DNA of 64,000 bases from Acidobacteriota bacterium (GCA_026393675.1 JAPKZQ010000042.1:1-64000); one strand, 5' to 3'; counted from the stretch's first letter, positions 1-64,000 are shown. The notes: generated by a model from the letters alone, not told the origin. Program-made: numbers and translations.

Positions 1-93
1 ACCCACCGCATGGAGCGACAACCCCTCATCCAGGAGCGCCAGCGCCCGATGCCGCCGATCTTCCAGCAAGTCCGCCGATCCTCGAAGTCGCAT
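1..93 (-). CDS. N-terminal fragment of a transposase-like helix-turn-helix protein, cut by the window edge
   Basis: The minus strand reads open from an ATG at 93 to the window edge, giving 31 residues beginning MRLRGSADLLEDRRHRALAL and continuing LLDEGLSLHAVG. This pattern (basic helix, ALxLLDEGLSLxxV) resembles the N-terminal helix-turn-helix of IS630-type transposases. Only the start is inside the window, so family and integrity cannot be confirmed. It is divergent from the WD40 gene that follows. An ordinary HTH regulator is the alternative. Confidence 0.4.
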   Translation of the reverse strand, partial: MRLRGSADLLEDRRHRALALLDEGLSLHAVG

Positions 94-125
94 CGCGCAC
101 CTCGAGGAACATTGTACCATTATTT

Positions 126-1082
126 ATGCAGCAGTCTTTAAAGGGACATCATGTGCAGCCTTCCGCCATCGCATGGTCGCCCGACAGTCAACGGGTGGCT
201 TCCGCATCAGGAGCCACGGACCAGAAGATTCTGATCTGGGATGCGAAGTCCGGCAAGGAGCAACACGCTCTCCGTTGGCATAGCCGAAGCAAGGGGTGGG
301 ACAGAACGTGGGTGGAGGGCCTCGCATGGTCCCCGGACGGTGAGGCAATAGCCTTGGGAACGACTGATGGAACTGTATTCCTTTGGGATCTGGATCAAGG
401 AAACACCTCCGTTGTTTTGGAAGCACAGAGTCCTCTCGCCTGGTCACCGGACAGCCGCTTGCTTGCCACCAGGGATGGAAGCGGCAGGCTGATTCTCTGG
501 ACGAAGACCGGGACGAAGAGCCTCGAATTGGAAGACGAGTTCGGAGCTGATTCCTGCCCGGCGTGGTCGGCAGATGGGCGCGTCCTTGCTGCCGCAGCGC
601 GGGATGGAACAATTGTGACGTGGCGGCTTCCTCAGGGTCATCAGAGTAGAGTGCTGTCAGGCCCAGGCCCATTACGTCACCTCGCGTTGTCCTCCGGCGG
701 CGAACACGCAGCTTCGGGTCATGAGAACGGGGACGTTTGTTGTTGGGAGACGCAATCCGGAGTAAAGGACCTTGTTCTCGGAGAGCCCGGAAATGTGACC
801 GCCCTGGTCTTCTCTCCGTGCGGTCGGTTTCTTGGAATAGGGTGGGAGAACCGAAGAGTGTGTGTGTGGCGAGTCGACAGTAAGAAGGTGATCGCTACCG
901 CGTTCTGTCTTTCCCCGGTGAGATCGCTCCAGTTCAGCAAGGACGGTCGTGTCTTTCGAGCCTGCGACAATGGCGACACAACCGGTAATCGCCCGAGTCC
1001 TTACATCTTTGAACTCTGCAACGGCGATACCGGACCTGCAATGAGCCTTGCGCCAGCGTCGACGTCGGGCAGTGCCGGGTGA
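126..1082 (+). CDS. WD40 repeat protein
   Basis: This 318-residue protein is built of WD40 repeats. Blades end in recognisable W-containing strands such as KILIWDAKSGK, TVFLWDLDQG, GRLILWTKTG, GTIVTWRLPQG, GDVCCWETQSG and RRVCVWRVDSK, and each is preceded by an AWSPDG- or VFSPCG-type strand. That gives about six to seven blades, enough for one beta-propeller. No signal peptide or second domain is visible. WD40 propellers act as protein-binding scaffolds; the partner here cannot be inferred. The final ~20 residues are low-complexity and may be junk read into the following degraded region. Confidence 0.8.
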   Translation: MQQSLKGHHVQPSAIAWSPDSQRVASASGATDQKILIWDAKSGKEQHALRWHSRSKGWDRTWVEGLAWSPDGEAIALGTTDGTVFLWDLDQGNTSVVLEAQSPLAWSPDSRLLATRDGSGRLILWTKTGTKSLELEDEFGADSCPAWSADGRVLAAAARDGTIVTWRLPQGHQSRVLSGPGPLRHLALSSGGEHAASGHENGDVCCWETQSGVKDLVLGEPGNVTALVFSPCGRFLGIGWENRRVCVWRVDSKKVIATAFCLSPVRSLQFSKDGRVFRACDNGDTTGNRPSPYIFELCNGDTGPAMSLAPASTSGSAG

Positions 1083-1330
1083 CGACAGGCATTCCTATCA
1101 AGCCGGTTCGCGGCGGACTGATTCGAGGCACGGTCGATGTGGCAATCCACCACATGAGCAGAGAGAAGCGCGACAAGCTCAAGGGCGGGGAGGCGCCGGT
1201 GCGCGTGACCGCTGTCGGCAGCGACCTGGTTGCCATTCGCAACGGCATCGTCCAGAGGTGTGACGCCCGTGTCGCTGACGCGGTTCATGTCCGTGCCGGG
1301 GGCGATCAGGCGCAGATTCTGTCCCCGGTC
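1079..1330 (+). other. Possible gene remnant between the WD40 gene and a convergent pseudogene
   Basis: From a GTG at 1079, overlapping the WD40 stop, the plus strand encodes a plausible protein stretch (GLIRGTVDVAIHHMSREKRD, then VGSDLVAIRNGIV). It then degenerates into arginine- and proline-rich shadow translation over the next gene. It may be a broken gene or chance. I recognise no family. Confidence 0.2.
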
Positions 1331-2219
1331 ACCCCTTTCCGGTCAGCGTGGCTCTATGGCGTCGGCCGAGGCCCAGTGCCTGTTCCTGTTCGGCTGCAAG
1401 CGAAGGCGCGTCGATCCCGAGCCACAGCAGGGCGCGGCACGCCTCCCATCCAAGTTCCTCGCGTCTCCAGTCCGGGGCCGTTCGGGCGTCCCGCACGGCC
1501 GGAACAGGTTCCTGCAACAGTCGTCGAAGCCGCTCGCCATCGTGCTCGCCGAAGCCCGGCTCCTCAGCCGCAAGCGCTTCGATCCACCAGTCCAGGGCCT
1601 CGGGGGTATCGACGTAGCCTTTGCAGAAGAGCGCGAGCGAGCGCACCTCGGCCGAGCCAGATCGCCCGCGCCTCGAGCGCCATCGCGCCTGCCACGCCCG
1701 CGCGCCACGCCTCGATCCCGTCCGCCGCGCGGCGGTGGTCGGCCAGTCGCTTTCGCATCGCCTCGCACCAGTGGTCCACGGCACCCACGAAGCGGGCGGC
1801 AGCCTTCGGGAATCTCGCCGCGGCCTCGATGGCCCGCGCCGTGCCGGCCACGCGCTCGGCGTCACCACGTCAAGGGCCGTCACCCGGACGTGAAGGGGGC
1901 CGCTCGTGGTGCGCAAAGACGGCTCGCGTCGGCTTCGATCAGGATGTGTCCGCGCGGCATCTGGCAGATCCAGTCGCACCGCATAGAGGCCGGCTGGCAG
2001 ATCGGCCAAACGATCTTGAAGCACGGCCCGCAACGGGAGCGGGGCGTTCTCCAGTCGGGGGATCGCCTCGGGTTCGCCTGTCCAGAAGACCAGCGTGTCG
2101 GACAACCAGTCGGTGCGAGGCACGAGCCGTCCTGCCTGCCGGGTTCGCTGGTTCTTGCGGCGTGTCGCGCGGCCGCCCGTGGCCTGGGCATCGAAGTCGT
2201 CGGGGACTCCTCTCTTCAT
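1329..2219 (-). pseudogene. Frameshifted hypothetical gene
   Basis: The longest minus-strand reading frame is 296 codons, but protein-like sequence switches frame inside it. The N-terminal part (TDWLSDTLVFWTGEPEAI, AVLQDRLADLPAGLYAVRLD) and C-terminal part (SLALFCKGYVDTPEALDWWI) are in one frame. The middle (RAIEAAARFP, GAVDHWCEAMRKRLADHRRA, AMALEARAIWLG) is in another between about 1660 and 1860, and a short stretch near 1950 is in a third. The most economical reading is one gene with at least two indels, either real decay or consensus errors. No known family was recognised. It lies downstream of the efflux permease on the same strand. Confidence 0.5.
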
Positions 2220-2285
2220 GCGTCGCCTATTCAGGGGTTCTCGCCGGTGCGATCGACATTGAGATCGACGAACGACGCGACGCCG

Positions 2286-3557
2286 CTAGTCTGCCCGTAG
2301 CGCCTCGGCCGGGTCCACCGAGGCGGCTCGCCTGGCCGGTCCGACTCCGGCCACCAGTCCGACCAGCGTCAGGAGCGCGATGGACGTCGACGCGGTCACC
2401 AGCGAGATGTGCGGGCGCGCGCCGGCGGGCACTTGCGGGATGAACACCGCGATACCGGTCAGCGCCCACGCGATCAGGATGCCGGCAAGGCCGCCAGACA
2501 GGGTGATGGCCAGCCCTTCGAACAGGAACCCTATGAAAATGGCTCGCCTGGTCGCGCCGAGCGCCCGGCGGACGCCAATCTCCTGACGCCGTTCGCGCAC
2601 CGAGACGAGCATCACGTTGGCGACTCCGACAGCTCCAACGAAGAGTCCGATACCGCCCACGAGCCCGACCACGAACTTCAGCGTCGTCAGGACCATGTTG
2701 AGTTGTGCCATCCGTTCGATGGTATTGATGACCTGGAATTCTCCGCTCGTTTCGCCGCGCTGCTTCCGCTGGCGATCGAGAATTCTTTTAGCTTCGGCCA
2801 CCGCGGCATCCGCCGTGTCAGGCGAACGCAGTCGAAGCCGCAGCATGCCCGCGTTCTCATTGCCCTTGAAGGCTGCAGCGCATGCTTTGAACGGCACATA
2901 GATAAAGCGGTCCGGCGGAGCCGGCACGCCGGCGGTTGGATCGCCGATCCAGGCGAGCACGCCGCTCACCACGAAGGGCCATTCGCCAATCACGATCGTC
3001 TGGCCGATGGGCGACTCCTGGTTGAAGAGGTCCACGGCAACATCGGCACCGAGCACGGCGACGCGCGATCCGTCCGCGTATTCCCCTTCGAGAAACAGCC
3101 GGCCTCGCGCGACGTGGACGTCCAGGATGTCGAAACCGCTCTGGGTGAGGCCACGGACGCTCGAGCCCTGCGTGCTCCGGCGTGTGGTGCGGATCACACC
3201 GTAGCCGTAGTTTTCGGCCGAGCCGATGTCGAAGTACGCGCTCGATTGCAGTATCGTCTCCACATCCGCGGGTTGCGCCGTCACCGCGAACCCGCGTGGG
3301 TCGCGCGTCGATCGCTGCGAACTGGCTGTGACCTGGATGACGTTTCCCCCGACCACACCGAGTGTCTCGAGCATAAAGCGGTGAATGCCCGAGACAATGG
3401 ACACAAGCAACACGACCGCCGTGATGCCGGTGGCAATCCCGAACGACGACAGCGCCGCCTGCATCCGGCGACTGCGCAGGCTGGCCACCGCTTCGCTGAG
3501 GATATTGCCAAGAACGACGATGCTGGCGCCGACGCCGCGAACGACCCTGCCCATCAC
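2286..3557 (-). CDS. MacB/FtsX-type ABC transporter permease
   Basis: This 423-residue membrane protein has the MacB layout. A transmembrane helix near residues 35-60 precedes a large periplasmic core domain, and three helices lie in the C-terminal FtsX domain (about 305-415). The conserved cytoplasmic stretch VRERRQEIGVRRALGATRR is typical of this family, as is the C-terminal ending PARRAASVDPAEALRAD. It starts 4 nt inside the upstream adaptor gene (ATGA overlap), so the two are translationally coupled. MacB itself carries an N-terminal ATPase domain; that domain is absent here and no separate ATPase gene is adjacent. Export of a small hydrophobic or peptide substrate is inferred from the family only. 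Confidence 0.9.
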   Translation of the reverse strand: MMGRVVRGVGASIVVLGNILSEAVASLRSRRMQAALSSFGIATGITAVVLLVSIVSGIHRFMLETLGVVGGNVIQVTASSQRSTRDPRGFAVTAQPADVETILQSSAYFDIGSAENYGYGVIRTTRRSTQGSSVRGLTQSGFDILDVHVARGRLFLEGEYADGSRVAVLGADVAVDLFNQESPIGQTIVIGEWPFVVSGVLAWIGDPTAGVPAPPDRFIYVPFKACAAAFKGNENAGMLRLRLRSPDTADAAVAEAKRILDRQRKQRGETSGEFQVINTIERMAQLNMVLTTLKFVVGLVGGIGLFVGAVGVANVMLVSVRERRQEIGVRRALGATRRAIFIGFLFEGLAITLSGGLAGILIAWALTGIAVFIPQVPAGARPHISLVTASTSIALLTLVGLVAGVGPARRAASVDPAEALRAD

Positions 3558-4738
3558 TGCGCCCGGCAGACCACGGTCTGCCCTTGCTCGAGGCCGGACC
3601 GAATCTGAATCCGATCTCTCTGGATGACGCCGACCTCGACGGTGAACCAGCGATCGCCGGTCTTGGACCTGACGGTGACGTAGGAACGCCCGGACGAATC
3701 CGCCCGCACACAGCGTTCCGGCACGGACACCGACTGGCTGCTCGCGTTGAGCACAATCTCGGCCTGAGCCGGCACGTTGACCCAGCCGCCCGGCGGCTGG
3801 GACTTCAGGGCGATGATCACAGGAAACGTCGTGAGCTTGGTCGATTGGTCAACGTCGCCCGCTGTGGAGACCGACTGCACGGCGCCTGGCAGCACTTCCG
3901 CGGCGTCCGAGTCGAGACGCACTCTCGCCACCTGCCCGATGCGCAGGCGTTTTGCATCCGACGCCGTGGCCTTGGCATAGAGCGCCGACTGGCGCGCGTC
4001 GCCCAGCGTCATCAAGACGGTTCCGCCCATGGAAGACTGGCTCACGCCGGCGACGCCGCTTCCGATTTCGACCTGTCGCCGCAGGACGAACGCCTCGAAC
4101 GGCGCGCGGATGGTGGTGTGCTGCAGTTGAGTTCGAACCTGGTCGACGGCTGCGCGCGCCTGGGCGATTCTGGCCTGACTACTGTCGATGTTCCGCTTCG
4201 CCCGCTCGAGTGTCCGTTCCGACACCCGCAGGTCCAGTTCGTGCTGTTCGAGCTGGTCCTTCGGAAGGAGTCCCCGCTTGTAGAGCGCCGTCGAACGCTC
4301 GAGCGTCTTGCGCTTCAACGCGACCGTGTCTTCGTCGAGCTCGAGCCTGGTTGCGGCGTCCTGTAACTCCGCCTGGCGGAGGTTGGCCTCGGCCTGATCG
4401 ACCGCCGTTTGCGCCAACTTCGAGTCGAGCCGAACCAGTTCCTGACCCTGGGACACGCGGTCGCCTTCCTTAACGGAGACCGCTTCGACGATTCCCGACG
4501 CCTCTGCCCGGAGGTCGATCGTCACGGCCGGCCTGACCTGGCCCGAGACAACCAGCACGTCCTCCATTGCCGCGAGCTGGGCCTGGAACGTCTCTTCACG
4601 CGCGCCGGCCGCCGGCGGGCGCGGCCGCAGCTTCGCCCACGCCGCGTACGCGATCGCCAAGACGATCACCAGAGCGACGAGGTACTTCATCACGCGGCGC
4701 ATGGTCTTCATGTCCTTCGTGCTCGACAGTGTCCGCAT
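3554..4738 (-). CDS. HlyD/MacA-like periplasmic efflux adaptor subunit
   Basis: This protein of up to 394 residues has an N-terminal membrane anchor (VMKYLVALVIVLAIAYAAWA), a split biotinyl/lipoyl-like hairpin (VSGQVRP near the start, TIRAPFEAFVLRR later) and a long coiled-coil arm between them (AVDQAEANLRQAELQDAATR). Beta-barrel and membrane-proximal segments follow. This is the membrane-fusion adaptor that links an inner-membrane pump to an outer-membrane channel. The permease gene overlaps its stop by 4 nt. Internal ATGs at 4711 and 4699 are alternative starts; no ribosome binding site clearly decides between them. Confidence 0.9.
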   Translation of the reverse strand: MRTLSSTKDMKTMRRVMKYLVALVIVLAIAYAAWAKLRPRPPAAGAREETFQAQLAAMEDVLVVSGQVRPAVTIDLRAEASGIVEAVSVKEGDRVSQGQELVRLDSKLAQTAVDQAEANLRQAELQDAATRLELDEDTVALKRKTLERSTALYKRGLLPKDQLEQHELDLRVSERTLERAKRNIDSSQARIAQARAAVDQVRTQLQHTTIRAPFEAFVLRRQVEIGSGVAGVSQSSMGGTVLMTLGDARQSALYAKATASDAKRLRIGQVARVRLDSDAAEVLPGAVQSVSTAGDVDQSTKLTTFPVIIALKSQPPGGWVNVPAQAEIVLNASSQSVSVPERCVRADSSGRSYVTVRSKTGDRWFTVEVGVIQRDRIQIRSGLEQGQTVVCRAQ

Positions 4739-4816
4739 CCGAACCTGGTTGGCGTCGAGAGTCTACTGGAATCTGATGAAGCGCCCGGAGGCACGACGAT
4801 CCTTCTGTGTGTTCTC

Positions 4817-5161
4817 CTACCGCTTCTTGGCGGGTCGCTTGGTCGCCCAATACTTCTTCATGCGGTCTGACGCCGCCTGACGCTGCGCGGCCGTCCACCG
4901 AGACTCCTTCTTGGCCTTGGCCTCGGCTCGGTCGCGTCCCTTTTTGAGGATGAAGCTGATTGGCAGTTCGTCTTTGTCAACACTGTCGCGGACGTGAGGG
5001 AACAGGTCGACGAGCAGCTTCGCTTCGTAGACCAGGCCACTCATCGGTGCCGGGGCGCCGGGCGTGGCCCGCGCAGACACATGAGCGCTCTTCTTCAGAT
5101 GAGTGCCTTTCTTCAGATGAGCGCCTTTCTTCAGATGAGCGCCTTTCTTCGTTTTCGCCAC
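4817..5161 (-). CDS. Small basic protein with N-terminal KGAHLKK-type repeats
   Basis: The gene encodes 114 residues. The N terminus is four near-identical six-residue units (KKGAHL, KKGAHL, KKGTHL, KKSAHV) encoded by an 18-bp tandem repeat. A central hydrophobic stretch follows (LVYEAKLLVDLFPHVRDSV). The C-terminal basic tail SRWTAAQRQAASDRMKKYWA plus TKRPAKKR resembles short DNA-binding tails found on nucleoid or homing-type proteins. Net charge is strongly positive, so nucleic-acid binding is plausible but inferred. I recognise no family. Confidence 0.6.
   Translation of the reverse strand: MAKTKKGAHLKKGAHLKKGTHLKKSAHVSARATPGAPAPMSGLVYEAKLLVDLFPHVRDSVDKDELPISFILKKGRDRAEAKAKKESRWTAAQRQAASDRMKKYWATKRPAKKR
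5083..5154. repeat. 18-bp in-frame tandem repeat, four units
   Basis: Four consecutive 18-bp units (core GCGCCTTTCTTCAGATGA on the plus strand) lie inside the 5' end of the basic-protein gene. Units 2 and 3 differ by one base; unit 4 diverges at its end. The unit length is a multiple of three, so copy-number change would keep the frame. Confidence 0.85.
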
Positions 5162-5321
5162 GGCTGATCTCCTTCTGCAGTTGCCTGAACACTATCGGCA
5201 ATTCGAGAGCCGCCGGTCTGTCTCCTATTGCACAGGCGATTGTCGGCTCTCTGATCGACTTCGTCAGCATGTTGGTCGGAGACGCCGAGACCGAGGCACG
5301 GCCCGTGCGGCCGCGGCCGTT

Positions 5322-7016
5322 TCACCCTCGATCGTGCCGCACGGTGACGCGTTGACCACGAATCTTGGTCGCCCGTAACGCGATCAGGATGGGATCGGCC
5401 AGCGCGGCGGGCACCTCGACAAGGGCGTGAGTCTCGGCGATCGTGATTGCGCCGAGCAAGTGTGATGGGATACCGGCTTCGCCGGTGATGGCCCCGACCA
5501 GGTCCCCCGGTCGGATACCCGCAGCCTTGCCGGCGCCGACGAACAGGACGGCCATCGGTCCCGCGTGCTCGCTGGTGCGCGGGCGTGACTTCGCGACGTG
5601 CGGGTGTGCACGGTCGCCACCCCGGTCGCGTTCACGGGGGCGATCGCGCGCCGGAGCGCTCGCGATCTCGGCCGCGGGCATCGTGGATTCGGCCGCCTCG
5701 TGCACCAACGTCACCGCTGCGGCAGCGACATCGAACACGTCGAAGTCCTGCGCCAGCGCCTCGACGATTGTCCGGGCGTCTTCGAACCCCCCTTTGGCGA
5801 GTTGTTCGCGCAACTGCTCGCGCGTGGCATCGAGGCGACGGGCACGCAGGTCAGCCAGGCTCGGCAGTGGCAGGACGTCGATCTTCTGCCTGGTCAGTGC
5901 TTCGACGGATCGCAAAAAGCGGTACTCGCGCTGGTCGGCCAGGGTGATGGCGACCCCGTCGCGACCGATGCGTCCGGTGCGTCCGATCCGATTCACGTAC
6001 ACCTCGGGTGAGGTTGGCACGTCGTAGTTGATGACGTGCGACACGTGCTCGATATCGAGGCCGCGGGCCGCGACGTCGGTGGCCACCAGGATCTCGGCTT
6101 GTTCCTTCCGGAACACCTGCATGACACGGTCCCGTTGCTTCTGTTCCATCCCGCCGTGGAGCGCCTGGGCGGCGAACCCGTGTGCGTTCAGCGTGTCGGC
6201 CAGTTCATCGACCTCGATGCGCGTCCGGCAGAAGACGATCGCCGACTTGGGATTCTCGAAGTCGAGGATCCGCCCGAGCGCCGCCATCTTCTGGGCGCGT
6301 CCGACGACGTAGGCGGTCTGACGGATGCGGGGAAGTTTGCCGGCGGCGCGTTTCTCGTGGGCGATGGTCACTCGGCGGGGATTCCTGAGGTGCTTCCCCG
6401 CAATCGCGGCGATGCGCGGCGCCATGGTCGCCGCAAAGAGCGCGGTCTGCCGAGTGTCCGGCGTCTGCGTGATGATGGTCTCGATGTCGTCGGCGAAGCC
6501 CATGTCGAGCATCTCGTCGGCTTCGTCGAGCACGAGCACCTCAAGAGCGGTCAGGTCCAGGGTCTGACGCCGCAGGTGATCGAGGGCGCGTCCGGGTGTG
6601 GCGACGACGATGTCGGCGCCGCGCCGAAGCGCGCGGATCTGCTGGTCCATCGGGGCTCCGCCGTACAGGGGCACGACCGTGAGGGGGAAACCCTTCGCGT
6701 ACTTGTGAATCGCTTCCGATACCTGCATCGCCAGTTCGCGTGTCGGGACGAGCACGAGCGCCCGAGCGCCCGCCGGCTTGCCCGTGGTGTGGATGGCAAG
6801 GCGGTCGAGTATGGGCAGCGTGAACGCGGCGGTCTTGCCGGTGCCGGTCCCCGCGAGGCCGATGAGGTCGTGTCCTTCGCGCAGGAGCGGGATGGCCTCG
6901 CGCTGGATGGGGGTCGGCTCTTCATAGCCGAGGGCTGTGACGGACGCGACCAGTTTCGGGGCAAGTCCAAGCGAAGAAAAGCCGGATACAGTAGCGGTCT
7001 TGGGCGGAGTCGTCAT
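5322..7016 (-). CDS. deaD: DEAD-box ATP-dependent RNA helicase with C-terminal DbpA-type RNA-binding domain
   Basis: This 564-residue helicase has the full motif series. They are the Q-motif region (GYEEPTPIQREAI), Walker A AGTGTGKT, PTRELA, TPGR, the DEAD box in VLVLDEADEMLD, an AAT variant of the SAT motif, IVFCRTR, ATDVAARGLDIEHV and NRIGRTGRIGRDG. A low-complexity charged linker around residues 455-490 leads to a C-terminal domain (PMAVLFVGAGKAAGIRPGDL) matching the DbpA/CsdA RNA-binding fold. Family members remodel RNA and ribosome assembly intermediates, often in the cold. The gene is monocistronic here. The symbol follows domain architecture; dbpA is the alternative name. Confidence 0.92.
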   Translation of the reverse strand: MTTPPKTATVSGFSSLGLAPKLVASVTALGYEEPTPIQREAIPLLREGHDLIGLAGTGTGKTAAFTLPILDRLAIHTTGKPAGARALVLVPTRELAMQVSEAIHKYAKGFPLTVVPLYGGAPMDQQIRALRRGADIVVATPGRALDHLRRQTLDLTALEVLVLDEADEMLDMGFADDIETIITQTPDTRQTALFAATMAPRIAAIAGKHLRNPRRVTIAHEKRAAGKLPRIRQTAYVVGRAQKMAALGRILDFENPKSAIVFCRTRIEVDELADTLNAHGFAAQALHGGMEQKQRDRVMQVFRKEQAEILVATDVAARGLDIEHVSHVINYDVPTSPEVYVNRIGRTGRIGRDGVAITLADQREYRFLRSVEALTRQKIDVLPLPSLADLRARRLDATREQLREQLAKGGFEDARTIVEALAQDFDVFDVAAAAVTLVHEAAESTMPAAEIASAPARDRPRERDRGGDRAHPHVAKSRPRTSEHAGPMAVLFVGAGKAAGIRPGDLVGAITGEAGIPSHLLGAITIAETHALVEVPAALADPILIALRATKIRGQRVTVRHDRG

Positions 7017-7369
7017 CTCACTATCTTAACCGCTTGGATGGACGCCTGCCGGATCGCCACTCCTGTCCCATCGCACACGGGGTCACCAGGGGTCGGACCT
7101 GATTTCAATTATTGTGATCCGACCGGGATTGCACTTCCTGCAACTCTGCGTCCTGAGCCGCGTTCACATTTCTGCACACGACCACCGTCGACCCAAGCTT
7201 CGCACAGCATAAGCCACGACGCTGCACCACGTTGTAGCGGGACACGGACCACTCCACAAATGGCCGCGGTCTTGCAAACGATGTCGCGATGGCCAGACCG
7301 AAACGCCTTGATCGTGGAGGGATGGTATTCCACGTTCCTAACCGCGCTGCATTGACGTGGGCAGCGAGT
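7017..7369. other. Intergenic region between deaD and brnT with an inverted repeat
   Basis: No convincing gene lies here; the long plus-strand frame crossing it is the antisense shadow of deaD. GGTCGGA at 7091-7097 and TCCGACC at 7118-7124 form a 7-bp inverted repeat around an AT-rich 20-nt centre, possibly a hairpin or the edge of a mobile repeat. The deaD promoter should lie in the part nearest 7016. Confidence 0.5.
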
Positions 7370-7385
7370 ATGCATATTATACATA
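7352..7385 (+). promoter_or_regulatory. Candidate brnTA promoter and BrnA operator
   Basis: TTGACG at 7352-7357 and TATTAT at 7375-7380, with a 17-bp spacer, form a near-consensus sigma-70 promoter. An imperfect 17-bp palindrome TATGCATATTATACATA (7369-7385, three positions including the centre not symmetrical) covers the -10 box, as expected for an antitoxin-repressed promoter. The most plausible brnT ATG (7370) lies inside the same palindrome, so either the true start is downstream or the promoter used is another. Confidence 0.5.
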
Positions 7386-7798
7386 TATCGGTCGCCTGGG
7401 ATCCGCGGAAGGCGAGGGCCAACCTGGCGAAGCTCGGGGTTCGGTTCTCGGACGCCGACGCGGTGCTGTCGGATCCGAACGGGATGAGCCGCGACGACCC
7501 GACCCCCGAGGGGGAGCCACGCTTCGTCTCACTTGGCTTGGATGCAATCGGGCGGGTGCTCGTTGTGGTGTATGCATATGACGGAGAGGACGTGCGCCTG
7601 ATTTCGGCGCGATCGGCCACCCCAAACGAGAGGCGTCAGTATGAAAAGGGAATACGACTTCAGCAACGCCCGGCGCGGCGCGGTGGTGCCACAACTGGGA
7701 AAATCCCGGATCACGATCTACCTCGACGACCAGGTGCTCGAAGCGTTTCGCGACAGGGCCGACGCCGCGGGTCGAGGGTACCAGACGATGATCAATGA
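7370..7798 (+). CDS. brnT: BrnT family toxin with an unusual C-terminal read-through
   Basis: From the ATG at 7370 the first ~95 residues match the BrnT ribonuclease toxin: VAWDPRKARANLAKLGVRF, then PRFVSLGLDAIGRVLVVVYA and the end motif LISARSATPNERRQYEKG. BrnT is normally about 90-95 residues. Here the frame stays open for another ~48 residues of arginine-rich sequence that overlaps brnA by 158 nt in another frame. This suggests loss of the usual stop or a small indel. BrnT degrades RNA and is neutralised by BrnA. The start is uncertain because it sits in the operator-like palindrome and lacks a clear ribosome binding site. Confidence 0.75.
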   Translation: MHIIHISVAWDPRKARANLAKLGVRFSDADAVLSDPNGMSRDDPTPEGEPRFVSLGLDAIGRVLVVVYAYDGEDVRLISARSATPNERRQYEKGIRLQQRPARRGGATTGKIPDHDLPRRPGARSVSRQGRRRGSRVPDDDQ

Positions 7799-7892
7799 GG
7801 CGCTTCGGGAGTCCCTCGGCCAATCCCGAAGATCCGTCGACGCGGGCACGATTCGGCGAATTGTACGGGAAGAGCTTCGGAAGACCGGGTGA
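7641..7892 (+). CDS. brnA: BrnA family antitoxin
   Basis: This 83-residue protein opens with the family signature MKREYDFSNARRG. It has a ribbon-helix-helix segment (SRITIYLDDQVLEAFRDRAD, then GRGYQTMINEALRESL) typical of the BrnA/CopG antitoxin fold. The C-terminal tail (TIRRIVREELRKTG) is charged. BrnA binds and inactivates BrnT and represses the shared promoter as a complex. The start lies within brnT, so the two are translationally linked. Confidence 0.82.
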   Translation: MKREYDFSNARRGAVVPQLGKSRITIYLDDQVLEAFRDRADAAGRGYQTMINEALRESLGQSRRSVDAGTIRRIVREELRKTG

Positions 7893-7938
7893 TGGCGGTC
7901 TCCTGGCAGACGCCGCGCAGACCCTACGGTGGGCCGTC

Positions 7939-8415
7939 TTAGGGCAGACTTTTGACGATGGCGGCCAACCACGCGGGGAGGCGCGCGGCCAGGAACACGG
8001 ACCGCCCGGATTCGAAGACGCCGACCTTGCGGAATGCCCGACGTAAGTCCTGGTTATCGAACACCCAGACGAACGGAAGGGCGGCGATGGCCGACTTCAG
8101 ATTGGCCAACGTCCGGGGAAACCGGGACACCAGCCTGTCACTCGGCACATCGTGACCGCCCTGGGAAACACGCATAGAGACGCGTTCCTCAGACGTCTCC
8201 GGGCCATCGATGCCGATGTAGCACACCACCACGGTGTAGCCGGAACGCGCGGCCTCTTGCAGGAACGCCAGCTTGTCGCCCACCGGGTCCGAAAACACCG
8301 TCTCGAGGACAAAGCTCTCCCGGACGCGCACGAGTGCTTCGCGGAGCGCCGTCGTGACGAGCATCGCAGCCTGGTCACCCATGCCCATCTCCCGCGCCAT
8401 GACGTCGGCGTTCAC
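7939..8415 (-). pseudogene. Zeta-toxin-like P-loop kinase, 5'-truncated remnant
   Basis: The 158 residues from the GTG at 8415 match the C-terminal two thirds of zeta-toxin-like ATPases: VNADVMAREMGMGDQAAMLV, ESFVLETVFSD, TVVVCYIGIDGPETSEERV, RFPRTLANLKSAIA, VWVFDN. The frame extends upstream through a homologous FYHAHLQPTGLRL, but the expected Walker A (GxxGxGKST) is missing. Sequence similarity ends near 8455, about 20 bp from the native tRNA-Pro terminator. Loss of the nucleotide-binding loop implies an inactive kinase. No partner antitoxin is visible. Confidence 0.65.
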
Positions 8416-8472
8416 CAGCCGGAGCCCGGTCGGCTGAAGGTGTGCGTGGTAGAAAGGGGCCGTACAGCAGAA

Positions 8473-8494
8473 AAGGCCTGATTCTTCAGGCCTT
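8473..8494 (-). terminator. Original tRNA-Pro terminator, displaced by island insertion
   Basis: A perfect 9-bp stem with a 4-nt loop (AAGGCCTGA, then TCAGGCCTT) is followed on the minus strand by a T-rich run. It lies 15 bp beyond the CCA end of the tRNA-Pro fragment at 8511. In the uninterrupted chromosome it would have ended tRNA-Pro transcription. Confidence 0.7.
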
Positions 8495-8508
8495 CCTTGC
8501 TGGGATGT

Positions 8509-8555
8509 GTTGGTCGGGGCGAGTGGATTCGAACCACCGACCCCTCGGTCCCGAA
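8509..8555 (-). repeat. Island end: 3' half of tRNA-Pro (att-type direct repeat, left copy)
   Basis: This 47-bp stretch is identical to 19647-19693, which covers the 3' half of the intact tRNA-Pro gene from the anticodon loop to the encoded CCA. Beyond 8555 the sequences diverge completely. This is the classic signature of tyrosine-integrase insertion at a tRNA gene, where the displaced 3' half marks the far end of the element. Confidence 0.9.
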
Positions 8556-8759
8556 GCGGTCCCGGAGGCCGGGCGCAGCAGGGCGGACCCAGCTTCTTGG
8601 GCCTAATCTCGGTCCCGTCAGGGCTCAGGAGCGCGCCTGCGACGACTTCCTTTACTGAACTTTACTGGTCTGACTCCGACCGACCCCCGCTCACGTATTT
8701 CAACTCGTGGAAGACGCAAGCGGAGCGGCGCGCCGACGCAAGTAGGTGGAACAGGAGTG

Positions 8760-8804
8760 TGGAGGCGCCGTCCGGATTTGAACCGGAGAATGGAGGTTTT
8801 GCAG
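8760..8804 (-). repeat. tRNA-Cys-like 3'-half fragment
   Basis: On the minus strand the sequence reads from an anticodon loop CTGCAAA (GCA, Cys) through a T arm with a perfect 5-bp stem (TCCGG, loop TTCAAAT, CCGGA) to an acceptor strand CGGCGCC and TCCA. The 5' half of a tRNA is missing: upstream bases do not pair with the anticodon stem. It looks like an attachment-site remnant of another tRNA-targeting element. No second copy was found in the window. Confidence 0.7.
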
Positions 8805-8875
8805 TTGTGCAAGCCACCCTAAAACGCTAGTGAATACGCATATTTCCTAATGATTTTGCACGGGACGCGGTGCTG

Positions 8876-8929
8876 AGTGGTGCCAAGTGGTGCCCAATGG
8901 TGCCGAACGGGTTACGGTTTGGGTTACGG
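8876..8929 (+). repeat. Two sets of short direct repeats next to a tRNA fragment
   Basis: Three consecutive 10-bp units (AGTGGTGCCA, AGTGGTGCCC, AATGGTGCCG) at 8876-8905 are followed by two copies of GGGTTACGG (8909-8917 and 8921-8929). Two classes of short repeats beside an att-like site resemble integrase arm-binding sites, though this is inference. The interval 8556-9047 holds no convincing gene; overlapping reading frames there are tRNA-derived or shadow. Confidence 0.45.
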
Positions 8930-9047
8930 TCACCGTGCAACCCGGTGCCGACTGCCGCCGTTTGGTGCGGTGTTCACCGCCAACGGCCCTACCAACGCGT
9001 GGAATACCAGCTTGTCAGGAGCGACCGTGGCCGCTTGTGGAACGACC

Positions 9048-9572
9048 TTACCAGCCGAACGGAATCTGGACGCCTACGCCAAACGTGAAGATCGTATCCT
9101 TCGAGCCGGATGATCCGGCAATTCGGTGTGAAACGCCTGCACTCAATCTCGCGCCCATCAAGACAAGTCCCGCCTCCACTCCCGCATAGGTCGCATCGGC
9201 GGTAGCGTTCGTCGGATTGCTGGTCGTACGCGTCACTCTGAGCAGTCCATCGAATCCGGTCGTCAACAGTCGCCCTTCGCGGGCGAGGGCCGCACCACCA
9301 ACGGCGATGCTGAGGCCGCCGACACCGCCAGTGCCAACCAAGATGAGACCTTTTCGGCCGGAAGTAGGGTCTGCTCCGGCCTTGGCAGGAAAGGTCGGCC
9401 CGAACAGGAACCCCACGCTACCGGAAAGACCTGTCGGAGTGCCCCACTGGCCTCCCACTAGGAAAACCGCGCTGGCCGAACCAAGTGGCGCCGGCTCGCC
9501 AGCGTACAGAGGAGTGGCATGGTACGCCAGCACTACCAGGACAAGCATGACTTGCGAGGATCGCCCATTCAT
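9048..9572 (-). CDS. Small secreted protein, possibly a beta-barrel
   Basis: The gene encodes 174 residues. An N-terminal signal peptide (MLVLVVLAYHATPLYAG) precedes glycine-rich alternating segments (AVFLVGGQWGTPTGLSGSVG, TGGVGGLSIAVGGAAL, ATYAGVEAGLVLMGARLSAG). It ends in TFGVGVQIPFGW, an aromatic-terminated strand. That pattern suggests outer-membrane beta strands. A GGGAG motif lies about 10 nt before the ATG. No family was recognised. It is followed on the same strand by nothing before the island end. Confidence 0.6.
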   Translation of the reverse strand: MNGRSSQVMLVLVVLAYHATPLYAGEPAPLGSASAVFLVGGQWGTPTGLSGSVGFLFGPTFPAKAGADPTSGRKGLILVGTGGVGGLSIAVGGAALAREGRLLTTGFDGLLRVTRTTSNPTNATADATYAGVEAGLVLMGARLSAGVSHRIAGSSGSKDTIFTFGVGVQIPFGW

Positions 9573-9659
9573 CGAATTTGTACTCCCGCTTTGTCCCTCT
9601 GCGTAGGTACCGCGTCGAAAGCGGCGTGAAAGCAGACACCCTGCGGAGAGGTAAGGCCC

Positions 9660-10390
9660 CTACGGCCTGAGGTAGATCGTCGTCAGCGTACGATTGTCGC
9701 CAGGGAGTCGATACCCGAGGAAGCCGCCAGCGATTGGTGTTCCGAAGAGGGAGAGGGGAATGAGGATTCCCTGGCCCCAAAACTCCTCCCATCCCTCCCC
9801 GCCCACGACAAGAAGGCATACTCCGCGAAGAGTCCGACGCCTGCGCCAAGCACCGCGCCTGCCACCGACCCGCGCCGGCCGATCCATTGGCTGACCTCGT
9901 CGACATCCGCCCGCGCAATCCAAAGCGTGGAGCGGTTGGGGCTATCCAGATCCACTGCTGTCAGCCCCGCGTCCTCGAATACGACGAGCCGGCACCTTCT
10001 GGCAGGCAGCCCCTGAGCACGAAGCACGATCTCGCTGCCCGTCAGTTGCCGAAGACGTGACCAGTCGCGGCGCGGGTCCTGCGACGCCGTGCCCGTCGCA
10101 CTCAGCGGCTCGTAGCGCACATGTGCGAGCGAATCCCGAAGACTTGACGGCGCACTGCCGCGAAGTGCCGATGTCACCTTGTATTCTGCTGTCTCCTCGG
10201 CGTCGGCATGAAGGGACACGCCGTCGAACCTCCAGACGACGTCTTTCTCGAACTTCATCATTCCGCTCGACAATACAGAGATCTTCTGCGCCGTCACCTG
10301 TCCGACAGGAAGCGGCTTGGCCCCGGATGTCTGAGCTGACGCTACGGAGGCAACCAGAACGGCCACAGCTACGAGAACCCACGACTTCAT
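9660..10390 (-). pseudogene. Secreted hypothetical protein with an apparent frameshift near its C terminus
   Basis: The start at 10390 is supported by AAGGAG about 6 nt upstream and by a signal peptide (MKSWVLVAVAVLVASVASAQ). The mature part contains LTGSEIVLRAQGLPARRCRL and a glycine-rich hydrophobic segment (GSVAGAVLGAGVGLFAEYAF). After that, near 9820, protein-like sequence moves to another frame (GWEEFWGQGILIPLSLFGTP, then GYRLPGDNRTLTTIYLRP) ending at 9660. Either one indel broke the gene or there is a sequencing error. The fold seems to be a small envelope protein with one hydrophobic region; function unknown. Confidence 0.5.
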
Positions 10391-10617
10391 GACGGCTCCT
10401 TTGAAGACGAGGACGCGCACACTGTGTCTTCCGCCGCCACGACTGTCAAGGTCCCTTGCACCGAAGATCAGCAGGGCCGATCGGATCGCTTGTGATACAG
10501 CCGAGCCGCGTTAAGGGTTGCGGGCCACGAGCCGCAATAACTATGCCCAACGGCGCAATCCCGGCTCCTGCGATGCGGGTGGCGTGATCGCTGCTTCCAC
10601 CAGCGACGAGTCGCTTC

Positions 10618-11475
10618 TTACTGCGGCGACTTCGGCTCTCTTGGTGAATCAGGTTTGGGATGTTCTCGGAGAAGCAGTGTGCCGAGTTCGCGTCCCACAG
10701 CCTCGGGGCTGGTATCGCGCTGCGCGCTTTCTCGCAGGCGCTCGCCCTCTTCCCGAATGGACGCCAGGTCCTCTTGGGAGTATACCGTGGTGTCTACTCC
10801 ATCTCGCCCGAGGGACGGCAGCGATGACTTCGGTAGAGCGGTACGCCCTGACGAGGACGAATCCACCGGCGTCACCATTGTCACCATGAATTGCGCTTGC
10901 CCGGTATACTCCGCCGCGAACCTCCGCGCCAACGTCTCGAATGGAGCGACGTCTCCTAAGGGAGCGTATGCAAGTCCCTGCCAGAGCGGGTTCTTCAACC
11001 ATTGGGAACCGTCTCTTGGTTCTGTTCGATAGACCGTCACAGGAACCACAATAGCCATCAATCGTGTCGTGGGAGCGGACATGGGATTAACAGCCCCTCG
11101 AGGGATCATCCGGACAACGATACGAGCGGCTGTCGGTAATGGCGCTGTAGAGATGGGACCCCTCGTGGTCTCCATTTCGACGTACAACACGACCTCCGCC
11201 GTGTCGAGATCGGCTACAGGCTTGAACCGTCCGTCTTTTCGAAGAACCTTCTCAAGCGTGGACTTAACCTTCGTAGCCTTCACCACGGCTTTTGGAAGGC
11301 TTACGGGTGCGAAACTCCACCCGGTTGACCGAAACAGCAGGCTCTCCGGAGCGCCGTCATTCACTACTACACACACTCGTGTCGTCGGAGTCGTTGAAGA
11401 AGCCGCAGGATGGAGGAGGAAGAGGAAAATAACTGCTAGAGAAAGGACCATCGACGTGGAGCTTCTTCGACCCAT
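10618..11475 (-). CDS. Secreted hypothetical protein
   Basis: The start at 11475 is chosen because GGAGG lies 9 nt upstream and a clear signal peptide follows (SMVLSLAVIFLFLLHPAASS); a longer in-frame start at 11619 would bury it. The ~285-residue protein has a conserved-looking core (KSTLEKVLRKDGRFKPVADL, AEVVLYVEMETT, RIVVRMIPRG) and a charged, probably disordered C terminus. It may be periplasmic or surface-exposed. No family was recognised. It lies between two other secreted proteins on the same strand, but gaps of over 150 bp argue against tight operon coupling. Confidence 0.6.
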   Translation of the reverse strand: MGRRSSTSMVLSLAVIFLFLLHPAASSTTPTTRVCVVVNDGAPESLLFRSTGWSFAPVSLPKAVVKATKVKSTLEKVLRKDGRFKPVADLDTAEVVLYVEMETTRGPISTAPLPTAARIVVRMIPRGAVNPMSAPTTRLMAIVVPVTVYRTEPRDGSQWLKNPLWQGLAYAPLGDVAPFETLARRFAAEYTGQAQFMVTMVTPVDSSSSGRTALPKSSLPSLGRDGVDTTVYSQEDLASIREEGERLRESAQRDTSPEAVGRELGTLLLREHPKPDSPREPKSPQ

Positions 11476-11631
11476 GTGACGAGCCCTCCTACGCAGATGA
11501 TACGCCTGCCGCCGGCAAAGAGCATCTCGGCGGCGACCGCCCATCCCGGCTCCCGCGAGGCGGGTGGCGGGACCGTCGGCCCCGGCAGACAGTTCGGTGA
11601 ATGGTCCGAACGGTCGCACGGCGGCAACGCC

Positions 11632-13662
11632 TCAACGCACGTCGAACCTGACCGCCCTTCGGGCAACCTCCTTGCCGAGCGTGGCATCAAGAGTCAGAAG
11701 GTGAGGTCCCGGGGCAAGGCGGCTGAGCGGCAATACAAGCCGGTACTCCGTCGACCGGTCCCTACCGAATCGACTCGGCCCAAGCGTCTCGTGGCTCTCA
11801 AACACCGCTTCGCCGAGGGCGTCGATAATCGCCGCTGAGAGGGCGGCCGTCACCGTCGCATCCTTGCCGCCCTGATAGACACGCACCAACGCCGTGACTG
11901 TTTCGGACGGCGAGAAGCTGCGCCTGGAGGTAGGGACGACGGGCAGGATCGACCGCAGCGCGTCCCGCGGTGCGACCATGCCTCCCGGCTCTGCGCTCAG
12001 GACCACGCCGGACAGCGACAGTCGGTCCTTCGCGAAATTGGGAACGTCCACCTCGCACGTCACGCTGCCTGTCTTAGCCCCGAACGTCGTCGCGGCAGCG
12101 ATTCGCAGGTCGTAGTGCCCCGGCCCCACCTCTATCCGTGTCAGCACCTCGTATTGGACCTTCTCCGCCCCCGCGGGCAGCCCGACCTTCACGTGACTCG
12201 TGACGGAACCTGCCGGCTTGCCGTCCGCGCGATAGGCGCTGATCACAACGTCCACGTCGTCGAGCGTCGCCTTCTGACGCGTGGGTGTGGTTTGGTCGAC
12301 TCCGAGGACGACCGCCACGTTGGGCTGCGCACCACCGGGGACCATGAATGGTGCCGCCGCCGCTCGCAAGCCAACGTCACGCACCGGCAGCAGACCGCGC
12401 AGCGCGCCGGTGAGGAGCGGGTGCGCAGACACGGAGGCTTTGCTGGCAACCGCAACATCAGTGGAGTATCGCGTCCGGCTGTGCACCGTAAGGTCTGCCC
12501 GATTCACGCGCACGTCCAGTTTGTGCACCTTCTTCCCCGGCGGGTTTGAGGATTGGTAGCCAAGCAGGTAGTACGAACCGGTCTCAGCAAAGACCTGCGC
12601 GATGCCGGGGCCGGGATCGTTGCTGCCGGTCACCGCGAACCCACCCGTGTTGGCAGCGACGTCCTGGAGAAACCGGCGATTGATCAGACCCTCTTCGCGC
12701 GTACCGCCTGGCGCCAGTTCGCTTCCCCCTATGTTCCAGGTGGTCGGTCCAATCTGAAGATCGAGTGCCTGACCGCGCAGCCCACCCGGGTCGAGCCCAT
12801 AGATACTCACGTTCGCGCGGCCAGCCGCCGCCAGCAATTCTGCCCATTCGTCCTTCAACTGATCGGCGAATGCACTCCGGCTCGGGCCTCCCTCCAGGGC
12901 AATTGGAATGCCGGCACTAATCCAGAGCACGGCTATTCGACGCGGTCCGAGGCCGGCGAGCCCCTGAACCAGATTCCGGATTGTCGCCGTCACCGAGAGA
13001 TAGATCGGGCCCGACGACTCCTCGAATCGGTCGAAGTCGCGCCTCATGCGCGGGACATACCGCCTAACGGCGGACGTCAGGCGCGCGTGGTCCGTCGTGA
13101 CATTCTGGCTCGCCTCGCGGCCCGCGGTGAAGACAACGGCCGTGAGGTCCGACGGGGAGAGCTTGTCGATGGCAAGCGTCGCGAGACCCTTGGCTCGTAC
13201 CGCTTCGCCCGGCGCCATGGGCGATAGATCATCGAGCACAAGCACGATCACGCGACCATCTACCGCGAGGCTGTTTGTCGTGACATCAGCGGGTACGTCG
13301 CTTAGCCAGGCCGTTTCCGGCCTGCCGACGCTGCCCGTCGCGGCCACGTCAGGGAGGTCGACGGCTGAGAAAGTTGCGATCGTCTGCGGCTTGCCATCCT
13401 CGATAATTGTGAAATCTGCGGCAGTGAGATCACGTACCGGGCGACGGTCCTTGTCGAGGACCGACACGTCAACCACAACCGCATCGACGCCGGTCCTGAA
13501 GGTCGGAGGAGGGAGTTGCTGAGCTGAAATCCCGACTACGACGGCAATCGCGCAAGATGAGAATAGCGCCGAAGAAAGGCCGCAGACGGTACGCCTAACG
13601 TGTCCCGACCTGGCCCATAGGCCCGCCAACTGTGGATGGGCAGACGCAACCGGGTGTTCCAT
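11632..13662 (-). CDS. VWFA-related domain protein of the acidobacterial type
   Basis: The ATG at 13662 has AAGGAG 8 nt upstream and starts a protein of about 676 residues. After an N-terminal hydrophobic segment comes the family hallmark FRTGVDAVVVDVSVLDKDRR, then PVRDLTAADFTIIEDGKPQ and a von Willebrand A-like core (RVIVLVLDDLSPM, TDHARLTSAVRRYVPR, GPRRIAVLWISAGIPI). YYLLGYQSSNPPGKKVHKLD is also typical. C-terminal beta-rich domains follow. This family is strongly expanded in Acidobacteria and is usually secreted; its role is unknown. Its presence is one reason for placing the window in that phylum. Confidence 0.85.
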   Translation of the reverse strand: MEHPVASAHPQLAGLWARSGHVRRTVCGLSSALFSSCAIAVVVGISAQQLPPPTFRTGVDAVVVDVSVLDKDRRPVRDLTAADFTIIEDGKPQTIATFSAVDLPDVAATGSVGRPETAWLSDVPADVTTNSLAVDGRVIVLVLDDLSPMAPGEAVRAKGLATLAIDKLSPSDLTAVVFTAGREASQNVTTDHARLTSAVRRYVPRMRRDFDRFEESSGPIYLSVTATIRNLVQGLAGLGPRRIAVLWISAGIPIALEGGPSRSAFADQLKDEWAELLAAAGRANVSIYGLDPGGLRGQALDLQIGPTTWNIGGSELAPGGTREEGLINRRFLQDVAANTGGFAVTGSNDPGPGIAQVFAETGSYYLLGYQSSNPPGKKVHKLDVRVNRADLTVHSRTRYSTDVAVASKASVSAHPLLTGALRGLLPVRDVGLRAAAAPFMVPGGAQPNVAVVLGVDQTTPTRQKATLDDVDVVISAYRADGKPAGSVTSHVKVGLPAGAEKVQYEVLTRIEVGPGHYDLRIAAATTFGAKTGSVTCEVDVPNFAKDRLSLSGVVLSAEPGGMVAPRDALRSILPVVPTSRRSFSPSETVTALVRVYQGGKDATVTAALSAAIIDALGEAVFESHETLGPSRFGRDRSTEYRLVLPLSRLAPGPHLLTLDATLGKEVARRAVRFDVR

Positions 13663-13819
13663 GGTCGGAACTCCTTCTCCGACGAGGTGATCGCGCATAT
13701 TATGCCACAGCTCACACGGTCGGAACGTATACGACGGCCAGCGAGAAACGCGGGTGGACGGGGAGGCCGTGAACGGCGACGCTCACTCATAATCTACGCT
13801 CCCCTGCGCGGTTGTTGGC

Positions 13820-14008
13820 ATGTACTTGACGACGATCCCGGATGAACTTCGCGCGCAAGGCCATGTTGTGGGAACGTCCTATATTCAGAACGGTCACGGG
13901 CAACTCGTCGTCGTTGATGATGTGGCGATGTCCATACCAGACGCAAAGGCAGTCGCCAAGAAACGCTCAACGGTTGCTGAGATCGCTGCGGCTAGGAAAG
14001 CAAACTGA
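13820..14008 (+). CDS. Small hypothetical protein
   Basis: The gene encodes 62 residues (MYLTTIPDELRAQGHVVGTS, then IQNGHGQLVVVDDVAMSIPD and a basic alanine-rich tail). The composition looks protein-like and it sits alone between the VWFA-related gene and a gene remnant. No family was recognised; coding status is moderate. Confidence 0.4.
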   Translation: MYLTTIPDELRAQGHVVGTSYIQNGHGQLVVVDDVAMSIPDAKAVAKKRSTVAEIAAARKAN

Positions 14009-14102
14009 CCCACTACCGAAAGCTCAAGTAACCCCCTGTCCAACCGTTGTGTTGGTGGTGGTGGCCTATACTTCGTGTTACCGTGTCACGCTGGAGGCCG
14101 CC

Positions 14103-14609
14103 GGTGTACCCGAGAACGCTCAAGGTCGGGCCGCGGCCGCGTGGCACGTGCTGAACTCGTGGAAGTCCCTGCCTGGACTCGAAGGCGGGGTCCTGAACGT
14201 TGTACAGCTGGACGCTTGGGTAACCAGGGCGCTCGCTCTAGCCGTCGAAAGGCGGCAGGCGACGGTCGTCGCGGATTACGTCGGGAAGCTTCTGAGTAGT
14301 AGCCCCGCTGGCCCAGACGGAGGCTGGCCGCACGAGGCGGTTCGGGACGTTATAGAAAGGGTGGAAGATCCGGATCTCGAGAGCGGGTTTGAGGTGGGCG
14401 TGTTCAACAGGCGAGGTGTCGTCACTCGTCACCCAGCTGAAGGCGGACGGCAAGAGCGGGTGCTGCCCGATCAGTATCAAGCGTGGGCTGCGCAGATCGC
14501 GGACCGCTGGCCGCGGACCGCTGCTGTTCTCCGGAATCTCGAAAGGACGTACCGAAGCTACGCGCAACGTGAGGACGTCGAAACCGACCTGCGGAATGAC
14601 GGCCTCTGA
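14103..14609 (+). pseudogene. C-terminal remnant of a large uncharacterised protein
   Basis: From about 14103 the frame gives conserved-looking sequence: AAAAWHVLNSWKSLPGLEGG, DAWVTRALALAVERRQATVV, GGWPHEAVRDVIERVEDPDL, WAAQIADRWPRTAAVLRNLE and RSYAQREDVETDLRNDGL. This resembles the C-terminal end of a longer multi-domain protein rather than a full product. Sequence before 14103 in this frame is not protein-like and no start is evident. I cannot name the family. It lies among other defence-type fragments in the island. Confidence 0.45.
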
Positions 14610-14694
14610 TAGGCAGCGACAATATCGCGCGCTTGGCTGTATGGATGGCCCCCCCGTGCGACGCCCCGAACTGCGAGGCCACGAGTTCGCTCTA

Positions 14695-14973
14695 ATGAAG
14701 CGTTTCAATGTGCCCGCTGTGATGGCAAGACGGACGCGAAAGATACTTGCCGTGGCCGTCCCGCGTCAGCAGTATCGCCTCATCCTCGGCGCATGGGGCT
14801 GCGTGGCGTTCGGGATCGAGATCTCGGTCATGGCGCGGTTATTCCACGACGCTCTCACAACCACCTTTCGAGAAGTGTTCGACACCATCACCTTCGCGAG
14901 CACGAACTGGTCGGAGGAGCGCATGTCCATCGGTCCGCTCGCAAGGCTACTCGCCACCCGGGTAGCACCGTGA
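14695..14973 (+). pseudogene. C-terminal remnant of a TIGR02452/DUF2263 (microbial PARG-like) protein
   Basis: The 92 residues from the ATG at 14695 contain ARRTRKILAVA, RLILGAWGCVAFG, VMARLFHDALTTTFREVFDT and WSEERMSIGPLARLL. These match the end of the catalytic domain in TIGR02452 proteins, where LGAWGCGVFGNDP is the usual form. Here GNDP is replaced by GIEI and the N-terminal catalytic half is missing, so it is probably inactive. PARG-like enzymes remove ADP-ribose. The stop overlaps the GTG start of the HNH gene. Confidence 0.55.
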
Positions 14974-15956
14974 CGATTCGCGCCTCGCTGGACTGTACCG
15001 TGTGCGAGCCATGCATCTACTGCGCGTCATCAAGGCCGCCAACGAAACGCGAGCACGTGATGCCTCGGTCGTTGGGAACATTCGCGCATAACTGGACGCT
15101 CAATTGCGTGTGTGACGAGTGCAATAAGTACTTTGCCGACAACCTGGAGCTTGCTCTCGGCCGAGACAGCCGGGAGGCGTTTCTGAGAATTGAGCTTGGG
15201 CTCAAGCCTGCTGCCGGCGCGGCGGAGCTTCTGAATCGCCGGGTCAAGTCGCGCCTACAAGATCCCGGTCAATTCGACGGTGCCCGCGTCGTGATGATGG
15301 CATCCGACGACGGCACCGACATGATTCCTGTGCCTGTTCCGCAGGTCGGATTTCGGCATAAAGGCGAGGACTGGAGTTCTCTAATAGAGAAGGAACTCAC
15401 GCCCGAGAACGTCCAGAAGTTCAGAGGGCCGACCGTAGAAGTCAGGATTCTCGGCGTTGGCCCCGACTGCGAGCGGTTGAGGCAGCGGCTCGCAGATCTG
15501 GGAATTGGCTTCGACGAACGCTCCCGAGCAATGAACCAGCCAATCACGGAGCAGCCATCATTCACTGTTGTGCATGACATCGATGTCGATCAGACGGTCA
15601 TTCGCGCCGCCTGCAAGATCGGGTTCAACTACGCAGCCAAGATCCTGGGTTGCGCAACGGTCCGCCGTCCTGCTTTCGACGCCTCAAGGCGGTTCGTGAG
15701 GTACGGTGAAGCACCTGTTCGGCTTGCGACCGTACAGAGGGCCTCGGTCCTTGTCGGTCCACACGCCGACTCATCGAGGGTTCACGCCTGCGCGATTGGG
15801 TGGGATTCTGGCCATCTCGTGGTTCTGGTGAGCCTGTTCAACGAGATCACATATGGCATGCGGATGTGCGCGGCTGACCCCGACCAGTTTCCGACGTCGC
15901 GTCACTTCTTCGACCCTCTGGAGCGAACCATCTCGCAGGCTGGTGTTTCCGACTGA
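14970..15956 (+). CDS. HNH endonuclease-domain protein
   Basis: The GTG at 14970 is chosen because upstream in-frame sequence is not protein-like. The product is about 328 residues. An N-terminal treble-clef region holds CIYCASSRPPTKREHVMPRS followed by CVCDECNKYFADNLE. This is the CxxC...EHVxPxS...CxxCN pattern of HNH_5-type nucleases, with the zinc cysteines and the histidine present. A ~250-residue C-terminal region of unknown fold follows (SFTVVHDIDVDQTVIRAACK, GWDSGHLVVLVSLFNEITYG). It may be a defence nuclease or a homing-type protein. The gene looks intact inside otherwise degraded surroundings. Confidence 0.7.
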   Translation: MTIRASLDCTVCEPCIYCASSRPPTKREHVMPRSLGTFAHNWTLNCVCDECNKYFADNLELALGRDSREAFLRIELGLKPAAGAAELLNRRVKSRLQDPGQFDGARVVMMASDDGTDMIPVPVPQVGFRHKGEDWSSLIEKELTPENVQKFRGPTVEVRILGVGPDCERLRQRLADLGIGFDERSRAMNQPITEQPSFTVVHDIDVDQTVIRAACKIGFNYAAKILGCATVRRPAFDASRRFVRYGEAPVRLATVQRASVLVGPHADSSRVHACAIGWDSGHLVVLVSLFNEITYGMRMCAADPDQFPTSRHFFDPLERTISQAGVSD

Positions 15957-15963
15957 ACGGACC

Positions 15964-16149
15964 TGAGCTTGACTATCTGCACGACGGGCGTATAAACATT
16001 GTTGGGCGGGATCTTGCCGTTAAGGATCAGACGCAGACGAACTCGACGAAGCCACACTCGACGTTGCCGACCTACTCGGTCAGTGGTACACGGTCGAGCC
16101 GATGATAAGCGGCGCCGGCCGGCGCCTACATCCCGGCAGGCTCACCGAA
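15964..16149 (+). pseudogene. Frameshifted 3' remnant of an unidentified gene
   Basis: Two plus-strand frames give protein-like pieces in sequence: LDYLHDGRINIVGRDLAVKD (from about 15969), then DADELDEATLDVADLLGQWY and TVEPMISGAGRRLHPGRLTE with a stop at 16147-16149. One indel near 16028 separates them. The rest of the gene is absent. Its 3' end overlaps the convergent gene at 16126. Confidence 0.35.
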
Positions 16150-17184
16150 TAGGAGCATCTGGCCTTCGGCCGGTGCTTCTGCCGGACCCTTCTCTGCCTC
16201 CAGCTCCGCGAATCTCTCCCGCACGTCCTTCTTGAACGGGCCGTAGAAGACGGTGTAGAAGTCGTCGTCGCCATTGGGTGGCAGGGCGAGTTGATGCTCG
16301 ACCAAACGTTCGAGGGCGCGTCGAATCCACGTAGTGGTGGGAAACTGAACCGCTCGCTGATCCTGATGTAGAACGGCGGACCCATTCGCCGCCTGCAGTT
16401 CTTGCGTCACAGCAGCGATGGACACTTGTAGCTTGTGCTTACCTGTCTGCTCGTCGTACTTTCCATCCGGAATCAGCGATGGCAGGTAGTCCACCCAAAG
16501 GCGTTCGAGCAGCAGGACCATCGGCGGCCGGTAGTCGTAGTACCGCACATTACCGAACGACTGCAGCACTTCGTCGATGGGGATGTTGACTCCCTCATCG
16601 AGCCTCGCCGAAAGCTCTGGGTCGCCGACTTGGCCGGCCGCTAGGCGGAAGAAATAGTAGGGGACGCGTTCCGTCGACTCGTTAAACTCAATGACGCTGG
16701 AGTTTGGTCCAACTGAATCGTCGGCTCTGACCCTGCGTTCGTCGAAGTAACGCGCGAACTTGCGCCCTCGGCTCTGGTGAACGAGGATGGCAGCGTCCGA
16801 GTGCTGGATCTGTTCGGACTCGGTCCACCATCCTGCCAGCGCCGCGTCGTACTTGCGAAGCTGCTGGATGTGCTGCTCGTAGTGGCCGTCTCGGTCAAGC
16901 GACTTCTTCGCCTCGGCGACGATGCCGTACGTCGCAGTCTTTTGAGCGACCAAGTCGGGCGTCACATCGTCGGGCTGAACGACGGCCTCGGGGTTGTCGG
17001 CGGTTGGAGCAGGGACCGGTGCCGGAGTCATCCGGCGACCAAGTCCGAATTCCGCGCCTTCCCGCTTCGAAACGCCGTTGTGAGTGACTAGCGCTGCGAA
17101 CGCGAGTAGTGCGTGAACCGTCTGTTCGTAGTCGATGGCCGCGTCAATTAGTCGCGCCGTCGAGTCGCCGTTCTTCTTGGTCAT
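16126..17184 (-). CDS. Uncharacterised protein with a PD-(D/E)XK-nuclease-like motif, second gene of a two-gene module
   Basis: The product is 352 residues with no signal peptide. Around residues 70-130 lies DDVTPDLVAQKTATYGIVAE followed by AKKSL and HYEQHIQQLRKYDAALAGWW. The P-D, spacer, E-A-K arrangement fits a PD-(D/E)XK nuclease core. A middle region (RVPYYFFRLAAGQVGD, VRYYDYRPPMVLLLERLWVD) is followed by a winged-helix-like C terminus (FPTTTWIRRALERLVEHQLA, DDDFYTVFYGPFKKDVRERF). The start overlaps the upstream gene by 41 nt, showing tight coupling. Nuclease activity is inferred from motif order alone. Confidence 0.6.
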   Translation of the reverse strand: MTKKNGDSTARLIDAAIDYEQTVHALLAFAALVTHNGVSKREGAEFGLGRRMTPAPVPAPTADNPEAVVQPDDVTPDLVAQKTATYGIVAEAKKSLDRDGHYEQHIQQLRKYDAALAGWWTESEQIQHSDAAILVHQSRGRKFARYFDERRVRADDSVGPNSSVIEFNESTERVPYYFFRLAAGQVGDPELSARLDEGVNIPIDEVLQSFGNVRYYDYRPPMVLLLERLWVDYLPSLIPDGKYDEQTGKHKLQVSIAAVTQELQAANGSAVLHQDQRAVQFPTTTWIRRALERLVEHQLALPPNGDDDFYTVFYGPFKKDVRERFAELEAEKGPAEAPAEGQMLLFGEPAGM

Positions 17185-18280
17185 AGGTCGAGACCTGGCC
17201 CTCGCGGAAACGATCGAACACGTGGTGAACTAGCCGAACGAAAGCCGCCTCTGACGCCTTCAGCCCGGGCATTAGAGCCAAGCGACGGGGTGGTATCGCC
17301 CATACGTCGAACGATGACCCATCGAACATGTCTGCCACTGCCACGTGTGCGTACGGATTTCCGTGGGCGACGGCGTGAATAGAGTGGGGGTACTTCACGA
17401 GGACCTGGACGAAGTCTCTGACGTTTTGAAGATCGTCGAATACCGGCCTCGAGAAAGTGATTGAAAGGGGACGCGGGACGTAGTGTGACTCTCGTAGCCC
17501 GCGGCCTCTGTAGTACCGGAGCTTCCGGTCACCGACCTCCGCGATGTGAGCGGCGACCGTTGAATAGGCAAGCCTGAAGCTGCCAGAAACTTCGACTTCT
17601 CCGTTCTTGCGGATCTTGCAGGTCGCTGTCGGCCGAATATGCGCGTGCTCCCCTATGGTTGGGAAGAACTCGACATCGAGAGAGGTCAGATTCTGTTGCC
17701 GGTCTTCGAAGTTCGCAATCGCCGAATCAAGCTCCTCCGCAGTCCATCCCCGCACGGAACGGCGGGTCTTCTCAGTGCCGGCGTGCAGTCGTTCAGTGGC
17801 AGAAAACGCGCGCACTATCATTGAATGGCCGGTCGCCCGCTTCAGCGCCTTTACGCCGCGGACCATCTCGGACTGGGATAACAGAATCGAGACAAGCCGC
17901 GGGTAAACGTGACCGACAGCGCTGCGGAGATGCCGCCACTCGTCGCTCTTGCATACGCTCACCAGCGCTCGGACGTGTTCGCTGACAGATGAGTCGGGGA
18001 ACGGAAGCGCCGCCAACGGGACCTGTTCCTTACCTTTGACGAAGAGGTACGCGGCCGGCCCCAGTTGCTTCAGATTCCGGCCCGCTTCGACTTCCCCGTT
18101 CAACACCGTTTCCGGCGATTGCGCCGAATAGACGACCTTCACGCGACATCGGTACGGCGGTGGCACCTCAAGTTGCGCGAGCCGTTCGAGGACCGTTGAG
18201 GCATCACCGTTGCTGAACAGCGCCTTGACATACGCCCGGAACCGGTGCTCTTCTCGCCCAGTGTGCATTCGCGCAGGCAC
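17144..18280 (-). CDS. Uncharacterised protein, first gene of the two-gene module
   Basis: The product is about 378 residues (GTG at 18280 after a G-rich stretch; ATG at 18268 is the alternative). No known domain was recognised. Visible features are a helical middle (VKALKRATGHSMIVRAFSAT, RGWTAEELDSAIANFEDRQQ), a beta-rich segment (VDRKL-like EVGDRKLRYYRGRGL) and a C-terminal part (PHSIHAVAHGNPYAHVAVAD, PGLKASEAAFVRLVHHVFDR). It overlaps the PD-(D/E)XK-like gene by 41 nt, so they form one unit. The location inside a tRNA island suggests a defence role, which is inference. Confidence 0.6.
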   Translation of the reverse strand: MPARMHTGREEHRFRAYVKALFSNGDASTVLERLAQLEVPPPYRCRVKVVYSAQSPETVLNGEVEAGRNLKQLGPAAYLFVKGKEQVPLAALPFPDSSVSEHVRALVSVCKSDEWRHLRSAVGHVYPRLVSILLSQSEMVRGVKALKRATGHSMIVRAFSATERLHAGTEKTRRSVRGWTAEELDSAIANFEDRQQNLTSLDVEFFPTIGEHAHIRPTATCKIRKNGEVEVSGSFRLAYSTVAAHIAEVGDRKLRYYRGRGLRESHYVPRPLSITFSRPVFDDLQNVRDFVQVLVKYPHSIHAVAHGNPYAHVAVADMFDGSSFDVWAIPPRRLALMPGLKASEAAFVRLVHHVFDRFREGQVSTYDQEERRLDGATN

Positions 18281-18711
18281 TTGCCCCCCCTTTCTCGCGG
18301 TACGCTCCGTTGAGCGTCACTGTATATCACTTTTCTGTACTGGATGGGCGCGGGAGAGGGGGATTCGAACCCTGCAGGTTTCCCTTTCGCCGGTGTTGGA
18401 GTCCGTCATCGTCTCTGCGGCCTAGCACACGACGTCGGCAGGTGATGCTGCGCCCCGTTGTTGTTGTGGACGGCGCAGTGCAAACTCAGCTCATGGGATG
18501 AGTCGTCGCCGCCGTTATGACGGTCGGGATCGCTGTAACTGGCGTAGTCACAGGGATCGTCGTCATCCTTCCCGTCTTCAGTGTCGTTAGGCTTGGCCTC
18601 GTTATGTCGTTGGGGCCTCGGGAGAAACGTCAGGGGTGGCCTTCGATGCACAGGCGAATCCAACGTGATCAAAACGGGAACGTCAGACTTCTGGTTGTTC
18701 CTGGCCCGAAG
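18281..18711. other. Gene-free stretch with a weak tRNA T-arm-like fragment
   Basis: On the minus strand 18346-18375 reads GGGTTCGAATCCCCCTCTCC followed by CGCGCCCA, similar to the T arm and acceptor end of tRNA-Ser, but only three T-stem pairs form and the 3' end is not a clean CCA. It may be a degenerate attachment remnant. The rest holds no convincing gene; the open frames show no family signal. Confidence 0.35.
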
Positions 18712-18972
18712 TCAGCCGACGCTCTCCTCTATCCGGAGCCCGGCGTGCGCCGACAGCCGCTCCCGGAGTCCGAGCCTGAGGATCGCATCTCTGGCCGCCG
18801 CCGGGACAAGCAACTCCCATTCTGTTAACCCTTCCCGGATGGACTGGCTCGGTGTCTGGCCAGAGCTGACCAATAGGCCACGGGCGGACGCGATTTCGAT
18901 GATCTCGTCCACCGACAGAGGATTCCCCTCTTGGCTCAGAACTTCGTAGGCGAGGTCCAAGAAACGGGACAT
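18712..18972 (-). pseudogene. HARE-HTH domain fragment
   Basis: The ATG at 18972 begins MSRFLDLAYEVLSQEGNPLS, then VDEIIEIASARGLLVSSGQT, matching the winged-helix HARE-HTH fold (HB1/ASXL/restriction endonuclease HTH), which usually opens with xFLexAxxVLxxxGxPLxxxEI. After TPSQSI the match ends and the tail looks frame-shifted. In bacteria this domain often sits at the N terminus of restriction-type endonucleases, so this may be the head of a lost restriction gene. Confidence 0.55.
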
Positions 18973-19198
18973 CGAGTATCGAGTCCTCCTAAGTCCACGG
19001 ACCCTGAGCACCGCAGAAATACCGACCTCTGGGCCAGCGTCCGCCGCCACTGTACCCTGTTCCATGGCTGCGCGGGTCCGGCGCAGCCGGATGGGGAACT
19101 AGTCAGAAGAGCCAGTGGCCGGAGTCAATGTGCAACGGCGGCAACCAACGGCGGATTCTAGCAGGTATGGCCGCCGCCACGCTTGGACGTAGGACCTT

Positions 19199-19244
19199 CC
19201 TTCGTAATCAGCAGGTCGTTGGTTCAGGTCCGACCGCCGGCTCC
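19199..19244 (+). repeat. tRNA-Thr(CGT) 3'-half fragment
   Basis: The plus strand reads TTCGTAATCAGCAGGTCG, then a T arm (TTGGTTCAGGTCCGA) and acceptor end CCGCCGGCTCCA. This is the 3' half of tRNA-Thr with a CGT anticodon. Nothing upstream forms the 5' half. Like the Pro and Cys fragments it begins at the anticodon loop. The surrounding 18973-19592 stretch holds only scraps of reading frames that run into the fragment. Confidence 0.75.
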
Positions 19245-19592
19245 ACAAACGCTTGTCCGCACAGCCGGACCTTTGTCTCGCGCAGCGGCCGGATTGCCAG
19301 GTCACCGCCCTCGACCTGGCGATACTCGCTACCCCACGTCTTCCACAGCCTCGATGCTTTGCGTAGTCGCGTAACTGCCCATCAGCGTAGATGGCCACCT
19401 GTCGGTCGCCCATCGATGCTTCCAGGTCCGAGGGGCCGAGCGCGTTGAGCGTAACATCAGCGTAACAACCAGCGGCCGTCCATGGCGGCTTTCGCCCTGT
19501 CATCGCCCGTCATCACGGCTTTGTCGCTAAAGAGGATGGAAGAACGGAGCGCGCAACCGCTGAGGACAAGACGAGCAGAATCACTAACATAA

Positions 19593-19629
19593 AAGCCCTT
19601 CACCGGCCATCATGGCCTATGAAGGGCTT
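19593..19629 (-). terminator. Terminator of the intact tRNA-Pro gene
   Basis: A 10-bp perfect stem (AAGCCCTTCA with TGAAGGGCTT) encloses a second 6-bp hairpin (GGCCAT with ATGGCC). It is followed on the minus strand by TTTT. It lies 19 bp beyond the tRNA CCA end. This terminator belongs to the island and replaced the one at 8473-8494. Confidence 0.75.
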
Positions 19630-19648
19630 CTGTCCGAAGGTAAGAAGT

Positions 19649-19725
19649 TGGTCGGGGCGAGTGGATTCGAACCACCGACCCCTCGGTCCCGAACCGAGTG
19701 CTCTACCAGGCTGAGCCACGCCCCG
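19649..19725 (-). tRNA. tRNA-Pro (CGG)
   Basis: The gene is 77 nt with an encoded CCA. The 7-bp acceptor stem pairs CGGGGCG with CGCCCCG. The anticodon stem CTCGG/CCGAG encloses the loop TTCGGGA, giving anticodon CGG, which reads the proline codon CCG. The T loop is TTCGAAT. Its 3' half was supplied by the inserted island, so the functional tRNA sequence was restored on integration. Confidence 0.97.
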
Positions 19726-19844
19726 ACGTTCAATCAGTCTACCGCACTCGACCGTGCCACCGAAAGCCATTTCGACGATCGGGTTGCCACCCCGGGTCTG
19801 TGACCGCCTCCACCGATGGGCGGCCACGGGGGGCCGCCCCTGCG

Positions 19845-20747
19845 TCAACGACGACGCGAGCCAGCCCCCTTCAGCCGCCGCGACGGCCGCCTCTTCACCG
19901 TCGCCACTGGCTTCACCACCCGTTTCACCCCGGACGCCACCAAGGTCGTCGTCGCCGGGCGCTTCACCAACCGCTTCACCCCGGGCGCCATCACGGTTGT
20001 CGCCGCCACTGGTTTGAGCAGACGTTCCACTAGCCGCAGCGCATCGTGCGCCGTCAGGTCAGGCTGAAGCGGCGTCACCGAGATGTAGCCCTCACGCACG
20101 GCCTGGTAGTCGGACCGGTCGTGCGGTTCCCACTCGTCCAGCGCCTCATCTATCCAGTAGTACGGCCGTCGCTTGGGATCGACCCGTTCATCAACAGAGG
20201 TCACATGATTCCGCTTCGCCTGGACGGTTACCTTGAACCCGCGTGTGACGACGCGCGGCACGTTGATGTTCAGGAGCGTGCGCGGCGGAAGTCCGTTTTC
20301 AAGGACCCGTTCGGCAATCTGCGCCGCGGCTCCGGCGGCCTTCGAGAAATCGAACCGTTCCCGCGTTCGCTCCAGCGACACCGCGAGGCTCGGCACACCG
20401 AGCAGGGCCCCTTCGAGCGCTCCCGATACCGTTCCCGAATACGTCACATCGTCGCCCAGATTCCAGCCGGTGTTGATGCCCGACACGACCAGGTCCGGAA
20501 GGTCCTTGAGGATGATGGCCACGGCGATGTTGACGCAATCAGTGGGTGTGCCATCGACCGCGTACACGCCCTCCCCCATCCGTTCGAGCCTGAGGGGATG
20601 GTGCAACGTGAGCGCGTGCCCCACAGCGCTCGCCTCTTTCGCCGGCGCGACCACGACAACTTCACCGAGGTGTTTGAGTGCATCCGCCAGAGCCGTCAGA
20701 CCCTCTGAACGGACGCCATCATCATTGGTGACAAGGATTTTCTTCAT
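19845..20747 (-). CDS. surE: 5'-nucleotidase SurE with a basic C-terminal extension
   Basis: The start at 20747 begins the family N terminus MKKILVTNDDGVRSEGLTAL with the metal-binding pair DD. Other signatures are GTPTDCVNIAV, VSGINTGWNLGDDVTYSGTV and NINVP. SurE is a metal-dependent phosphatase acting on nucleoside monophosphates, usually ~250 residues. Here about 300 residues are present, the last ~45 being lysine/arginine-rich pseudo-repeats (VMAPGVKRLVKRP, LVASGVKRVVKP). This tail is unusual and may bind nucleic acid or polyphosphate. An in-frame start at 20846 lacks support. Confidence 0.92.
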   Translation of the reverse strand: MKKILVTNDDGVRSEGLTALADALKHLGEVVVVAPAKEASAVGHALTLHHPLRLERMGEGVYAVDGTPTDCVNIAVAIILKDLPDLVVSGINTGWNLGDDVTYSGTVSGALEGALLGVPSLAVSLERTRERFDFSKAAGAAAQIAERVLENGLPPRTLLNINVPRVVTRGFKVTVQAKRNHVTSVDERVDPKRRPYYWIDEALDEWEPHDRSDYQAVREGYISVTPLQPDLTAHDALRLVERLLKPVAATTVMAPGVKRLVKRPATTTLVASGVKRVVKPVATVKRRPSRRLKGAGSRRR

Positions 20748-20772
20748 GGCAAACAGTTGATTATAGCCTGCC

Positions 20773-22002
20773 CTACGATGCGGAGCGTGCCCGAGGAAGG
20801 GGAACCACTGCGAGCAGAACTGCCGAAGCCATCGCGAGTACTGCACCGGTCATGAACGCGGAGGGCGCGCCGGCAAACTTCCAGATGCCGCCAAAGAGCA
20901 GGCTCGCGCACAACGCTCCGATGCCAATGACGGCGCTGTAGACGCCAAACGCGTTACCCCTGGAGTTCTCCGGCACCAGGTCGGCGACAACCGCCTTCTC
21001 GACGCCTTCGGTGAGTCCGTAGTAGAGGCCATAGACCAGGAACACGGCGACGAGCGCCGGCAGCGACGACACAACCGCGAACCCGGCGTAGACGCCGGCA
21101 TAGATGACCCAGCCACTGGTGATGATGACCTTTCGGCTCACGCGATCGGATAGTCGCCCAGCGATGGGCGACGCCACAGCCTTCACCACGTGCAGCGCGG
21201 CCCAGACAAGCGGGATCCACGTCCCGCCGATGCCGGCCTCGTTCAGCCGGAGCAGGAGAAAGGCGTCGGTCGAGTTCCCGAAACTAAAGAGGAGGAGGAC
21301 GCCCAGATAGCGATAGAACGACGAGCCCAGAGGCGATCTGACGGTCGCTGCCCGGGAGTCTGATGCGGCTCCCGGGGTTAAAGCCCCTGGGCTCCACGGC
21401 GGGGGAACGTCCGGCACCGGCAACAGCATCAAGACGGCGATGACGCCAGGAATCAGCGTCAACGCGAACAGCAGCCGATACTGTTCAGGAAAGAAATAGA
21501 GAAACAGTGTCGCCAGCAGCGGACCGACGACAGCTCCCGCGTGATCCATGGCGCGATTCACGCCAAAGGCATAGCCCCGGATAGACGGATCGGCCCACGA
21601 CGCAATCAGGGCATCGCGCGGCGCACCGCGCACGCCTTTGCCAACCCGATCGGCCAGCCGCACCAGCAGCACGTGGGGCCACGTCGTTGCCAGCGCCACC
21701 AATGGCCTCACCGCCGACGACACGGCATAGCCGGCAATCATCAGCGGTTTTCGCGTGCGCCACCTATCGGCCATGCGTCCCGAGATGATCTTCAGTACGC
21801 TGTTGAGCGCTTCGGCGGCGCCTTCGATAATGCCAATTGAAAGAGCCGTACCTCCCAGCACCCGCGTCAGGTAGAGCGGCATCAGGGGATAGACGACTTC
21901 CGATGCGGTGTCGGTGAAGAAGCTCGTCCACGACACGAGCCACACCGGTCGCGGCAATGTCGGCCGCGGCCCCTGTGGAGACGGCGAGTTGGCCATCGAC
22001 AC
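20773..22002 (-). CDS. MFS transporter
   Basis: This 409-residue protein has about 12 hydrophobic helices and the MFS cytoplasmic motifs: GRMADRWRTRKPLM after helix 2, and GRLSDRVSRKVIITSG in the second half. The N-terminal signature SWTSFFTDTASEVVYPLMPL occurs in a sub-family of drug or metabolite exporters. The central loop carries SPGALTPGAASDSRAATVRS, which looks like an in-frame translated intergenic repeat. It starts with GTG just 4 bp after the stop of the acyltransferase gene, suggesting one transcript. Substrate unknown. Confidence 0.88.
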   Translation of the reverse strand: MSMANSPSPQGPRPTLPRPVWLVSWTSFFTDTASEVVYPLMPLYLTRVLGGTALSIGIIEGAAEALNSVLKIISGRMADRWRTRKPLMIAGYAVSSAVRPLVALATTWPHVLLVRLADRVGKGVRGAPRDALIASWADPSIRGYAFGVNRAMDHAGAVVGPLLATLFLYFFPEQYRLLFALTLIPGVIAVLMLLPVPDVPPPWSPGALTPGAASDSRAATVRSPLGSSFYRYLGVLLLFSFGNSTDAFLLLRLNEAGIGGTWIPLVWAALHVVKAVASPIAGRLSDRVSRKVIITSGWVIYAGVYAGFAVVSSLPALVAVFLVYGLYYGLTEGVEKAVVADLVPENSRGNAFGVYSAVIGIGALCASLLFGGIWKFAGAPSAFMTGAVLAMASAVLLAVVPLPRARSAS

Positions 22003-22005
22003 GCG

Positions 22006-23136
22006 TCAGGCCTTCAGGTAGAGACCGCGCCGGTCCATCAGATAGAGCACACCAAAGAGCACCACAAGATTCGCGAACGCATAGAGCAGCGACGCATTGT
22101 AGGGATCGGCCAGGGGGACGAACCAGCTCGTGTAAATGTAACGGCTGAGCGAGGTCACCTTGCCATCCACACCGGCGAACTTGATCAGTCCCATCTGCTT
22201 GGCAAGGTATCCCGACAACACGAACAACGTGATGGCGTTGAGTCCGAGAATCACGAACGGCCGAGCCCAGCGCCGCCATCCATACACGTCGATGACCATG
22301 TAGCAGAACGCCAGAAACAGGGCCGCCCCGCCACCGGTGAACCAGACGTAGGAACTGGTCCAGAGACTCTTGTTGATCGGGAACGCGAAGCCCCAGATGT
22401 AGCCCACGACCATGGCAATGACGCCGGCAACGGCCATCTTGATGGCCTTCTCTGTCTTCGTCGCGCCCGAAGCCAGCCAGAGGCCCGTCACGGCCCCGAG
22501 CAACGTGGTGGCAATGGCCGCGAACGTGCTCAGGATCCCTTCCGGATCCCACGTCTTCGATTGCGACCACAAGTGCCCGCCAAGCAGGGTGCGGTCGACC
22601 CACGCGCCGAGGTTGCCGCTCGGCGTCAGATCGCCAGCCACGCCCCCTGGCGCCGGAATCCACGTCATCACGAGCCAGTACCCGATCGTCAGCGCGACCG
22701 CGATCGCGCCCAGTTTCACGCCGTGCGCGAACCGGCTGGCATCAGTGGGCTCGCCGCGCCGCGCCGTCGCACGGAAGACGAACGCCGCAATCAGGTAGCA
22801 GACGGCAATGCGCGCCAGCACGCCGGGAATCCGGACGATCGACAGGTCGAACCGCGGCCAGAATGTCAGGAGGAAGCCAAGGCCGAAGATCACGATCGAC
22901 CGCTTGACGATCTTCCAGGGATTGCCCATCGTGCCGCGCGACAGCGTCATCGACACGCCCACGATGAACAGGAAAAACGGGAAGATGAGGTCGGTGGGGG
23001 TGCATCCGTTCCACTCGGCATGCGACAACGGCCAGTAGACATGTCCCCAGTCGCCGGGATTGTTCACAATCACCATTCCGGCCATCGTCAGGCCCCGGAA
23101 GGCGTCGAGAGACTCCATCCGCGTCGGGTTGGTCAC
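22006..23136 (-). CDS. HGSNAT-like membrane acyltransferase (DUF5009 type)
   Basis: The GTG at 23136 follows GGAGG at 7-8 nt and starts a 376-residue membrane protein. The N terminus MESLDAFRGLTMAGMVIVNN, then WPLSHAEWNGCTPTDLIFPF and FLFIVGVSMTLS, is characteristic of the heparan-alpha-glucosaminide N-acetyltransferase family. The His in LSHAEWNG sits where the family has its acetyl-accepting histidine. About ten transmembrane helices follow. Bacterial members probably transfer acetyl groups onto sugars, possibly in cell-wall or polysaccharide recycling; the substrate is not known. Confidence 0.85.
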   Translation of the reverse strand: MTNPTRMESLDAFRGLTMAGMVIVNNPGDWGHVYWPLSHAEWNGCTPTDLIFPFFLFIVGVSMTLSRGTMGNPWKIVKRSIVIFGLGFLLTFWPRFDLSIVRIPGVLARIAVCYLIAAFVFRATARRGEPTDASRFAHGVKLGAIAVALTIGYWLVMTWIPAPGGVAGDLTPSGNLGAWVDRTLLGGHLWSQSKTWDPEGILSTFAAIATTLLGAVTGLWLASGATKTEKAIKMAVAGVIAMVVGYIWGFAFPINKSLWTSSYVWFTGGGAALFLAFCYMVIDVYGWRRWARPFVILGLNAITLFVLSGYLAKQMGLIKFAGVDGKVTSLSRYIYTSWFVPLADPYNASLLYAFANLVVLFGVLYLMDRRGLYLKA

Positions 23137-23235
23137 CAGATGTCCTCCGTGTGCAGGCCATGATGCCGTTTTCAGGCCGCAATGAAAAGGGGGGGGCGGA
23201 TTGCAATCTGCGCGCGTCGGCGTTACAACAGTGTC

Positions 23236-24291
23236 ATGCTTGCGCTCTCCGACGTCCTGGCGGCACGCACGCGCGAAGGCGAGTTGTACGAGACCTACGA
23301 CGGCACATGGGTCCGCTGCTTCGCGTGCGGGCACGTCTGCCCGATTCCGGATGGCGCACAGGGCGTCTGCAAGGTGCGCTTCAACGACGGCGGCCGCTTG
23401 AGAGTGCCGTGGGGCTACGTCGCGGGCGCGCAGTGCGATCCGATTGAGAAGAAACCGTTCTTCCACGTCGAGCCGGGATCGCTCGCCTACAGCTTCGGCA
23501 TGCTGGGATGCGACCTGCACTGCGCGTACTGTCAGAACTGGGTCACGTCGCAGGTGCTCCGCGATCCGGACGCGGGCTCACGGATCACCGACGTCACCCC
23601 TGACGCCCTTGTACGAGAGGCTGTCCGCGCCCGCGCCCGAGCGGTCATCAGCACCTACAATGAGCCCCTCATCACCAGCGAGTGGGCCGTCGCCGTGTTC
23701 CGCGAGGCGCGGCAATCGGGTCTGCTGACCGGATTCGTGTCGAACGGCAATGGCACGCCGCAGGTCCTCGCGTACCTGGCGCCCTGGATCGATCTGTTCA
23801 AGGTCGACCTCAAGGGCTTCGACGACAAGGCCTACCGGAAGCTCGGTGGACGCCTGCAGCCGGTCACCGAGACGATCCGGGCGTTGCACCAGATGGGCAA
23901 ATGGGTCGAAGTGGTCACGCTGGTCGTGCCCGGCCTCAACGATTCGGATCACGAGCTGACAGCCCTCTCCGCGTTCATCGCGAGCGTGTCGCCTGACATC
24001 CCGTGGCACGTCACGTCGTTTCACGCCAACTATCGCATGACCGACGCTCGCAGTACGACGCCGGCCATGCTGGCGAAGGCCGCGGACATCGGACGGAGGG
24101 CGGGTCTACGGTTTGTCTACGCGGGAAACCTGCCGGGTCTGGTCGGCCGCCTCGAAGACACCATGTGCCCAGCGTGCGACACGCTGCTGGTCGAGCGAGC
24201 GGGCTACCAGATTCGCCAGAACCGCCTCGCCGGACATGGAACGTGCCCGTCGTGCGGGACCGTCATTCCGGGTCGCTGGTTCAAGCACTGA
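23236..24291 (+). CDS. amrS: AmmeMemoRadiSam system radical SAM enzyme
   Basis: The ATG at 23236 is preferred to an upstream one at 23182 because family members begin near ALSDVLAARTREGEL. The 351-residue protein has cysteines at 28, 31, 35 and 45 (CFACGHVCPIPDGAQGVC) and the radical SAM cluster GCDLHCAYCQNW at 92, 96 and 99. A C-terminal CPACD...CPSCG ribbon follows. AmrS is the radical SAM member of the AMMECR1/Memo system, whose reaction is not settled. The AMMECR1 and Memo genes are not adjacent here. It is divergent from the acyltransferase gene. Confidence 0.9.
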   Translation: MLALSDVLAARTREGELYETYDGTWVRCFACGHVCPIPDGAQGVCKVRFNDGGRLRVPWGYVAGAQCDPIEKKPFFHVEPGSLAYSFGMLGCDLHCAYCQNWVTSQVLRDPDAGSRITDVTPDALVREAVRARARAVISTYNEPLITSEWAVAVFREARQSGLLTGFVSNGNGTPQVLAYLAPWIDLFKVDLKGFDDKAYRKLGGRLQPVTETIRALHQMGKWVEVVTLVVPGLNDSDHELTALSAFIASVSPDIPWHVTSFHANYRMTDARSTTPAMLAKAADIGRRAGLRFVYAGNLPGLVGRLEDTMCPACDTLLVERAGYQIRQNRLAGHGTCPSCGTVIPGRWFKH

Positions 24292-24347
24292 CTCTTCTGC
24301 CGGCCCCCGCGGCGCCTTTTTCCACCGTACGGGGACGGGCGAATCCT

Positions 24348-24453
24348 GGGAACGCCGGGCTCCCCGACTTCGCTCGTCGAGCTTCGTCGAGGTCTCGCCG
24401 TAGCGCCGCGCGCGGAGGCGGACAGCCCGGCCACGCTGGAGCGTGGCGATCCC
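24348..24453 (+). repeat. Dispersed intergenic repeat, copy 1
   Basis: GGGAACGCCGGGCTCCCC (24348-24365) and the perfect hairpin GCCACGCTGGAGCGTGGC plus GATCCC (24430-24453) recur at 44772-44789 and 44830-44853. The two conserved blocks are identical; the spacer differs in length and sequence. Confidence 0.75.
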
Positions 24454-24540
24454 GGGGGGGCGAAAACTGCGTACCTGTGGAAACCTCACCGGTTCGTCTA
24501 AACCGCCGCCCTCCCCCTTGAACCCGGCATAATAGACACG

Positions 24541-25563
24541 ATGTCTCCCGTCGATGCCCTCGGCCGGTCACTCACAAGTCTCCGGGTCTCGGTGACTGAT
24601 CGGTGCAATCTCCGTTGTCAGTACTGCATGCCCGAGGACGAGTACACGTGGCTCGCCCGCGAGGACCTCCTGCACTTCGAGGAAATCAGCCGACTGGTCG
24701 ACCTGTTCGCCGCGATTGGGGTTGACAAGATCCGCCTGACCGGCGGTGAACCGCTCCTGCGCCGGGACCTGCCCGAACTGGTCGCGCAACTGGCGCGCAA
24801 GTCTGCACTCGCCGACATCTCGCTCACGACCAACGGGATTCTGCTCGGTGAATCGGCTGCCGCTCTCAAGGACGCAGGTCTTCGCCGGCTGAACATCAGC
24901 CTTGACACGCTCCTGTCGCAGCGGTTCATCGAACTGACACGTCAGGACGCCCACGCCCGCGTGATCAGCGGGATCGAGACGGCCGCACGGCTCTTCGACG
25001 GCCTCAAACTGGATTCCGTGGTGATGCGCGGTGTGAATGATGACGAACTGGTGCCCCTGCTCGACTATGGTGCGCGCATCGGTGCCGAGGTTCGCTTCAT
25101 CGAGTATATGGATGTGGGTGGCGCGACGCGCTGGGCCTCGAATCTTGTCGTCTCGCGCCGGGAGATCCTCGAACGGCTGACGGCGCATTTCGGTGCTGTT
25201 CAACCCGTCGAGGAACCTGCCAGCACGGCGCCGGCTGATCGATTCGTCCTGCCCGACGGCCGCGTCTTCGGCATCATCGCGTCGACGACCGAACCGTTCT
25301 GCCAAGCCTGCGATCGCGCGCGCATCACGGCCGACGGCATGTTCTACACGTGCCTCTATGGCACCGATGGACTCGATCTGCGTGGACGGCTGAGGGCCGG
25401 GGCCAGTCCGCAGGAACTCATCGAGACGCTCAACACGCGCTGGGTCCGTCGCGCCGATCGCGGCGCCGAAGAGCGCCTCTCGATGCGCGACCGATCAATC
25501 TATCTGCCTGTGGAAACGCTGAAGGCGGACCCGCATCTGGAGATGCACAAAAGGGGCGGCTAG
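24541..25563 (+). CDS. moaA: GTP 3',8-cyclase
   Basis: This 340-residue radical SAM enzyme catalyses the first step of molybdenum cofactor synthesis, converting GTP to the cyclic 3',8-dihydro intermediate. The N-terminal cluster is DRCNLRCQYCMPE with C22, C26 and C29. RLTGGEPLLRRDLPELV, LTTNGI and the C-terminal cluster (CQACDRARITADGMFYTCLY) are all present. The chain ends in GG, the family's functional C terminus. It is a single gene here; other moa genes are not in view. Molybdenum enzymes fit the respiratory character of the region. Confidence 0.95.
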   Translation: MSPVDALGRSLTSLRVSVTDRCNLRCQYCMPEDEYTWLAREDLLHFEEISRLVDLFAAIGVDKIRLTGGEPLLRRDLPELVAQLARKSALADISLTTNGILLGESAAALKDAGLRRLNISLDTLLSQRFIELTRQDAHARVISGIETAARLFDGLKLDSVVMRGVNDDELVPLLDYGARIGAEVRFIEYMDVGGATRWASNLVVSRREILERLTAHFGAVQPVEEPASTAPADRFVLPDGRVFGIIASTTEPFCQACDRARITADGMFYTCLYGTDGLDLRGRLRAGASPQELIETLNTRWVRRADRGAEERLSMRDRSIYLPVETLKADPHLEMHKRGG

Positions 25564-25630
25564 CGAGGCGCCGCCTCAGACCGCCGAGCGCGCTCGCAGG
25601 CAAACCGCGCCAGAAGACGCATTCCCAGCC

Positions 25631-25690
25631 CGTCATTCCCGCGAACGCAGGAATCCACGACTGGACCCCGGCTTCCGCCGGGGTGACGAA
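25631..25690 (+). repeat. Double hairpin repeat, copy A
   Basis: Two adjacent small hairpins lie here: CGTCATTCCCGCGAACGC with GGAATC, then CTGGACCCCGGCTTCCGC with CGGGGTGACGAA (25661-25690). The second one recurs inverted at 27561-27590. It lies between moaA and the convergent DUF3810 gene, so it may also act as a bidirectional terminator. Confidence 0.7.
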
Positions 25691-25718
25691 TCCTTGCTCC
25701 AGGCAAAAGACGATCGAG

Positions 25719-26804
25719 TCACTTTTTCTGATCCCTCTTCCTGGCGGGGATCCAGCCGCTCTCGAACCGGGTGCCGAGGACGAGCCGCACCACTTCGTTG
25801 TAGTTGCGAACTCCGCTCGCCACTCTGTTTGTCTTCAAGTACGAGTCGTAGGTCCGCCAGGCGACGAGGCTGACCATGCGGATCTGATCACGCTCATTGC
25901 GTTGGCGCATCAGTTCGATATCCCGGATGACCCGGCTCGGAAGGCTGACCATCACCAGCCGGCGTTGGTTCGCATCGAGCGAGCCGACGACCCGCAGAAA
26001 CAGATCAAGCCAGCCGCTGTACTGCGCCCATTCGTCCGAATGGATGCACGCCAGCCATCCCACAAACGACGCTTCCGACTCGCGAGCCAGGCCCGCCAAG
26101 TGTGCCCACTCGTGCGCGATCACCGCGGGCTGCTCGACTGGCAGAAGGTTCGTCGCCGCGAGCGTCTCGAGAAAGAACGGGTCGGTCATGCCGCTCACGC
26201 CGGCCCGCGTGAAGTACGGATCCAGCAGCGACACTTTCGGTCGCCCCGGACGCGTGCCACCGGGCAGACCGATGGCGCGCGCGGCCTCGTCGAACGCGGG
26301 CGCCAGCCGCCGCGCCTGTTCCTGCCGAGTCTCTTCCTCCGACTGCGGCGGCACGACACGCTGCAGCCGCACCAGTGCGGCCACGACCTGGTCAGCCAGC
26401 GTTCCTGTCCGCTCCTGCGTGAGCCTCGACTCGTCGAAGTCCAGCCAGGCGGTCACCGGCTCGCGCTGGTAGTTCAGGCCCCAACACCCGTAGAAGGCGA
26501 TATAGGCCGCAGCTGCGATTGCCCCCATGTTCAGGACGGCCCGCCCCGTCGTTCGCCACCGCCGGCCGCGCCCGGACCCGATGATGCGCACGGCGCCCCA
26601 GGCCACCCCGAGGAGCCCGACGACAATCAGGACGTCAAGTAGCGCAAACGGAGCCAGGTTCGACACGCCGGTAAGCACCGACTGTATCTGCGGGTAGGCG
26701 GACCGCGCGTACCACCGCTCGACCAGGCTTGCCGGCCACCGCACGGCAATCAAGAGCGCGGCCGTGCCCATCAGCCCGAGCCGCCAGGCTATCCTGCTTG
26801 TCAC
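25719..26804 (-). CDS. DUF3810 family membrane protein with a zinc-protease-like HExxH
   Basis: The GTG at 26804 starts about 361 residues; an ATG at 26771 is possible. Three N-terminal hydrophobic segments (residues ~10-30, 45-70, 90-110) precede WGLNYQREPV, a family landmark. The soluble part contains VSGMTDPFFLETLAATNLLP and VIAHEWAHLAGLARESEASF, an HExxH with a downstream Glu that resembles gluzincin metalloproteases. This fits DUF3810, whose activity is not established. It is convergent with moaA. Confidence 0.85.
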   Translation of the reverse strand: MTSRIAWRLGLMGTAALLIAVRWPASLVERWYARSAYPQIQSVLTGVSNLAPFALLDVLIVVGLLGVAWGAVRIIGSGRGRRWRTTGRAVLNMGAIAAAAYIAFYGCWGLNYQREPVTAWLDFDESRLTQERTGTLADQVVAALVRLQRVVPPQSEEETRQEQARRLAPAFDEAARAIGLPGGTRPGRPKVSLLDPYFTRAGVSGMTDPFFLETLAATNLLPVEQPAVIAHEWAHLAGLARESEASFVGWLACIHSDEWAQYSGWLDLFLRVVGSLDANQRRLVMVSLPSRVIRDIELMRQRNERDQIRMVSLVAWRTYDSYLKTNRVASGVRNYNEVVRLVLGTRFESGWIPARKRDQKK

Positions 26805-26934
26805 GCGGTCATTGTGGCATATGGCGCGTGGACGCCCGGCCACACTCTAACCTGCACACCCCGACCGACCGATACAACCGAACAAGGGGACATTCTCGAA
26901 CCCCTGTTCGTAGTTCCGTCGGCTGGAGGGTGAC

Positions 26935-27387
26935 ATGTCAGGTCAGCGATCGAGATTGGTGGTGTGGTTCGGTATCGTGGCTCTTGCCGTGGCGGCGACT
27001 GCCTGCTCCGAACTCCTCAATCCCTTCAAGCCGTCGTCAACGACGTCGAACAGCGGGTCGACATCGACGACCACGTCGTCGGCATTTGCCATTACGACCG
27101 CCACTGTCGTCGTCGACAACTCCGCGCTCAACGTCACATGCCCGGGGAATGTCACGTTCACGGCCACCCTGACATCAAACAAGGATGGCGTCATCGCCTA
27201 CAAGTGGGAACGCAGCGACGGCTCGGCCACGGCGACTCAGACCCTCACCTTCCCCAGCGCGACCTCGCTCACGGCCGTCAACACGTGGCAAGTCCCCGCT
27301 ACGACCAGCGCGTGGCAACTCCTGCACGTCGTGACGCCGAACGATATCTCGTCGAACCCCGTGAACTTCACGGTCACCTGCAAGTAG
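26935..27387 (+). CDS. Putative lipoprotein with an Ig-like region
   Basis: The product is 150 residues. The N terminus is a lipoprotein-type signal (VVWFGIVALAVAATACSEL) with a probable lipidated Cys at residue 24. A serine/threonine-rich linker (STTSNSGSTSTTTSS) leads to a beta-sandwich-like domain (ITTATVVVDNSALNVTCPGN, VIAYKWERSDGSATATQTLT) with two cysteines that could pair. It is likely an envelope protein. A GGAGGG lies just before the ATG. No family name is assigned. Confidence 0.65.
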   Translation: MSGQRSRLVVWFGIVALAVAATACSELLNPFKPSSTTSNSGSTSTTTSSAFAITTATVVVDNSALNVTCPGNVTFTATLTSNKDGVIAYKWERSDGSATATQTLTFPSATSLTAVNTWQVPATTSAWQLLHVVTPNDISSNPVNFTVTCK

Positions 27388-27408
27388 CAACTGACCTCTT
27401 GCAGCATC

Positions 27409-27446
27409 GGGCCGGGCCGCGCGAGCCGCCTGGCCCGTCGTCTTTT
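27409..27446 (+). terminator. Intrinsic terminator after the lipoprotein gene
   Basis: A 9-bp stem with one mismatch (GGGCCGGGC at 27409-27417 with GCCTGGCCC at 27428-27436) is followed by TCTTTT at 27441-27446. The gap 27388-27840 otherwise holds two dispersed repeats and no gene. Confidence 0.55.
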
Positions 27447-27560
27447 CAGACGCCCTGCCATCCTCGCCACCGCGCTCCACATCTGCCATCAAACCCCATC
27501 GGTCGGCTTCGTGCTCTAGACATCTTCGATGGGCTTCATCTTGCCGAATAAAGCAGGTTC

Positions 27561-27590
27561 TTCGTCACCCCCGCGGAAGCGGGGGTCCAG
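27561..27590 (-). repeat. Hairpin repeat, copy B (inverted relative to copy A)
   Basis: On the minus strand this reads CTGGACCCCCGCTTCCGC then GGGGGTGACGAA, matching 25661-25690. Two stem positions differ from copy A on both arms in a way that keeps pairing, so the hairpin itself appears to be maintained. Confidence 0.7.
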
Positions 27591-27720
27591 TCCTCGGGCT
27601 GGAAGTGCCTCTTCGGGCGCCGATTGCCGGCGAGAGCGCTCCGCGGTTTGGGGCGAAGCTTCGCGCTTCGACTCGCAACTACGGTTGCGAATTCTCGCGA
27701 CGCGATCCGGTCAACAAGCT

Positions 27721-27782
27721 CGCTCAGCACTAAGTCCTGAGGGAATAGGTTCGTCACCGAACTGATGAATCGAAGGACTAAG
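27721..27782 (+). repeat. Dispersed structured repeat, copy 1
   Basis: CGCTCAGCACTAAGTCCTGA and, 31 bp later, GAATCGAAGGACTA recur with identical spacing at 37111-37170. AGTCCT (27733-27738) pairs with AGGACT (27774-27779). In the other copy both arms changed to GGCCCT and AGGGCC. It lies about 60 bp upstream of hypF. Confidence 0.75.
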
Positions 27783-27840
27783 CTAGACTCCTGCGGCTCA
27801 AACAGTTATAACGGCTGAAGTCGGTAGGATTTCCAGAAGC

Positions 27841-30150
27841 ATGGCACACGAAGGACGTCGCATCGAAGTCAGGGGCATCGTCCAGGGCGTCGGATTCCGC
27901 CCGTGGGTGTTCCGCCTGGCATCGGCCCACGCCATCGGCGGATGGGTCCGCAATGACGACGCCGGTGTGACCATTGAGGCGTTTGGCACGGGCGCGGCGC
28001 TCGACGCGTTTCTCGGGGATTTGCGTGCGTCTCCCCCACCCGCGGCGCAGATTCGTTCCGTGCGCAGCATCCGCGTGCCTCCTCGTCTGGTTCGGACCTT
28101 CGAAATCGTCGAATCGGCGAGATCCGTCGACCATCACGTCTCCATCCCTGCCGATCTCGCCACCTGCGCTGAATGTCTGGCTGAGGTCCACGACCCCGAC
28201 AACCGCCGGCATCGCTACGCCTTCACGAACTGCACCAATTGCGGACCGCGCTTTACGATTGCGACCAGCGTGCCGTACGACCGGCCGCACACCACCATGG
28301 TCTCGTTCGCGATGTGCGACCAGTGCCGGTCGGAGTACGAGTCGCCGACCAATCGGCGGTTCCACGCGCAGCCGAACGCGTGTCCCACGTGTGGACCTCG
28401 CCTGTGGCTGACCGATTCGGCGGGCATCGAGACGCCAACTCCTGACCCGATTCGCGCGGGTGCCGACGCGTTGCGGCAGGGCCTCATCGTGGCCGTCAAG
28501 GGACTCGGCGGCTTTCATCTGGCCTGCGACGCCACCAATGAGGCGGCCGTCGCCCAACTGCGCCTCCGGAAGCGCCGCGACGAGAAGCCGTTCGCGGTGA
28601 TGGTCGGCAGACTCGCCGAGGCCGAGGTGCTGGCCGATCTCACCGACCTTGAACGCGGCCTGCTGACGTCGATTGAGCGGCCCATCGTGCTGGTGTGGCA
28701 GCGAGGAGGCAACGGGCTCGCGCCGAACGTGGCGCCGGCCAATGCCACCGTCGGTCTGATCCTTCCGTACACGCCCTTGCACCACCTGCTGCTGGCCGAG
28801 TCGCAGCGGCCCCTGGTGATGACGTCGGGCAATCTGGCCGAAGAGCCGCTGGTCTGCGACAACGACGAAGCGCTCGCGCGCCTGGGCAGCGTCGCCGATC
28901 GCTTCCTCATGCACGACCGGAACATCGCGACGCGGTGCGACGACTCGGTCGCCCGCGTGATCCGCGGAAGACCAACCGTGCTGCGACGGTCGCGCGGCTA
29001 CGTGCCAAGGGGTGTGGCGGTCGTCGAGTCGTTTGCCGAGCCGGTTCTGGCCTGCGGAGGGCTGCTCAAGAACACCTTCTGTATCGGTGTGGGTGATACG
29101 GCGTACCTCGGTCCGCACATTGGTGATCTGGATAATCTCGAGACGTACGAATCGTACGAGCGGGCGGTCGAGAAATTCGAGCACTTCCTCGCGGCGAAAC
29201 CCGCTGTGGTCGCCCACGACCTGCACCCCGAATACCTCTCGACGCGCTACGCGCTCGAGCGCCCGGAGCCGCTCAAGATTGCCATTCAGCACCATCATGC
29301 GCACGTGGCAAGCGCGATGGCTGAACACCGGATCGAGGGATCCGTTATCGGTGTCGCATTTGACGGCTCGGGGTTGGGAACCGACGGCACGGCGTGGGGC
29401 GGCGAGGTCCTGCTCGCCGATTACACCCGGTTCGAGCGTCTGGCGACATTCAGGCCCATTGCACTCGCGGGCGGTGACCTCGCGATCCGCCAGGTCTGGC
29501 GCCAGGCCATCGCGATGCTTGACGATGCGCTTGGAGGCGATACGCCGATCGACAGACTGCCGCTCTTCAGGCATGTGCCGGCCGCCGAGATCACCGTGGT
29601 CCGGCAGATGATCGCCGGGCACGTCAACACGACAGCCGCTCACGGCGTGGGCCGCTATTTCGACGCCGTCGGCGCACTCGTACTGGGAAGGACCGAATCC
29701 CGCTACGAGGGGCAGGTCGCCCTCGAGTGGAATCTCGCGGCCGACCCCGCCGACGACGCGCAGTACGAGTTCGCCGTCACGAGGCGGGGCGCACTGTTTG
29801 AAGTGGATCTTCGTCCGGCGATCCGGGCCATCGTGTCAGACACGCTCGCGGGTCGGTCGCCCGCGGCGATCTCGGCCCGCTTCCACAACACGCTGGCCGC
29901 CGCAACGGCCGATCTGGTTCGAACCGCCATTGCGCGGCACGGGCGGCTGCCGGTGGTGCTGTCGGGTGGCTGCTTCCAGAACGCCCGGCTGACCGAAGGC
30001 GTGGTTCGCGAGCTTGGTCCGAACGTGCACGTCGTCTTGCACGAGTCGGTCCCGCCGGGTGACGGCGGGCTCGCGCTCGGGCAGGCCGTGATTGCCAACG
30101 CCGTCGTGCAGTCGGGGTCGCAGATTGTGTCGGAGGGACTATGTGCCTAG
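27841..30150 (+). CDS. hypF: Carbamoyltransferase HypF
   Basis: This 769-residue protein has all HypF modules. They are an N-terminal acylphosphatase domain (EVRGIVQGVGFRPWVFRLA), two zinc fingers (CAECLAEVHD...CTNCGPR and CDQC...CPTCGPR), a YrdC-like domain (RKRRDEKPFAVMV, PLVMTSGNLAEEP) and a Kae1-like domain with HHHAHVASAMAEH and SGGCFQNARLTE. HypF converts carbamoyl phosphate and ATP to the thiocarboxamide on HypE, the source of the cyanide ligands of [NiFe] hydrogenases. It is the first gene of hypFCDE and overlaps hypC by 10 nt. Confidence 0.97.
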   Translation: MAHEGRRIEVRGIVQGVGFRPWVFRLASAHAIGGWVRNDDAGVTIEAFGTGAALDAFLGDLRASPPPAAQIRSVRSIRVPPRLVRTFEIVESARSVDHHVSIPADLATCAECLAEVHDPDNRRHRYAFTNCTNCGPRFTIATSVPYDRPHTTMVSFAMCDQCRSEYESPTNRRFHAQPNACPTCGPRLWLTDSAGIETPTPDPIRAGADALRQGLIVAVKGLGGFHLACDATNEAAVAQLRLRKRRDEKPFAVMVGRLAEAEVLADLTDLERGLLTSIERPIVLVWQRGGNGLAPNVAPANATVGLILPYTPLHHLLLAESQRPLVMTSGNLAEEPLVCDNDEALARLGSVADRFLMHDRNIATRCDDSVARVIRGRPTVLRRSRGYVPRGVAVVESFAEPVLACGGLLKNTFCIGVGDTAYLGPHIGDLDNLETYESYERAVEKFEHFLAAKPAVVAHDLHPEYLSTRYALERPEPLKIAIQHHHAHVASAMAEHRIEGSVIGVAFDGSGLGTDGTAWGGEVLLADYTRFERLATFRPIALAGGDLAIRQVWRQAIAMLDDALGGDTPIDRLPLFRHVPAAEITVVRQMIAGHVNTTAAHGVGRYFDAVGALVLGRTESRYEGQVALEWNLAADPADDAQYEFAVTRRGALFEVDLRPAIRAIVSDTLAGRSPAAISARFHNTLAAATADLVRTAIARHGRLPVVLSGGCFQNARLTEGVVRELGPNVHVVLHESVPPGDGGLALGQAVIANAVVQSGSQIVSEGLCA

Positions 30151-30437
30151 GCGTTCCGGGCAAGGTGATTGAGGTGGCCGGCAATGTCGCCATCGTGGAC
30201 TTCTGGGGCGTGCGCCGGCAGGTGCAGCTCGACGTCGTTGACGAGCCTGTCGCGCCAGGTGACTACATCCTGAATCATGTCGGCTTCGCCATCCGGCGCA
30301 TTCCCGAATCGGAGATCGGCGAGACCCTCGCGCTCTACGAGCAACTGATCGCGCAGGCCGAGCAGGATGATCTGATGGCCGAAGACGTCCGCAACGAGAT
30401 CGCCGCGTCCAGAGATGACCCACGTGCCGGGAACTGA
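30141..30437 (+). CDS. hypC: Hydrogenase maturation chaperone HypC
   Basis: The product is 98 residues and begins with the invariant MCLGVPGKV, whose Cys2 binds the Fe(CN)2CO moiety during transfer. The beta-barrel core (NVAIVDFWGVRRQVQLDVVD, PGDYILNHVGFAIRRIPESE) is intact. A charged ~25-residue tail exceeds the usual length slightly. It overlaps hypF by 10 nt and hypD by 23 nt. HypC shuttles iron between HypD and the hydrogenase large subunit, which is not in this window. Confidence 0.96.
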   Translation: MCLGVPGKVIEVAGNVAIVDFWGVRRQVQLDVVDEPVAPGDYILNHVGFAIRRIPESEIGETLALYEQLIAQAEQDDLMAEDVRNEIAASRDDPRAGN

Positions 30438-31569
30438 TCGCGACCAGGCCCTCTCCGAACTGAAGTTCCGCGATCCGGTGCGCGCGCGCGCCCTGGTCGA
30501 GGCACTGGGGCGACGAACCGCGGAACTGGGCCGTGCGCCGGTGTCGGTGATGCACGTCTGCGGCAGCCACGAACAGGCCATCGCGAAATTCGGCCTGCGA
30601 TCGACATTCCCCCGCGGACTCAACGTCATCATGGGTCCGGGATGCCCCGTCTGCATTACCGACACGCCCGAAGTCGACGAAGGGGTGGTCCTCGCGCGCC
30701 AGGGTGTTCACATCGCGACCTACGGCGACATGGTCAGAGTCCCGGGCACGAGTCTGTCGCTCGCGGATGCCCAGGCCGAGGGCGCGAAGATTCACGTCAT
30801 CTACAGCGCCGGCCAGGCAGTCGAACTCGCGCGGTCGACCAGCGACCAGGTCGTGTTCTTCGCCACCGGGTTCGAAACGACGGCGGTGGCCACGGCCGCG
30901 GTTGTCCTCGGCGGGCTTCCGCCGAACCTGTCGATTCTGTCCGCCCACAAGTACATCCCCCCGGTCATGGAGATTGTGGCTGAAATGCCGGAGACCAAAG
31001 TTGAGGGGTTTCTGGCGGCGGGCCACGCGGCCACCATCACCGGCTCGGCCGTGTTCGAGCCGTTTGTCGCCCGGCACGGTCTCCCCGTCGTCATCGCCGG
31101 GTTCGAGCCCCTCGACATCCTCGCGGGCCTCGTCAAACTGGTGGAACTGATTCGCGATCGCACACCACAGGTCGTCAACATGTTTCCTCGCTGCGTCACT
31201 CGCGAGGGCAACCTCCGGGCGCAGGAGCAGCTGTGGAAGGTGTTTCGGTCGACGGGTGGCCGCTGGCGCGGCATCGCCCATGTGCCCAACGGGAATCTCC
31301 GTTTGCGCGACGAGTTCGCGTCGATCGATGCGCGGCGTCGATTCACGATCGATCTGGCGTCGCTGTGGGATTGTGCACCGCCCGCACTGGCGCAGTCGTG
31401 TATCTGCGGCAACATCATGGCGGGCCTGTCGTCGCCGACCGACTGCAAGCTGTTCGGCCAGGAATGCACACCCGAGAAGCCCGTCGGCGCGTGCATGGTG
31501 AGCAGCGAAGGCGCGTGCAAGATCTGGCACCAGTACGGCGGCCATCCTGATCTCGGAGGCGACGCGTGA
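30415..31569 (+). CDS. hypD: Hydrogenase expression/formation protein HypD
   Basis: The product is 384 residues. It has MHVCGSHEQAIAKFGLRS, GPGCPVCITDTPEVD (the CPVC redox pair), FFATGFETTAVATAAVVLGG and the C-terminal [4Fe-4S] cysteines in CICGNIMAGLSSPTDCKLFG and ECTPEKPVGACMVSSEGACK. HypD is the scaffold on which the Fe(CN)2CO group is assembled with HypC and HypE. The short N-terminal extension (about 20 residues) is within normal variation. The stop overlaps the hypE start by 4 nt. Confidence 0.96.
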   Translation: MTHVPGTDRDQALSELKFRDPVRARALVEALGRRTAELGRAPVSVMHVCGSHEQAIAKFGLRSTFPRGLNVIMGPGCPVCITDTPEVDEGVVLARQGVHIATYGDMVRVPGTSLSLADAQAEGAKIHVIYSAGQAVELARSTSDQVVFFATGFETTAVATAAVVLGGLPPNLSILSAHKYIPPVMEIVAEMPETKVEGFLAAGHAATITGSAVFEPFVARHGLPVVIAGFEPLDILAGLVKLVELIRDRTPQVVNMFPRCVTREGNLRAQEQLWKVFRSTGGRWRGIAHVPNGNLRLRDEFASIDARRRFTIDLASLWDCAPPALAQSCICGNIMAGLSSPTDCKLFGQECTPEKPVGACMVSSEGACKIWHQYGGHPDLGGDA

Positions 31570-32603
31570 TACGGCGTGGGTTTGTCGACGACAAGATCGG
31601 TCTCAAGTACGGCGCCGGCGGACGGGCCATGCGGGCCTTGATCGAGCGCGTGTGCCTCGCCGGCATCGGGCCCGCTCCCGTTGATGGCATCGGCCTGGCG
31701 GCCATGGACGATGGCGCGGCGCTGCGCATCGGCGACAGATGGCTCGTCATCACGACCGACTCGCACGTCGTGCACCCCATCGTATTTCCGGGAGGCGACA
31801 TCGGCCGGCTGGCGGTCTCGGGCACGGTCAACGACCTCGCCGTGATGGGCGCGACAGAACCGCTGGCGCTCACCTGCGCCATCATCATGGAAGAGGGGTT
31901 CGCGCGAACGGATCTCGAACGCATCTACGCCTCGATTCACGAGGCATGCCATGAGGCCGGCGCGACCATCGTGACCGGCGATACCAAGGTGATGGGACGT
32001 GGAGAGATTGACGGCCTCGTGCTGAACACGGCCGGTGTGGCCCTCTGCGATCGGGTGGTGCCCGACTCCGGTCTCAAACCCGGCGATTTGCTGATCCTGA
32101 CCGGCACGGTTGGCGATCACGGCATGGCGATCATGGCCGCGCGCCATAAGCTGGCGTTGGAAGGCGATCTTCGCTCCGATGTCGCGCCCATCAATGGACT
32201 GGTCCGTGCCGCACTCGAGGCGGGTGGTCTCGACGTCGTTGCCATGAAAGACCCGACCAGGGGCGGCGTGTCGAGCGCACTCCATGAGATGGCGGAAAAG
32301 AGCGGCGTCGGCATCATCGTCGAGGAGATGAAGGTGCCGGTGCGCAACCAGGTCCGGGCCGCATGCGATCTGCTCGGCATCGATCCGCTCGTCGTGGCCA
32401 ACGAGGGCAAGGCCCTGATTGGCGTGCGCGCGAGCGCTGCCGAAGACGTGCTGGCCGCGATCCGCCGGCACCCGCTTGGTTCCGACGCCGCCATCGTCGG
32501 CCGCTGCATCGAACAGCACGTCGGCGCGGTCATTCTCGACACCGGACTTGGCAGGCGCATGCTGGCCGAACCCGAGGGCGAACTGCTGCCGCGCATCTGC
32601 TGA
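31566..32603 (+). CDS. hypE: Hydrogenase expression/formation protein HypE
   Basis: The product is 345 residues of the PurM/AIRS-like fold. Diagnostic parts are GAGGRAMRALIER, AAMDDGAALRIGDRWLVITT, GDIGRLAVSGTVNDLAVMGA, KDPTRGGVSSALHEMAE and the C-terminal PRIC. Its terminal Cys accepts the carbamoyl group from HypF and is dehydrated to thiocyanate. It begins 4 nt inside hypD and completes the cluster. hypA and hypB, needed for nickel insertion, are not present in the window. Confidence 0.97.
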   Translation: MIRRGFVDDKIGLKYGAGGRAMRALIERVCLAGIGPAPVDGIGLAAMDDGAALRIGDRWLVITTDSHVVHPIVFPGGDIGRLAVSGTVNDLAVMGATEPLALTCAIIMEEGFARTDLERIYASIHEACHEAGATIVTGDTKVMGRGEIDGLVLNTAGVALCDRVVPDSGLKPGDLLILTGTVGDHGMAIMAARHKLALEGDLRSDVAPINGLVRAALEAGGLDVVAMKDPTRGGVSSALHEMAEKSGVGIIVEEMKVPVRNQVRAACDLLGIDPLVVANEGKALIGVRASAAEDVLAAIRRHPLGSDAAIVGRCIEQHVGAVILDTGLGRRMLAEPEGELLPRIC

Positions 32604-32623
32604 CCTCCAACGGGGGAGACTCC

Positions 32624-33466
32624 ATGACGCACATCCGGGTGGACCATCACGACCGCGTCGCCGTCATCAGCATCGACCGGCGCGAGCGATTCAACTCGCT
32701 CGATGTCGGCACGGCGCGCGACCTTCGCAAGGCGGGTCTGCAGTGTGCGCGCGACGCACAGGTCAACGTCGTCATTCTGCGCGGCGAAGGCGGCGTCTTC
32801 TGCAGTGGCGCCGACCTGAAATACATCAGGGCGGGCGGCCGCGCGGAAGATCTCGGATATCTTTCACCCGACTCGCGTCCCGCCGACGCAGGATACGGCG
32901 CGGTCTTCAAACAGATTCTCGAGTACATCCACAGCACGATCTCGGAGATCAAGCGGGCCTCGAAACCCTTTGTCGCAGCCGTCGATGGCATGGCGGCGGC
33001 CGGTGGTCTGGGGCTCGCGATGTCGTGTGACCTGGTGGTGGCGTCGGACCGCGCGACGTTTGAATGGGCGTATGGCAAGACAAGCCTGACAGGCGCGGAG
33101 AGTTCGACCTTCTTTCTGCCGCGGCTCGTCGGACTTCGGCGCGCGATGGAACTGGTGCTGTTGAACCCGCGGCTCGACGCGACGACCGCCCTCCGGTGGG
33201 GGCTCATCAACCGGGTGTTCCCCGCCGCCACCTTCGATGCCAACGTGCTTAGCCTCGCGCAGGAGATCGCTCAGGGACCCGCCGCCGCCTACGCGGTCTC
33301 GAAGCGCCTGATCAATCAGGCCGCCACCGTGGATCGGCTGGATTTCCACCTGGACCAGGAACTGGAACAACTCCGGCGCATCGCCGATTCCCCCGATTTC
33401 GCCGAAGGCCTCGCGGCGTTCTTCGAGAAGCGCCAGCCTCGATTCGGTCAGGGCCCCGAAGACTGA
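32624..33466 (+). CDS. Enoyl-CoA hydratase/isomerase family protein
   Basis: The ATG at 32624 follows a GGGGGAG ribosome binding site. The 280-residue crotonase-fold protein has ISIDRRERFNSLDVGTARDL, EGGVFCSGADLKYIRAGG (first oxyanion-hole segment) and AAVDGMAAAGGLGLAMSCDL (second). A crotonase-like helical C terminus follows. The region of the second catalytic Glu reads KTSLTGAESSTFFLPRLVG, with E present. It starts 20 bp after hypE, so it is probably co-transcribed, though no functional link to hydrogenase maturation is known. Confidence 0.88.
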   Translation: MTHIRVDHHDRVAVISIDRRERFNSLDVGTARDLRKAGLQCARDAQVNVVILRGEGGVFCSGADLKYIRAGGRAEDLGYLSPDSRPADAGYGAVFKQILEYIHSTISEIKRASKPFVAAVDGMAAAGGLGLAMSCDLVVASDRATFEWAYGKTSLTGAESSTFFLPRLVGLRRAMELVLLNPRLDATTALRWGLINRVFPAATFDANVLSLAQEIAQGPAAAYAVSKRLINQAATVDRLDFHLDQELEQLRRIADSPDFAEGLAAFFEKRQPRFGQGPED

Positions 33467-33578
33467 CCATCCCGGGGGGTAGCGGAAGCCCGCCGGATTG
33501 TCGGCAGCGCCCCTTCCCTGCCCCACCTTGTCGCGGCCAACTTCTGCTTTTTCAAGGAGTTTGAGAGAGTTCTCAAGC

Positions 33579-33594
33579 TGGCAATCGGCTTGCT
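33579..33594 (+). promoter_or_regulatory. Sigma-54 promoter of the nine-haem cytochrome operon
   Basis: TGGCAATCGGCTTGCT matches the -24/-12 consensus (TGGCAC-N5-TTGCT) with one mismatch in the -24 box and the exact spacing. It lies about 150 bp upstream of the cytochrome ATG. A 6-bp inverted repeat (TTGAGA and TCTCAA, 33561-33576) lies directly upstream. Confidence 0.7.
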
Positions 33595-33744
33595 GTAGAA
33601 TCAGCGCGGTGGAGGACTCTGCACGCCCGAGGTGTAGCGTGCTGGCGCCCCCGCGTCCCGCCACGGCTTGCAGGATCACACCCCGGCATGGTCCTGTCGT
33701 ACCCGCTTACGCCCGATTCATTGCCAGTTCATCCCGGATCGCTC

Positions 33745-34782
33745 ATGTTATCAACGTTCCTTCTTCTTCTGACCCTGTCGTCACAGCCTGGGCAGGTCGC
33801 GGCAGGCAAGACCGCCGATGTGGAGACCTGCCTGGCCTGTCACGGCGATCGGAGCATGGCTGTCACGCTCCCGAGCGGCGAAACCCGGTCGCTGTATGTC
33901 GATGTCGCCACATTCCGCGGTTCCGTACACGGGAACAAGATCGGCTGTGCGGACTGCCACCAGGACATGACGTCGGTGCCCCACGAGGCGCGCCCGTTCA
34001 AGACGCTGCGAGAATTCACCGTCGCGTACTATGAACAGTGCAAGCGGTGCCACTTCGACAACTACACGAAGACGCTCGACAGCGTGCACTACCAGGCTCT
34101 TGCGCGCGGCGATCGCACGGCCCCGCTTTGTGTCGACTGCCACGGCGCCCACGACGTCAGGTCGCCGCAGAAGCCCAAGGCCCTGGTGTCGCGCACCTGC
34201 GCGAAGTGCCACGAGGGCGTGTTCGCCGTTTACAACAAGAGCGTCCACGGACGCTTCCTCGAGAAGAGCGACGACGTACCGGGCTGCACCGACTGCCATC
34301 GCTCCCACGACGTCGCCGGTCCCCGTGATACCAACTGGCAGCGCCGCACGCCGGAACTCTGCCGCGGTTGCCACGAGAACAAGCGCCTGATGGAGAAATA
34401 CGGCTTGTCCACGGCCGTCGCGCAGACCTACGTCGCCGACTTCCACGGCATGACGGCATCGCTCCACGAAACCGATACAGGACGCGAGGTCAGCGTCGTC
34501 GCGCTTTGCACCGACTGCCACGGCGTGCACGACATCGCGAAGGTCAACGAACCGGGCTCGCGCGTGCTGCGTGCGAATCTGGTCAAGACCTGCGCCCGCT
34601 GCCACGCCGGCGCCACGGAGAACTTTCCTGGCGCCTGGATGTCGCACTACGAGCCCAGCTGGAAGAAGGCGCCGCTGGTCTACGGCGTGCAACTCTTCTA
34701 CAACATCCTGATTCCCTTCATGATCAGCGGCCTGGTCCTGCAGATGCTGCTGCACTTCTGGCGAGTGGTTGTCAACCGATGA
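33745..34782 (+). CDS. Nine-haem c-type cytochrome with a C-terminal membrane anchor
   Basis: The ATG at 33745 starts a signal peptide ([20 protein letters not shown]); in-frame codons before it are not signal-like. The 345-residue protein has nine CXXCH haem-binding motifs (CLACH, CADCH, CKRCH, CVDCH, CAKCH, CTDCH, CRGCH, CTDCH, CARCH). Several are in CxDCHGxHD contexts that recall NapC/NrfH or octahaem-type cytochromes. One transmembrane helix ([20 protein letters not shown]) sits at the C terminus. It should carry electrons on the periplasmic side of the membrane. Its stop overlaps the cytochrome b start by 4 nt. Confidence 0.9.
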
Positions 34783-35465
34783 GCACCTATCTCACACGCT
34801 TCACGCGGCGTCAGCGCACCGAGCACGTGCTGGTCATGTCGCTCTTCATCGTCTTGTCGGTCACGGGACTTCCCCAGAAGTACTTCGACGCGGCATGGGC
34901 GCGCTGGTTCATCAACCTGATGGGCGGCATCGACCACGTCCGGTGGTTCCACCGGGCCGCCGGCCTGTCGTTCGCGGCGTTGACGGCCTGGCACGTGATG
35001 TTCGCCATCGGGTCGGTCGCGGCCGGGCGGTCGCCACTCTCAATCGTGCCCAACCGAAAGGATTTTGACGATGCGATCCAGATGATGCGGTATTACCTGG
35101 GGCGCATCGATCAGCCGGCGCAGTTCGATCGATTCGACTATCGCCAGAAGTTCGAGTATTGGGGGCTCGTCCTCGGCGCTGTGGTCGTCATCTCCACCGG
35201 CCTCATCCTCTATTTCCCGATCCTGTTCACCCGTTTCTTCCCGGGAGAACTGATTCCCGCCGCCAAGGTGGCCCACAGCAACGAAGGCCTGATGGCGTTT
35301 CTGGTGGTCATTCTCTGGCACATCTATAACGCGCATCTCAACCCGGATGTGTTTCCGTTCGACAAGACCATCTTCACGGGCACAATCAGCCTGGAGCGCA
35401 TGCATCACGAACACCCGCTGGAACTGGCGCGGTTGAAGCAGGTCCAGGACATCGAGGAGCCATAG
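34779..35465 (+). CDS. Cytochrome b561/formate dehydrogenase gamma-like membrane subunit
   Basis: The ATG at 34779 overlaps the preceding stop (ATGA). The product is 228 residues with about four transmembrane helices. Histidines suited to b-haem binding lie in [31 protein letters not shown] and [19 protein letters not shown]. This pattern fits the diheme cytochrome b subunits that pass electrons between the quinone pool and periplasmic cytochromes. With the nine-haem partner it probably forms a quinol-cytochrome oxidoreductase, either direction. The substrate of the pair is not evident. Confidence 0.85.
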
Positions 35466-35469
35466 CCTG

Positions 35470-36447
35470 TTGCTGGACACCGCGGGCCTGGTCATCCTGC
35501 ACGGTTGTATCGCCGCCCTCCTGGTCGAGGCCGTGCTTCGGCTCTGGCGAGTGCAGGATCCGGGCGAGCGTCTGGCCCTGCGGTGGCTGGCCCTGGTTGC
35601 GCCCATCGTCCTCCCGGTTGCCTTTCACGTCCTCGCCCCTGGTCGTTCCACAGAGTGGTTTGGCTCGGCACGGGCCCTCTTTGCGGGCGAGCACTGGAAT
35701 CAGCTGGCGCTTGGCCATACCGGCGCGGCCTCTCTTGCGACGGTGGCGCTGTTGATCGTCGGTGGTCTGCTCTACCTGCGCGATGCCCTTCCCTTTCTCG
35801 ACGACCGGGTCCGCGGCCTCGGCGAACGCGACACGATCTCAGGACATCCGGAGCTCGCGCGGGTGCAGACCCTGCTCGACGAGCTTCAGCAGGCCGTCGG
35901 CGCACCGGCCATGGCGGTTGTCCTCCTCGATCGTCAGACGCCGGTCCTCCTGTGCTCCGGAGTCGATCGTCCCACACTGGTGATCTCGACTGGCACGCTC
36001 AGCCGCCTGGGCGACGACGAATTGCGCGCCGCTCTCGCCCACGAACTGGCGCACGCGGCGCGCCGGGATCCCCTGATGGGCTGGCTGCTCATGGTGGTTC
36101 GCACCGTGGCGTCGTTCAGCCCTGCCGCGCAGATTGTCGCGCGGCAGGTTGTGCAGGAACTGGAATACCGCGCCGACGTCGCGGTCGCGCGGCTTGGGTA
36201 CTCGGCGGCGCTCAGCCGGGCCATTGCGGCGCTGGCTGACACGCCCGAGAGCGACACCGATCTCGTGCCGCCCCGTTCACCGCTCGGCTTCCCCCGGGGG
36301 CTGCTTGCCCGCGCGGAACGCGTCGCGGTGGGACATCGGTGCGAGCGCGTGTTTGCCCAACCAGAACCCATCCGAACCGGCCTCGGCGCGTTTCGCCTCG
36401 GCCTGGCGGCCGCCGGCATGACGGCCCTGCTCTTTTTCGTCGTATAG
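35470..36447 (+). CDS. M48/M56-type membrane zinc metallopeptidase
   Basis: The TTG at 35470, 4 bp after the cytochrome b stop, is the best start in frame; no ATG lies near. The 325-residue protein has N-terminal hydrophobic segments and the zinc motif RAALAHELAHAARRDPLMGW (HExxH), with a downstream EYRADVAVA that supplies the third ligand Glu. This is the BlaR1/HtpX-type peptidase arrangement. A final transmembrane helix ends the chain. Its location after the cytochromes suggests a role in envelope stress or quality control, which is inference. Confidence 0.8.
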   Translation: MLDTAGLVILHGCIAALLVEAVLRLWRVQDPGERLALRWLALVAPIVLPVAFHVLAPGRSTEWFGSARALFAGEHWNQLALGHTGAASLATVALLIVGGLLYLRDALPFLDDRVRGLGERDTISGHPELARVQTLLDELQQAVGAPAMAVVLLDRQTPVLLCSGVDRPTLVISTGTLSRLGDDELRAALAHELAHAARRDPLMGWLLMVVRTVASFSPAAQIVARQVVQELEYRADVAVARLGYSAALSRAIAALADTPESDTDLVPPRSPLGFPRGLLARAERVAVGHRCERVFAQPEPIRTGLGAFRLGLAAAGMTALLFFVV

Positions 36448-36459
36448 CGAAACGACGAC

Positions 36460-37044
36460 ATGAACACCGCTCCTGCCAGGAGAACGATCGACGCCGGGCA
36501 CAGACCGGTCTGGATCGAGGTGGCACGAGCCGTCGTCGCGCTCGCCGCATTGCTGGCCGTCGTCGCGCTCGGGCTGCGCGTGCTCGACGAACTGCCGGGA
36601 ATGGCCGCTGGCGTCGCTCGGGGCGTTCGACGGGTTGACTCGATCGCGGCGCTCGAGCGCCAGGTCTCGCACAAGATGCCGATTCCGGCCTACTTCCCCG
36701 ACACGCTCATGTGGCCGCCCAACGACCTCCTGATTTTCGGTGGAACCTCTGCATCGATGTCGTTCCGGAACCGGCGCGCCGCCGACACGTGGCTGATCGT
36801 CGCGATGGCTGTTGGAACCACCACAGTCGCGCCCCAGGTCTTGCCGCCCGCGACACCCCTGCAGACCGAGACCACGACGGTCCGAAACCTCCCGGCGACC
36901 GTCGAGCGCCTGCGCGATCTCGATGGCGTCATCTGGTACCAGCTGACCTGGCAGACATCCGGCGCCACTCGCCTGGTGCGGTATCGTGGTACCCTCGACG
37001 AGATCATGCTGATCGCCAACAGCATGGATGAACGGGGACGGTAA
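36460..37044 (+). CDS. Hypothetical membrane-anchored protein
   Basis: The product is 194 residues with one transmembrane helix (VARAVVALAALLAVVALGLR) and a periplasmic domain (PIPAYFPDTLMWPPNDLLIF, VIWYQLTWQTSGATRLVRYR). It begins 12 bp after the metallopeptidase gene and is probably co-transcribed. No family was recognised. Confidence 0.6.
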   Translation: MNTAPARRTIDAGHRPVWIEVARAVVALAALLAVVALGLRVLDELPGMAAGVARGVRRVDSIAALERQVSHKMPIPAYFPDTLMWPPNDLLIFGGTSASMSFRNRRAADTWLIVAMAVGTTTVAPQVLPPATPLQTETTTVRNLPATVERLRDLDGVIWYQLTWQTSGATRLVRYRGTLDEIMLIANSMDERGR

Positions 37045-37110
37045 TGGCCAAGTGCTTCGACTCGCCACTGCCATGGCACATTCCTGCGAGACGATTCGGT
37101 GAACATTGCT

Positions 37111-37170
37111 CGCTCAGCACTAGGCCCTGAGTAAATGCATCCGTCTTTGAGGTTATGAATCGAAGGGCCA
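37111..37170 (+). repeat. Dispersed structured repeat, copy 2, overlapping a kinase start
   Basis: This is the second copy of the element at 27721-27780. GGCCCT (37123-37128) pairs with AGGGCC (37164-37169), where copy 1 has AGTCCT and AGGACT. The ATG at 37155 used by the following kinase gene is part of the repeat (ATGAATCGAAGG is shared with copy 1). Confidence 0.75.
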
Positions 37171-39026
37171 AGGCGGCTTCCTCCAGGTGGCAGATGCGCG
37201 GCCTGCAGGGCCGAGTGGCCCTTCTCGTCGTGCTCGGTCTGTTCGCGTCGATGGTGGTGCCCGGCTGGATTGCCTGGCACAGCCTGGCCGCGCTGACCGA
37301 GCGCATCGTTGTCGAGCGAGAGGCCGACGCCGCCGTCGCCGCCCGCCACGTCGAGAACGTGCTCCAGCGCGAATGGCGCCGCCTCCAGGAGGTGGCCGCC
37401 GCCCCTGAAGCGGCGACGAGACGAACCGACGGCGCCCTCTCGCCCCGCGACGAAGCCCTGCGCAACGCGTACCTGCAGGGCGAACTCATCGACCGGGCGT
37501 TCGTCACCGATGCCGACGGACGGGTCCAAGCTCAGGATCCGCCGCTGCAGCCGGGTGCCGAGACGGTGATTCCAGCCAGCCGCGACGCGCTCAAGGCCGG
37601 GCGGCCATCCGTCTCCGCCGTCGCCAGGACGCCCAACGGCGATCGCCTCTACCTGTTCGTGCCCATCAAGGACTGGCGCGGCGCGCCGATTGGCGTCGCG
37701 GGCGGCGAGATCGATCCGGCCAGCCCGCGCATGATCGCCGTGCTCCGTGAGCAGCCCGTCGCGGAGGGCGGGTCGATTGACCTGGTCGATGCGCAGGGAA
37801 TGGTGGTCGCCAGCTCCGACGTGCAGCGGCGCGGCCGACGGGACGAGCATCCCCGGCTGGTCGCGTCACTGATTCAATCAGGCACGAGCATCCGGGGCAT
37901 GTGCACGACCTGCCACGACCGCAGCAAGGTCGATGTCGAGCAGGTGACCGCCATGGTGCCCGTCCGCCAGATGCACTGGGCGCTCAGCCTGCGGGAACCC
38001 GAGACCGCGACACTCGCCGATGCGAATCGACTGCGCCGGTCTCTGTTTTTCTGGATGCCGCTGCTCGTGGTCCTCGGGCTCCTCTTTGCCGACGGCGTCG
38101 CCCAGAGCGTGTTGCGGCCGATCGGCGTGCTCCGTCGTGCCGCCGAGCGCATCGCCTCTGGCGACATGGATCCCGCGATCCCTCCACTCGGCGATGATGA
38201 GGTGGGGCGCCTCGGCCGCTCGCTCGAGCACATGCGGTCGGCGCTCAAGGCGTCGATGGATGCGATCGAGCAGGCCAACGCGACGCTCGAAGCCCGCGTC
38301 GAAGAGCGCACGCGCGAGCGTGAGGTGCTCTACCGCCAACTGGCGGAGCGCGACGAAGCGCGCGGCCGGTTGCTTCGCCAGGTGATCACGGCGCAGGAGG
38401 ATGAGCGCAAGCGCCTTGCCCGCGAATTGCACGATGAGACCTGTCAGACGGTCAGCGCCCTGGCGATGCGCCTCGAGATGGCTGTCGCCCGACTGCCGCC
38501 GGGCGTAGACAATGGGCCGCTGGTGGAGGCGCGGACGCTCGCCGTCCGCACGCTCGACGAACTCCATCGCGTCATCTACGACCTGCGCCCGTCCGTGCTG
38601 GATGATCTCGGGTTATGGTCGGCGATCGCGTGGTACGCCGATCGACACTTGAACAAACAGGGCGTGGCGGTCCGCTGCGAGTTCAACGATGTCGAGCGCC
38701 GGCTGCCGCCGCTGATGGAAACCGCCCTGTTCCGGGTCGTGCAGGAGGCGATCAGTAATATCGCCAAGCACGCGCGCGCCGAGCAGGTGCTCATCCAATG
38801 CGGCATCCGGGGCGATCTGCTCACGATCGAAATCGAGGATGATGGCGAGGGATTCGATCTGGCGGCCGTCAGCCGACCCACGGGAGATGGGCACGGCTGG
38901 GGCCTGCTCGGCATCACCGAGCGCGTCGAGGCGCTGGGCGGCAAGGTCTTGATAGATACCGCGCCGGGCCAGGGGGTTCGCGTGGTCGTGTCGGTACAGG
39001 TGCCACCGGAGGCTGTACGTGTCTAA
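37155..39026 (+). CDS. Sensor histidine kinase (NarX/LiaS type) with a CXXCH haem motif in its sensor domain
   Basis: The product is up to 623 residues. Transmembrane helices at about 20-42 and 298-313 flank a periplasmic cache-like sensor domain. At residues 250-254 this domain holds CTTCH, a c-type haem attachment motif. A HAMP region, a coiled coil and a HisKA_3 domain (EDERKRLARELHDETCQTVS, phospho-accepting His) follow, then an HATPase (HGWGLLGITERVEALGGKVL). The first residues MNRRAKA come from a dispersed repeat, so the ATG at 37194 (MRGLQGRVALLVVLG) is a serious alternative start. The response regulator overlaps by 8 nt. Haem suggests redox, NO or O2 sensing. Confidence 0.87.
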   Translation: MNRRAKAASSRWQMRGLQGRVALLVVLGLFASMVVPGWIAWHSLAALTERIVVEREADAAVAARHVENVLQREWRRLQEVAAAPEAATRRTDGALSPRDEALRNAYLQGELIDRAFVTDADGRVQAQDPPLQPGAETVIPASRDALKAGRPSVSAVARTPNGDRLYLFVPIKDWRGAPIGVAGGEIDPASPRMIAVLREQPVAEGGSIDLVDAQGMVVASSDVQRRGRRDEHPRLVASLIQSGTSIRGMCTTCHDRSKVDVEQVTAMVPVRQMHWALSLREPETATLADANRLRRSLFFWMPLLVVLGLLFADGVAQSVLRPIGVLRRAAERIASGDMDPAIPPLGDDEVGRLGRSLEHMRSALKASMDAIEQANATLEARVEERTREREVLYRQLAERDEARGRLLRQVITAQEDERKRLARELHDETCQTVSALAMRLEMAVARLPPGVDNGPLVEARTLAVRTLDELHRVIYDLRPSVLDDLGLWSAIAWYADRHLNKQGVAVRCEFNDVERRLPPLMETALFRVVQEAISNIAKHARAEQVLIQCGIRGDLLTIEIEDDGEGFDLAAVSRPTGDGHGWGLLGITERVEALGGKVLIDTAPGQGVRVVVSVQVPPEAVRV

Positions 39027-39678
39027 AATCCGCGTTCTGATTGCCGATGACCACGCGATCGTCCGGGAAGGCGTCAAGGCGTTGCTGAATCTCGCCGACG
39101 ATATGGAAGTGGTGGGCGAAGCCGCTGACGGCCGCGAGGCCATCGCCCGGGCTCAGGCCCTCGAACCAGACGTCTGCCTGATGGACATTGCGATGCCAGG
39201 GCTTGGCGGTCTCGAGGCCACAATCGAAATCCGGAAGATCTGTCCGCGCACGCGCATCCTGGTGCTGTCCCAGTACGAGGACCGCGAGTACATCCGGCGC
39301 TTCCTCAAAGCCGGCGTCTCCGGCTACGTCCTCAAGAAATCCGCCGGATCTGATCTGACCGCCGCGATCCGTGCCGTTCACCGGGGGGGCCTGGTACTCG
39401 ACCCGGACGTCGCACGCGAGGCTATGAAAGAGCGCGATGGCCTCGGACCGGGTGGTGGAGATGTCGACCCCTATGAGTCACTGACCGACCGTGAGAAGCA
39501 GGTCCTGAAGCTGGTCGCCGAAGGCCACAGCAACAAGGAAGTCGCCGATCTGCTGGGCATCAGCATCAAGACCGCGATGTCGCATCGCGAGCGGGTCATG
39601 GAGAAGCTGGGGCTCCACAGCCGAACAGAGCTGATTCGGTTCGCCCTCAAACAAGACATCATCCGGGTCGAGGGCTAG
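39019..39678 (+). CDS. NarL/LuxR-type response regulator
   Basis: The GTG at 39019 overlaps the kinase stop by 8 nt. The 219-residue protein has a receiver domain (RVLIADDHAIVREGVKALLN, phospho-acceptor Asp in CLMDIAMPGLGG, Lys in VLKKSAG). The LuxR-type helix-turn-helix reads LTDREKQVLKLVAEGHSNKE, then VADLLGISIKTAMSHRERVM. It is the partner of the preceding kinase. Its targets are unknown; adjacent respiratory genes are natural candidates. Confidence 0.92.
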   Translation: MSKIRVLIADDHAIVREGVKALLNLADDMEVVGEAADGREAIARAQALEPDVCLMDIAMPGLGGLEATIEIRKICPRTRILVLSQYEDREYIRRFLKAGVSGYVLKKSAGSDLTAAIRAVHRGGLVLDPDVAREAMKERDGLGPGGGDVDPYESLTDREKQVLKLVAEGHSNKEVADLLGISIKTAMSHRERVMEKLGLHSRTELIRFALKQDIIRVEG

Positions 39679-39780
39679 GCTGTTGGGAATCTCGACAGCC
39701 GCCGCCGGATTTCCGCAACCTCCCAACGGCGACCTCAGGGACTGCGGCGAAAATAGGCACAAAATCCAGCAATTTCCAAC

Positions 39781-39796
39781 TGGCAGTTGAATTGCT
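39781..39796 (+). promoter_or_regulatory. Sigma-54 promoter upstream of the NtrB-like kinase operon
   Basis: TGGCAGTTGAATTGCT fits the -24/-12 consensus with correct spacing and one mismatch in the -24 box. It lies about 175 bp upstream of the kinase ATG, within the 290-bp gap after the response regulator. Confidence 0.7.
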
Positions 39797-39969
39797 CTAC
39801 ACTATAGCAAGCGCGGCGATACTTGCCTCCCCTGCCGCGCCGCTCCGACAACAGCCCCCGCACCTCGCATCGCCCTCAGATGAGGTCGCTTTCGACTCGC
39901 CCCCTGTCTCTGGTGGTTCTGGCGGGAATCTGACAGGCCGCCTGGCGCGTTTCGCAAGGGGTTTCTCGC

Positions 39970-41571
39970 ATGCCACTGTCATCGGTCCGTTGGTGGAACC
40001 GGCTGAGCGTCCAGCTGCCGCTCGTGATCGCGGTTGGCACGCTGGCGATTGTGGGCACGGCGGCCGCCTTGTTCCTGGGCGCGCAGGAGCAGTACCTGCA
40101 CGCCGAGGTGGTTCGCGGCGCCGAGCTGTTCAGCGAGACCATCAGGAGCAGCACGTATCACGACATGCTGCTCGACCGGCGCGAGAACGCGTACCTCGTG
40201 ATGGACACGATTGGGCGTCAGTCCGGGATCGATCATGTCCGGTTCTTCAACAAGGAAGGGCGCGTCACGTTCTCAACGGACCGGATGGAAGTCGGCGCCA
40301 TGGTCGACAAACGCGCCGAGGCCTGCTACCAGTGCCATGCGGCGGACCGGCCGCTGGAGCGCCTCACGACCGGGACTCGATGGCGGATCTACGAAGCCCG
40401 CGGACATAACGTGCTGGGCATGGTCACACCGATCTACAACGAACCGGGCTGTTCGAGCACCGCGTGCCACGTCCACCCGGCGAGCAAGCGTGTGCTGGGC
40501 GTCATCGATATCGGCATTTCGCTCAGGGAGATCGACGAGAATCTGATGCGCATCCGGCGCAACACCCTCCTGATGGCGGGCGTGGCTGTCGTGCTGCTGG
40601 GAGCCTTCGTCGGCCTCTACGCCCAGCGGCTCGTGGTCAAGCCCGTGGTCGAACTGGCGATCGCCACCCGCCAGATTGGCGCCGGCGATCTGACCCGCAA
40701 GATCCCGGTGTCGCGAACCGGCGAGCTGGGCATGCTCGGACAGTCCTTCAACGACATGGTCGGGGCCTTGAGCAAGGCGCGGGCGGAACGCCTGCAACTG
40801 CTCGAAACGCTCGAGCACCAGGTGGAGGAACGCACCGCGGATTTGAAGCAGGCGCAAACCCAGCTCGTGCAATCCGAGAAGCTCTCGTCGCTCGGCAGGC
40901 TTGCGGCGTCCATCGCTCATGAGATCAACAACCCGCTGGCGGGCATCCTGACCTACGCCAAGCTGCTCGTCCGGATGCTCGAGGGTGGAGACCTCGACGA
41001 TCAGACGCGCTCGACGTGCGTCCGTCACCTCAAACTGGTCCAGCGCGAGACGGAGCGGTGTACGGCGATTGTCCGCAACCTTCTCGAATTCGCCAGGCAG
41101 CGGCCTCTCTCTTTGAAAGAGGTCGATACTTCGGCAGTTCTTGATGAGGCGGTGTCGCTGGTCGGCCATCAGGCCAAGCTGCATGGCATCGCCATCAACC
41201 GGCACGTCGACGCACTGCCGCCCATCCAGGCCGATTTCGGGCAACTGCGGCAGGCGTTTGTCAACATCATGCTCAATGCCTGTGAAGCGATGAAGGACGG
41301 CGGCACCCTGAGCATCTCGTGCCGGCCGACCCCGGGGGCCGCCTGTGTGGAACTGGTGTTCACGGATACCGGCGCGGGAATCCCACCCGACAGGCTTGCG
41401 AAGATCTTCGATCCGTTTTTTACCACCAAGGAGATGGGCACGGGGCTCGGCCTCTCCGTGGTGTACGGCATTGTCGAACACCACCACGGCACGATCGGCA
41501 TTCAGAGCGAGGTGGGCAAAGGGACGACCTTCACGATCGTACTCCCGGCCGCCCGGAAGACGGATGCCTGA
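39970..41571 (+). CDS. NtrB-like sensor histidine kinase with two c-type haem motifs
   Basis: The product is 533 residues. Transmembrane helices at about 14-36 and 197-217 enclose a periplasmic sensor domain. It contains CYQCH (119-123) and the longer CSSTACH (161-167), the CXXCH and CX4CH haem-attachment forms used in multihaem cytochromes. HAMP, a coiled coil, a HisKA domain (LGRLAASIAHEINNPLAGIL) and an HATPase (NIMLNACEAM, DTGAGIPPDRL, GTGLGLSVVYGIVEHHHGTI) follow, like NtrB/ZraS kinases. It likely phosphorylates the NtrC-type activator two genes downstream in the same operon. Confidence 0.9.
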   Translation: MPLSSVRWWNRLSVQLPLVIAVGTLAIVGTAAALFLGAQEQYLHAEVVRGAELFSETIRSSTYHDMLLDRRENAYLVMDTIGRQSGIDHVRFFNKEGRVTFSTDRMEVGAMVDKRAEACYQCHAADRPLERLTTGTRWRIYEARGHNVLGMVTPIYNEPGCSSTACHVHPASKRVLGVIDIGISLREIDENLMRIRRNTLLMAGVAVVLLGAFVGLYAQRLVVKPVVELAIATRQIGAGDLTRKIPVSRTGELGMLGQSFNDMVGALSKARAERLQLLETLEHQVEERTADLKQAQTQLVQSEKLSSLGRLAASIAHEINNPLAGILTYAKLLVRMLEGGDLDDQTRSTCVRHLKLVQRETERCTAIVRNLLEFARQRPLSLKEVDTSAVLDEAVSLVGHQAKLHGIAINRHVDALPPIQADFGQLRQAFVNIMLNACEAMKDGGTLSISCRPTPGAACVELVFTDTGAGIPPDRLAKIFDPFFTTKEMGTGLGLSVVYGIVEHHHGTIGIQSEVGKGTTFTIVLPAARKTDA

Positions 41572-41587
41572 TGGGTGCTGACACACC

Positions 41588-42142
41588 ATGACCGCGGACG
41601 TGCACATCTGGTGGCTCGGCGCCGATGCGCCAGACGAGCGCCTGCTCGACACGGTGCGGCACGCCATCCAGGCCGTGTTTGGCGTGACCGTCCGGGTCGA
41701 TCGTCGACCCGATCGTCCCACCCACGTTTTCGATCCGGGGCGCGGCCAGCACTCCTCGACGCAGATGCTCAAGTGGCTGGTGGGCCAATCGCCCGCCGGC
41801 GGTCGCACGCTGGCCGTCACCGACGTGGACCTATTCATTCCCGTGCTGACCTTCGTGTACGGCGAGGCCCAACTGGGCGGCGATGCCGCCGTCGTGTCGA
41901 CCGCACGGCTCGCGGTCGCGGCCGGACCTGATCCGGACCGGGCCCTGTTTGACAGCCGCATCATCAAGGAGTGCGTCCACGAACTCGGCCACACCTTCGG
42001 CCTGATTCACTGCGACTCGAGAGCCTGCGTCATGGCCCGGTCGGTGAACCTGATTGAGGTCGACGCCAAGCGCACGTCGCTCTGCGGGGACTGCGATGCC
42101 CGCTACCGGGCGCTACACCAGAAGGACAAACATCATGAGTAA
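41588..42142 (+). CDS. amzA: Archaemetzincin-family zinc metalloprotease
   Basis: This 184-residue protein carries the extended zinc signature VHELGHTFGLIHCDSRACVM (HExxHxxGxxHC) and later cysteines CGDC. Together these match archaemetzincin, whose first zinc site is catalytic and whose four cysteines bind a second zinc. Family proteins are cytoplasmic aminopeptidase-like metzincins. It sits between a kinase and its regulator, overlapping the regulator start by 8 nt, an unusual context for a protease. Confidence 0.9.
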   Translation: MTADVHIWWLGADAPDERLLDTVRHAIQAVFGVTVRVDRRPDRPTHVFDPGRGQHSSTQMLKWLVGQSPAGGRTLAVTDVDLFIPVLTFVYGEAQLGGDAAVVSTARLAVAAGPDPDRALFDSRIIKECVHELGHTFGLIHCDSRACVMARSVNLIEVDAKRTSLCGDCDARYRALHQKDKHHE

Positions 42143-43511
42143 GGAACGCACCCGGGTCTTGGTCGTTGACGACGAGGAAATCGTACGGGAATCGCTGTCG
42201 GGCTGGCTGGCCAAGGACGGCTATACGCTCGACACGGCGCCAGACGGGCCGTCGGCCATTGACAAACTCAGGCAGGAGCGCTGGTCCATTCTGCTGGTCG
42301 ACTTGAAGATGCCCGGGATGGATGGCCTGCACGTCCTCGAAACCGCCAAGACGATCCAACCCGACGTCGCCGTCGTCATCATGACGGCGTACGCCACGGT
42401 CGAGACGGCCGTCGAAGCGATGAAGATGGGTGCCTACGACTACCTCGTCAAGCCGTTCGATCCCGAGGAACTCAGTTTGATGATGGTGAAGATTGTCGCC
42501 CAGCAGCAACTGGTGCGTGAGAACGTTCTGCTGCGCAAGGTGCTGAAGCGCGACTATCACTTCCGCGACATGATCAGCAAGAGCCCGGTGATGCAGCGGC
42601 TGTTCGACCTGGCCCGGAGCGCGGCGCGCAGCCAGTCCACCGTGCTCATCCTCGGCGAGAGCGGCACAGGCAAGGAACTGCTGGCGCGGGCCATCCATGC
42701 CGAAAGCCCGCGGCAGTCGGCGCCGTTTGTTGCGGTGTCATGCGCCGCACTCACCGAGACGCTCCTCGAGTCCGAGCTGTTCGGGCACGAGAAGGGATCG
42801 TTCACCGGCGCGGTCAACCGGCGAAAGGGCAAATTCGAATCGGCGCACGGCGGCACCCTCTTCCTCGATGAGATCGGCGACATCTCCCCGAAACTCCAAC
42901 TCGATCTGTTGCGTGTGCTCGAGGAACGCAAGTTCTTCCGCGTCGGCGGGTCGGAACCCGTGGAGGTCGACGTGCGGATCATCGCGGCGACCAATCGGGA
43001 TCTCCGGAAGGCCTCTGAGACCGGCCAGTTCCGCGACGACCTGTACTACCGGCTGAACGTCATTCCGATGACCTTGCCCCCGCTGCGCGAGCGGCTCGAG
43101 GACGTCCCGCTGCTGGTCGAGCATTTCCTGGAACACCTGAATCTCGAGATGAGCCACCGCGTCGAGGAGGTCAGCGCGGACGCGTTGTCGGCCCTGATGC
43201 GCTACGACTGGCCCGGCAACGTCCGCGAATTGCGTAATGTGCTGGAACGCGGCATGGTGGTGGCGAAGGGCTCGCTCATCATGCCCGAGGATCTCGGCCT
43301 CGACGCCGGCACGCCGCGGCAGGGCCCCATCGATGTCACGCTCTCACTTGATGAGGTCGAGCACCGCCATATCGCGGCGGTCCTGCATCATGGGGGTGGC
43401 AATGTCACCCAGGCGGCCCGGACGCTCGGCATCGATCGGGTCACGCTCTACAACAAGATCAAGAAATACGGATTGCGCCGCGTCGAGGAGCACGACGGGG
43501 AGGCGAAGTAG
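42135..43511 (+). CDS. NtrC-type sigma-54-dependent response regulator
   Basis: The ATG at 42135 is preferred; upstream codons overlap amzA in another frame. The 458-residue protein has a receiver domain (RVLVVDDEEIVRESLSGWLA, Asp in LLVDLKMPGMDG, Lys in YLVKPFD). Its AAA+ domain carries Walker A GESGTGKE, the sigma-54 contact loop as GSFTGA, and Walker B GGTLFLDEIGDI. A Fis-type C-terminal HTH follows (GGNVTQAARTLGIDRVTLYN). It should activate -24/-12 promoters such as those at 33579, 39781 and 45153. The convergent kinase gene begins its stop codon at the very next base. Confidence 0.95.
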   Translation: MSKERTRVLVVDDEEIVRESLSGWLAKDGYTLDTAPDGPSAIDKLRQERWSILLVDLKMPGMDGLHVLETAKTIQPDVAVVIMTAYATVETAVEAMKMGAYDYLVKPFDPEELSLMMVKIVAQQQLVRENVLLRKVLKRDYHFRDMISKSPVMQRLFDLARSAARSQSTVLILGESGTGKELLARAIHAESPRQSAPFVAVSCAALTETLLESELFGHEKGSFTGAVNRRKGKFESAHGGTLFLDEIGDISPKLQLDLLRVLEERKFFRVGGSEPVEVDVRIIAATNRDLRKASETGQFRDDLYYRLNVIPMTLPPLRERLEDVPLLVEHFLEHLNLEMSHRVEEVSADALSALMRYDWPGNVRELRNVLERGMVVAKGSLIMPEDLGLDAGTPRQGPIDVTLSLDEVEHRHIAAVLHHGGGNVTQAARTLGIDRVTLYNKIKKYGLRRVEEHDGEAK

Positions 43512-44690
43512 CTAGTTGCCTGCCACCTTCAGATCGAACGAGAACCGGGTACCCTTCCCCGGTTCGCTCTCCACGGCAATCGTGGACTGGTGGCCCTCGA
43601 TAATCATCTTCACGAGCGCCAGGCCGAGCCCCGTGCCGCCCTGGCGGCGCGTGGTCGAGCCGTCAAGTTGGTGGAACGCCTCAAACAGCTCCGGCATCTT
43701 CTCGGCCGCGATGCCCTGACCGGTATCGGCCACCCACACCCGAACGCTGTCGCCGACGACGGCGGCACCCATCGTCACGCTCCCGCCCTGAGGGGTGAAT
43801 TTGACGGCGTTATCGATCAACTGGTTCAGCACCCAGCGGATCTTCTCGCCATCAGCCACGACCTGAGGCAGCGCGGCCGCCACGGATACTAGCAGTTGGA
43901 CGCCGCGGCGCTTCGCCTTCTCGGCCGCCGCGCCCGCGCATTCCGCAAGAATATCGCCGGCTGCGGTCGCCGCCTGATGCAGCACCATCTCTCCGCGGGC
44001 GCCCGTGGCGAACTGGATCAGATCGGCCACCAGTCGCTCCAGTTCCGCGACGCCGCGGCCCATCGTCTGCACCGCCTGTACCTGGTCATCAGTGAGCGGA
44101 CCGAGATCGCCAGCGGCCAGCAGCAGATTGAAGCCTTTGATCTTCGTCAGCGGCGTGCGCAGCTCGTGGGAGATGTTGTTGATGAAGTTCCCTTTGAGCC
44201 GATCCAGTTCCGTGAGGCGCTGATACGCGGCCTGCAGTTCCTGCGTGCGCTCGGCCACCCGCTGCTCGAGTTGGGCATTCACCTGCCGGAGGGCGTTCTG
44301 GAGATCCTGCACCTGCTCGACGCTGGCCAACTCCAGCTGCTCGCGCGTCATCAATCGCATCTCGAGCAGGACCTGGCCAAGCGTCTCACGCGTGCCACGC
44401 GCCGACATCTCCCGCTGGCGTTGCAGCGCGGCGTCAAGATGGGCTGACGTGATGTAGCCCTTCTTCATCAGGAACTCGCCGAACCGCGACAGCATGGCGT
44501 CGCCGAGGAACGGCACGCCTGGCTCGGCGGGAATCACACTCAGCGCGAGACGCTCCATCAGCACGGCAGCCAACGCCAGGTCGACCCCACACTGCGGACA
44601 CGTCGCCTCCCTCGCCGGCACGTCGGCCCGACACCGCGGACACGGATACATCAATCGATCAGCATCGCCTGGTCCCGGCATGGCTGGCAT
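43512..44690 (-). CDS. Soluble histidine kinase with zinc-ribbon and MshEN-like N terminus
   Basis: The start is uncertain among ATGs at 44690, 44681 and 44651; all give a protein of ~380-392 residues without transmembrane helices. The N terminus is a double CxxC zinc ribbon (YPCPRCRADVPAREATCPQCG). A segment resembling the MshE/GSPII_E N-terminal fold follows (FGEFLMKKGYITSAHLDAAL, TLGQVLLEMRLMTREQLELA), then a coiled coil. HisKA (NFINNISHELRTPLTKIKGF) and HATPase (NQLIDNAVKFTPQGG, GTGLGLALVKMIIEGH) end it. MshEN folds can bind c-di-GMP, so a second-messenger input is possible. Its response regulator is not adjacent on the same strand. Confidence 0.85.
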   Translation of the reverse strand: MPAMPGPGDADRLMYPCPRCRADVPAREATCPQCGVDLALAAVLMERLALSVIPAEPGVPFLGDAMLSRFGEFLMKKGYITSAHLDAALQRQREMSARGTRETLGQVLLEMRLMTREQLELASVEQVQDLQNALRQVNAQLEQRVAERTQELQAAYQRLTELDRLKGNFINNISHELRTPLTKIKGFNLLLAAGDLGPLTDDQVQAVQTMGRGVAELERLVADLIQFATGARGEMVLHQAATAAGDILAECAGAAAEKAKRRGVQLLVSVAAALPQVVADGEKIRWVLNQLIDNAVKFTPQGGSVTMGAAVVGDSVRVWVADTGQGIAAEKMPELFEAFHQLDGSTTRRQGGTGLGLALVKMIIEGHQSTIAVESEPGKGTRFSFDLKVAGN

Positions 44691-44771
44691 GGTACTCGAA
44701 AATCCTCTCCTACGCGCCGTGTGTTGCGGATACGGGGTTCGGGATTCGGACCGTGCAGCGGGTGAATCCCT

Positions 44772-44853
44772 GGGAACGCCGGGCTCCCCTTCGAGTTCCC
44801 TCAGGGCTGGCAGCCCGGCCCGCGGCCTGGCCACGCTGGAGCGTGGCGATCCC
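44772..44853 (+). repeat. Dispersed intergenic repeat, copy 2
   Basis: The same two conserved blocks as at 24348-24453 are present: GGGAACGCCGGGCTCCCC at 44772-44789 and GCCACGCTGGAGCGTGGC plus GATCCC at 44830-44853, 24 bp closer together. Confidence 0.75.
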
Positions 44854-44869
44854 AGGAAGCCCGTCCTAC

Positions 44870-44918
44870 CGATTACCGACTACTGACTTTCGACTACCGA
44901 CTACCGACTACCGACTAC
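44870..44918 (+). repeat. 7-bp tandem repeat (CGACTAC)
   Basis: Seven consecutive 7-bp units; the last four are exact CGACTAC and the first three are variants (CGATTAC, CGACTAC, TGACTTT). The rest of 44919-45152 has no gene. Confidence 0.85.
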
Positions 44919-45152
44919 TTGCTACCGTTCTTGTGCCGATGAATAGTTCATCGCGCACTGTTGAAATCCGCAATTCCGCGGTTTCTCTCCGCAAATGGCC
45001 TGATCGAGCGGCGACCGAGCCATGAGGCCCGATTCCGCTGTTGTGGTTTACAACGCCCCTTGATTGCGCCGTCTGACAGCGCGCCAGATCGTACCAGCAC
45101 AACTTATTCGTTCGCAATGAGTTAGCGAAAATACTGTATCTCGAAGTATACG

Positions 45153-45168
45153 TGGCGAGGAACTTGCT
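45153..45168 (+). promoter_or_regulatory. Sigma-54 promoter of the ferredoxin/NrfD/cytochrome operon
   Basis: TGGCGAGGAACTTGCT fits the -24/-12 pattern with exact spacing; GG and GC, the most conserved bases, are present. It lies 34 bp before the first gene. An inverted repeat TTCGC-N9-GCGAA at 45111-45129 lies upstream and could be an activator site. Confidence 0.7.
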
Positions 45169-45201
45169 CTCTTTCCGGGCGGAGGAAAGGAAGGCGCAAG
45201 A

Positions 45202-45426
45202 ATGGCCTGCCCATACTTGAAGGAAGTGGTGATGCTCTACTGCCAGGCCTATCCGGTCAAGAAGCTCGTGCCTCTCGACCGCATCGCGTCGGCGGACCCA
45301 TGCCTGGGCCTCGAGTACGAGGCCTGCCCCCTGTTCAAGGACGTGGTGACCCGCATCCGGGCAAGTACGCAACGCGCGACAGCCTCTTTGCCACCTGACT
45401 CCACTCGCCGGGAGGTTTTCCGATGA
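45202..45426 (+). CDS. Small cysteine-containing protein at the head of the electron-transfer operon
   Basis: The product is 74 residues, beginning MACPYLKEVVMLYCQAYPVK, then KLVPLDRIASADPCLGLEYE and ACPLFKDVV. Four cysteines (3, 14, 34, 42) could bind a metal or cluster. A GGAGGAAAGG-like ribosome binding site lies about 13 nt upstream. The stop overlaps the next ATG (ATGA). I recognise no named family; position as first gene suggests an accessory or regulatory subunit of the complex. Confidence 0.65.
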   Translation: MACPYLKEVVMLYCQAYPVKKLVPLDRIASADPCLGLEYEACPLFKDVVTRIRASTQRATASLPPDSTRREVFR

Positions 45427-45506
45427 TGTTCATTCCCTTACTCGCACTCGTCGGCCTCGTGCTGGTCGGGTGCTCAACACTCATCGCGGCACGCAGCCGC
45501 TCGTGA
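45423..45506 (+). CDS. 27-residue single-helix membrane peptide, translationally coupled
   Basis: The ATG at 45423 overlaps the preceding TGA. The 27-residue product is MMFIPLLALVGLVLVGCSTL followed by IAARSRS. It is one hydrophobic helix with a basic C-terminal end and a Cys in a lipobox-like LVGC. An uninterrupted frame, start overlap and hydrophobic composition favour a real small subunit, as is common in NrfD- and oxidase-type complexes. It is followed after 29 bp by the ferredoxin gene. Confidence 0.5.
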   Translation: MMFIPLLALVGLVLVGCSTLIAARSRS

Positions 45507-45535
45507 CACGACGATTCACGTAGAGGAATCGCACC

Positions 45536-46453
45536 ATGAAGCTCAATCGACGATTGTTTCTGAAAGTGGCCGGGGCAGCAGGGGCTATCGCCGCCGTCCC
45601 GGCAGCCACCGCCGGAGCTACGACCCTCGAGGAGCAGGCAGCCGTCAATAGCGCCCGACGCGGCGTACTGGTCGACACGACCAAGTGTGTCGGGTGCCGG
45701 GCCTGCGAAGCGGCGTGCACGGAAACCAACAACCAGCCCGAACCGGTGCGGCTCGATGACCCGGCGGTCTTCAAGACCGTGAGGACGACCGACACGCGGC
45801 ACTACACCGTTGTGAACGCGGCCAATACAGGAGCGAGCGCGGTGCCGGCGCGGTTCATCAAGCGCCAGTGCATGCACTGCCTCGAACCGGCGTGCGCATC
45901 AGCGTGCCTCGTGCGCGCGCTGGACAAGACGCCGACCGGACCGGTGGTGTACCACAAGGACCGATGCCTGGGCTGCCGGTACTGCATGGTGGCCTGCCCG
46001 TTTGGCGTGCCCAAGTACGAGTACGACTCTCCCACGCCGTTCGTCCAGAAGTGCACGTTCTGCGCCGACCGCCAGTCGCGGGGCGAGGCGCCAGCCTGCA
46101 CGTCGGTCTGCCCGAGCGGTGCGCTCACCTTCGGCATGCGTGACGACCTGATCGAAACCGCGCGCGAACGGCTCTACGCCAAGGGCAGTAAGTACGTGCG
46201 CTACATTTACGGCCAGCGCGAGGTCGGCGGCACGAGCTGGATGTACATCACGGACATTCCATTCGAGAAGCTCGGCCTGCCAACCGACCTCGGCACCTAC
46301 GCGTACTCGTCGTTGACACAAGCCTCGCTGGCGGCAGTGCCGTTTGTCCTGACCCTGTGGCCGCCGCTCCTGATGGGGATGTACACCTTCAGCAAGCGAC
46401 GCGAGCAGGTGGCCGCACAGGAAGCCGCCGGGAAGGAGACCAGCCATGAGTAG
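45536..46453 (+). CDS. Tat-exported four-cluster ferredoxin-type electron-transfer subunit (HybA/HmcB-like)
   Basis: The product is 305 residues. The N terminus KLNRRLFLKVAGAAGAIAAV is a twin-arginine signal. Four cysteine groups bind [4Fe-4S] clusters: CVGCRACEAAC, CMHCLEPACASAC, CLGCRYCMVAC, and CTFC with CTSVC. A C-terminal transmembrane helix (AAVPFVLTLWPPLLMGMYTF) anchors it on the periplasmic side, as in HybA. It passes electrons to or from the NrfD/HybB partner, whose gene overlaps by 8 nt. Confidence 0.93.
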   Translation: MKLNRRLFLKVAGAAGAIAAVPAATAGATTLEEQAAVNSARRGVLVDTTKCVGCRACEAACTETNNQPEPVRLDDPAVFKTVRTTDTRHYTVVNAANTGASAVPARFIKRQCMHCLEPACASACLVRALDKTPTGPVVYHKDRCLGCRYCMVACPFGVPKYEYDSPTPFVQKCTFCADRQSRGEAPACTSVCPSGALTFGMRDDLIETARERLYAKGSKYVRYIYGQREVGGTSWMYITDIPFEKLGLPTDLGTYAYSSLTQASLAAVPFVLTLWPPLLMGMYTFSKRREQVAAQEAAGKETSHE

Positions 46454-47669
46454 CACAACGGCACGCGCCCTGCCCTCCGGTAGCTGGGTCACCGACAAGA
46501 TCTTCCTCGGCCTTCCGTTTGCCGAGTACCTCAAGAGCCTCGCGACCCCTGGCAATTTCGTCTCGGGCCTCATCATGGCGATCGGCATCCCCCTGATCGT
46601 CTACCGCTTCGTGTACGGTCTCGGGGCGGCGACCAATCTGTCGCAGACCAATCCGTGGGGAATCTGGATCGGCTTCGACATGCTGGCGGGTGTCGCGCTC
46701 GCCGCCGGCGGCTATACGGTGGCCACGGCGGTGTACATTTTCGGGTTGAAGGAATACCACCCGATCGTGCGACCCGCGATTCTGACAGGGTTCCTGGGAT
46801 ACCTGTTCGCGGTCCTCGGCCTCTGCGCGGACCTTGGGCGCCCGTGGAACCTGCCCGTGCCGATCTTCATCTCGTGGGGCGGGCCGTCAGTCATGTTCGA
46901 GATCGCCTGGTGCGTCGTGCTCTACCTCACGGTGCTCGGGCTGGAATTTCTGCCGCCCGTGTTCGAGTGGCTGGGATGGAAGAAAGCCCTCGTGTTGGCG
47001 ACAAAGGCCACCATCGGCCTGACGGTCGTCGGCGTCATGTTGTCGACGCTGCACCAGTCGTCGCTCGGCGGTCTCTTTCTGATGGCCCCGACCAAGCTGC
47101 ACCCGCTCTGGTACTCGCCCTTCATTCCGGCGTACTTCTTCATCTCGAGTATCGCGGCGGGCCTGAGCATGGTCATCGTCGAGAGTGGCCTCTCGCATCG
47201 GGCCTTCCAGAGCCGCATCGACCACCACGTGAACCTGGACAAACTGGTCGTCGGCCTCGCCCGGGGAGCCTCGATTGTCCTGTTCGCATACTTCTTCCTG
47301 AAGGTCCAGGGGGTCGCCGACAGCGGCCGCTGGTCGTTGCTCACGACCGGGTACGGCTACTGGTTCCTGGTCGAGGTTTTGGGATTCATCCTCCTACCGT
47401 CGCTGGTGTTCGCCTATGCCGCGCGCCGCGCGAAGGTGACCCTGATTCGGTGGACCGCCGCGTGGACCGTGCTTGGCATCATCGTCAACCGTCTCAATGT
47501 GTCGGTGATTGCGCTCAACTGGAACTCTCCGGATCGGTACGTTCCGAGCTGGATGGAAGTGATGGTATCGCTCACGCTCGTGACCCTTGGCATCTCGGCC
47601 TTCCGGTGGATCGTCAACCGGATGCCAGTGCTCAACGAGCATGAACTGTCAGGGATCCGCGAGTCGTAG
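46446..47669 (+). CDS. hybB: NrfD/HybB-family membrane subunit
   Basis: The product is 407 residues with about nine to ten transmembrane helices. Characteristic stretches are NPWGIWIGFDMLAGVALAAG, PILTGFLGYLFAVLGL-type helix 3 (AILTGFLGYLFAVLGLCADL), STLHQSSLGGLFLMAPTKLH and NRLNVSVIALNW. HybB proteins exchange electrons between periplasmic iron-sulfur or haem proteins and quinone, and may pump protons. The match to HybB rather than short NrfD is from length and the HQSSLG motif. It overlaps the ferredoxin gene by 8 nt. Confidence 0.92.
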   Translation: MSSTTARALPSGSWVTDKIFLGLPFAEYLKSLATPGNFVSGLIMAIGIPLIVYRFVYGLGAATNLSQTNPWGIWIGFDMLAGVALAAGGYTVATAVYIFGLKEYHPIVRPAILTGFLGYLFAVLGLCADLGRPWNLPVPIFISWGGPSVMFEIAWCVVLYLTVLGLEFLPPVFEWLGWKKALVLATKATIGLTVVGVMLSTLHQSSLGGLFLMAPTKLHPLWYSPFIPAYFFISSIAAGLSMVIVESGLSHRAFQSRIDHHVNLDKLVVGLARGASIVLFAYFFLKVQGVADSGRWSLLTTGYGYWFLVEVLGFILLPSLVFAYAARRAKVTLIRWTAAWTVLGIIVNRLNVSVIALNWNSPDRYVPSWMEVMVSLTLVTLGISAFRWIVNRMPVLNEHELSGIRES

Positions 47670-47696
47670 CCGCGGACGCGCGAAGAGGAGATACGC

Positions 47697-48422
47697 ATGA
47701 TTCCGCATGACATCCTGACGCTCTACTCGGCGAAGATGATCGAGTACGGCATCGCGATTTTGTTCCTGCTGTTGTTTATGCCCTTCTGGAAGTACGTGCA
47801 GGGGCCGAGCGCAGCCGCCGTCCTGGCACACGCCAGGGTCCGCCAGCCGGCGACGACGGGGGCGGACTGGTTCCCGATCCCGCTGGATCGCCTCTTCCAC
47901 CGCGGCCACGCGTGGGCCCGTCCGGAATCCGACGGCCTGGTCACTGTGGGTCTCGATGGATTCGCCGCGAAGCTGGTAGGGCCACTCGCGGCTGTCGCGC
48001 TGCCCCAAGTGGGTGCCGCCGTCGGTCAGGGCGAAAAGGCCTGGCGACTGATCGCCGACGATGGCCGCGCGGTCGAGATGCTGTCGCCGCTTGACGGGAC
48101 CATTGCCGAGATCAACACCGATCTGGCCAGGGCCCCGGAAGCCGCGCAAGTTGACCCCTACGGCCGCGGATGGTTGTTTCGCGTCCGGCCGCAGAGGCTC
48201 CGCGCCAACAGCACCAGCCTTCTGTCGGGAACGACGGCCAGACGCTGGATGGACGAGGCCGTCGCCGGATTGCAGCGCACGCTGTCGCCGGAACTGGGCG
48301 CCCTGGCCCAGGACGGCGGCGTGCCGGTGACCGGCATGGCGCGCATCATCGACGCGGAACACTGGGACAACCTCGCGCGGACGCATTTCCTCACCGACGA
48401 CAAGGAGGACGCCAATGCGTAA
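47697..48422 (+). CDS. Membrane-anchored GcvH-like protein without the lipoyl lysine (first)
   Basis: The product is 241 residues. A transmembrane helix near residues 15-33 (IEYGIAILFLLLFMPFWKYV) precedes a GcvH/lipoyl-like fold: LFHRGHAWARPESDGLVTVG, VALPQVGAAVGQGEKAWRLI, SPLDGTIAEINTDL and DPYGRGWLFRVRP. In true H proteins the ESVKA loop carries the lipoylated Lys; here the matching stretch is ADDGRAVEMLSP with no Lys. A helical C-terminal region of ~70 residues follows. It should be a structural or docking subunit of the complex rather than a lipoate carrier. It overlaps the triheme cytochrome gene by 8 nt. Confidence 0.8.
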   Translation: MIPHDILTLYSAKMIEYGIAILFLLLFMPFWKYVQGPSAAAVLAHARVRQPATTGADWFPIPLDRLFHRGHAWARPESDGLVTVGLDGFAAKLVGPLAAVALPQVGAAVGQGEKAWRLIADDGRAVEMLSPLDGTIAEINTDLARAPEAAQVDPYGRGWLFRVRPQRLRANSTSLLSGTTARRWMDEAVAGLQRTLSPELGALAQDGGVPVTGMARIIDAEHWDNLARTHFLTDDKEDANA

Positions 48423-48771
48423 CCTCCGCTTCGGGACGGTACTGGTCGCCGTGACCCTCGTCGGCCTACTCGCCACTGCCGCGGGAATCGCGCAGGGCCG
48501 ACTGCCCAATCTGCCCCAGCCATTCACCTTTGCGCAGACGGGAGACAGCCCGGGAAAAGTCACGTTCAATCACACGTCACACGTGGATGAGAACGCGCCC
48601 GGATGCACCGCGTGTCATCCCAGGCTGTTCAAGATTCTGAAAGGCGGCACCGCCGCCGACGGCAAGACGATCACGCACGACGCCATGAAGCAGAGCCGGG
48701 CCTGCGGCGCGTGCCACGACGGCAAGAAGTCGTTCGGATTCGATGACTGCACGACGTGTCATCGCAGTTGA
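48415..48771 (+). CDS. Triheme cytochrome c7/c3-type
   Basis: The product is 118 residues. A signal peptide (FGTVLVAVTLVGLLATAAGI) precedes three CXXCH motifs (CTACH, CGACH, CTTCH). The class III pattern KVTFNHTSH, with His as a sixth ligand, recalls c7/c3 cytochromes. It is probably a soluble or loosely anchored periplasmic electron carrier for the adjacent NrfD complex. The ATG overlaps the end of the first GcvH-like gene. Confidence 0.9.
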   Translation: MRNLRFGTVLVAVTLVGLLATAAGIAQGRLPNLPQPFTFAQTGDSPGKVTFNHTSHVDENAPGCTACHPRLFKILKGGTAADGKTITHDAMKQSRACGACHDGKKSFGFDDCTTCHRS

Positions 48772-48808
48772 GAGTCACCAACGGGTCAGTGAGAAAGACG
48801 AGGAGATC

Positions 48809-49516
48809 ATGGACACGCTACTGAGCGTCCTGGAATCAGCGGCCATACTGGTGGCGGGACTCACCGTCAGGGTGGGCCTCCTGCTGCTCGTGCTCGCCGT
48901 CCTCTCGGTGCCGGTGTTCCTGTTTCTGACGGGCATGAAGGGCGTCGACGCCATCCGGCGGCGCCTGGTAGGCGTGATGCGAGTCGGCCGCCTGTTCTGG
49001 AGCGACCAGGTGTACTACGCACCTGGTCATACCTGGATTCGCCCGATGTCGCGTCAGCGGGCGCTGGTCGGCATCGACGACCTCGCGCAGCGCCTGTTCG
49101 CCGCACCGATGGGATTGAAACTGCCGCAGCCGGGCACCGAGGTCCGCGAGGGACAGCCCATCGCCGAGGTCCGGACGGCGGGCCGCCGCGCCGCGATCAT
49201 GTCGCCGATTTCGGGCGTGGTCACGCGCGTCAATGAAGCGGTGCGCGAGGACGCTTCCCTGGTTCACCGCGATCCGTATTCGCGGGGCTGGCTGTTTGCC
49301 GTGATCCCGTCCGATACGGCGTTTCAGAAACTACCGGCGGGCCGGACCGCGAGGGCCTGGCTGTCTGAGGAGGAACATCGGCTGTCGCGGTTCTACGAGA
49401 CCCAGTTGGGCATCGCCGCCGCCGACGGCGGCGACTTCGTCGAGCATCCGCCGGCGCTGCTCACCGACGAGCAGTGGCAGGCGCTCACTCACGAGTTCCT
49501 GGCCAATCCGTCCTAG
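48809..49516 (+). CDS. Membrane-anchored GcvH-like protein without the lipoyl lysine (second)
   Basis: The ATG at 48809 follows AGGAG; upstream codons overlap the cytochrome. The 235-residue product has an N-terminal transmembrane helix (LLLLVLAVLSVPVFLFLTGM). A GcvH-like core follows: YYAPGHTWIRPMSRQRALVG, LKLPQPGTEVREGQPIAEVR, SPISGVVTRVNEAV and DPYSRGWLFAVIP. The lipoyl loop reads VRTAGRRAAIMSP, again without Lys and similar to the first copy (both have GR before the SP turn). The C terminus matches the first copy in layout, so the two are paralogues flanking the triheme gene. Confidence 0.8.
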   Translation: MDTLLSVLESAAILVAGLTVRVGLLLLVLAVLSVPVFLFLTGMKGVDAIRRRLVGVMRVGRLFWSDQVYYAPGHTWIRPMSRQRALVGIDDLAQRLFAAPMGLKLPQPGTEVREGQPIAEVRTAGRRAAIMSPISGVVTRVNEAVREDASLVHRDPYSRGWLFAVIPSDTAFQKLPAGRTARAWLSEEEHRLSRFYETQLGIAAADGGDFVEHPPALLTDEQWQALTHEFLANPS

Positions 49517-49747
49517 TCGGATCGGCACGGGTGTGACCCGGAGACGTGGCAGCCACGGGAATGGCGTGTTCCCTTGGGAAGGTCGGCGGTCGCGTCTTCG
49601 GGTCAGTTATTCGGTTGCGAATCAACGTAGAGACCGGCACGGTGATGGGGCTGTCCCAAGGAGTGCAGGGGCTTCCTGGGTTTTCTCCTCCACCCACCAG
49701 GGGGCGCCTCCCGAGGGCGGCTCCGTCACCGGCCGTCGACAGCAGAT

Positions 49748-51118
49748 TCAGGCTGGCTCGAAGCGCGCGGTGAAGTGCCGCAAGGCCCTGGGGGCCGCGA
49801 CCAGTCGATACCCGCGAAGCTCGTCGCGGCGGGACGCGACATGGATGACGGCTTCGGCCACATAGTCGATGTGCGATTGCGTATAGACCCGACGCGGAAT
49901 CGCCAGCCGAACCAGTTCCATTGACGACGGCACCTCGGTGCCATCCGGACGCATCCCAAACATCACCGTCCCAATCTCGACCCCGCGGATCCCCGCCTCG
50001 ACATACAGGGCATTCGCCAGGGCGATGCCCGGATACTGCAAGGCCGGGATGTGCGGCAACAGCATCTTGGCGTCGATGTAGATCGCGTGCCCACCCGGGG
50101 GACGGATAATCGGCACGTCGGCCGCGATGAGCTTCTCGCCCAGGTACTCGGTGGATCGAATCCGGTAGTGGAGATATGACTCGTCGACCACTTCTTCGAG
50201 ACCACGGGCAATCGCCTCGAGGTCATAGCCAGCCAGACCGCCGTAGGTCGGGAAGCCTTCCGTGAGGATCAGGAGGTTGCGGGCGGCCTCGGCCCACGCG
50301 TCGTTGTTCATCGCGAGGAAGCCGCCGATATTCGCCAGACCGTCCTTCTTGGCCGACATCGTGCACCCGTCGGCCAGCGAGAACATCTCCTGCGCGATCG
50401 ACTTGGGCGTCCGGTCCGCATACGCAGGCTCCCGGAGTCTGATGAACCAGGCGTTCTCGGCAAATCGGCACGCATCAAGAAAGAACGGCTTGTTGTACTT
50501 GTCGCACACCTCGCGCACGGCTCGCAGGTTCTCCATCGACACCGGCTGTCCGCCTCCCGAGTTGTTGGTCACCGTCACCATCACCAGGGGCACCAGGTCT
50601 CCGCGTTCGCCCAGGAGTCGATCAAGCGCCGCGATGTCGACATTGCCCTTGAACGGATGAAGGAAATGGGGGATGCGACCCTCTGGGATCACCAGATCGA
50701 CCGCCTCGGCCCCCTCCACTTCGATGTTCGCCCGCGTCGTATCGAAGTGGTTGTTGTTCGGCACCACCTGGCCGGGTCTGAGAATCGTGTGGAAGAGAAT
50801 CCGCTCGGCGGCCCGCCCCTGGTGCGTGGGAATGATGTGCGTAAAGCCGGTCAGATCCTTGACCACCTGCTCGAAGCGATAGAACGACCGGCTGCCCGCA
50901 TACGACTCGTCAGCCTGTATCATCGCCGCCCACTGCATGGCCGACATCGCACCAGTGCCCGAATCGGTCAGCAGATCGATCAGCACGTCTTCGGCGCGCA
51001 GCCGAAAGACGTTGTACCCGGCCGTCCGCAGCGCCTCGGCTCGATCCTCGCGGCGCGTGAACTTGACGGATTCGACCGACTTGATACGGAACGGCTCGAT
51101 GATGGTTCTGAAATTCAT
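49748..51118 (-). CDS. tnaA: Tryptophanase
   Basis: The ATG at 51118 starts the family N terminus MNFRTIIEPFRIKSVESVKF. The ~456-residue PLP enzyme has YAGSRSFYRFEQVVKDLTGF, PTHQGRAAERILF, VTVTNNSGGGQPVSMEN and the PLP-lysine region CTMSAKKDGLANIGGF. IRGVEIGTVMFG carries Val where tyrosine phenol-lyase has Arg, so tryptophanase (indole, pyruvate and ammonia from Trp) is favoured. No tnaB permease or tnaC leader peptide was seen. It is divergent from the FmdB-like gene across two operator-like palindromes. Confidence 0.9.
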   Translation of the reverse strand: MNFRTIIEPFRIKSVESVKFTRREDRAEALRTAGYNVFRLRAEDVLIDLLTDSGTGAMSAMQWAAMIQADESYAGSRSFYRFEQVVKDLTGFTHIIPTHQGRAAERILFHTILRPGQVVPNNNHFDTTRANIEVEGAEAVDLVIPEGRIPHFLHPFKGNVDIAALDRLLGERGDLVPLVMVTVTNNSGGGQPVSMENLRAVREVCDKYNKPFFLDACRFAENAWFIRLREPAYADRTPKSIAQEMFSLADGCTMSAKKDGLANIGGFLAMNNDAWAEAARNLLILTEGFPTYGGLAGYDLEAIARGLEEVVDESYLHYRIRSTEYLGEKLIAADVPIIRPPGGHAIYIDAKMLLPHIPALQYPGIALANALYVEAGIRGVEIGTVMFGMRPDGTEVPSSMELVRLAIPRRVYTQSHIDYVAEAVIHVASRRDELRGYRLVAAPRALRHFTARFEPA

Positions 51119-51175
51119 GGTTGTATGACTATAACGATTCCTTGTCACCAAGTGGGTGATTGGTGAATCCTACAT

Positions 51176-51204
51176 GTAACAACCATTCCCGGAGTGATTG
51201 TTAC
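51176..51204. promoter_or_regulatory. Operator-like palindrome 1 between tnaA and the FmdB-like gene
   Basis: GTAACAA (51176-51182) and TTGTTAC (51198-51204) are perfect 7-bp arms around a 15-nt imperfect palindrome (CATTCCCGGAGTG). The whole 29-bp element matches 51229-51257 at 23 of 29 positions. Confidence 0.65.
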
Positions 51205-51228
51205 AATGTCGGCGCGGGCTCACGAATG

Positions 51229-51257
51229 TAATAATCACTCCGGGAGTGATTTTTTCA
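51229..51257. promoter_or_regulatory. Operator-like palindrome 2, ahead of the FmdB-like gene
   Basis: AATCACTCCGGGAGTGATT (51233-51251) is a perfect palindrome with 8-bp arms, followed by a T run. It is 14 bp before the FmdB-like ATG. A terminator or attenuator reading is possible because of the T run, but the near-copy upstream without a T run favours an operator. Confidence 0.6.
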
Positions 51258-51270
51258 GGGAGTTCAGGGA

Positions 51271-51474
51271 ATGCCACTCTTCGAGTATCAGTGCAAAACG
51301 TGCGGACATCGTTTCGAGGCGCTTGTCATCGGCACCCGGCAACCCGACAGATGCCCGCGGTGCGAGGCGCCCACCATCGAGAAGCAGGTCTCGACGTTCG
51401 GGGTGGGGGGAACCAACGGTGGCTATGGCACCAGTTCGCGGCTCGGATCGAGCTGCGCGCCTGGCGGTGGTTGA
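51271..51474 (+). CDS. FmdB-family zinc ribbon protein
   Basis: The product is 67 residues. It opens with the family start MPLFEYQCKTCGHRFEALVI and has a second pair CPRCEA, forming one zinc ribbon, then a glycine/serine-rich tail. FmdB-like proteins are small putative regulators with no settled function. GGGAGTTCAGGGA lies just upstream. Confidence 0.88.
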   Translation: MPLFEYQCKTCGHRFEALVIGTRQPDRCPRCEAPTIEKQVSTFGVGGTNGGYGTSSRLGSSCAPGGG

Positions 51475-51961
51475 GGGATCTAGTCGCGGGCCGTGCGCCC
51501 GTCCGTACAAAGGAACCCGCGGGTGGCTGACCCCACCCGCGGTTGTCAAGGTGCCTTGGTGGCCTCAGAGTACCCAGGTCAGACCCATACGATATTCGAC
51601 CGAGTCCGCGGCGATAGTTGCACGGTGGCCTCCACACGACATCGGGGTGATAACGGCGGCTTCGACCGGCCTTTGCGGTATGCCCACCAGGCCGTCTGAC
51701 CCTCGAACCGCCCTTCTCACTCCCCGGCGTCCGTCTTCTTCTTTAGCAATCCTTGTGGCGGATCGCCCAGCCAGATCAACTCCGACCCATGTGCACAAGT
51801 TCCGTGGCATTCCGCGCTTTTCCCAGTTTGACGCCGCGGCGTCTGCCGTCTCGGACACACACCAATCGGGGCGAGACTCAAAATCGAACACCGCGGATGG
51901 TGGGATCCCCCGGCCGATTCGGCTAGCGAGTATAGAATCAGATCACGGAGTGACCGCCACC
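51475..51961 (-). other. Gap with a possible 3' remnant of an outer-membrane protein gene
   Basis: On the minus strand a frame ending at 51565 closes with GIPQRPVEAAVITPMSCGGH, then RATIAADSVEYRMGLTWVL, which resembles the final strands of an outer-membrane beta-barrel. Upstream of it (to 51891) the translation looks random, so any gene is broken. The rest of the gap shows no gene; the tricorn promoter is expected near its right end. Confidence 0.25.
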
Positions 51962-54900
51962 ATGAGAAAAGCGCTCGTACTGTTTCTATCGGTGTTTACG
52001 CTGACCGCCGTCGCCAGCAATCTCGCCCAGTCGCCCGCGTCTCCGGAAGCCCGGCTGCTGCGCTTTCCGGCGATTCACGGAAACCAGATCGTATTCTCCT
52101 ATGCTGGCGACCTCTTCTCGGTCCCAGCCACTGGCGGTGTGGCCCGCCGCCTGACCAGCGACGCCGGCAGCGAGATGTTTCCGCGCTTCTCTCCCGACGG
52201 CAAGTGGCTGGCCTTTACCGCACAGTACGACGGCAACACCGAGGTGTATGCGATGCCCGCCGAGGGCGGCGTGCCCAAACGCCTGACGATCACGGCCACG
52301 CTCGGGCGCGACGACGTCTCCGACCGCATGGGGCCGAACAACATCGTCATGGGGTGGAAGGATCAATCGCACATCCTGTTCCGGTCCCGCCGCATCGAGT
52401 GGAACGACTTCCGCGGCCAGCTCTATCTCGCCTCGCTCAATGGCGGCGCGCCCGAGATGCTGCCCCTCCCGCGCGGCGGCTTCGGCAGCTATTCGCCCGA
52501 CGGCACCAGGCTCGCGTACAACCGGGTGTTCCGCGAGTTCAGAACCTGGAAGCGTTACCGTGGTGGCCAGGCCGACGATGTGTGGGTGTATGACTTCGCG
52601 TCGAAACAGACGACCAACATCACCAGCAACGAGGCGCAGGACATCATTCCGATGTGGAGCGGGAACAGGATCTACTTCCTCTCCGACCGTGATCGGCGCC
52701 TGAACCTCTTCGTGTATGACTTCGGCACAAAGCAGACGCGCCAGTTGACACGCTTCACCGATTACGACTGCAAGTTCCCCTCGCTTGGCGACCGCGCCAT
52801 CGTGTTTGAAAACGGCGGGTACATCTACACCTTCGACCTCGCGACCGACAAGACCGACAAGGTGTCGATCGTCATCCACGAGGATTCCGACAGCGGCCGA
52901 ACCACATTGGCCGACGTCAGCAAGAACATCACGAACTACGAGATCGCTCCCGACGGCAGCCGCGCGCTCTTCGGGGCGAGGGGCGACGTGTTCACGGTGC
53001 CCCTGAAGAACGGACCGACGCGAAACCTCACCAGGACACCCGGCGTTCACGAACGGGGATCGAAGTGGTCGCCTGACGGCCGGTGGATCGCCTACATCTC
53101 CGACGCCACCGGCGAGGACGAGATCTACATCCACCCTCAGGACGGCAAGGGCTCCGCGGTTCAAGTGACCACAGGCGGCGACGTCTACAAGTACCAGCCG
53201 CTCTGGTCGCCTGATTCAAAGAAGCTGCTCTGGTCCGATCGCAAGCAGCGGCTGAGCTTCGTGGATCTCGACACCAAGGTGACGACCACGGTTGGCAGCG
53301 CCACGGCGTTCGAGATCACCGACTACGCGTGGTCGCCAGACAGCAAGTGGGTCGCGTACGCGCGGCCGGAAGACGCGGAAATGGCGAAGGTCTGCCTGTA
53401 CGGCCTCGAGACGAAGCAGACGCACGCCGTCACCAACGGCTGGTATCCCTCCTACTCGCCCGCGTTCAGCCGCGACGGCAAGTTTCTGTTCTTCGTGTCA
53501 GACCGGACGTTCTCGCCGAGTTATGGCGAGGCCGAGTTCGAGCACATCTACCAGGACATGGCGCGGATCTACTTCGTGACGCTCGCCAGGGATACGAAGA
53601 GTCCGTTCGAACCGAAGAGCGACGAGGTCAACGTCAAGGACACAGCCGAGTCGAAACCGCCCGCGGCGAAACCGGAGGAAAAGGCTGCGGCCAAGCCCGA
53701 CGCCAAGCCGGCGACGCCAGACGCCGCGGCCGCCAATGATGCGACGCCGGCGGTGAAGGTGGATGTCGAAGGCCTGCAGACCCGGATTGCGTCCGTGCCG
53801 ACCCCGCCGTCGGGCTATCGCAACCTTCAGTCGGTGGGCAGCCGTCTGTTCTACGTGCGCCAGGGCGCGAAGGACGCCGGGCCGCACCTGTGCGTGTTCG
53901 ACATGGACAAGCCGGCGGAGACCGACCTCGGCGGGTTTGGCGGCTTCGAAATCTCCGCCGACGGCAAGAAGATGATGGTGCAACACGACAGCGCGTACGC
54001 GATCCTCGATCTGCCTTCTTCGAAAATCGAATTCAAGGATCCGCTCAACCTGGCGGATATGAAGGTGACGCTGGATCGGCACGCGGAGTGGCGGCAGATC
54101 TTCAACGAGTCGTGGCGGCAGATGCGCGATTTCTTCTGGGCGCCCAATATGGGCGGCGTCGACTGGCCGGCCGTGCGCAGGGCGTACGAGCCGCTGGTGG
54201 CCCACGTGAACACGCGTGCGGACCTGACGTACATCATCGGCGAGATGATTGGCGAGTTGAGTACCGGTCACACGTATGTCGGCGGGGGTGACCTGCCCCA
54301 GGCCCCGCGTGTTCCTCTGGGGTTGCTTGGCGCCCAGATCGACAAGGACCCCGCATCAGGCTATTACCGGATCAGCCGCATCCTCAAGGGCGAGAACTGG
54401 ACGAAGGACCGCCGGTCGCCGCTGACCGAGATCGGCGTGACGGCCAGACCAGGCGACTACATCCTCGCGGTGGATGGCAAGCCCGCGAACCAGATGGCCG
54501 ACATCTACGAGGCCCTGATCGACCGGGCGGGAAAACAGGTCACGCTCACGCTCAACGGATCGCCGGCGACAGCCGGCAGCCACGACGCCGTCGTCGTCCC
54601 GATCGACAACGAGGTGCCGCTCTACTACTTCAACTGGATCGAAGACAATCGCGAGAAGGTCTCGAAGGCGACCGGCGGACGAGTCGGCTATGTGCACATC
54701 CCGGACATGGGACCGGGCGGCCTGAACGAGTTCGCGCGCCAGTTCTACCCCCAGTTCGGGAAAGAAGCCGTCATCATCGACGTGCGCAGCAATGGCGGGG
54801 GCAATGTCTCTTCCATGATCGTCGAGCGGCTGCTCAGGCGGCCGGCGATGATCGACATGGCCCGAAACACATCGGCGACCACAGATCCGGGAGGCCTCAT

Positions 54901-55282
54901 CATGGGGCCGAAGGTCGCCCTTGCCGATGAGTTCTCCGCGTCTGATGGCGACATCTTTGCCTACCGGTTCAAGTACTACAAACTCGGGCCGGTCATCGGT
55001 AAGCGCACGTGGGGTGGCGTCGTCGGCATACGCGGCACGCTACCGCTCATCGATGGCGGCGTGCTCAACAGGCCCGAGTTCTCTCGGTACGACGTTGCCG
55101 GCACAAGCTGGGTGATCGAAGGTCACGGCGTCGATCCCGACATCGTCGTCGACAACGACCCGGCGAGGGAATTTGCCGGCGAGGACCAGCAACTCAACAA
55201 AGCCATCGAGGTCATCCTCGATCTGCTGAAGAAGAGTCCGGCCAAGATTCCGCCGCCGCCACCCTACCCGATCAAGAAGTAG
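51962..55282 (+). CDS. Tricorn protease (S41-type)
   Basis: The ATG at 51962 starts a signal peptide (MRKALVLFLSVFTLTAVASN); the longer open frame upstream is not coding. The 1106-residue protein has two beta-propellers (repeats such as RFPAIHGNQIVFSYAGDLFS, PRFSPDGKWLAFTA). A lysine/alanine-rich linker (~560-600) precedes a core domain with STGHTYVGGGD (~770), a PDZ domain (VTARPGDYILAVDGKPANQM) and the catalytic serine in ADEFSASDGD (~993). NGGGNVSSMIVERLL is the S41 signature. Tricorn trims oligopeptides; here the signal peptide implies periplasmic action. Confidence 0.95.
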   Translation: MRKALVLFLSVFTLTAVASNLAQSPASPEARLLRFPAIHGNQIVFSYAGDLFSVPATGGVARRLTSDAGSEMFPRFSPDGKWLAFTAQYDGNTEVYAMPAEGGVPKRLTITATLGRDDVSDRMGPNNIVMGWKDQSHILFRSRRIEWNDFRGQLYLASLNGGAPEMLPLPRGGFGSYSPDGTRLAYNRVFREFRTWKRYRGGQADDVWVYDFASKQTTNITSNEAQDIIPMWSGNRIYFLSDRDRRLNLFVYDFGTKQTRQLTRFTDYDCKFPSLGDRAIVFENGGYIYTFDLATDKTDKVSIVIHEDSDSGRTTLADVSKNITNYEIAPDGSRALFGARGDVFTVPLKNGPTRNLTRTPGVHERGSKWSPDGRWIAYISDATGEDEIYIHPQDGKGSAVQVTTGGDVYKYQPLWSPDSKKLLWSDRKQRLSFVDLDTKVTTTVGSATAFEITDYAWSPDSKWVAYARPEDAEMAKVCLYGLETKQTHAVTNGWYPSYSPAFSRDGKFLFFVSDRTFSPSYGEAEFEHIYQDMARIYFVTLARDTKSPFEPKSDEVNVKDTAESKPPAAKPEEKAAAKPDAKPATPDAAAANDATPAVKVDVEGLQTRIASVPTPPSGYRNLQSVGSRLFYVRQGAKDAGPHLCVFDMDKPAETDLGGFGGFEISADGKKMMVQHDSAYAILDLPSSKIEFKDPLNLADMKVTLDRHAEWRQIFNESWRQMRDFFWAPNMGGVDWPAVRRAYEPLVAHVNTRADLTYIIGEMIGELSTGHTYVGGGDLPQAPRVPLGLLGAQIDKDPASGYYRISRILKGENWTKDRRSPLTEIGVTARPGDYILAVDGKPANQMADIYEALIDRAGKQVTLTLNGSPATAGSHDAVVVPIDNEVPLYYFNWIEDNREKVSKATGGRVGYVHIPDMGPGGLNEFARQFYPQFGKEAVIIDVRSNGGGNVSSMIVERLLRRPAMIDMARNTSATTDPGGLIMGPKVALADEFSASDGDIFAYRFKYYKLGPVIGKRTWGGVVGIRGTLPLIDGGVLNRPEFSRYDVAGTSWVIEGHGVDPDIVVDNDPAREFAGEDQQLNKAIEVILDLLKKSPAKIPPPPPYPIKK

Positions 55283-55299
55283 GAAAGGCATCGGACCGC

Positions 55300-56328
55300 A
55301 TGCGTCGGGTTGTGGAGCGGATGCGCGGCTGGCAGGGACTGGCAGCACGCCACGAGGGGCTGCTCTGGTGGATCCACAGCCTGTACGCGCTCGCGCTTGG
55401 CGTCGTGTTCATGTGGCTCGGCGCGCGCAACTTTACGTGGCTCCGGCTGGCCGCCCTGCACATCATCGTGATCTGGGGCGCCAGTCTCGCGCTGGCCAAT
55501 GTCATCGACCGGCCCGGCCACGAGTCCGTATGGTGGCACCGGCTGCGCCTGGTCATCAACTACGTCACCAAGAACTTCTATCAACAGATCCTGTTCTTCA
55601 TCCTCCCGATCTACTACGGGAGCGCGACGTTCGGTTCCCGCAACATGGCGTTTGTCGGGCTGCTCGCCGCGTCTGCCGTGATGTCGACGCTGGACATTGT
55701 CTATGACCGGCATCTCTCGACGCGGCGGGAGCTGAACGCCCTCTTCTTCGCATTCAACCTGTTCGCCGCCGTCGCCGTCGCCCTTCCGATTCTCTGGAGC
55801 ATCAGCAATGTGGCGGCGCTTCGCATCGCGTCGCTCGCCGCGGTGGTCGGCTATATCACCATCGCCAGGCAGCCAACTGATCTTGCACGGCGACGGACGT
55901 GGACGGCGAGCGCGGCTGGCGCAGCCATCCTGCTGGCGCTCATCCAGCTGTTGCTGCCGTTTGTCCCGCCTGCCCCACTTCGGTTGGCCGACACAGCGTT
56001 CTCGCTCGCGTTCGACCGCCAGGGTCTCCGCGCCATCACGCCTGTCGTCAGCATCTCGCCGGCCTGGACGGGACGCGTGTTCGTGGTGACGTCGCTCCAT
56101 GCCCCGCTCGGGCTCAAAGACACCGTTGAGATTCGCTGGTATCGCGGCGCGCAATTGCTCTGGAGTTCCCGGTCGGTCGACGTCGTAGGCGGCCGGGAGC
56201 AGGGATTCCGCCTCTGGAGTTCGGTGATGGTTGCCGAACCCGGCGATCCGGGAGCGATGAGGGTGGACGTGGTCACCGGCGCGGGCCAGTTGATCGGGCG
56301 GGCCAGTCTGCCGATTACCGACCAGTAA
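55300..56328 (+). CDS. DUF5924/DUF2914 family membrane protein
   Basis: The ATG at 55300 is 17 bp after the tricorn stop. The 342-residue protein has about eight hydrophobic helices (ALALGVVFMWLGARNFTWLR, IIVIWGASLALANVI, QILFFILPIYYGSATFGSRN, ALFFAFNLFAAVAVALPILW). A C-terminal soluble DUF2914-like domain (SPAWTGRVFVVTSLHAPLGL, VEIRWYRGAQLLW, VDVVTGAGQLIGR) ends it. Function is unknown. It is probably co-transcribed with tricorn. Confidence 0.8.
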   Translation: MRRVVERMRGWQGLAARHEGLLWWIHSLYALALGVVFMWLGARNFTWLRLAALHIIVIWGASLALANVIDRPGHESVWWHRLRLVINYVTKNFYQQILFFILPIYYGSATFGSRNMAFVGLLAASAVMSTLDIVYDRHLSTRRELNALFFAFNLFAAVAVALPILWSISNVAALRIASLAAVVGYITIARQPTDLARRRTWTASAAGAAILLALIQLLLPFVPPAPLRLADTAFSLAFDRQGLRAITPVVSISPAWTGRVFVVTSLHAPLGLKDTVEIRWYRGAQLLWSSRSVDVVGGREQGFRLWSSVMVAEPGDPGAMRVDVVTGAGQLIGRASLPITDQ

Positions 56329-56589
56329 GTTTCTGACTCCAGAGACCTTCGCGCCTCAAGTCTGTGCGACTTCTGCCGACCACATGAGCAGGAGGTGCAC
56401 ACGAACCAGTGCAACAGGTGCCTTCGAGCCGACGCAGATACTGCCCGATCAGGTGTCATCTGGCCGGACGGCGATGTCGTGTTCTCATACACTTTCTGGA
56501 GCCTCGGGCCGATTTCTGGCCACATTTTGTGTGGCGATGGCCGGAAGAACTCGCTCCAGTGTCTCGAAAACTGCCCGGTTTTACCCGGA

Positions 56590-56628
56590 GTGTCCAAGAC
56601 TGGTACGCGTGGCACGTTTCTTGGACAC
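56590..56628. promoter_or_regulatory. Perfect 10-bp inverted repeat enclosing a sigma-54-like -24 box
   Basis: GTGTCCAAGA (56590-56599) and TCTTGGACAC (56619-56628) are exact inverted arms 19 nt apart. TGGCACG with TTGG at sigma-54 spacing begins at 56610, with GG in place of GC at -12. It is 26 bp upstream of the activator ATG, so it is probably an autoregulatory operator or hairpin. The rest of 56329-56589 has no gene. Confidence 0.6.
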
Positions 56629-56654
56629 GAAGTCACCGAGCAAGAGACTGATCT

Positions 56655-57989
56655 ATGTTGAACAGACTACCGACACCGCTCGTTCCGACCCCTGTGGCGA
56701 CCATCGATAACGGCCGGGCCACGGCGCAGACGCGAACCCGTTTCCGGGCACTGGTCCAATCGCCGTTGCGGGCCGGCATTCTGCGATATCTGCACGCCCG
56801 GCCGCACGAGGGATTCGACCTCGAGTCGATCATGGCGACATTTGGCCGCCTCAGAAGTGACGTCGACAACTGCCTCCGGGAACTCGTCGCGTCCGGCCTG
56901 GTCCAGGCTGATGGCAGCCCGGCCCCGTTCTTCACGGCCGTCATGCCCTCCGAACCGGATATGGAGCGGGTCCTCGACGACTTTCTGACAGACAAGCAGA
57001 GCGATTCGATCGAGGACCGGTCACCGTCGGTCCAGCGATTCCGCGAGATGATTGGCCGCGACGAGAAGATGATGATTCTCTTCGAGTCGATCCGGACCGT
57101 GGCCAAGACCGATCTCTCGGTGCTCATCCTCGGCCCGACCGGGTCCGGCAAGGAAGTCGTGGCCCGCATCGTTCATGAGCTCAGCAGCCGCCAGCACGAG
57201 ACGTTTCAGGCGGTCAACTGCGCGGCCTTGCCTGATTCGCTCTTTGATTCGGAGGTCTTTGGGTACGAGCGGGGGGCGTTTACCGGCGCCTACGAACGAA
57301 AGCCCGGCCGCATCGAACTCGCCAACCAGGGCACGCTGTTCCTGGATGAAGTGGGCGACCTGTCACCCATGGCTCAGGCCAAGCTGCTCAGGGTCGTCGA
57401 GGACCGCCGCGTCGAGCGTCTCGGGAGCCGGTCGCCCACCGACGTCGACTTCCGGTTGATCTGCGCGACCAGCCGCCCGCTCGAGGCGCTGGTCGGCGAC
57501 GCCGCCTTCCGCGAGGATCTCTATTATCGAATCAACGCCTTCACGATCCGCCTGCCCGCCCTGCGCGAACGGCCGATCGACATTCCGGTGCTCGCGGAAC
57601 GATTTCTGGCCCGGTATTGTGCGGCCCACGGATTCCCCCTGAACGCGCGGAAACTGGCCCCAGATGCCATCGATCTCATGATGGCGTACCCGTGGCCCGG
57701 CAACATCAGGGAGCTCGAAACGACCATTTCACGGGCGGCCCTCTCCGCGCGGGACGGCTTCGTGCACGCGGCGGATCTGCAGTTCCTCCACCCGGCGCTC
57801 GCGTCGGGCCGGTCCGAGCATGCCGCGCTCCTCCCGATGAAGGACGTCGAGCGCGACCACATCCGCAAGGTGCTCGGCGCGCTGAACTGGAACAAGAAAC
57901 GCACCGCGCAGATTCTACAGATCAGCCGCGAGACGTTGTATCGGAAGATCGCCGAGTACAACCTGGCTCAGGACGGTAGCCGCACATGA
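56655..57989 (+). CDS. Sigma-54-dependent activator with an N-terminal winged-helix-like domain
   Basis: The product is 444 residues. Instead of a receiver it has a winged-helix-like region (LRAGILRYLHARPHEGFDLE, VDNCLRELVASGLVQAD), followed by the AAA+ domain. That domain has Walker A GPTGSGKE, canonical GAFTGA in YERGAFTGAYERKPG, Walker B GTLFLDEVGDL and sensor YPWPGNIRELE. A Fis-type HTH closes it (WNKKRTAQILQISRETLYRK). It is not phosphorylation-controlled by design; a ligand or protein signal is likely. It overlaps the first HD-GYP gene by 4 nt. Confidence 0.93.
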   Translation: MLNRLPTPLVPTPVATIDNGRATAQTRTRFRALVQSPLRAGILRYLHARPHEGFDLESIMATFGRLRSDVDNCLRELVASGLVQADGSPAPFFTAVMPSEPDMERVLDDFLTDKQSDSIEDRSPSVQRFREMIGRDEKMMILFESIRTVAKTDLSVLILGPTGSGKEVVARIVHELSSRQHETFQAVNCAALPDSLFDSEVFGYERGAFTGAYERKPGRIELANQGTLFLDEVGDLSPMAQAKLLRVVEDRRVERLGSRSPTDVDFRLICATSRPLEALVGDAAFREDLYYRINAFTIRLPALRERPIDIPVLAERFLARYCAAHGFPLNARKLAPDAIDLMMAYPWPGNIRELETTISRAALSARDGFVHAADLQFLHPALASGRSEHAALLPMKDVERDHIRKVLGALNWNKKRTAQILQISRETLYRKIAEYNLAQDGSRT

Positions 57990-60409
57990 GTCTCAGCCCC
58001 CGCGGTCAACGTCGCTTCCACCTCGCGTTCGTGACGCTCGTCTTCGTACTGGGCTTCGCGGCGTTGGCGGATTCGATCTGGCGCGTCGATTTCGACATCA
58101 CGAAGGCCCCTTCATACATGTGGATTCTGCTGGCGATCCTGGTGTTTGCCAGCGGTCGATTCGCCGTGAAGGTTCCGGCGATGGCGGCCAGCATCGGCAT
58201 TTCCGAGGTCTTCCTCTTCAGCATGGTCATGATGTACGGCAGTGCGCCCGCCGTCATCACCGTGGCGGTCGACGGGCTCGCCGTCTCGTTGATTCGCCGG
58301 CATCATCGCCCGAAGCTCGTGGCCTTCAACCTCGCGGAGCCAGCGCTCTCGATGTGGGTGGCCTCGAAGCTTTACTTCGCGCTGGCAGGCATTGGTCCGC
58401 TGTCTGCGCTGCCCCCCAGCACGGTGGTCACCATCGCGCAAGTTGGGCTTCCCGCCCTCGCGCTGTGCGCTGTGTACTTCCTGATGAACAGCTGGCTGAA
58501 CGCGATCGCGATGACCTCGGAATCGGGCGCGTCGCCGTTTGCCATGTGGCGCAAGTACTTCCTCTGGGTATCGTTGAACTACTTCGGCGGCGCCTCGATC
58601 GCGGTGCTGCTGTCGGTCAATGCCCGGACGGTCAACACCTTCGTGCTGCTGGTGGCGATTGTCCCACTGATCATCGTCTCGTATTACATGTTCAAGTCGT
58701 CGATGGGCCGACTCGAGGACGAGAACATCCACCTGGGAGAGGTAAACCGCCTCTACCTCAAGGTGGTTGAAGCGCTCGCCATGGCCGTTGACGCCAAGGA
58801 TCAGGTGACGCACGGGCACATCTGCCGCGTGCAGACCTATGCGCTCCAGCTCGCCAAGACGCTCAATGTTACCGATCCGAAGGAGATTCAGGCCATCGAG
58901 GCTGCTGCCCTGCTCCACGACATGGGTAAGCTCGCCATCCCCGAACACATTCTCAACAAGCCCGGCAAGCTGACGGCTGACGAGTTCGAGCGGATGAAGC
59001 TGCACGCGCCGCTCGGTGCGGAGATGTTGTCCTCGGTCGATTTTCCGTACCCCGTTGTGCCCATCGTCCGGCACCATCACGAGAGCTGGGACGGGACCGG
59101 CTATCCCGACGGTGTCAGTGGAGACGCGATTCCGATTGGAGCGCGCATCCTTTCGGTCGTCGACTGCTACGACGCGCTGCGCTCCCACCGCCCGTACCGC
59201 CGGGCCCTCTCGCCGGCTCAGGCGATGGAGATTATCAAGGAACGCCGGGGCACGATGTACGATCCGACCGTCGTCGATGCCTTCGCGGCGCTCCAAGGGG
59301 CGATCGAGGCGGAATCGGTCGAAGAGCCCTTGCCAGCCGTCCTCGACCAGTTCTCCCAGGTGGCCCGCGAGTCCTGCACAACCGACACGCGGCCGAGTCC
59401 CGTGCCGCTCGAGTTGCGTCTGTTCGCGACCAACGGTCTGCTCCGCCTGTACGACCAGATTTCGACACTCGGTCCAGACGCCAACCTCGCCGACACGTGC
59501 GACGTCGTCGTCAGGTATCTCAGGCGCATGGCCCCAGCCGGCCTCGTCGTGTTCTACCGGAAAGACGACACCACTGACGAGATTGTCGTCGAGCATGCGT
59601 CGGGCTTTGGCGAGGCGCTGCTGCCCGATCTCCGCATCGAGGTGGGTCATGGCATCAGCGGCTGGGTCGTGGCCAACCGCCGGTCCATCCTGAATGCCGA
59701 CCCCGCACTCGACGTGGGCCCGCGCCTCGACGAACTCAACCCGAGATTCCGCAGTGCCCTGAGCATCCCGCTGACGCCTGGCACCGAGACGACCGGCGCG
59801 GTGACGCTGTATTCAGACCAGCCGAATGCGTTCACCGACGATCAGCGCCTGGCCATTGAGATGATCAGCGGGGCGGTTGCCGAGGCGATCCAGCGTGCCT
59901 ACCGCCGTACGCTGGCGATGGCCGGGCATGGATCCGTGCCGGCCGGCGTACCGGTGGTCACCGGCGCCATGGAGGCGATCCTCGAACGCGACGTGTTCTG
60001 GAGAGGCTCGACCGGACGCAATCTCGGCGTCTTGTGCGTGCGCGCGATGGGAGGCGACGGCCTCATGGACCACGCGGCGGTTGCGGTGAGCCAGGCGACA
60101 CGCATCGCGGATCTGATCTTCCGGCCAAGCGACCAGGAGCTGGTCGTCTTGATGCCCGATTGCGAACCTGCCGCCGGTCAGATCATCGTTGATCGCATCG
60201 GAGTTGCCCTGCCGCGGGCGGTCGTCGCACGTGCCGACCTGCCGCCTCTGCTTCAGATGGCGTTCGCCTGCGGCCCGTACGATGGCGACACGGTGCGCCA
60301 GTTGCTGGCCGTGGCGCGGCGACGCATGGACGAGGCCGGGCCCGCGACGTGTGGGATCGAATCGACCGTCGAAGTACCCGTCACCCGCGCGGAGGGGGAA
60401 CGCGCATGA
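57986..60409 (+). CDS. HD-GYP phosphodiesterase with membrane sensor, GAF and degenerate GGDEF domains
   Basis: The product is 807 residues. Seven or so N-terminal transmembrane helices (~10-240) lead to an HD-GYP domain with LLHDMGKLAIPEHILNKPG, HHHESWDGTGYPDGVSGDAI and VVDCYDALRSHRPYR, all metal ligands apparently present. A GAF domain follows (~480-640). The last ~150 residues (RIADLIFRPSDQELVVLMPD, VARRRMDEAG) resemble a GGDEF fold with the signature lost (SDQEL). It should hydrolyse c-di-GMP. It is the second gene of the operon and overlaps the third by 4 nt. Confidence 0.9.
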   Translation: MSLSPRGQRRFHLAFVTLVFVLGFAALADSIWRVDFDITKAPSYMWILLAILVFASGRFAVKVPAMAASIGISEVFLFSMVMMYGSAPAVITVAVDGLAVSLIRRHHRPKLVAFNLAEPALSMWVASKLYFALAGIGPLSALPPSTVVTIAQVGLPALALCAVYFLMNSWLNAIAMTSESGASPFAMWRKYFLWVSLNYFGGASIAVLLSVNARTVNTFVLLVAIVPLIIVSYYMFKSSMGRLEDENIHLGEVNRLYLKVVEALAMAVDAKDQVTHGHICRVQTYALQLAKTLNVTDPKEIQAIEAAALLHDMGKLAIPEHILNKPGKLTADEFERMKLHAPLGAEMLSSVDFPYPVVPIVRHHHESWDGTGYPDGVSGDAIPIGARILSVVDCYDALRSHRPYRRALSPAQAMEIIKERRGTMYDPTVVDAFAALQGAIEAESVEEPLPAVLDQFSQVARESCTTDTRPSPVPLELRLFATNGLLRLYDQISTLGPDANLADTCDVVVRYLRRMAPAGLVVFYRKDDTTDEIVVEHASGFGEALLPDLRIEVGHGISGWVVANRRSILNADPALDVGPRLDELNPRFRSALSIPLTPGTETTGAVTLYSDQPNAFTDDQRLAIEMISGAVAEAIQRAYRRTLAMAGHGSVPAGVPVVTGAMEAILERDVFWRGSTGRNLGVLCVRAMGGDGLMDHAAVAVSQATRIADLIFRPSDQELVVLMPDCEPAAGQIIVDRIGVALPRAVVARADLPPLLQMAFACGPYDGDTVRQLLAVARRRMDEAGPATCGIESTVEVPVTRAEGERA

Positions 60410-62847
60410 CCAAACAGACCCCTTCGGCTCACGTGTCGGCCGACCCGAAGCCCCGCGGTAGCTTCCGGTCCCAGCCGCCAGTCGTCAGGGCGTACGTCTC
60501 GATTGTCGTCGTGGCGGGCGCGGTCGTCGTCGTGGCGGGTGCGGCCGTCGTGGCCTTCAGTTTCGCAAAGGGCCTGCCCGGAGCACTCGCGACGTTTGTC
60601 GGTCTGCTCGCCGTGTCGGTGCTCACCTCGGCCATCAAAATCTCTCTGCCACTGGCCGCCGGCGGATCGAGCCTGTCGTTTTCCTATGTGGCGAACTTCG
60701 CCTCGGTGCTCGTCCTGGGAACATGGCCGACGGTCCTGATTTCGGCGGTGACCGGGTGGAGTCAGTGCACGTTCCGGATGCATTCCCGCAACCCGGTGCA
60801 CAAGACCCTGTTCAGCATCGCGACACTGGCCCTGTCGGCCGCTGGCGCCGGCGTGGCTTATCAGCTCGCCCTGCCCCCGCTCGTACACTCGTGGTGGACC
60901 CAGATCGGGGCGGCCGCGACCGCGGCGTCGGCCTATTTCCTGATCAACACGAGCCTGGTCAGCCTGGCCGTCTCGCTGACGTCCCGGGAGCCCGTGCTTC
61001 CGGTATGGCAGAAGAACTTCCTCTGGAGCGCGCCAAGTTACTACATCGGGGCCGGCCTCGCGATGGTGATCGCCCAGTTGTCGGAGAGCGGCCTTCAATG
61101 GTGGGCGGTCATTTTCTCGTTGCCGGTGTACTTGACGTACCGCAGCTTCCGGGCCTACTCCGATCGGATCGCCGATGAACAGCGGCAGGTCCGCGAACTT
61201 GCCGATGTCCAGCTGGCGACGATCGAGGCGCTTGCCTTGGCGATCGAAGCCAAGGACCGCACGTCTCACGACCACCTGCGGCGGATGCAGGCCTACTCGG
61301 AGGGATTGGGGCGGGCCATCGGTCTCACGGAACCCGAAATCCGGGGCATCAAGACAGCGGCCATGCTCCATGACATTGGCAATCTGGCCGTCCCCGAACA
61401 CATCCTGTCGAAGACCGGCACGTTGAGTGACGAGGAATACAGCCGCCTGAAGATCCACCCGAGAGTCGGCGCTGAGATCATCAGGTCGGTGCCCTTCCCC
61501 TACCCGGTGGCGTCGCTGATTCTGTCGCATCACGAACGCTGGGATGGACGCGGCTACCCCGAAGGCCTCAAAGGCCACGAGATTCCCGCTGGCGCGAGAA
61601 TCCTGGCGGTTGCCGACTGCTTTACCGCCATGCTTTCCGGACGGCCGCACCGCCCGGCGCGCACCTACGCCGAGGCCATCGCCACGCTGCGCGAAAACGG
61701 CGGATCGGCGCTCGATCCCACCCTGGTCGAACGGTTCATCGAAGTCCTGCCTGACGTGGAGTATCAGCTCCACGGCGGCAAGTCGCTCACCGACGCCAGC
61801 CGGACGACGTCGAAGACCGCCGGAACCGACAGGGCGCTCACCGACATCGCGGGAGCCCACCGCGAGGAGCAGATGCTCCACGACATCTCCCAAGCCCTGA
61901 GCGCATCGCTCCGCGTATCGGACACGCTCGCGCTGGTGTCGTCATCGATGGTGGAATGCGTGCCGTTTGTCTCGTGCGCGCTGTTCCTGTTCGACGAGGA
62001 ATCCCAGTTGTACCTCTGCCGCCACGTCGCCGGCACCCAGCACGACGGGATCCGGGCGATGGTGGCCGCTCAGGTTGAATCGCTGGGCGAAATGCTGCCG
62101 GCCCAGCCGATCCAGGGGCGGACGCCGGGCACGCCTGGTACGCGCATCCAATCGGCGCTGGTATCGCCCCTCCAGATCGAGGATCAGACCATTGGCGCGC
62201 TCGCGCTCTACCACACCGACAGAGATGCGTTCACAGCCGACCATCGCCGGCTGCTCGGCCGGGTAGCGGCGCAGGCCGCGACCGTCATCGCCAACGCGAT
62301 GGTGTTTGAACGCGCACAGGAACAATCGCTGACCGACGTGTTGACCGGGCTACCGAACCGGCGGTATCTCGACCGTCAGTTTGGACAGGAACTGGCGCGC
62401 GCACAGCGTCAACAGGGACGTCTGTCGCTGCTCGTGCTCGACATGGATCGCTTCAAACAGATCAATGACGGGTTCGGTCATCAGGCCGGCGACCGGGCAC
62501 TCAAGGAAGTGGCGCACGTCCTTCGATCCAGCCTCCGCGTGTATGATGTGTGCGCGCGATTCGCGGGCGACGAGTTCGTGGTCGTGCTCGGTGACTGCGA
62601 GCCGGCCCAGGCCGAACGCCGGCGACAGGAGCTGCAATCGGCCATCGCGGCGTTGCCCTTCGAACCCGCGCCGGGCCACGTGCTGCAGCTCGGTGTGAGT
62701 ATCGGCGTCGCGTCGTTCCCGGAAGACGGCCAGACGGTCGACGAAATGGTGGCGATTGCTGATCGTCGCATGTATGCCGACAAGGCGAACAGGAAATCGA
62801 CTCCCGTTGGTGGCCAGGACATTACCCCCGGACATCTGTGGCCGTAA
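60406..62847 (+). CDS. HD-GYP-GAF-GGDEF protein, paralogue of the preceding gene
   Basis: The ATG at 60406 overlaps the previous stop. The 813-residue protein has the same membrane domain and order. Its HD-GYP domain reads MLHDIGNLAVPEHILSKTG and HHERWDGRGYPEGLKG, with Asn where the family has Lys after HDxG. A GAF domain and then a GGDEF domain follow (DVLTGLPNRRYLDRQFGQEL, LVLDMDRFKQINDGFGHQAG, CARFAGDEFVVVLGD; AGDEF). The cyclase looks active, whereas in the upstream paralogue it is degenerate, so the pair may divide synthesis and breakdown of c-di-GMP. Confidence 0.9.
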   Translation: MTKQTPSAHVSADPKPRGSFRSQPPVVRAYVSIVVVAGAVVVVAGAAVVAFSFAKGLPGALATFVGLLAVSVLTSAIKISLPLAAGGSSLSFSYVANFASVLVLGTWPTVLISAVTGWSQCTFRMHSRNPVHKTLFSIATLALSAAGAGVAYQLALPPLVHSWWTQIGAAATAASAYFLINTSLVSLAVSLTSREPVLPVWQKNFLWSAPSYYIGAGLAMVIAQLSESGLQWWAVIFSLPVYLTYRSFRAYSDRIADEQRQVRELADVQLATIEALALAIEAKDRTSHDHLRRMQAYSEGLGRAIGLTEPEIRGIKTAAMLHDIGNLAVPEHILSKTGTLSDEEYSRLKIHPRVGAEIIRSVPFPYPVASLILSHHERWDGRGYPEGLKGHEIPAGARILAVADCFTAMLSGRPHRPARTYAEAIATLRENGGSALDPTLVERFIEVLPDVEYQLHGGKSLTDASRTTSKTAGTDRALTDIAGAHREEQMLHDISQALSASLRVSDTLALVSSSMVECVPFVSCALFLFDEESQLYLCRHVAGTQHDGIRAMVAAQVESLGEMLPAQPIQGRTPGTPGTRIQSALVSPLQIEDQTIGALALYHTDRDAFTADHRRLLGRVAAQAATVIANAMVFERAQEQSLTDVLTGLPNRRYLDRQFGQELARAQRQQGRLSLLVLDMDRFKQINDGFGHQAGDRALKEVAHVLRSSLRVYDVCARFAGDEFVVVLGDCEPAQAERRRQELQSAIAALPFEPAPGHVLQLGVSIGVASFPEDGQTVDEMVAIADRRMYADKANRKSTPVGGQDITPGHLWP

Positions 62848-62884
62848 GTCCTGAACCGCGGCGTCTGGACGTGAGAGGGACCCG

Positions 62885-64000
62885 TTGAGTATCGACTGGC
62901 GCCAGGGACTTCCCGTGCTGCGCCTTGACGGGGTGTCACTGTGTGAACCCCGCCTCGTCGACGCCGCCGGACTCTTCGCCCGCCTGACGACCCCCAGTGT
63001 CGTCAAGTTCCTGTCGACTCCGCCGGACACGGCCGACGGCTTTGAACGCTTCATCGGCTGGGTGCAACACGAACGACAACACGGGCGTCACGTCTGCTAC
63101 GCGATTGTCCCGAGCGGGTCGCCCGACCCGGTCGGCCTGATCCAGGCGCGGGAAATCGAGCCCGGATTCGGCACCGCCGAGTGGGGCTTCGCCCTGGATG
63201 AAGCCTCGTGGGGAACGGGGCTGTTCATGAGGTGCGCGACCGCGATGGCCGACTTCGTGTTCCGCCACGTCGGTGTACATCGTCTCGAAGCACGCGCGTC
63301 TGTCAGGAACGGCCGCGGAAACGGTGTCCTCCAGAAACTCGGTGCCGTCCCCGAGGGGGTCCTGCGCCGCTCGTTCGACAACGGGACTCGCAAGACCGAT
63401 CAGGTGCTGTGGTCCCTGCTTGCCAGCGATTGGCTCGCCGCGCATGCGGGTCTGTCGTACGAGCTCAAAGACCCGGTGACGCTCGCTCCAGAGACCGTGC
63501 TCGATCGGGCCCGCGGGTCGCGGACCGAGGCCTGGAAGCGGGGCTTGCCCGAACTTCGCGGAGACGGCGTCATTCTGCGGGAGCTGGTGCCTGCCGATGC
63601 CCCGACGTTGACCAGAGATTTCAAGGATGCCGAGGTGGGCCGGTACATCCCTCCGCCCCCGGCCGACGTCGACGCCTTCCAGCGCTTCGTCGAGTGGGCT
63701 CGGAAGCAGCGTGAGGCTGGCAGCTACTTCTGCTACGCCGTCGTTCCCGATGATGAACGGCAGGCGGTCGGGCTCTTTCAGGTCCACCAACTCGAGCCGC
63801 CGTTCAAGAGCGCGGAATGGGGTTTCGTGTTCGCCAAGCGGTACTGGGGCACCGGCCTGTTCGCCAGGAGCGCCTGCCTCCTGCTCGACTACGTCTTCGA
63901 GTCGCTGGGCGTCAAGCGCCTGGAGGCCAGGGCCGTGGCCGACAACGCCAGGGCCAACGGCGTGCTTCGCAAACTGGGCGCCGTGGAAGAGGGCCGGCTG
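62885..64000 (+). CDS. Tandem GNAT acetyltransferase, cut by the window edge
   Basis: A TTG at 62885 after GAGAGGGA starts a frame that runs open to the end of the window (372 codons). It holds two RimJ/RimL-type GNAT domains. The first (LRLDGVSLCEPRLVDAAGLF, AEWGFALDEASWGTGLFMRC, RLEARASVRNGRGNGVLQKL) is followed by the second (ILRELVPADAPTLTRDFKDA, AEWGFVFAKRYWGTGLFARS, RLEARAVADNARANGVLRKL). Each has the acetyl-CoA loop (WGTG) and N-rich end motif. The substrate is unknown. The antisense frame here is a shadow. Confidence 0.85.
   Translation, partial: MSIDWRQGLPVLRLDGVSLCEPRLVDAAGLFARLTTPSVVKFLSTPPDTADGFERFIGWVQHERQHGRHVCYAIVPSGSPDPVGLIQAREIEPGFGTAEWGFALDEASWGTGLFMRCATAMADFVFRHVGVHRLEARASVRNGRGNGVLQKLGAVPEGVLRRSFDNGTRKTDQVLWSLLASDWLAAHAGLSYELKDPVTLAPETVLDRARGSRTEAWKRGLPELRGDGVILRELVPADAPTLTRDFKDAEVGRYIPPPPADVDAFQRFVEWARKQREAGSYFCYAVVPDDERQAVGLFQVHQLEPPFKSAEWGFVFAKRYWGTGLFARSACLLLDYVFESLGVKRLEARAVADNARANGVLRKLGAVEEGRL

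Follow-up and report, generated by a model that had tools for sequence, protein, structure and literature searches.

Seven plus-strand genes at positions 45202-49516 of the window, by which we mean the entire 64,000-nucleotide stretch of Acidobacteriota DNA that was analysed, appear to encode a bacterial membrane electron-transfer complex that is widespread and apparently undescribed. Judged from sequence, the seven genes are one σ54-promoted operon and belong to a larger unit that comprises a histidine kinase, a σ54 regulator, an archaemetzincin (AMZ) and a nonahaem cytochrome with a cytochrome b. Subunit families, σ54-like sites, gene order, the H-protein fold and the absence of the lipoyl lysine can be read from the sequence itself. 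The best reading, to which we give about an even chance, is a σ54-induced, Hmc-like quinone/cytochrome complex whose H folds lack lipoate and serve for docking or regulation on the cytoplasmic side.

All seven ORFs are present, most of them overlapping or almost touching. The first (45202-45426) encodes a 74-residue Cys-rich protein with four conserved cysteines and no signal peptide, predicted to be a cytoplasmic metal or redox module; its stop is overlapped by the start of a gene for a 27-residue hydrophobic peptide with a single transmembrane (TM) segment (MMFIPLLALVGLVLVGCSTLIAARSRS, 45423-45506). Next come an HmcB/HybA-like Tat subunit with four [4Fe-4S] clusters, 16 cysteines and a C-terminal TM segment (45536-46453), an HmcC/HybB-like membrane subunit of the NrfD family with a putative quinone site (46446-47669), a TM-anchored lysine-less H-protein, H1 (47697-48422), a periplasmic trihaem cytochrome c7 with three CXXCH motifs (48415-48771) and a second TM-anchored lysine-less H-protein, H2 (48809-49516). 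The HmcB-like product scores 352 bits against NF045715 (HmcB; E = 1.9e-105), short of the cut-off of 420, and the HmcC-like product 510 bits against NF045714 (HmcC; E = 4e-153), short of 550; on profile scores, we rejected an identification as Hmc or Hyb proper. The HmcC-like product also matches PF03916 (E = 5e-18) and, as an NrfD membrane subunit with a four-cluster Fe-S partner, has the composition of the NrfD/PsrC family, while c7 matches TIGR04257 (E = 3e-18).

The nearest curated families of the Fe-S and membrane subunits are thus those of Desulfovibrio Hmc (HmcA-F), which resembles the present system further in its small TM peptide and its linked multihaem c and cytochrome b partners. 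However, the hexadecahaem HmcA and HmcF are absent from this operon, which has instead two H-proteins, a Cys-rich protein and a trihaem c7. The pair architecture of Fe-S and NrfD subunits is also that of Hyb, the HybA/HybB of NiFe hydrogenase 2, but the profile match to Hyb is weaker and hydrogenase genes are absent from the operon. A function as hydrogenase membrane anchor was rejected for this genome, where the best large-subunit match has an E-value of 9.6e-15; elsewhere in the phylum, full-length hydrogenase matches occur with E < 1e-150. HypF and frames resembling HypC, HypD and HypE lie at 27841-32603. The sequence-only reading from which we started knew of no described complex with this set of genes, and we likewise found no description of one in the open-access literature, including the D. 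vulgaris σ54 regulome (PMC4641369) and a review of NrfD proteins (PMC8076601).

That both H1 and H2 have a lipoyl fold and have lost the lipoyl lysine had been proposed from the sequence, and both points held. The Pfam GCV_H family recognizes H1 (E = 4e-20) and H2 (E = 2e-18) above its curated cut-off, whereas the curated GcvH equivalog TIGR00527 gives them 67 and 62 bits against a cut-off of 115.85. An AlphaFold model of the H1 monomer, built with 53 homologues, has a mean pLDDT of 88 and superposes on the E. coli H-protein at 1.1-1.4 Å rmsd with a target TM-score of 0.93-0.95 (Foldseek); its confident matches are H-proteins only. By this model H1 is a true H-protein in fold, and the model of a relative, a Cys-rich/H fusion of locus L086, is likewise an H-protein; for H2, the assignment comes from Pfam and alignment. 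In both proteins the lysine of the ESVKA motif is replaced by Gly or Asp. Across 201 homologues the position is held mostly by Gly (74), Asp (31), Ser (30) or Ala (19), with Glu in 11 and Lys in 7, and the following position by Arg (85), Lys (43) or Gln (16). Nor does the alignment of 53 H1 proteins contain a conserved lysine at any other position, in the loop or elsewhere. The residues strongly kept in the family are H68, G70, H71, W73 and D206-G207-G208. A normal GcvH, with ESVKA intact (ESVKAVSELYSP), is retained on another contig of the genome (G000:C43:24276), and the matches returned by a plasmid collection read as ordinary GcvH. H1 and H2 share with GcvH a fold and a Pfam family, but differ in the missing lysine, an N-terminal TM segment, a C-terminal extension with the DGG motif and a place in a redox operon. 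LbpA of the Hdr-like sulfur-oxidation system is also a GcvH-like protein of a redox complex, often present in two copies; its lipoyl lysine, however, is strictly conserved (PMC6067878), whereas the present family lacks it and is mostly membrane-anchored.

The H domains are probably on the cytoplasmic side. According to charge rules, from which the topology of the anchors was derived, 111 of 120 H anchors carry more positive charge after the TM segment, and the positive-inside rule then places the H domain in the cytoplasm. Independent support comes from a protein of L116 in which H follows a TM segment and a receiver domain (TM-REC-H), and from Cys-rich/H fusions devoid of a TM segment. The Tat-bearing HmcB-like subunit and c7 are predicted to be exported, so that the H domains would face the opposite side of the membrane from the Tat and c-type subunits. 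Some HmcB relatives have no Tat signal, which indicates that the sidedness of the Fe-S subunit varies among variants.

A scan of one genome per species, covering 84,980 species, returned 80 loci, many of them from metagenome-assembled genomes. Record titles place these in Acidobacteria, Nitrospinae, Rokubacteria, Anaeromyxobacter/Myxococcales, other Deltaproteobacteria, Planctomycetota, Gemmatimonadota, KSB1, Ignavibacteria/Chlorobiota, Caldithrix, Krumholzibacteriia and Nitrospirae. The loci span some ten phyla, many of which are uncultured. HmcC is present at 64 of the 80 loci, with an H gene no more than two genes after it in 55 of those 64. The complete order of Cys-rich protein, TM peptide, HmcB, HmcC, H1, c7 and H2 recurs in L034, L036, L037 and L039, and the same order minus c7 in L035 and L040; an equivalent of the hydrophobic peptide stands at the same place in L035-L037, L039 and L040. 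Such conservation rules out a chance arrangement and bears out the gene set, and the association of H with HmcB and HmcC, put forward in the sequence-only reading.

The H family comprises several subtypes, with two or three H genes per locus. In its tree, the clade of the window's H1 holds 60 of the 66 H genes placed directly 3' of HmcC, while H2 joins the Cys-rich/H fusions with moderate SH-like support (0.88). These fusions, in which the Cys-rich protein forms the N-terminus of an H protein, come from Deltaproteobacteria-type loci (L084, L086, L091, L094 and L097), and from this grouping the Cys-rich gene and H2 of the window look like split halves of one fusion protein. Elsewhere H domains are fused to a receiver domain, and HmcC of L051 carries c7 as a C-terminal fusion, in support of c7 as its partner.

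Further cytochromes are probably contributed from outside the operon. A nonahaem c-type cytochrome with a C-terminal TM segment (33688-34782, plus strand) lies 11 kb from the operon and is followed by a cytochrome b resembling formate-dehydrogenase gamma (34779-35465, plus strand). The nonahaem protein is 54-60% identical to a 9-haem cytochrome encoded just 3' of H2 in five Myxococcota/Deltaproteobacteria loci (L061, L062, L076, L079 and L082), and the pair as a whole is 54-62% identical to the pair found directly 3' of H2 in loci of that group; the pairing is common to these five loci and L056. The nonahaem cytochrome is thus a probable member of the regulon and partner of the complex.

The regulatory part of the unit also recurs. 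A σ54 -24/-12-like promoter (TGGCGAGGAACTTGCT, 45153-45168, plus strand) lies 49 bp before the first gene of the operon, and its first base is where the sequence-only reading had set the start of its region. Of 55 related operons, 28 have a similar site close to their first gene, where 0.04 per operon would be expected. Plus-strand sites of the same type precede the kinase-AMZ-regulator genes (39781-39796) and the nonahaem cytochrome gene (33579-33594). The kinase (39970-41571, plus strand) is a membrane histidine kinase with a CYQCH motif, and also CSSTACH, in its periplasmic sensor domain; CXXCH is found in 46 of 54 related kinases, and this motif makes it a putative haem sensor. The regulator (42135-43511, plus strand) is a σ54-activating response regulator of the NtrC type, so that a -24/-12 site and a nearby activator, the combination expected of a σ54-dependent operon, occur together as a sequence match. 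A soluble zinc-ribbon histidine kinase on the minus strand (43512-44651), between regulator and operon, is of uncertain membership. Among HmcC-holding loci, a σ54 regulator, a kinase and an AMZ accompany 46, 45 and 41, respectively; among the 24 loci with long flanks the figures are 22, 21 and 20.

The AMZ gene (41588-42142, plus strand) encodes an intact HELGHTFGLIHC....C.M motif and matches PF07998 (E = 1.7e-20). It exceeds the curated cut-off of NF033823 and has the full HEXXHXXGXXHC(X4)CXM signature, and the catalytic motif is kept in 50 of 55 AMZ proteins. It thus belongs to the same family as Myxococcus CarG, but CarG, which functions as a regulator, has no catalytic Glu (PMC3427221). 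In genome lists picked by hand from tables, AMZ is present in 38 of about 61 H-positive genomes (Fisher 3e-15, uncorrected for phylogeny) and in all 38 genomes with an H other than the receiver-fused form (REC-H), a figure likewise uncorrected. Among a sample of matches that had read as GcvH, ten are REC-H proteins, and G153 and G211, H genomes without AMZ, are both of the REC-H type. AMZ is also found in 48 of the 51 genomes with H in the phylum to which L056 belongs; these genomes contain 65 AMZ genes, 50 of them no more than 10 kb from an H gene. We found no report in the open-access literature of an archaemetzincin tied to a respiratory operon.

Two variants bear on function. A compact four-gene operon (HmcB, HmcC, haem kinase and TM-REC-H), lacking AMZ, occurs in one family of Acidobacteriota and in a few others. 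The absence of a DNA-binding domain from its receiver suggests that in this form the complex is controlled directly by phosphorylation. Desulfobacterota-type genomes, for their part, have soluble proteins of tandem Cys4 plus H with the same kinase/regulator/AMZ set and no HmcBC nearby; σ54 sites precede 10 of 16 such H genes, and some adjoin HdrA or HdrABC. As H genes also occur apart from HmcBC as Terriglobia orphans, H is not an obligatory subunit everywhere.

For the electron path, the contacts between subunits and the role of H in this putative inner-membrane complex of the Hmc/NrfD class, we infer the following. Electrons would pass between periplasmic haem proteins and the quinone pool by way of HmcB and its Fe-S clusters and the NrfD-type HmcC; the haem partners would be the trihaem c7 and probably also the nonahaem cytochrome/cytochrome b pair. 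The Cys-rich protein would sit at the cytoplasmic face together with the domains of H1 and H2, which would carry no lipoate, hold the Cys4 module near HmcC and couple the complex to the haem-sensing kinase; the kinase may induce it through the σ54 regulator. In the compact form the kinase would probably act directly, by phosphorylating the receiver fused to H.

The earlier proposal that a lipoyl fold was recruited as a structural or docking part of a respiratory complex is plausible and stands as far as fold, lysine loss and association with HmcB/HmcC are concerned, but is incomplete: it took no account of the predicted cytoplasmic position of H, of subtypes and fusions, or of the σ54/haem-kinase/archaemetzincin module, all of which make a regulatory role a serious alternative to a structural one. 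In the main rival reading, the H domains would be mainly signal-transduction adaptors, passing with the Cys4 modules the state of a redox or quinone sensor formed by HmcB/HmcC to the kinase, the σ54 regulator and the archaemetzincin. REC-H fusions that have no DNA-binding domain and stand next to kinase and HmcBC, the Desulfobacterota-type H genes and the association of AMZ with H, in co-occurrence and closeness, all favour such adaptors. We nonetheless consider them rather unlikely, as the operon has its own σ54 site, as have soluble H genes, so that these genes seem to be what the circuit drives and not what feeds it, and as cytochromes with three and nine haems, together with a cytochrome b, suit electron transport better than sensing. 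A broader proposal is tentative and on balance improbable: unlipoylated H domains would serve general redox control as phospho- or Cys4-gated cytoplasmic regulators, with AMZ as dedicated protease, and would plug into different redox enzymes, HmcBC complexes and possibly HdrABC. If so, this would be a previously undescribed type of respiratory complex under the direct control of a kinase.

A dedicated protease in the module, and Cys4 motifs that could carry metal, would also suit H proteins that assist assembly or maturation, for instance Fe-S or haem insertion, with the archaemetzincin as processing enzyme, instead of belonging to the mature complex; this is distinctly unlikely, since two or three H per locus, one nearly always TM-anchored and directly 3' of HmcC, suggest stoichiometric subunits. 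If a shifted residue, such as the basic one after the lost lysine, bore lipoate or some other group, or if Cys4 held a cofactor, H could be a swinging carrier like LbpA, a notion favoured by a basic +1 residue in 128 of 201 homologues and by the H genes that adjoin HdrABC in some Desulfobacterota-type genomes. At +1, however, Arg is commoner than Lys, and no Lys is conserved anywhere; arginine cannot be lipoylated. As all LbpA proteins of PMC6067878 moreover retain their strictly conserved lysine, such a carrier seems very improbable. Finally, loss of the catalytic lysine might mark H1 and H2 as decayed GcvH paralogues without a role, carried along by chance, but the strongly conserved histidines, glycine, tryptophan and DGG motif and the gene position persist across phyla, which refutes decay and leaves it a negligible probability.

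In the Hmc-like complex with unlipoylated H domains, a fold that normally carries a cofactor would have been put to use again without it, and conserved across about ten phyla as a component of respiratory-type machinery. What bacterial archaemetzincins do physiologically is reported to be largely unknown (PMC4681839), and the unit provides them with a strong genomic context: almost all sampled genomes with a non-receiver H, in Acidobacteriota and the phylum of L056, have one, usually nearby. Cultured Anaeromyxobacter strains possess the gene set, which makes its role directly testable, and the lysine-less H-proteins point to a new use of an old fold.

Upstream of the operon, HypF (27841-30150) is followed by HypC-, HypD- and HypE-like frames read from the sequence, all within 27841-32603; in the window's genome, however, no large subunit of a group-1-like NiFe hydrogenase was found at full length. 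A BlaR1-like M56 peptidase gene (35470-36447) lies directly 3' of the cytochrome b gene, and a second histidine kinase, soluble and with an N-terminal zinc ribbon, is encoded on the minus strand between the regulator and the operon (43512-44651).

GcvH-like proteins without the lipoyl lysine (H proteins) also occur with a transmembrane anchor but without HmcBC, the Fe-S and NrfD-family subunits, close by (loci L041-L044, L125 and L128-L133, mostly from Terriglobia/Acidobacteriales-type genomes). Genes of the 2-oxoacid:ferredoxin oxidoreductase type lie near H in L042, L043 and L045. At L137, L139 and L141, from genomes of L056's phylum, HdrA or HdrABC genes adjoin tandem Cys4-H proteins and/or the kinase/sigma54 regulator/archaemetzincin set, and HmcBC is absent from the stretch examined.

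One row (L053, 977-7638) combines a molybdopterin oxidoreductase-like protein with HmcB/HmcC-like and H proteins; nearby, the Cys-rich domain occurs in double form, fused to H. L161, L162, L163, L164 and L165 share a compact order, HmcB-HmcC-haem kinase-[TM-REC-H] (REC, receiver domain), lacking both archaemetzincin and a DNA-binding regulator. Because the HmcB relatives of L045-L047, L051, L052, L161 and L162 have no Tat signal, their sequences imply that the Fe-S subunit would differ in sidedness at these loci.
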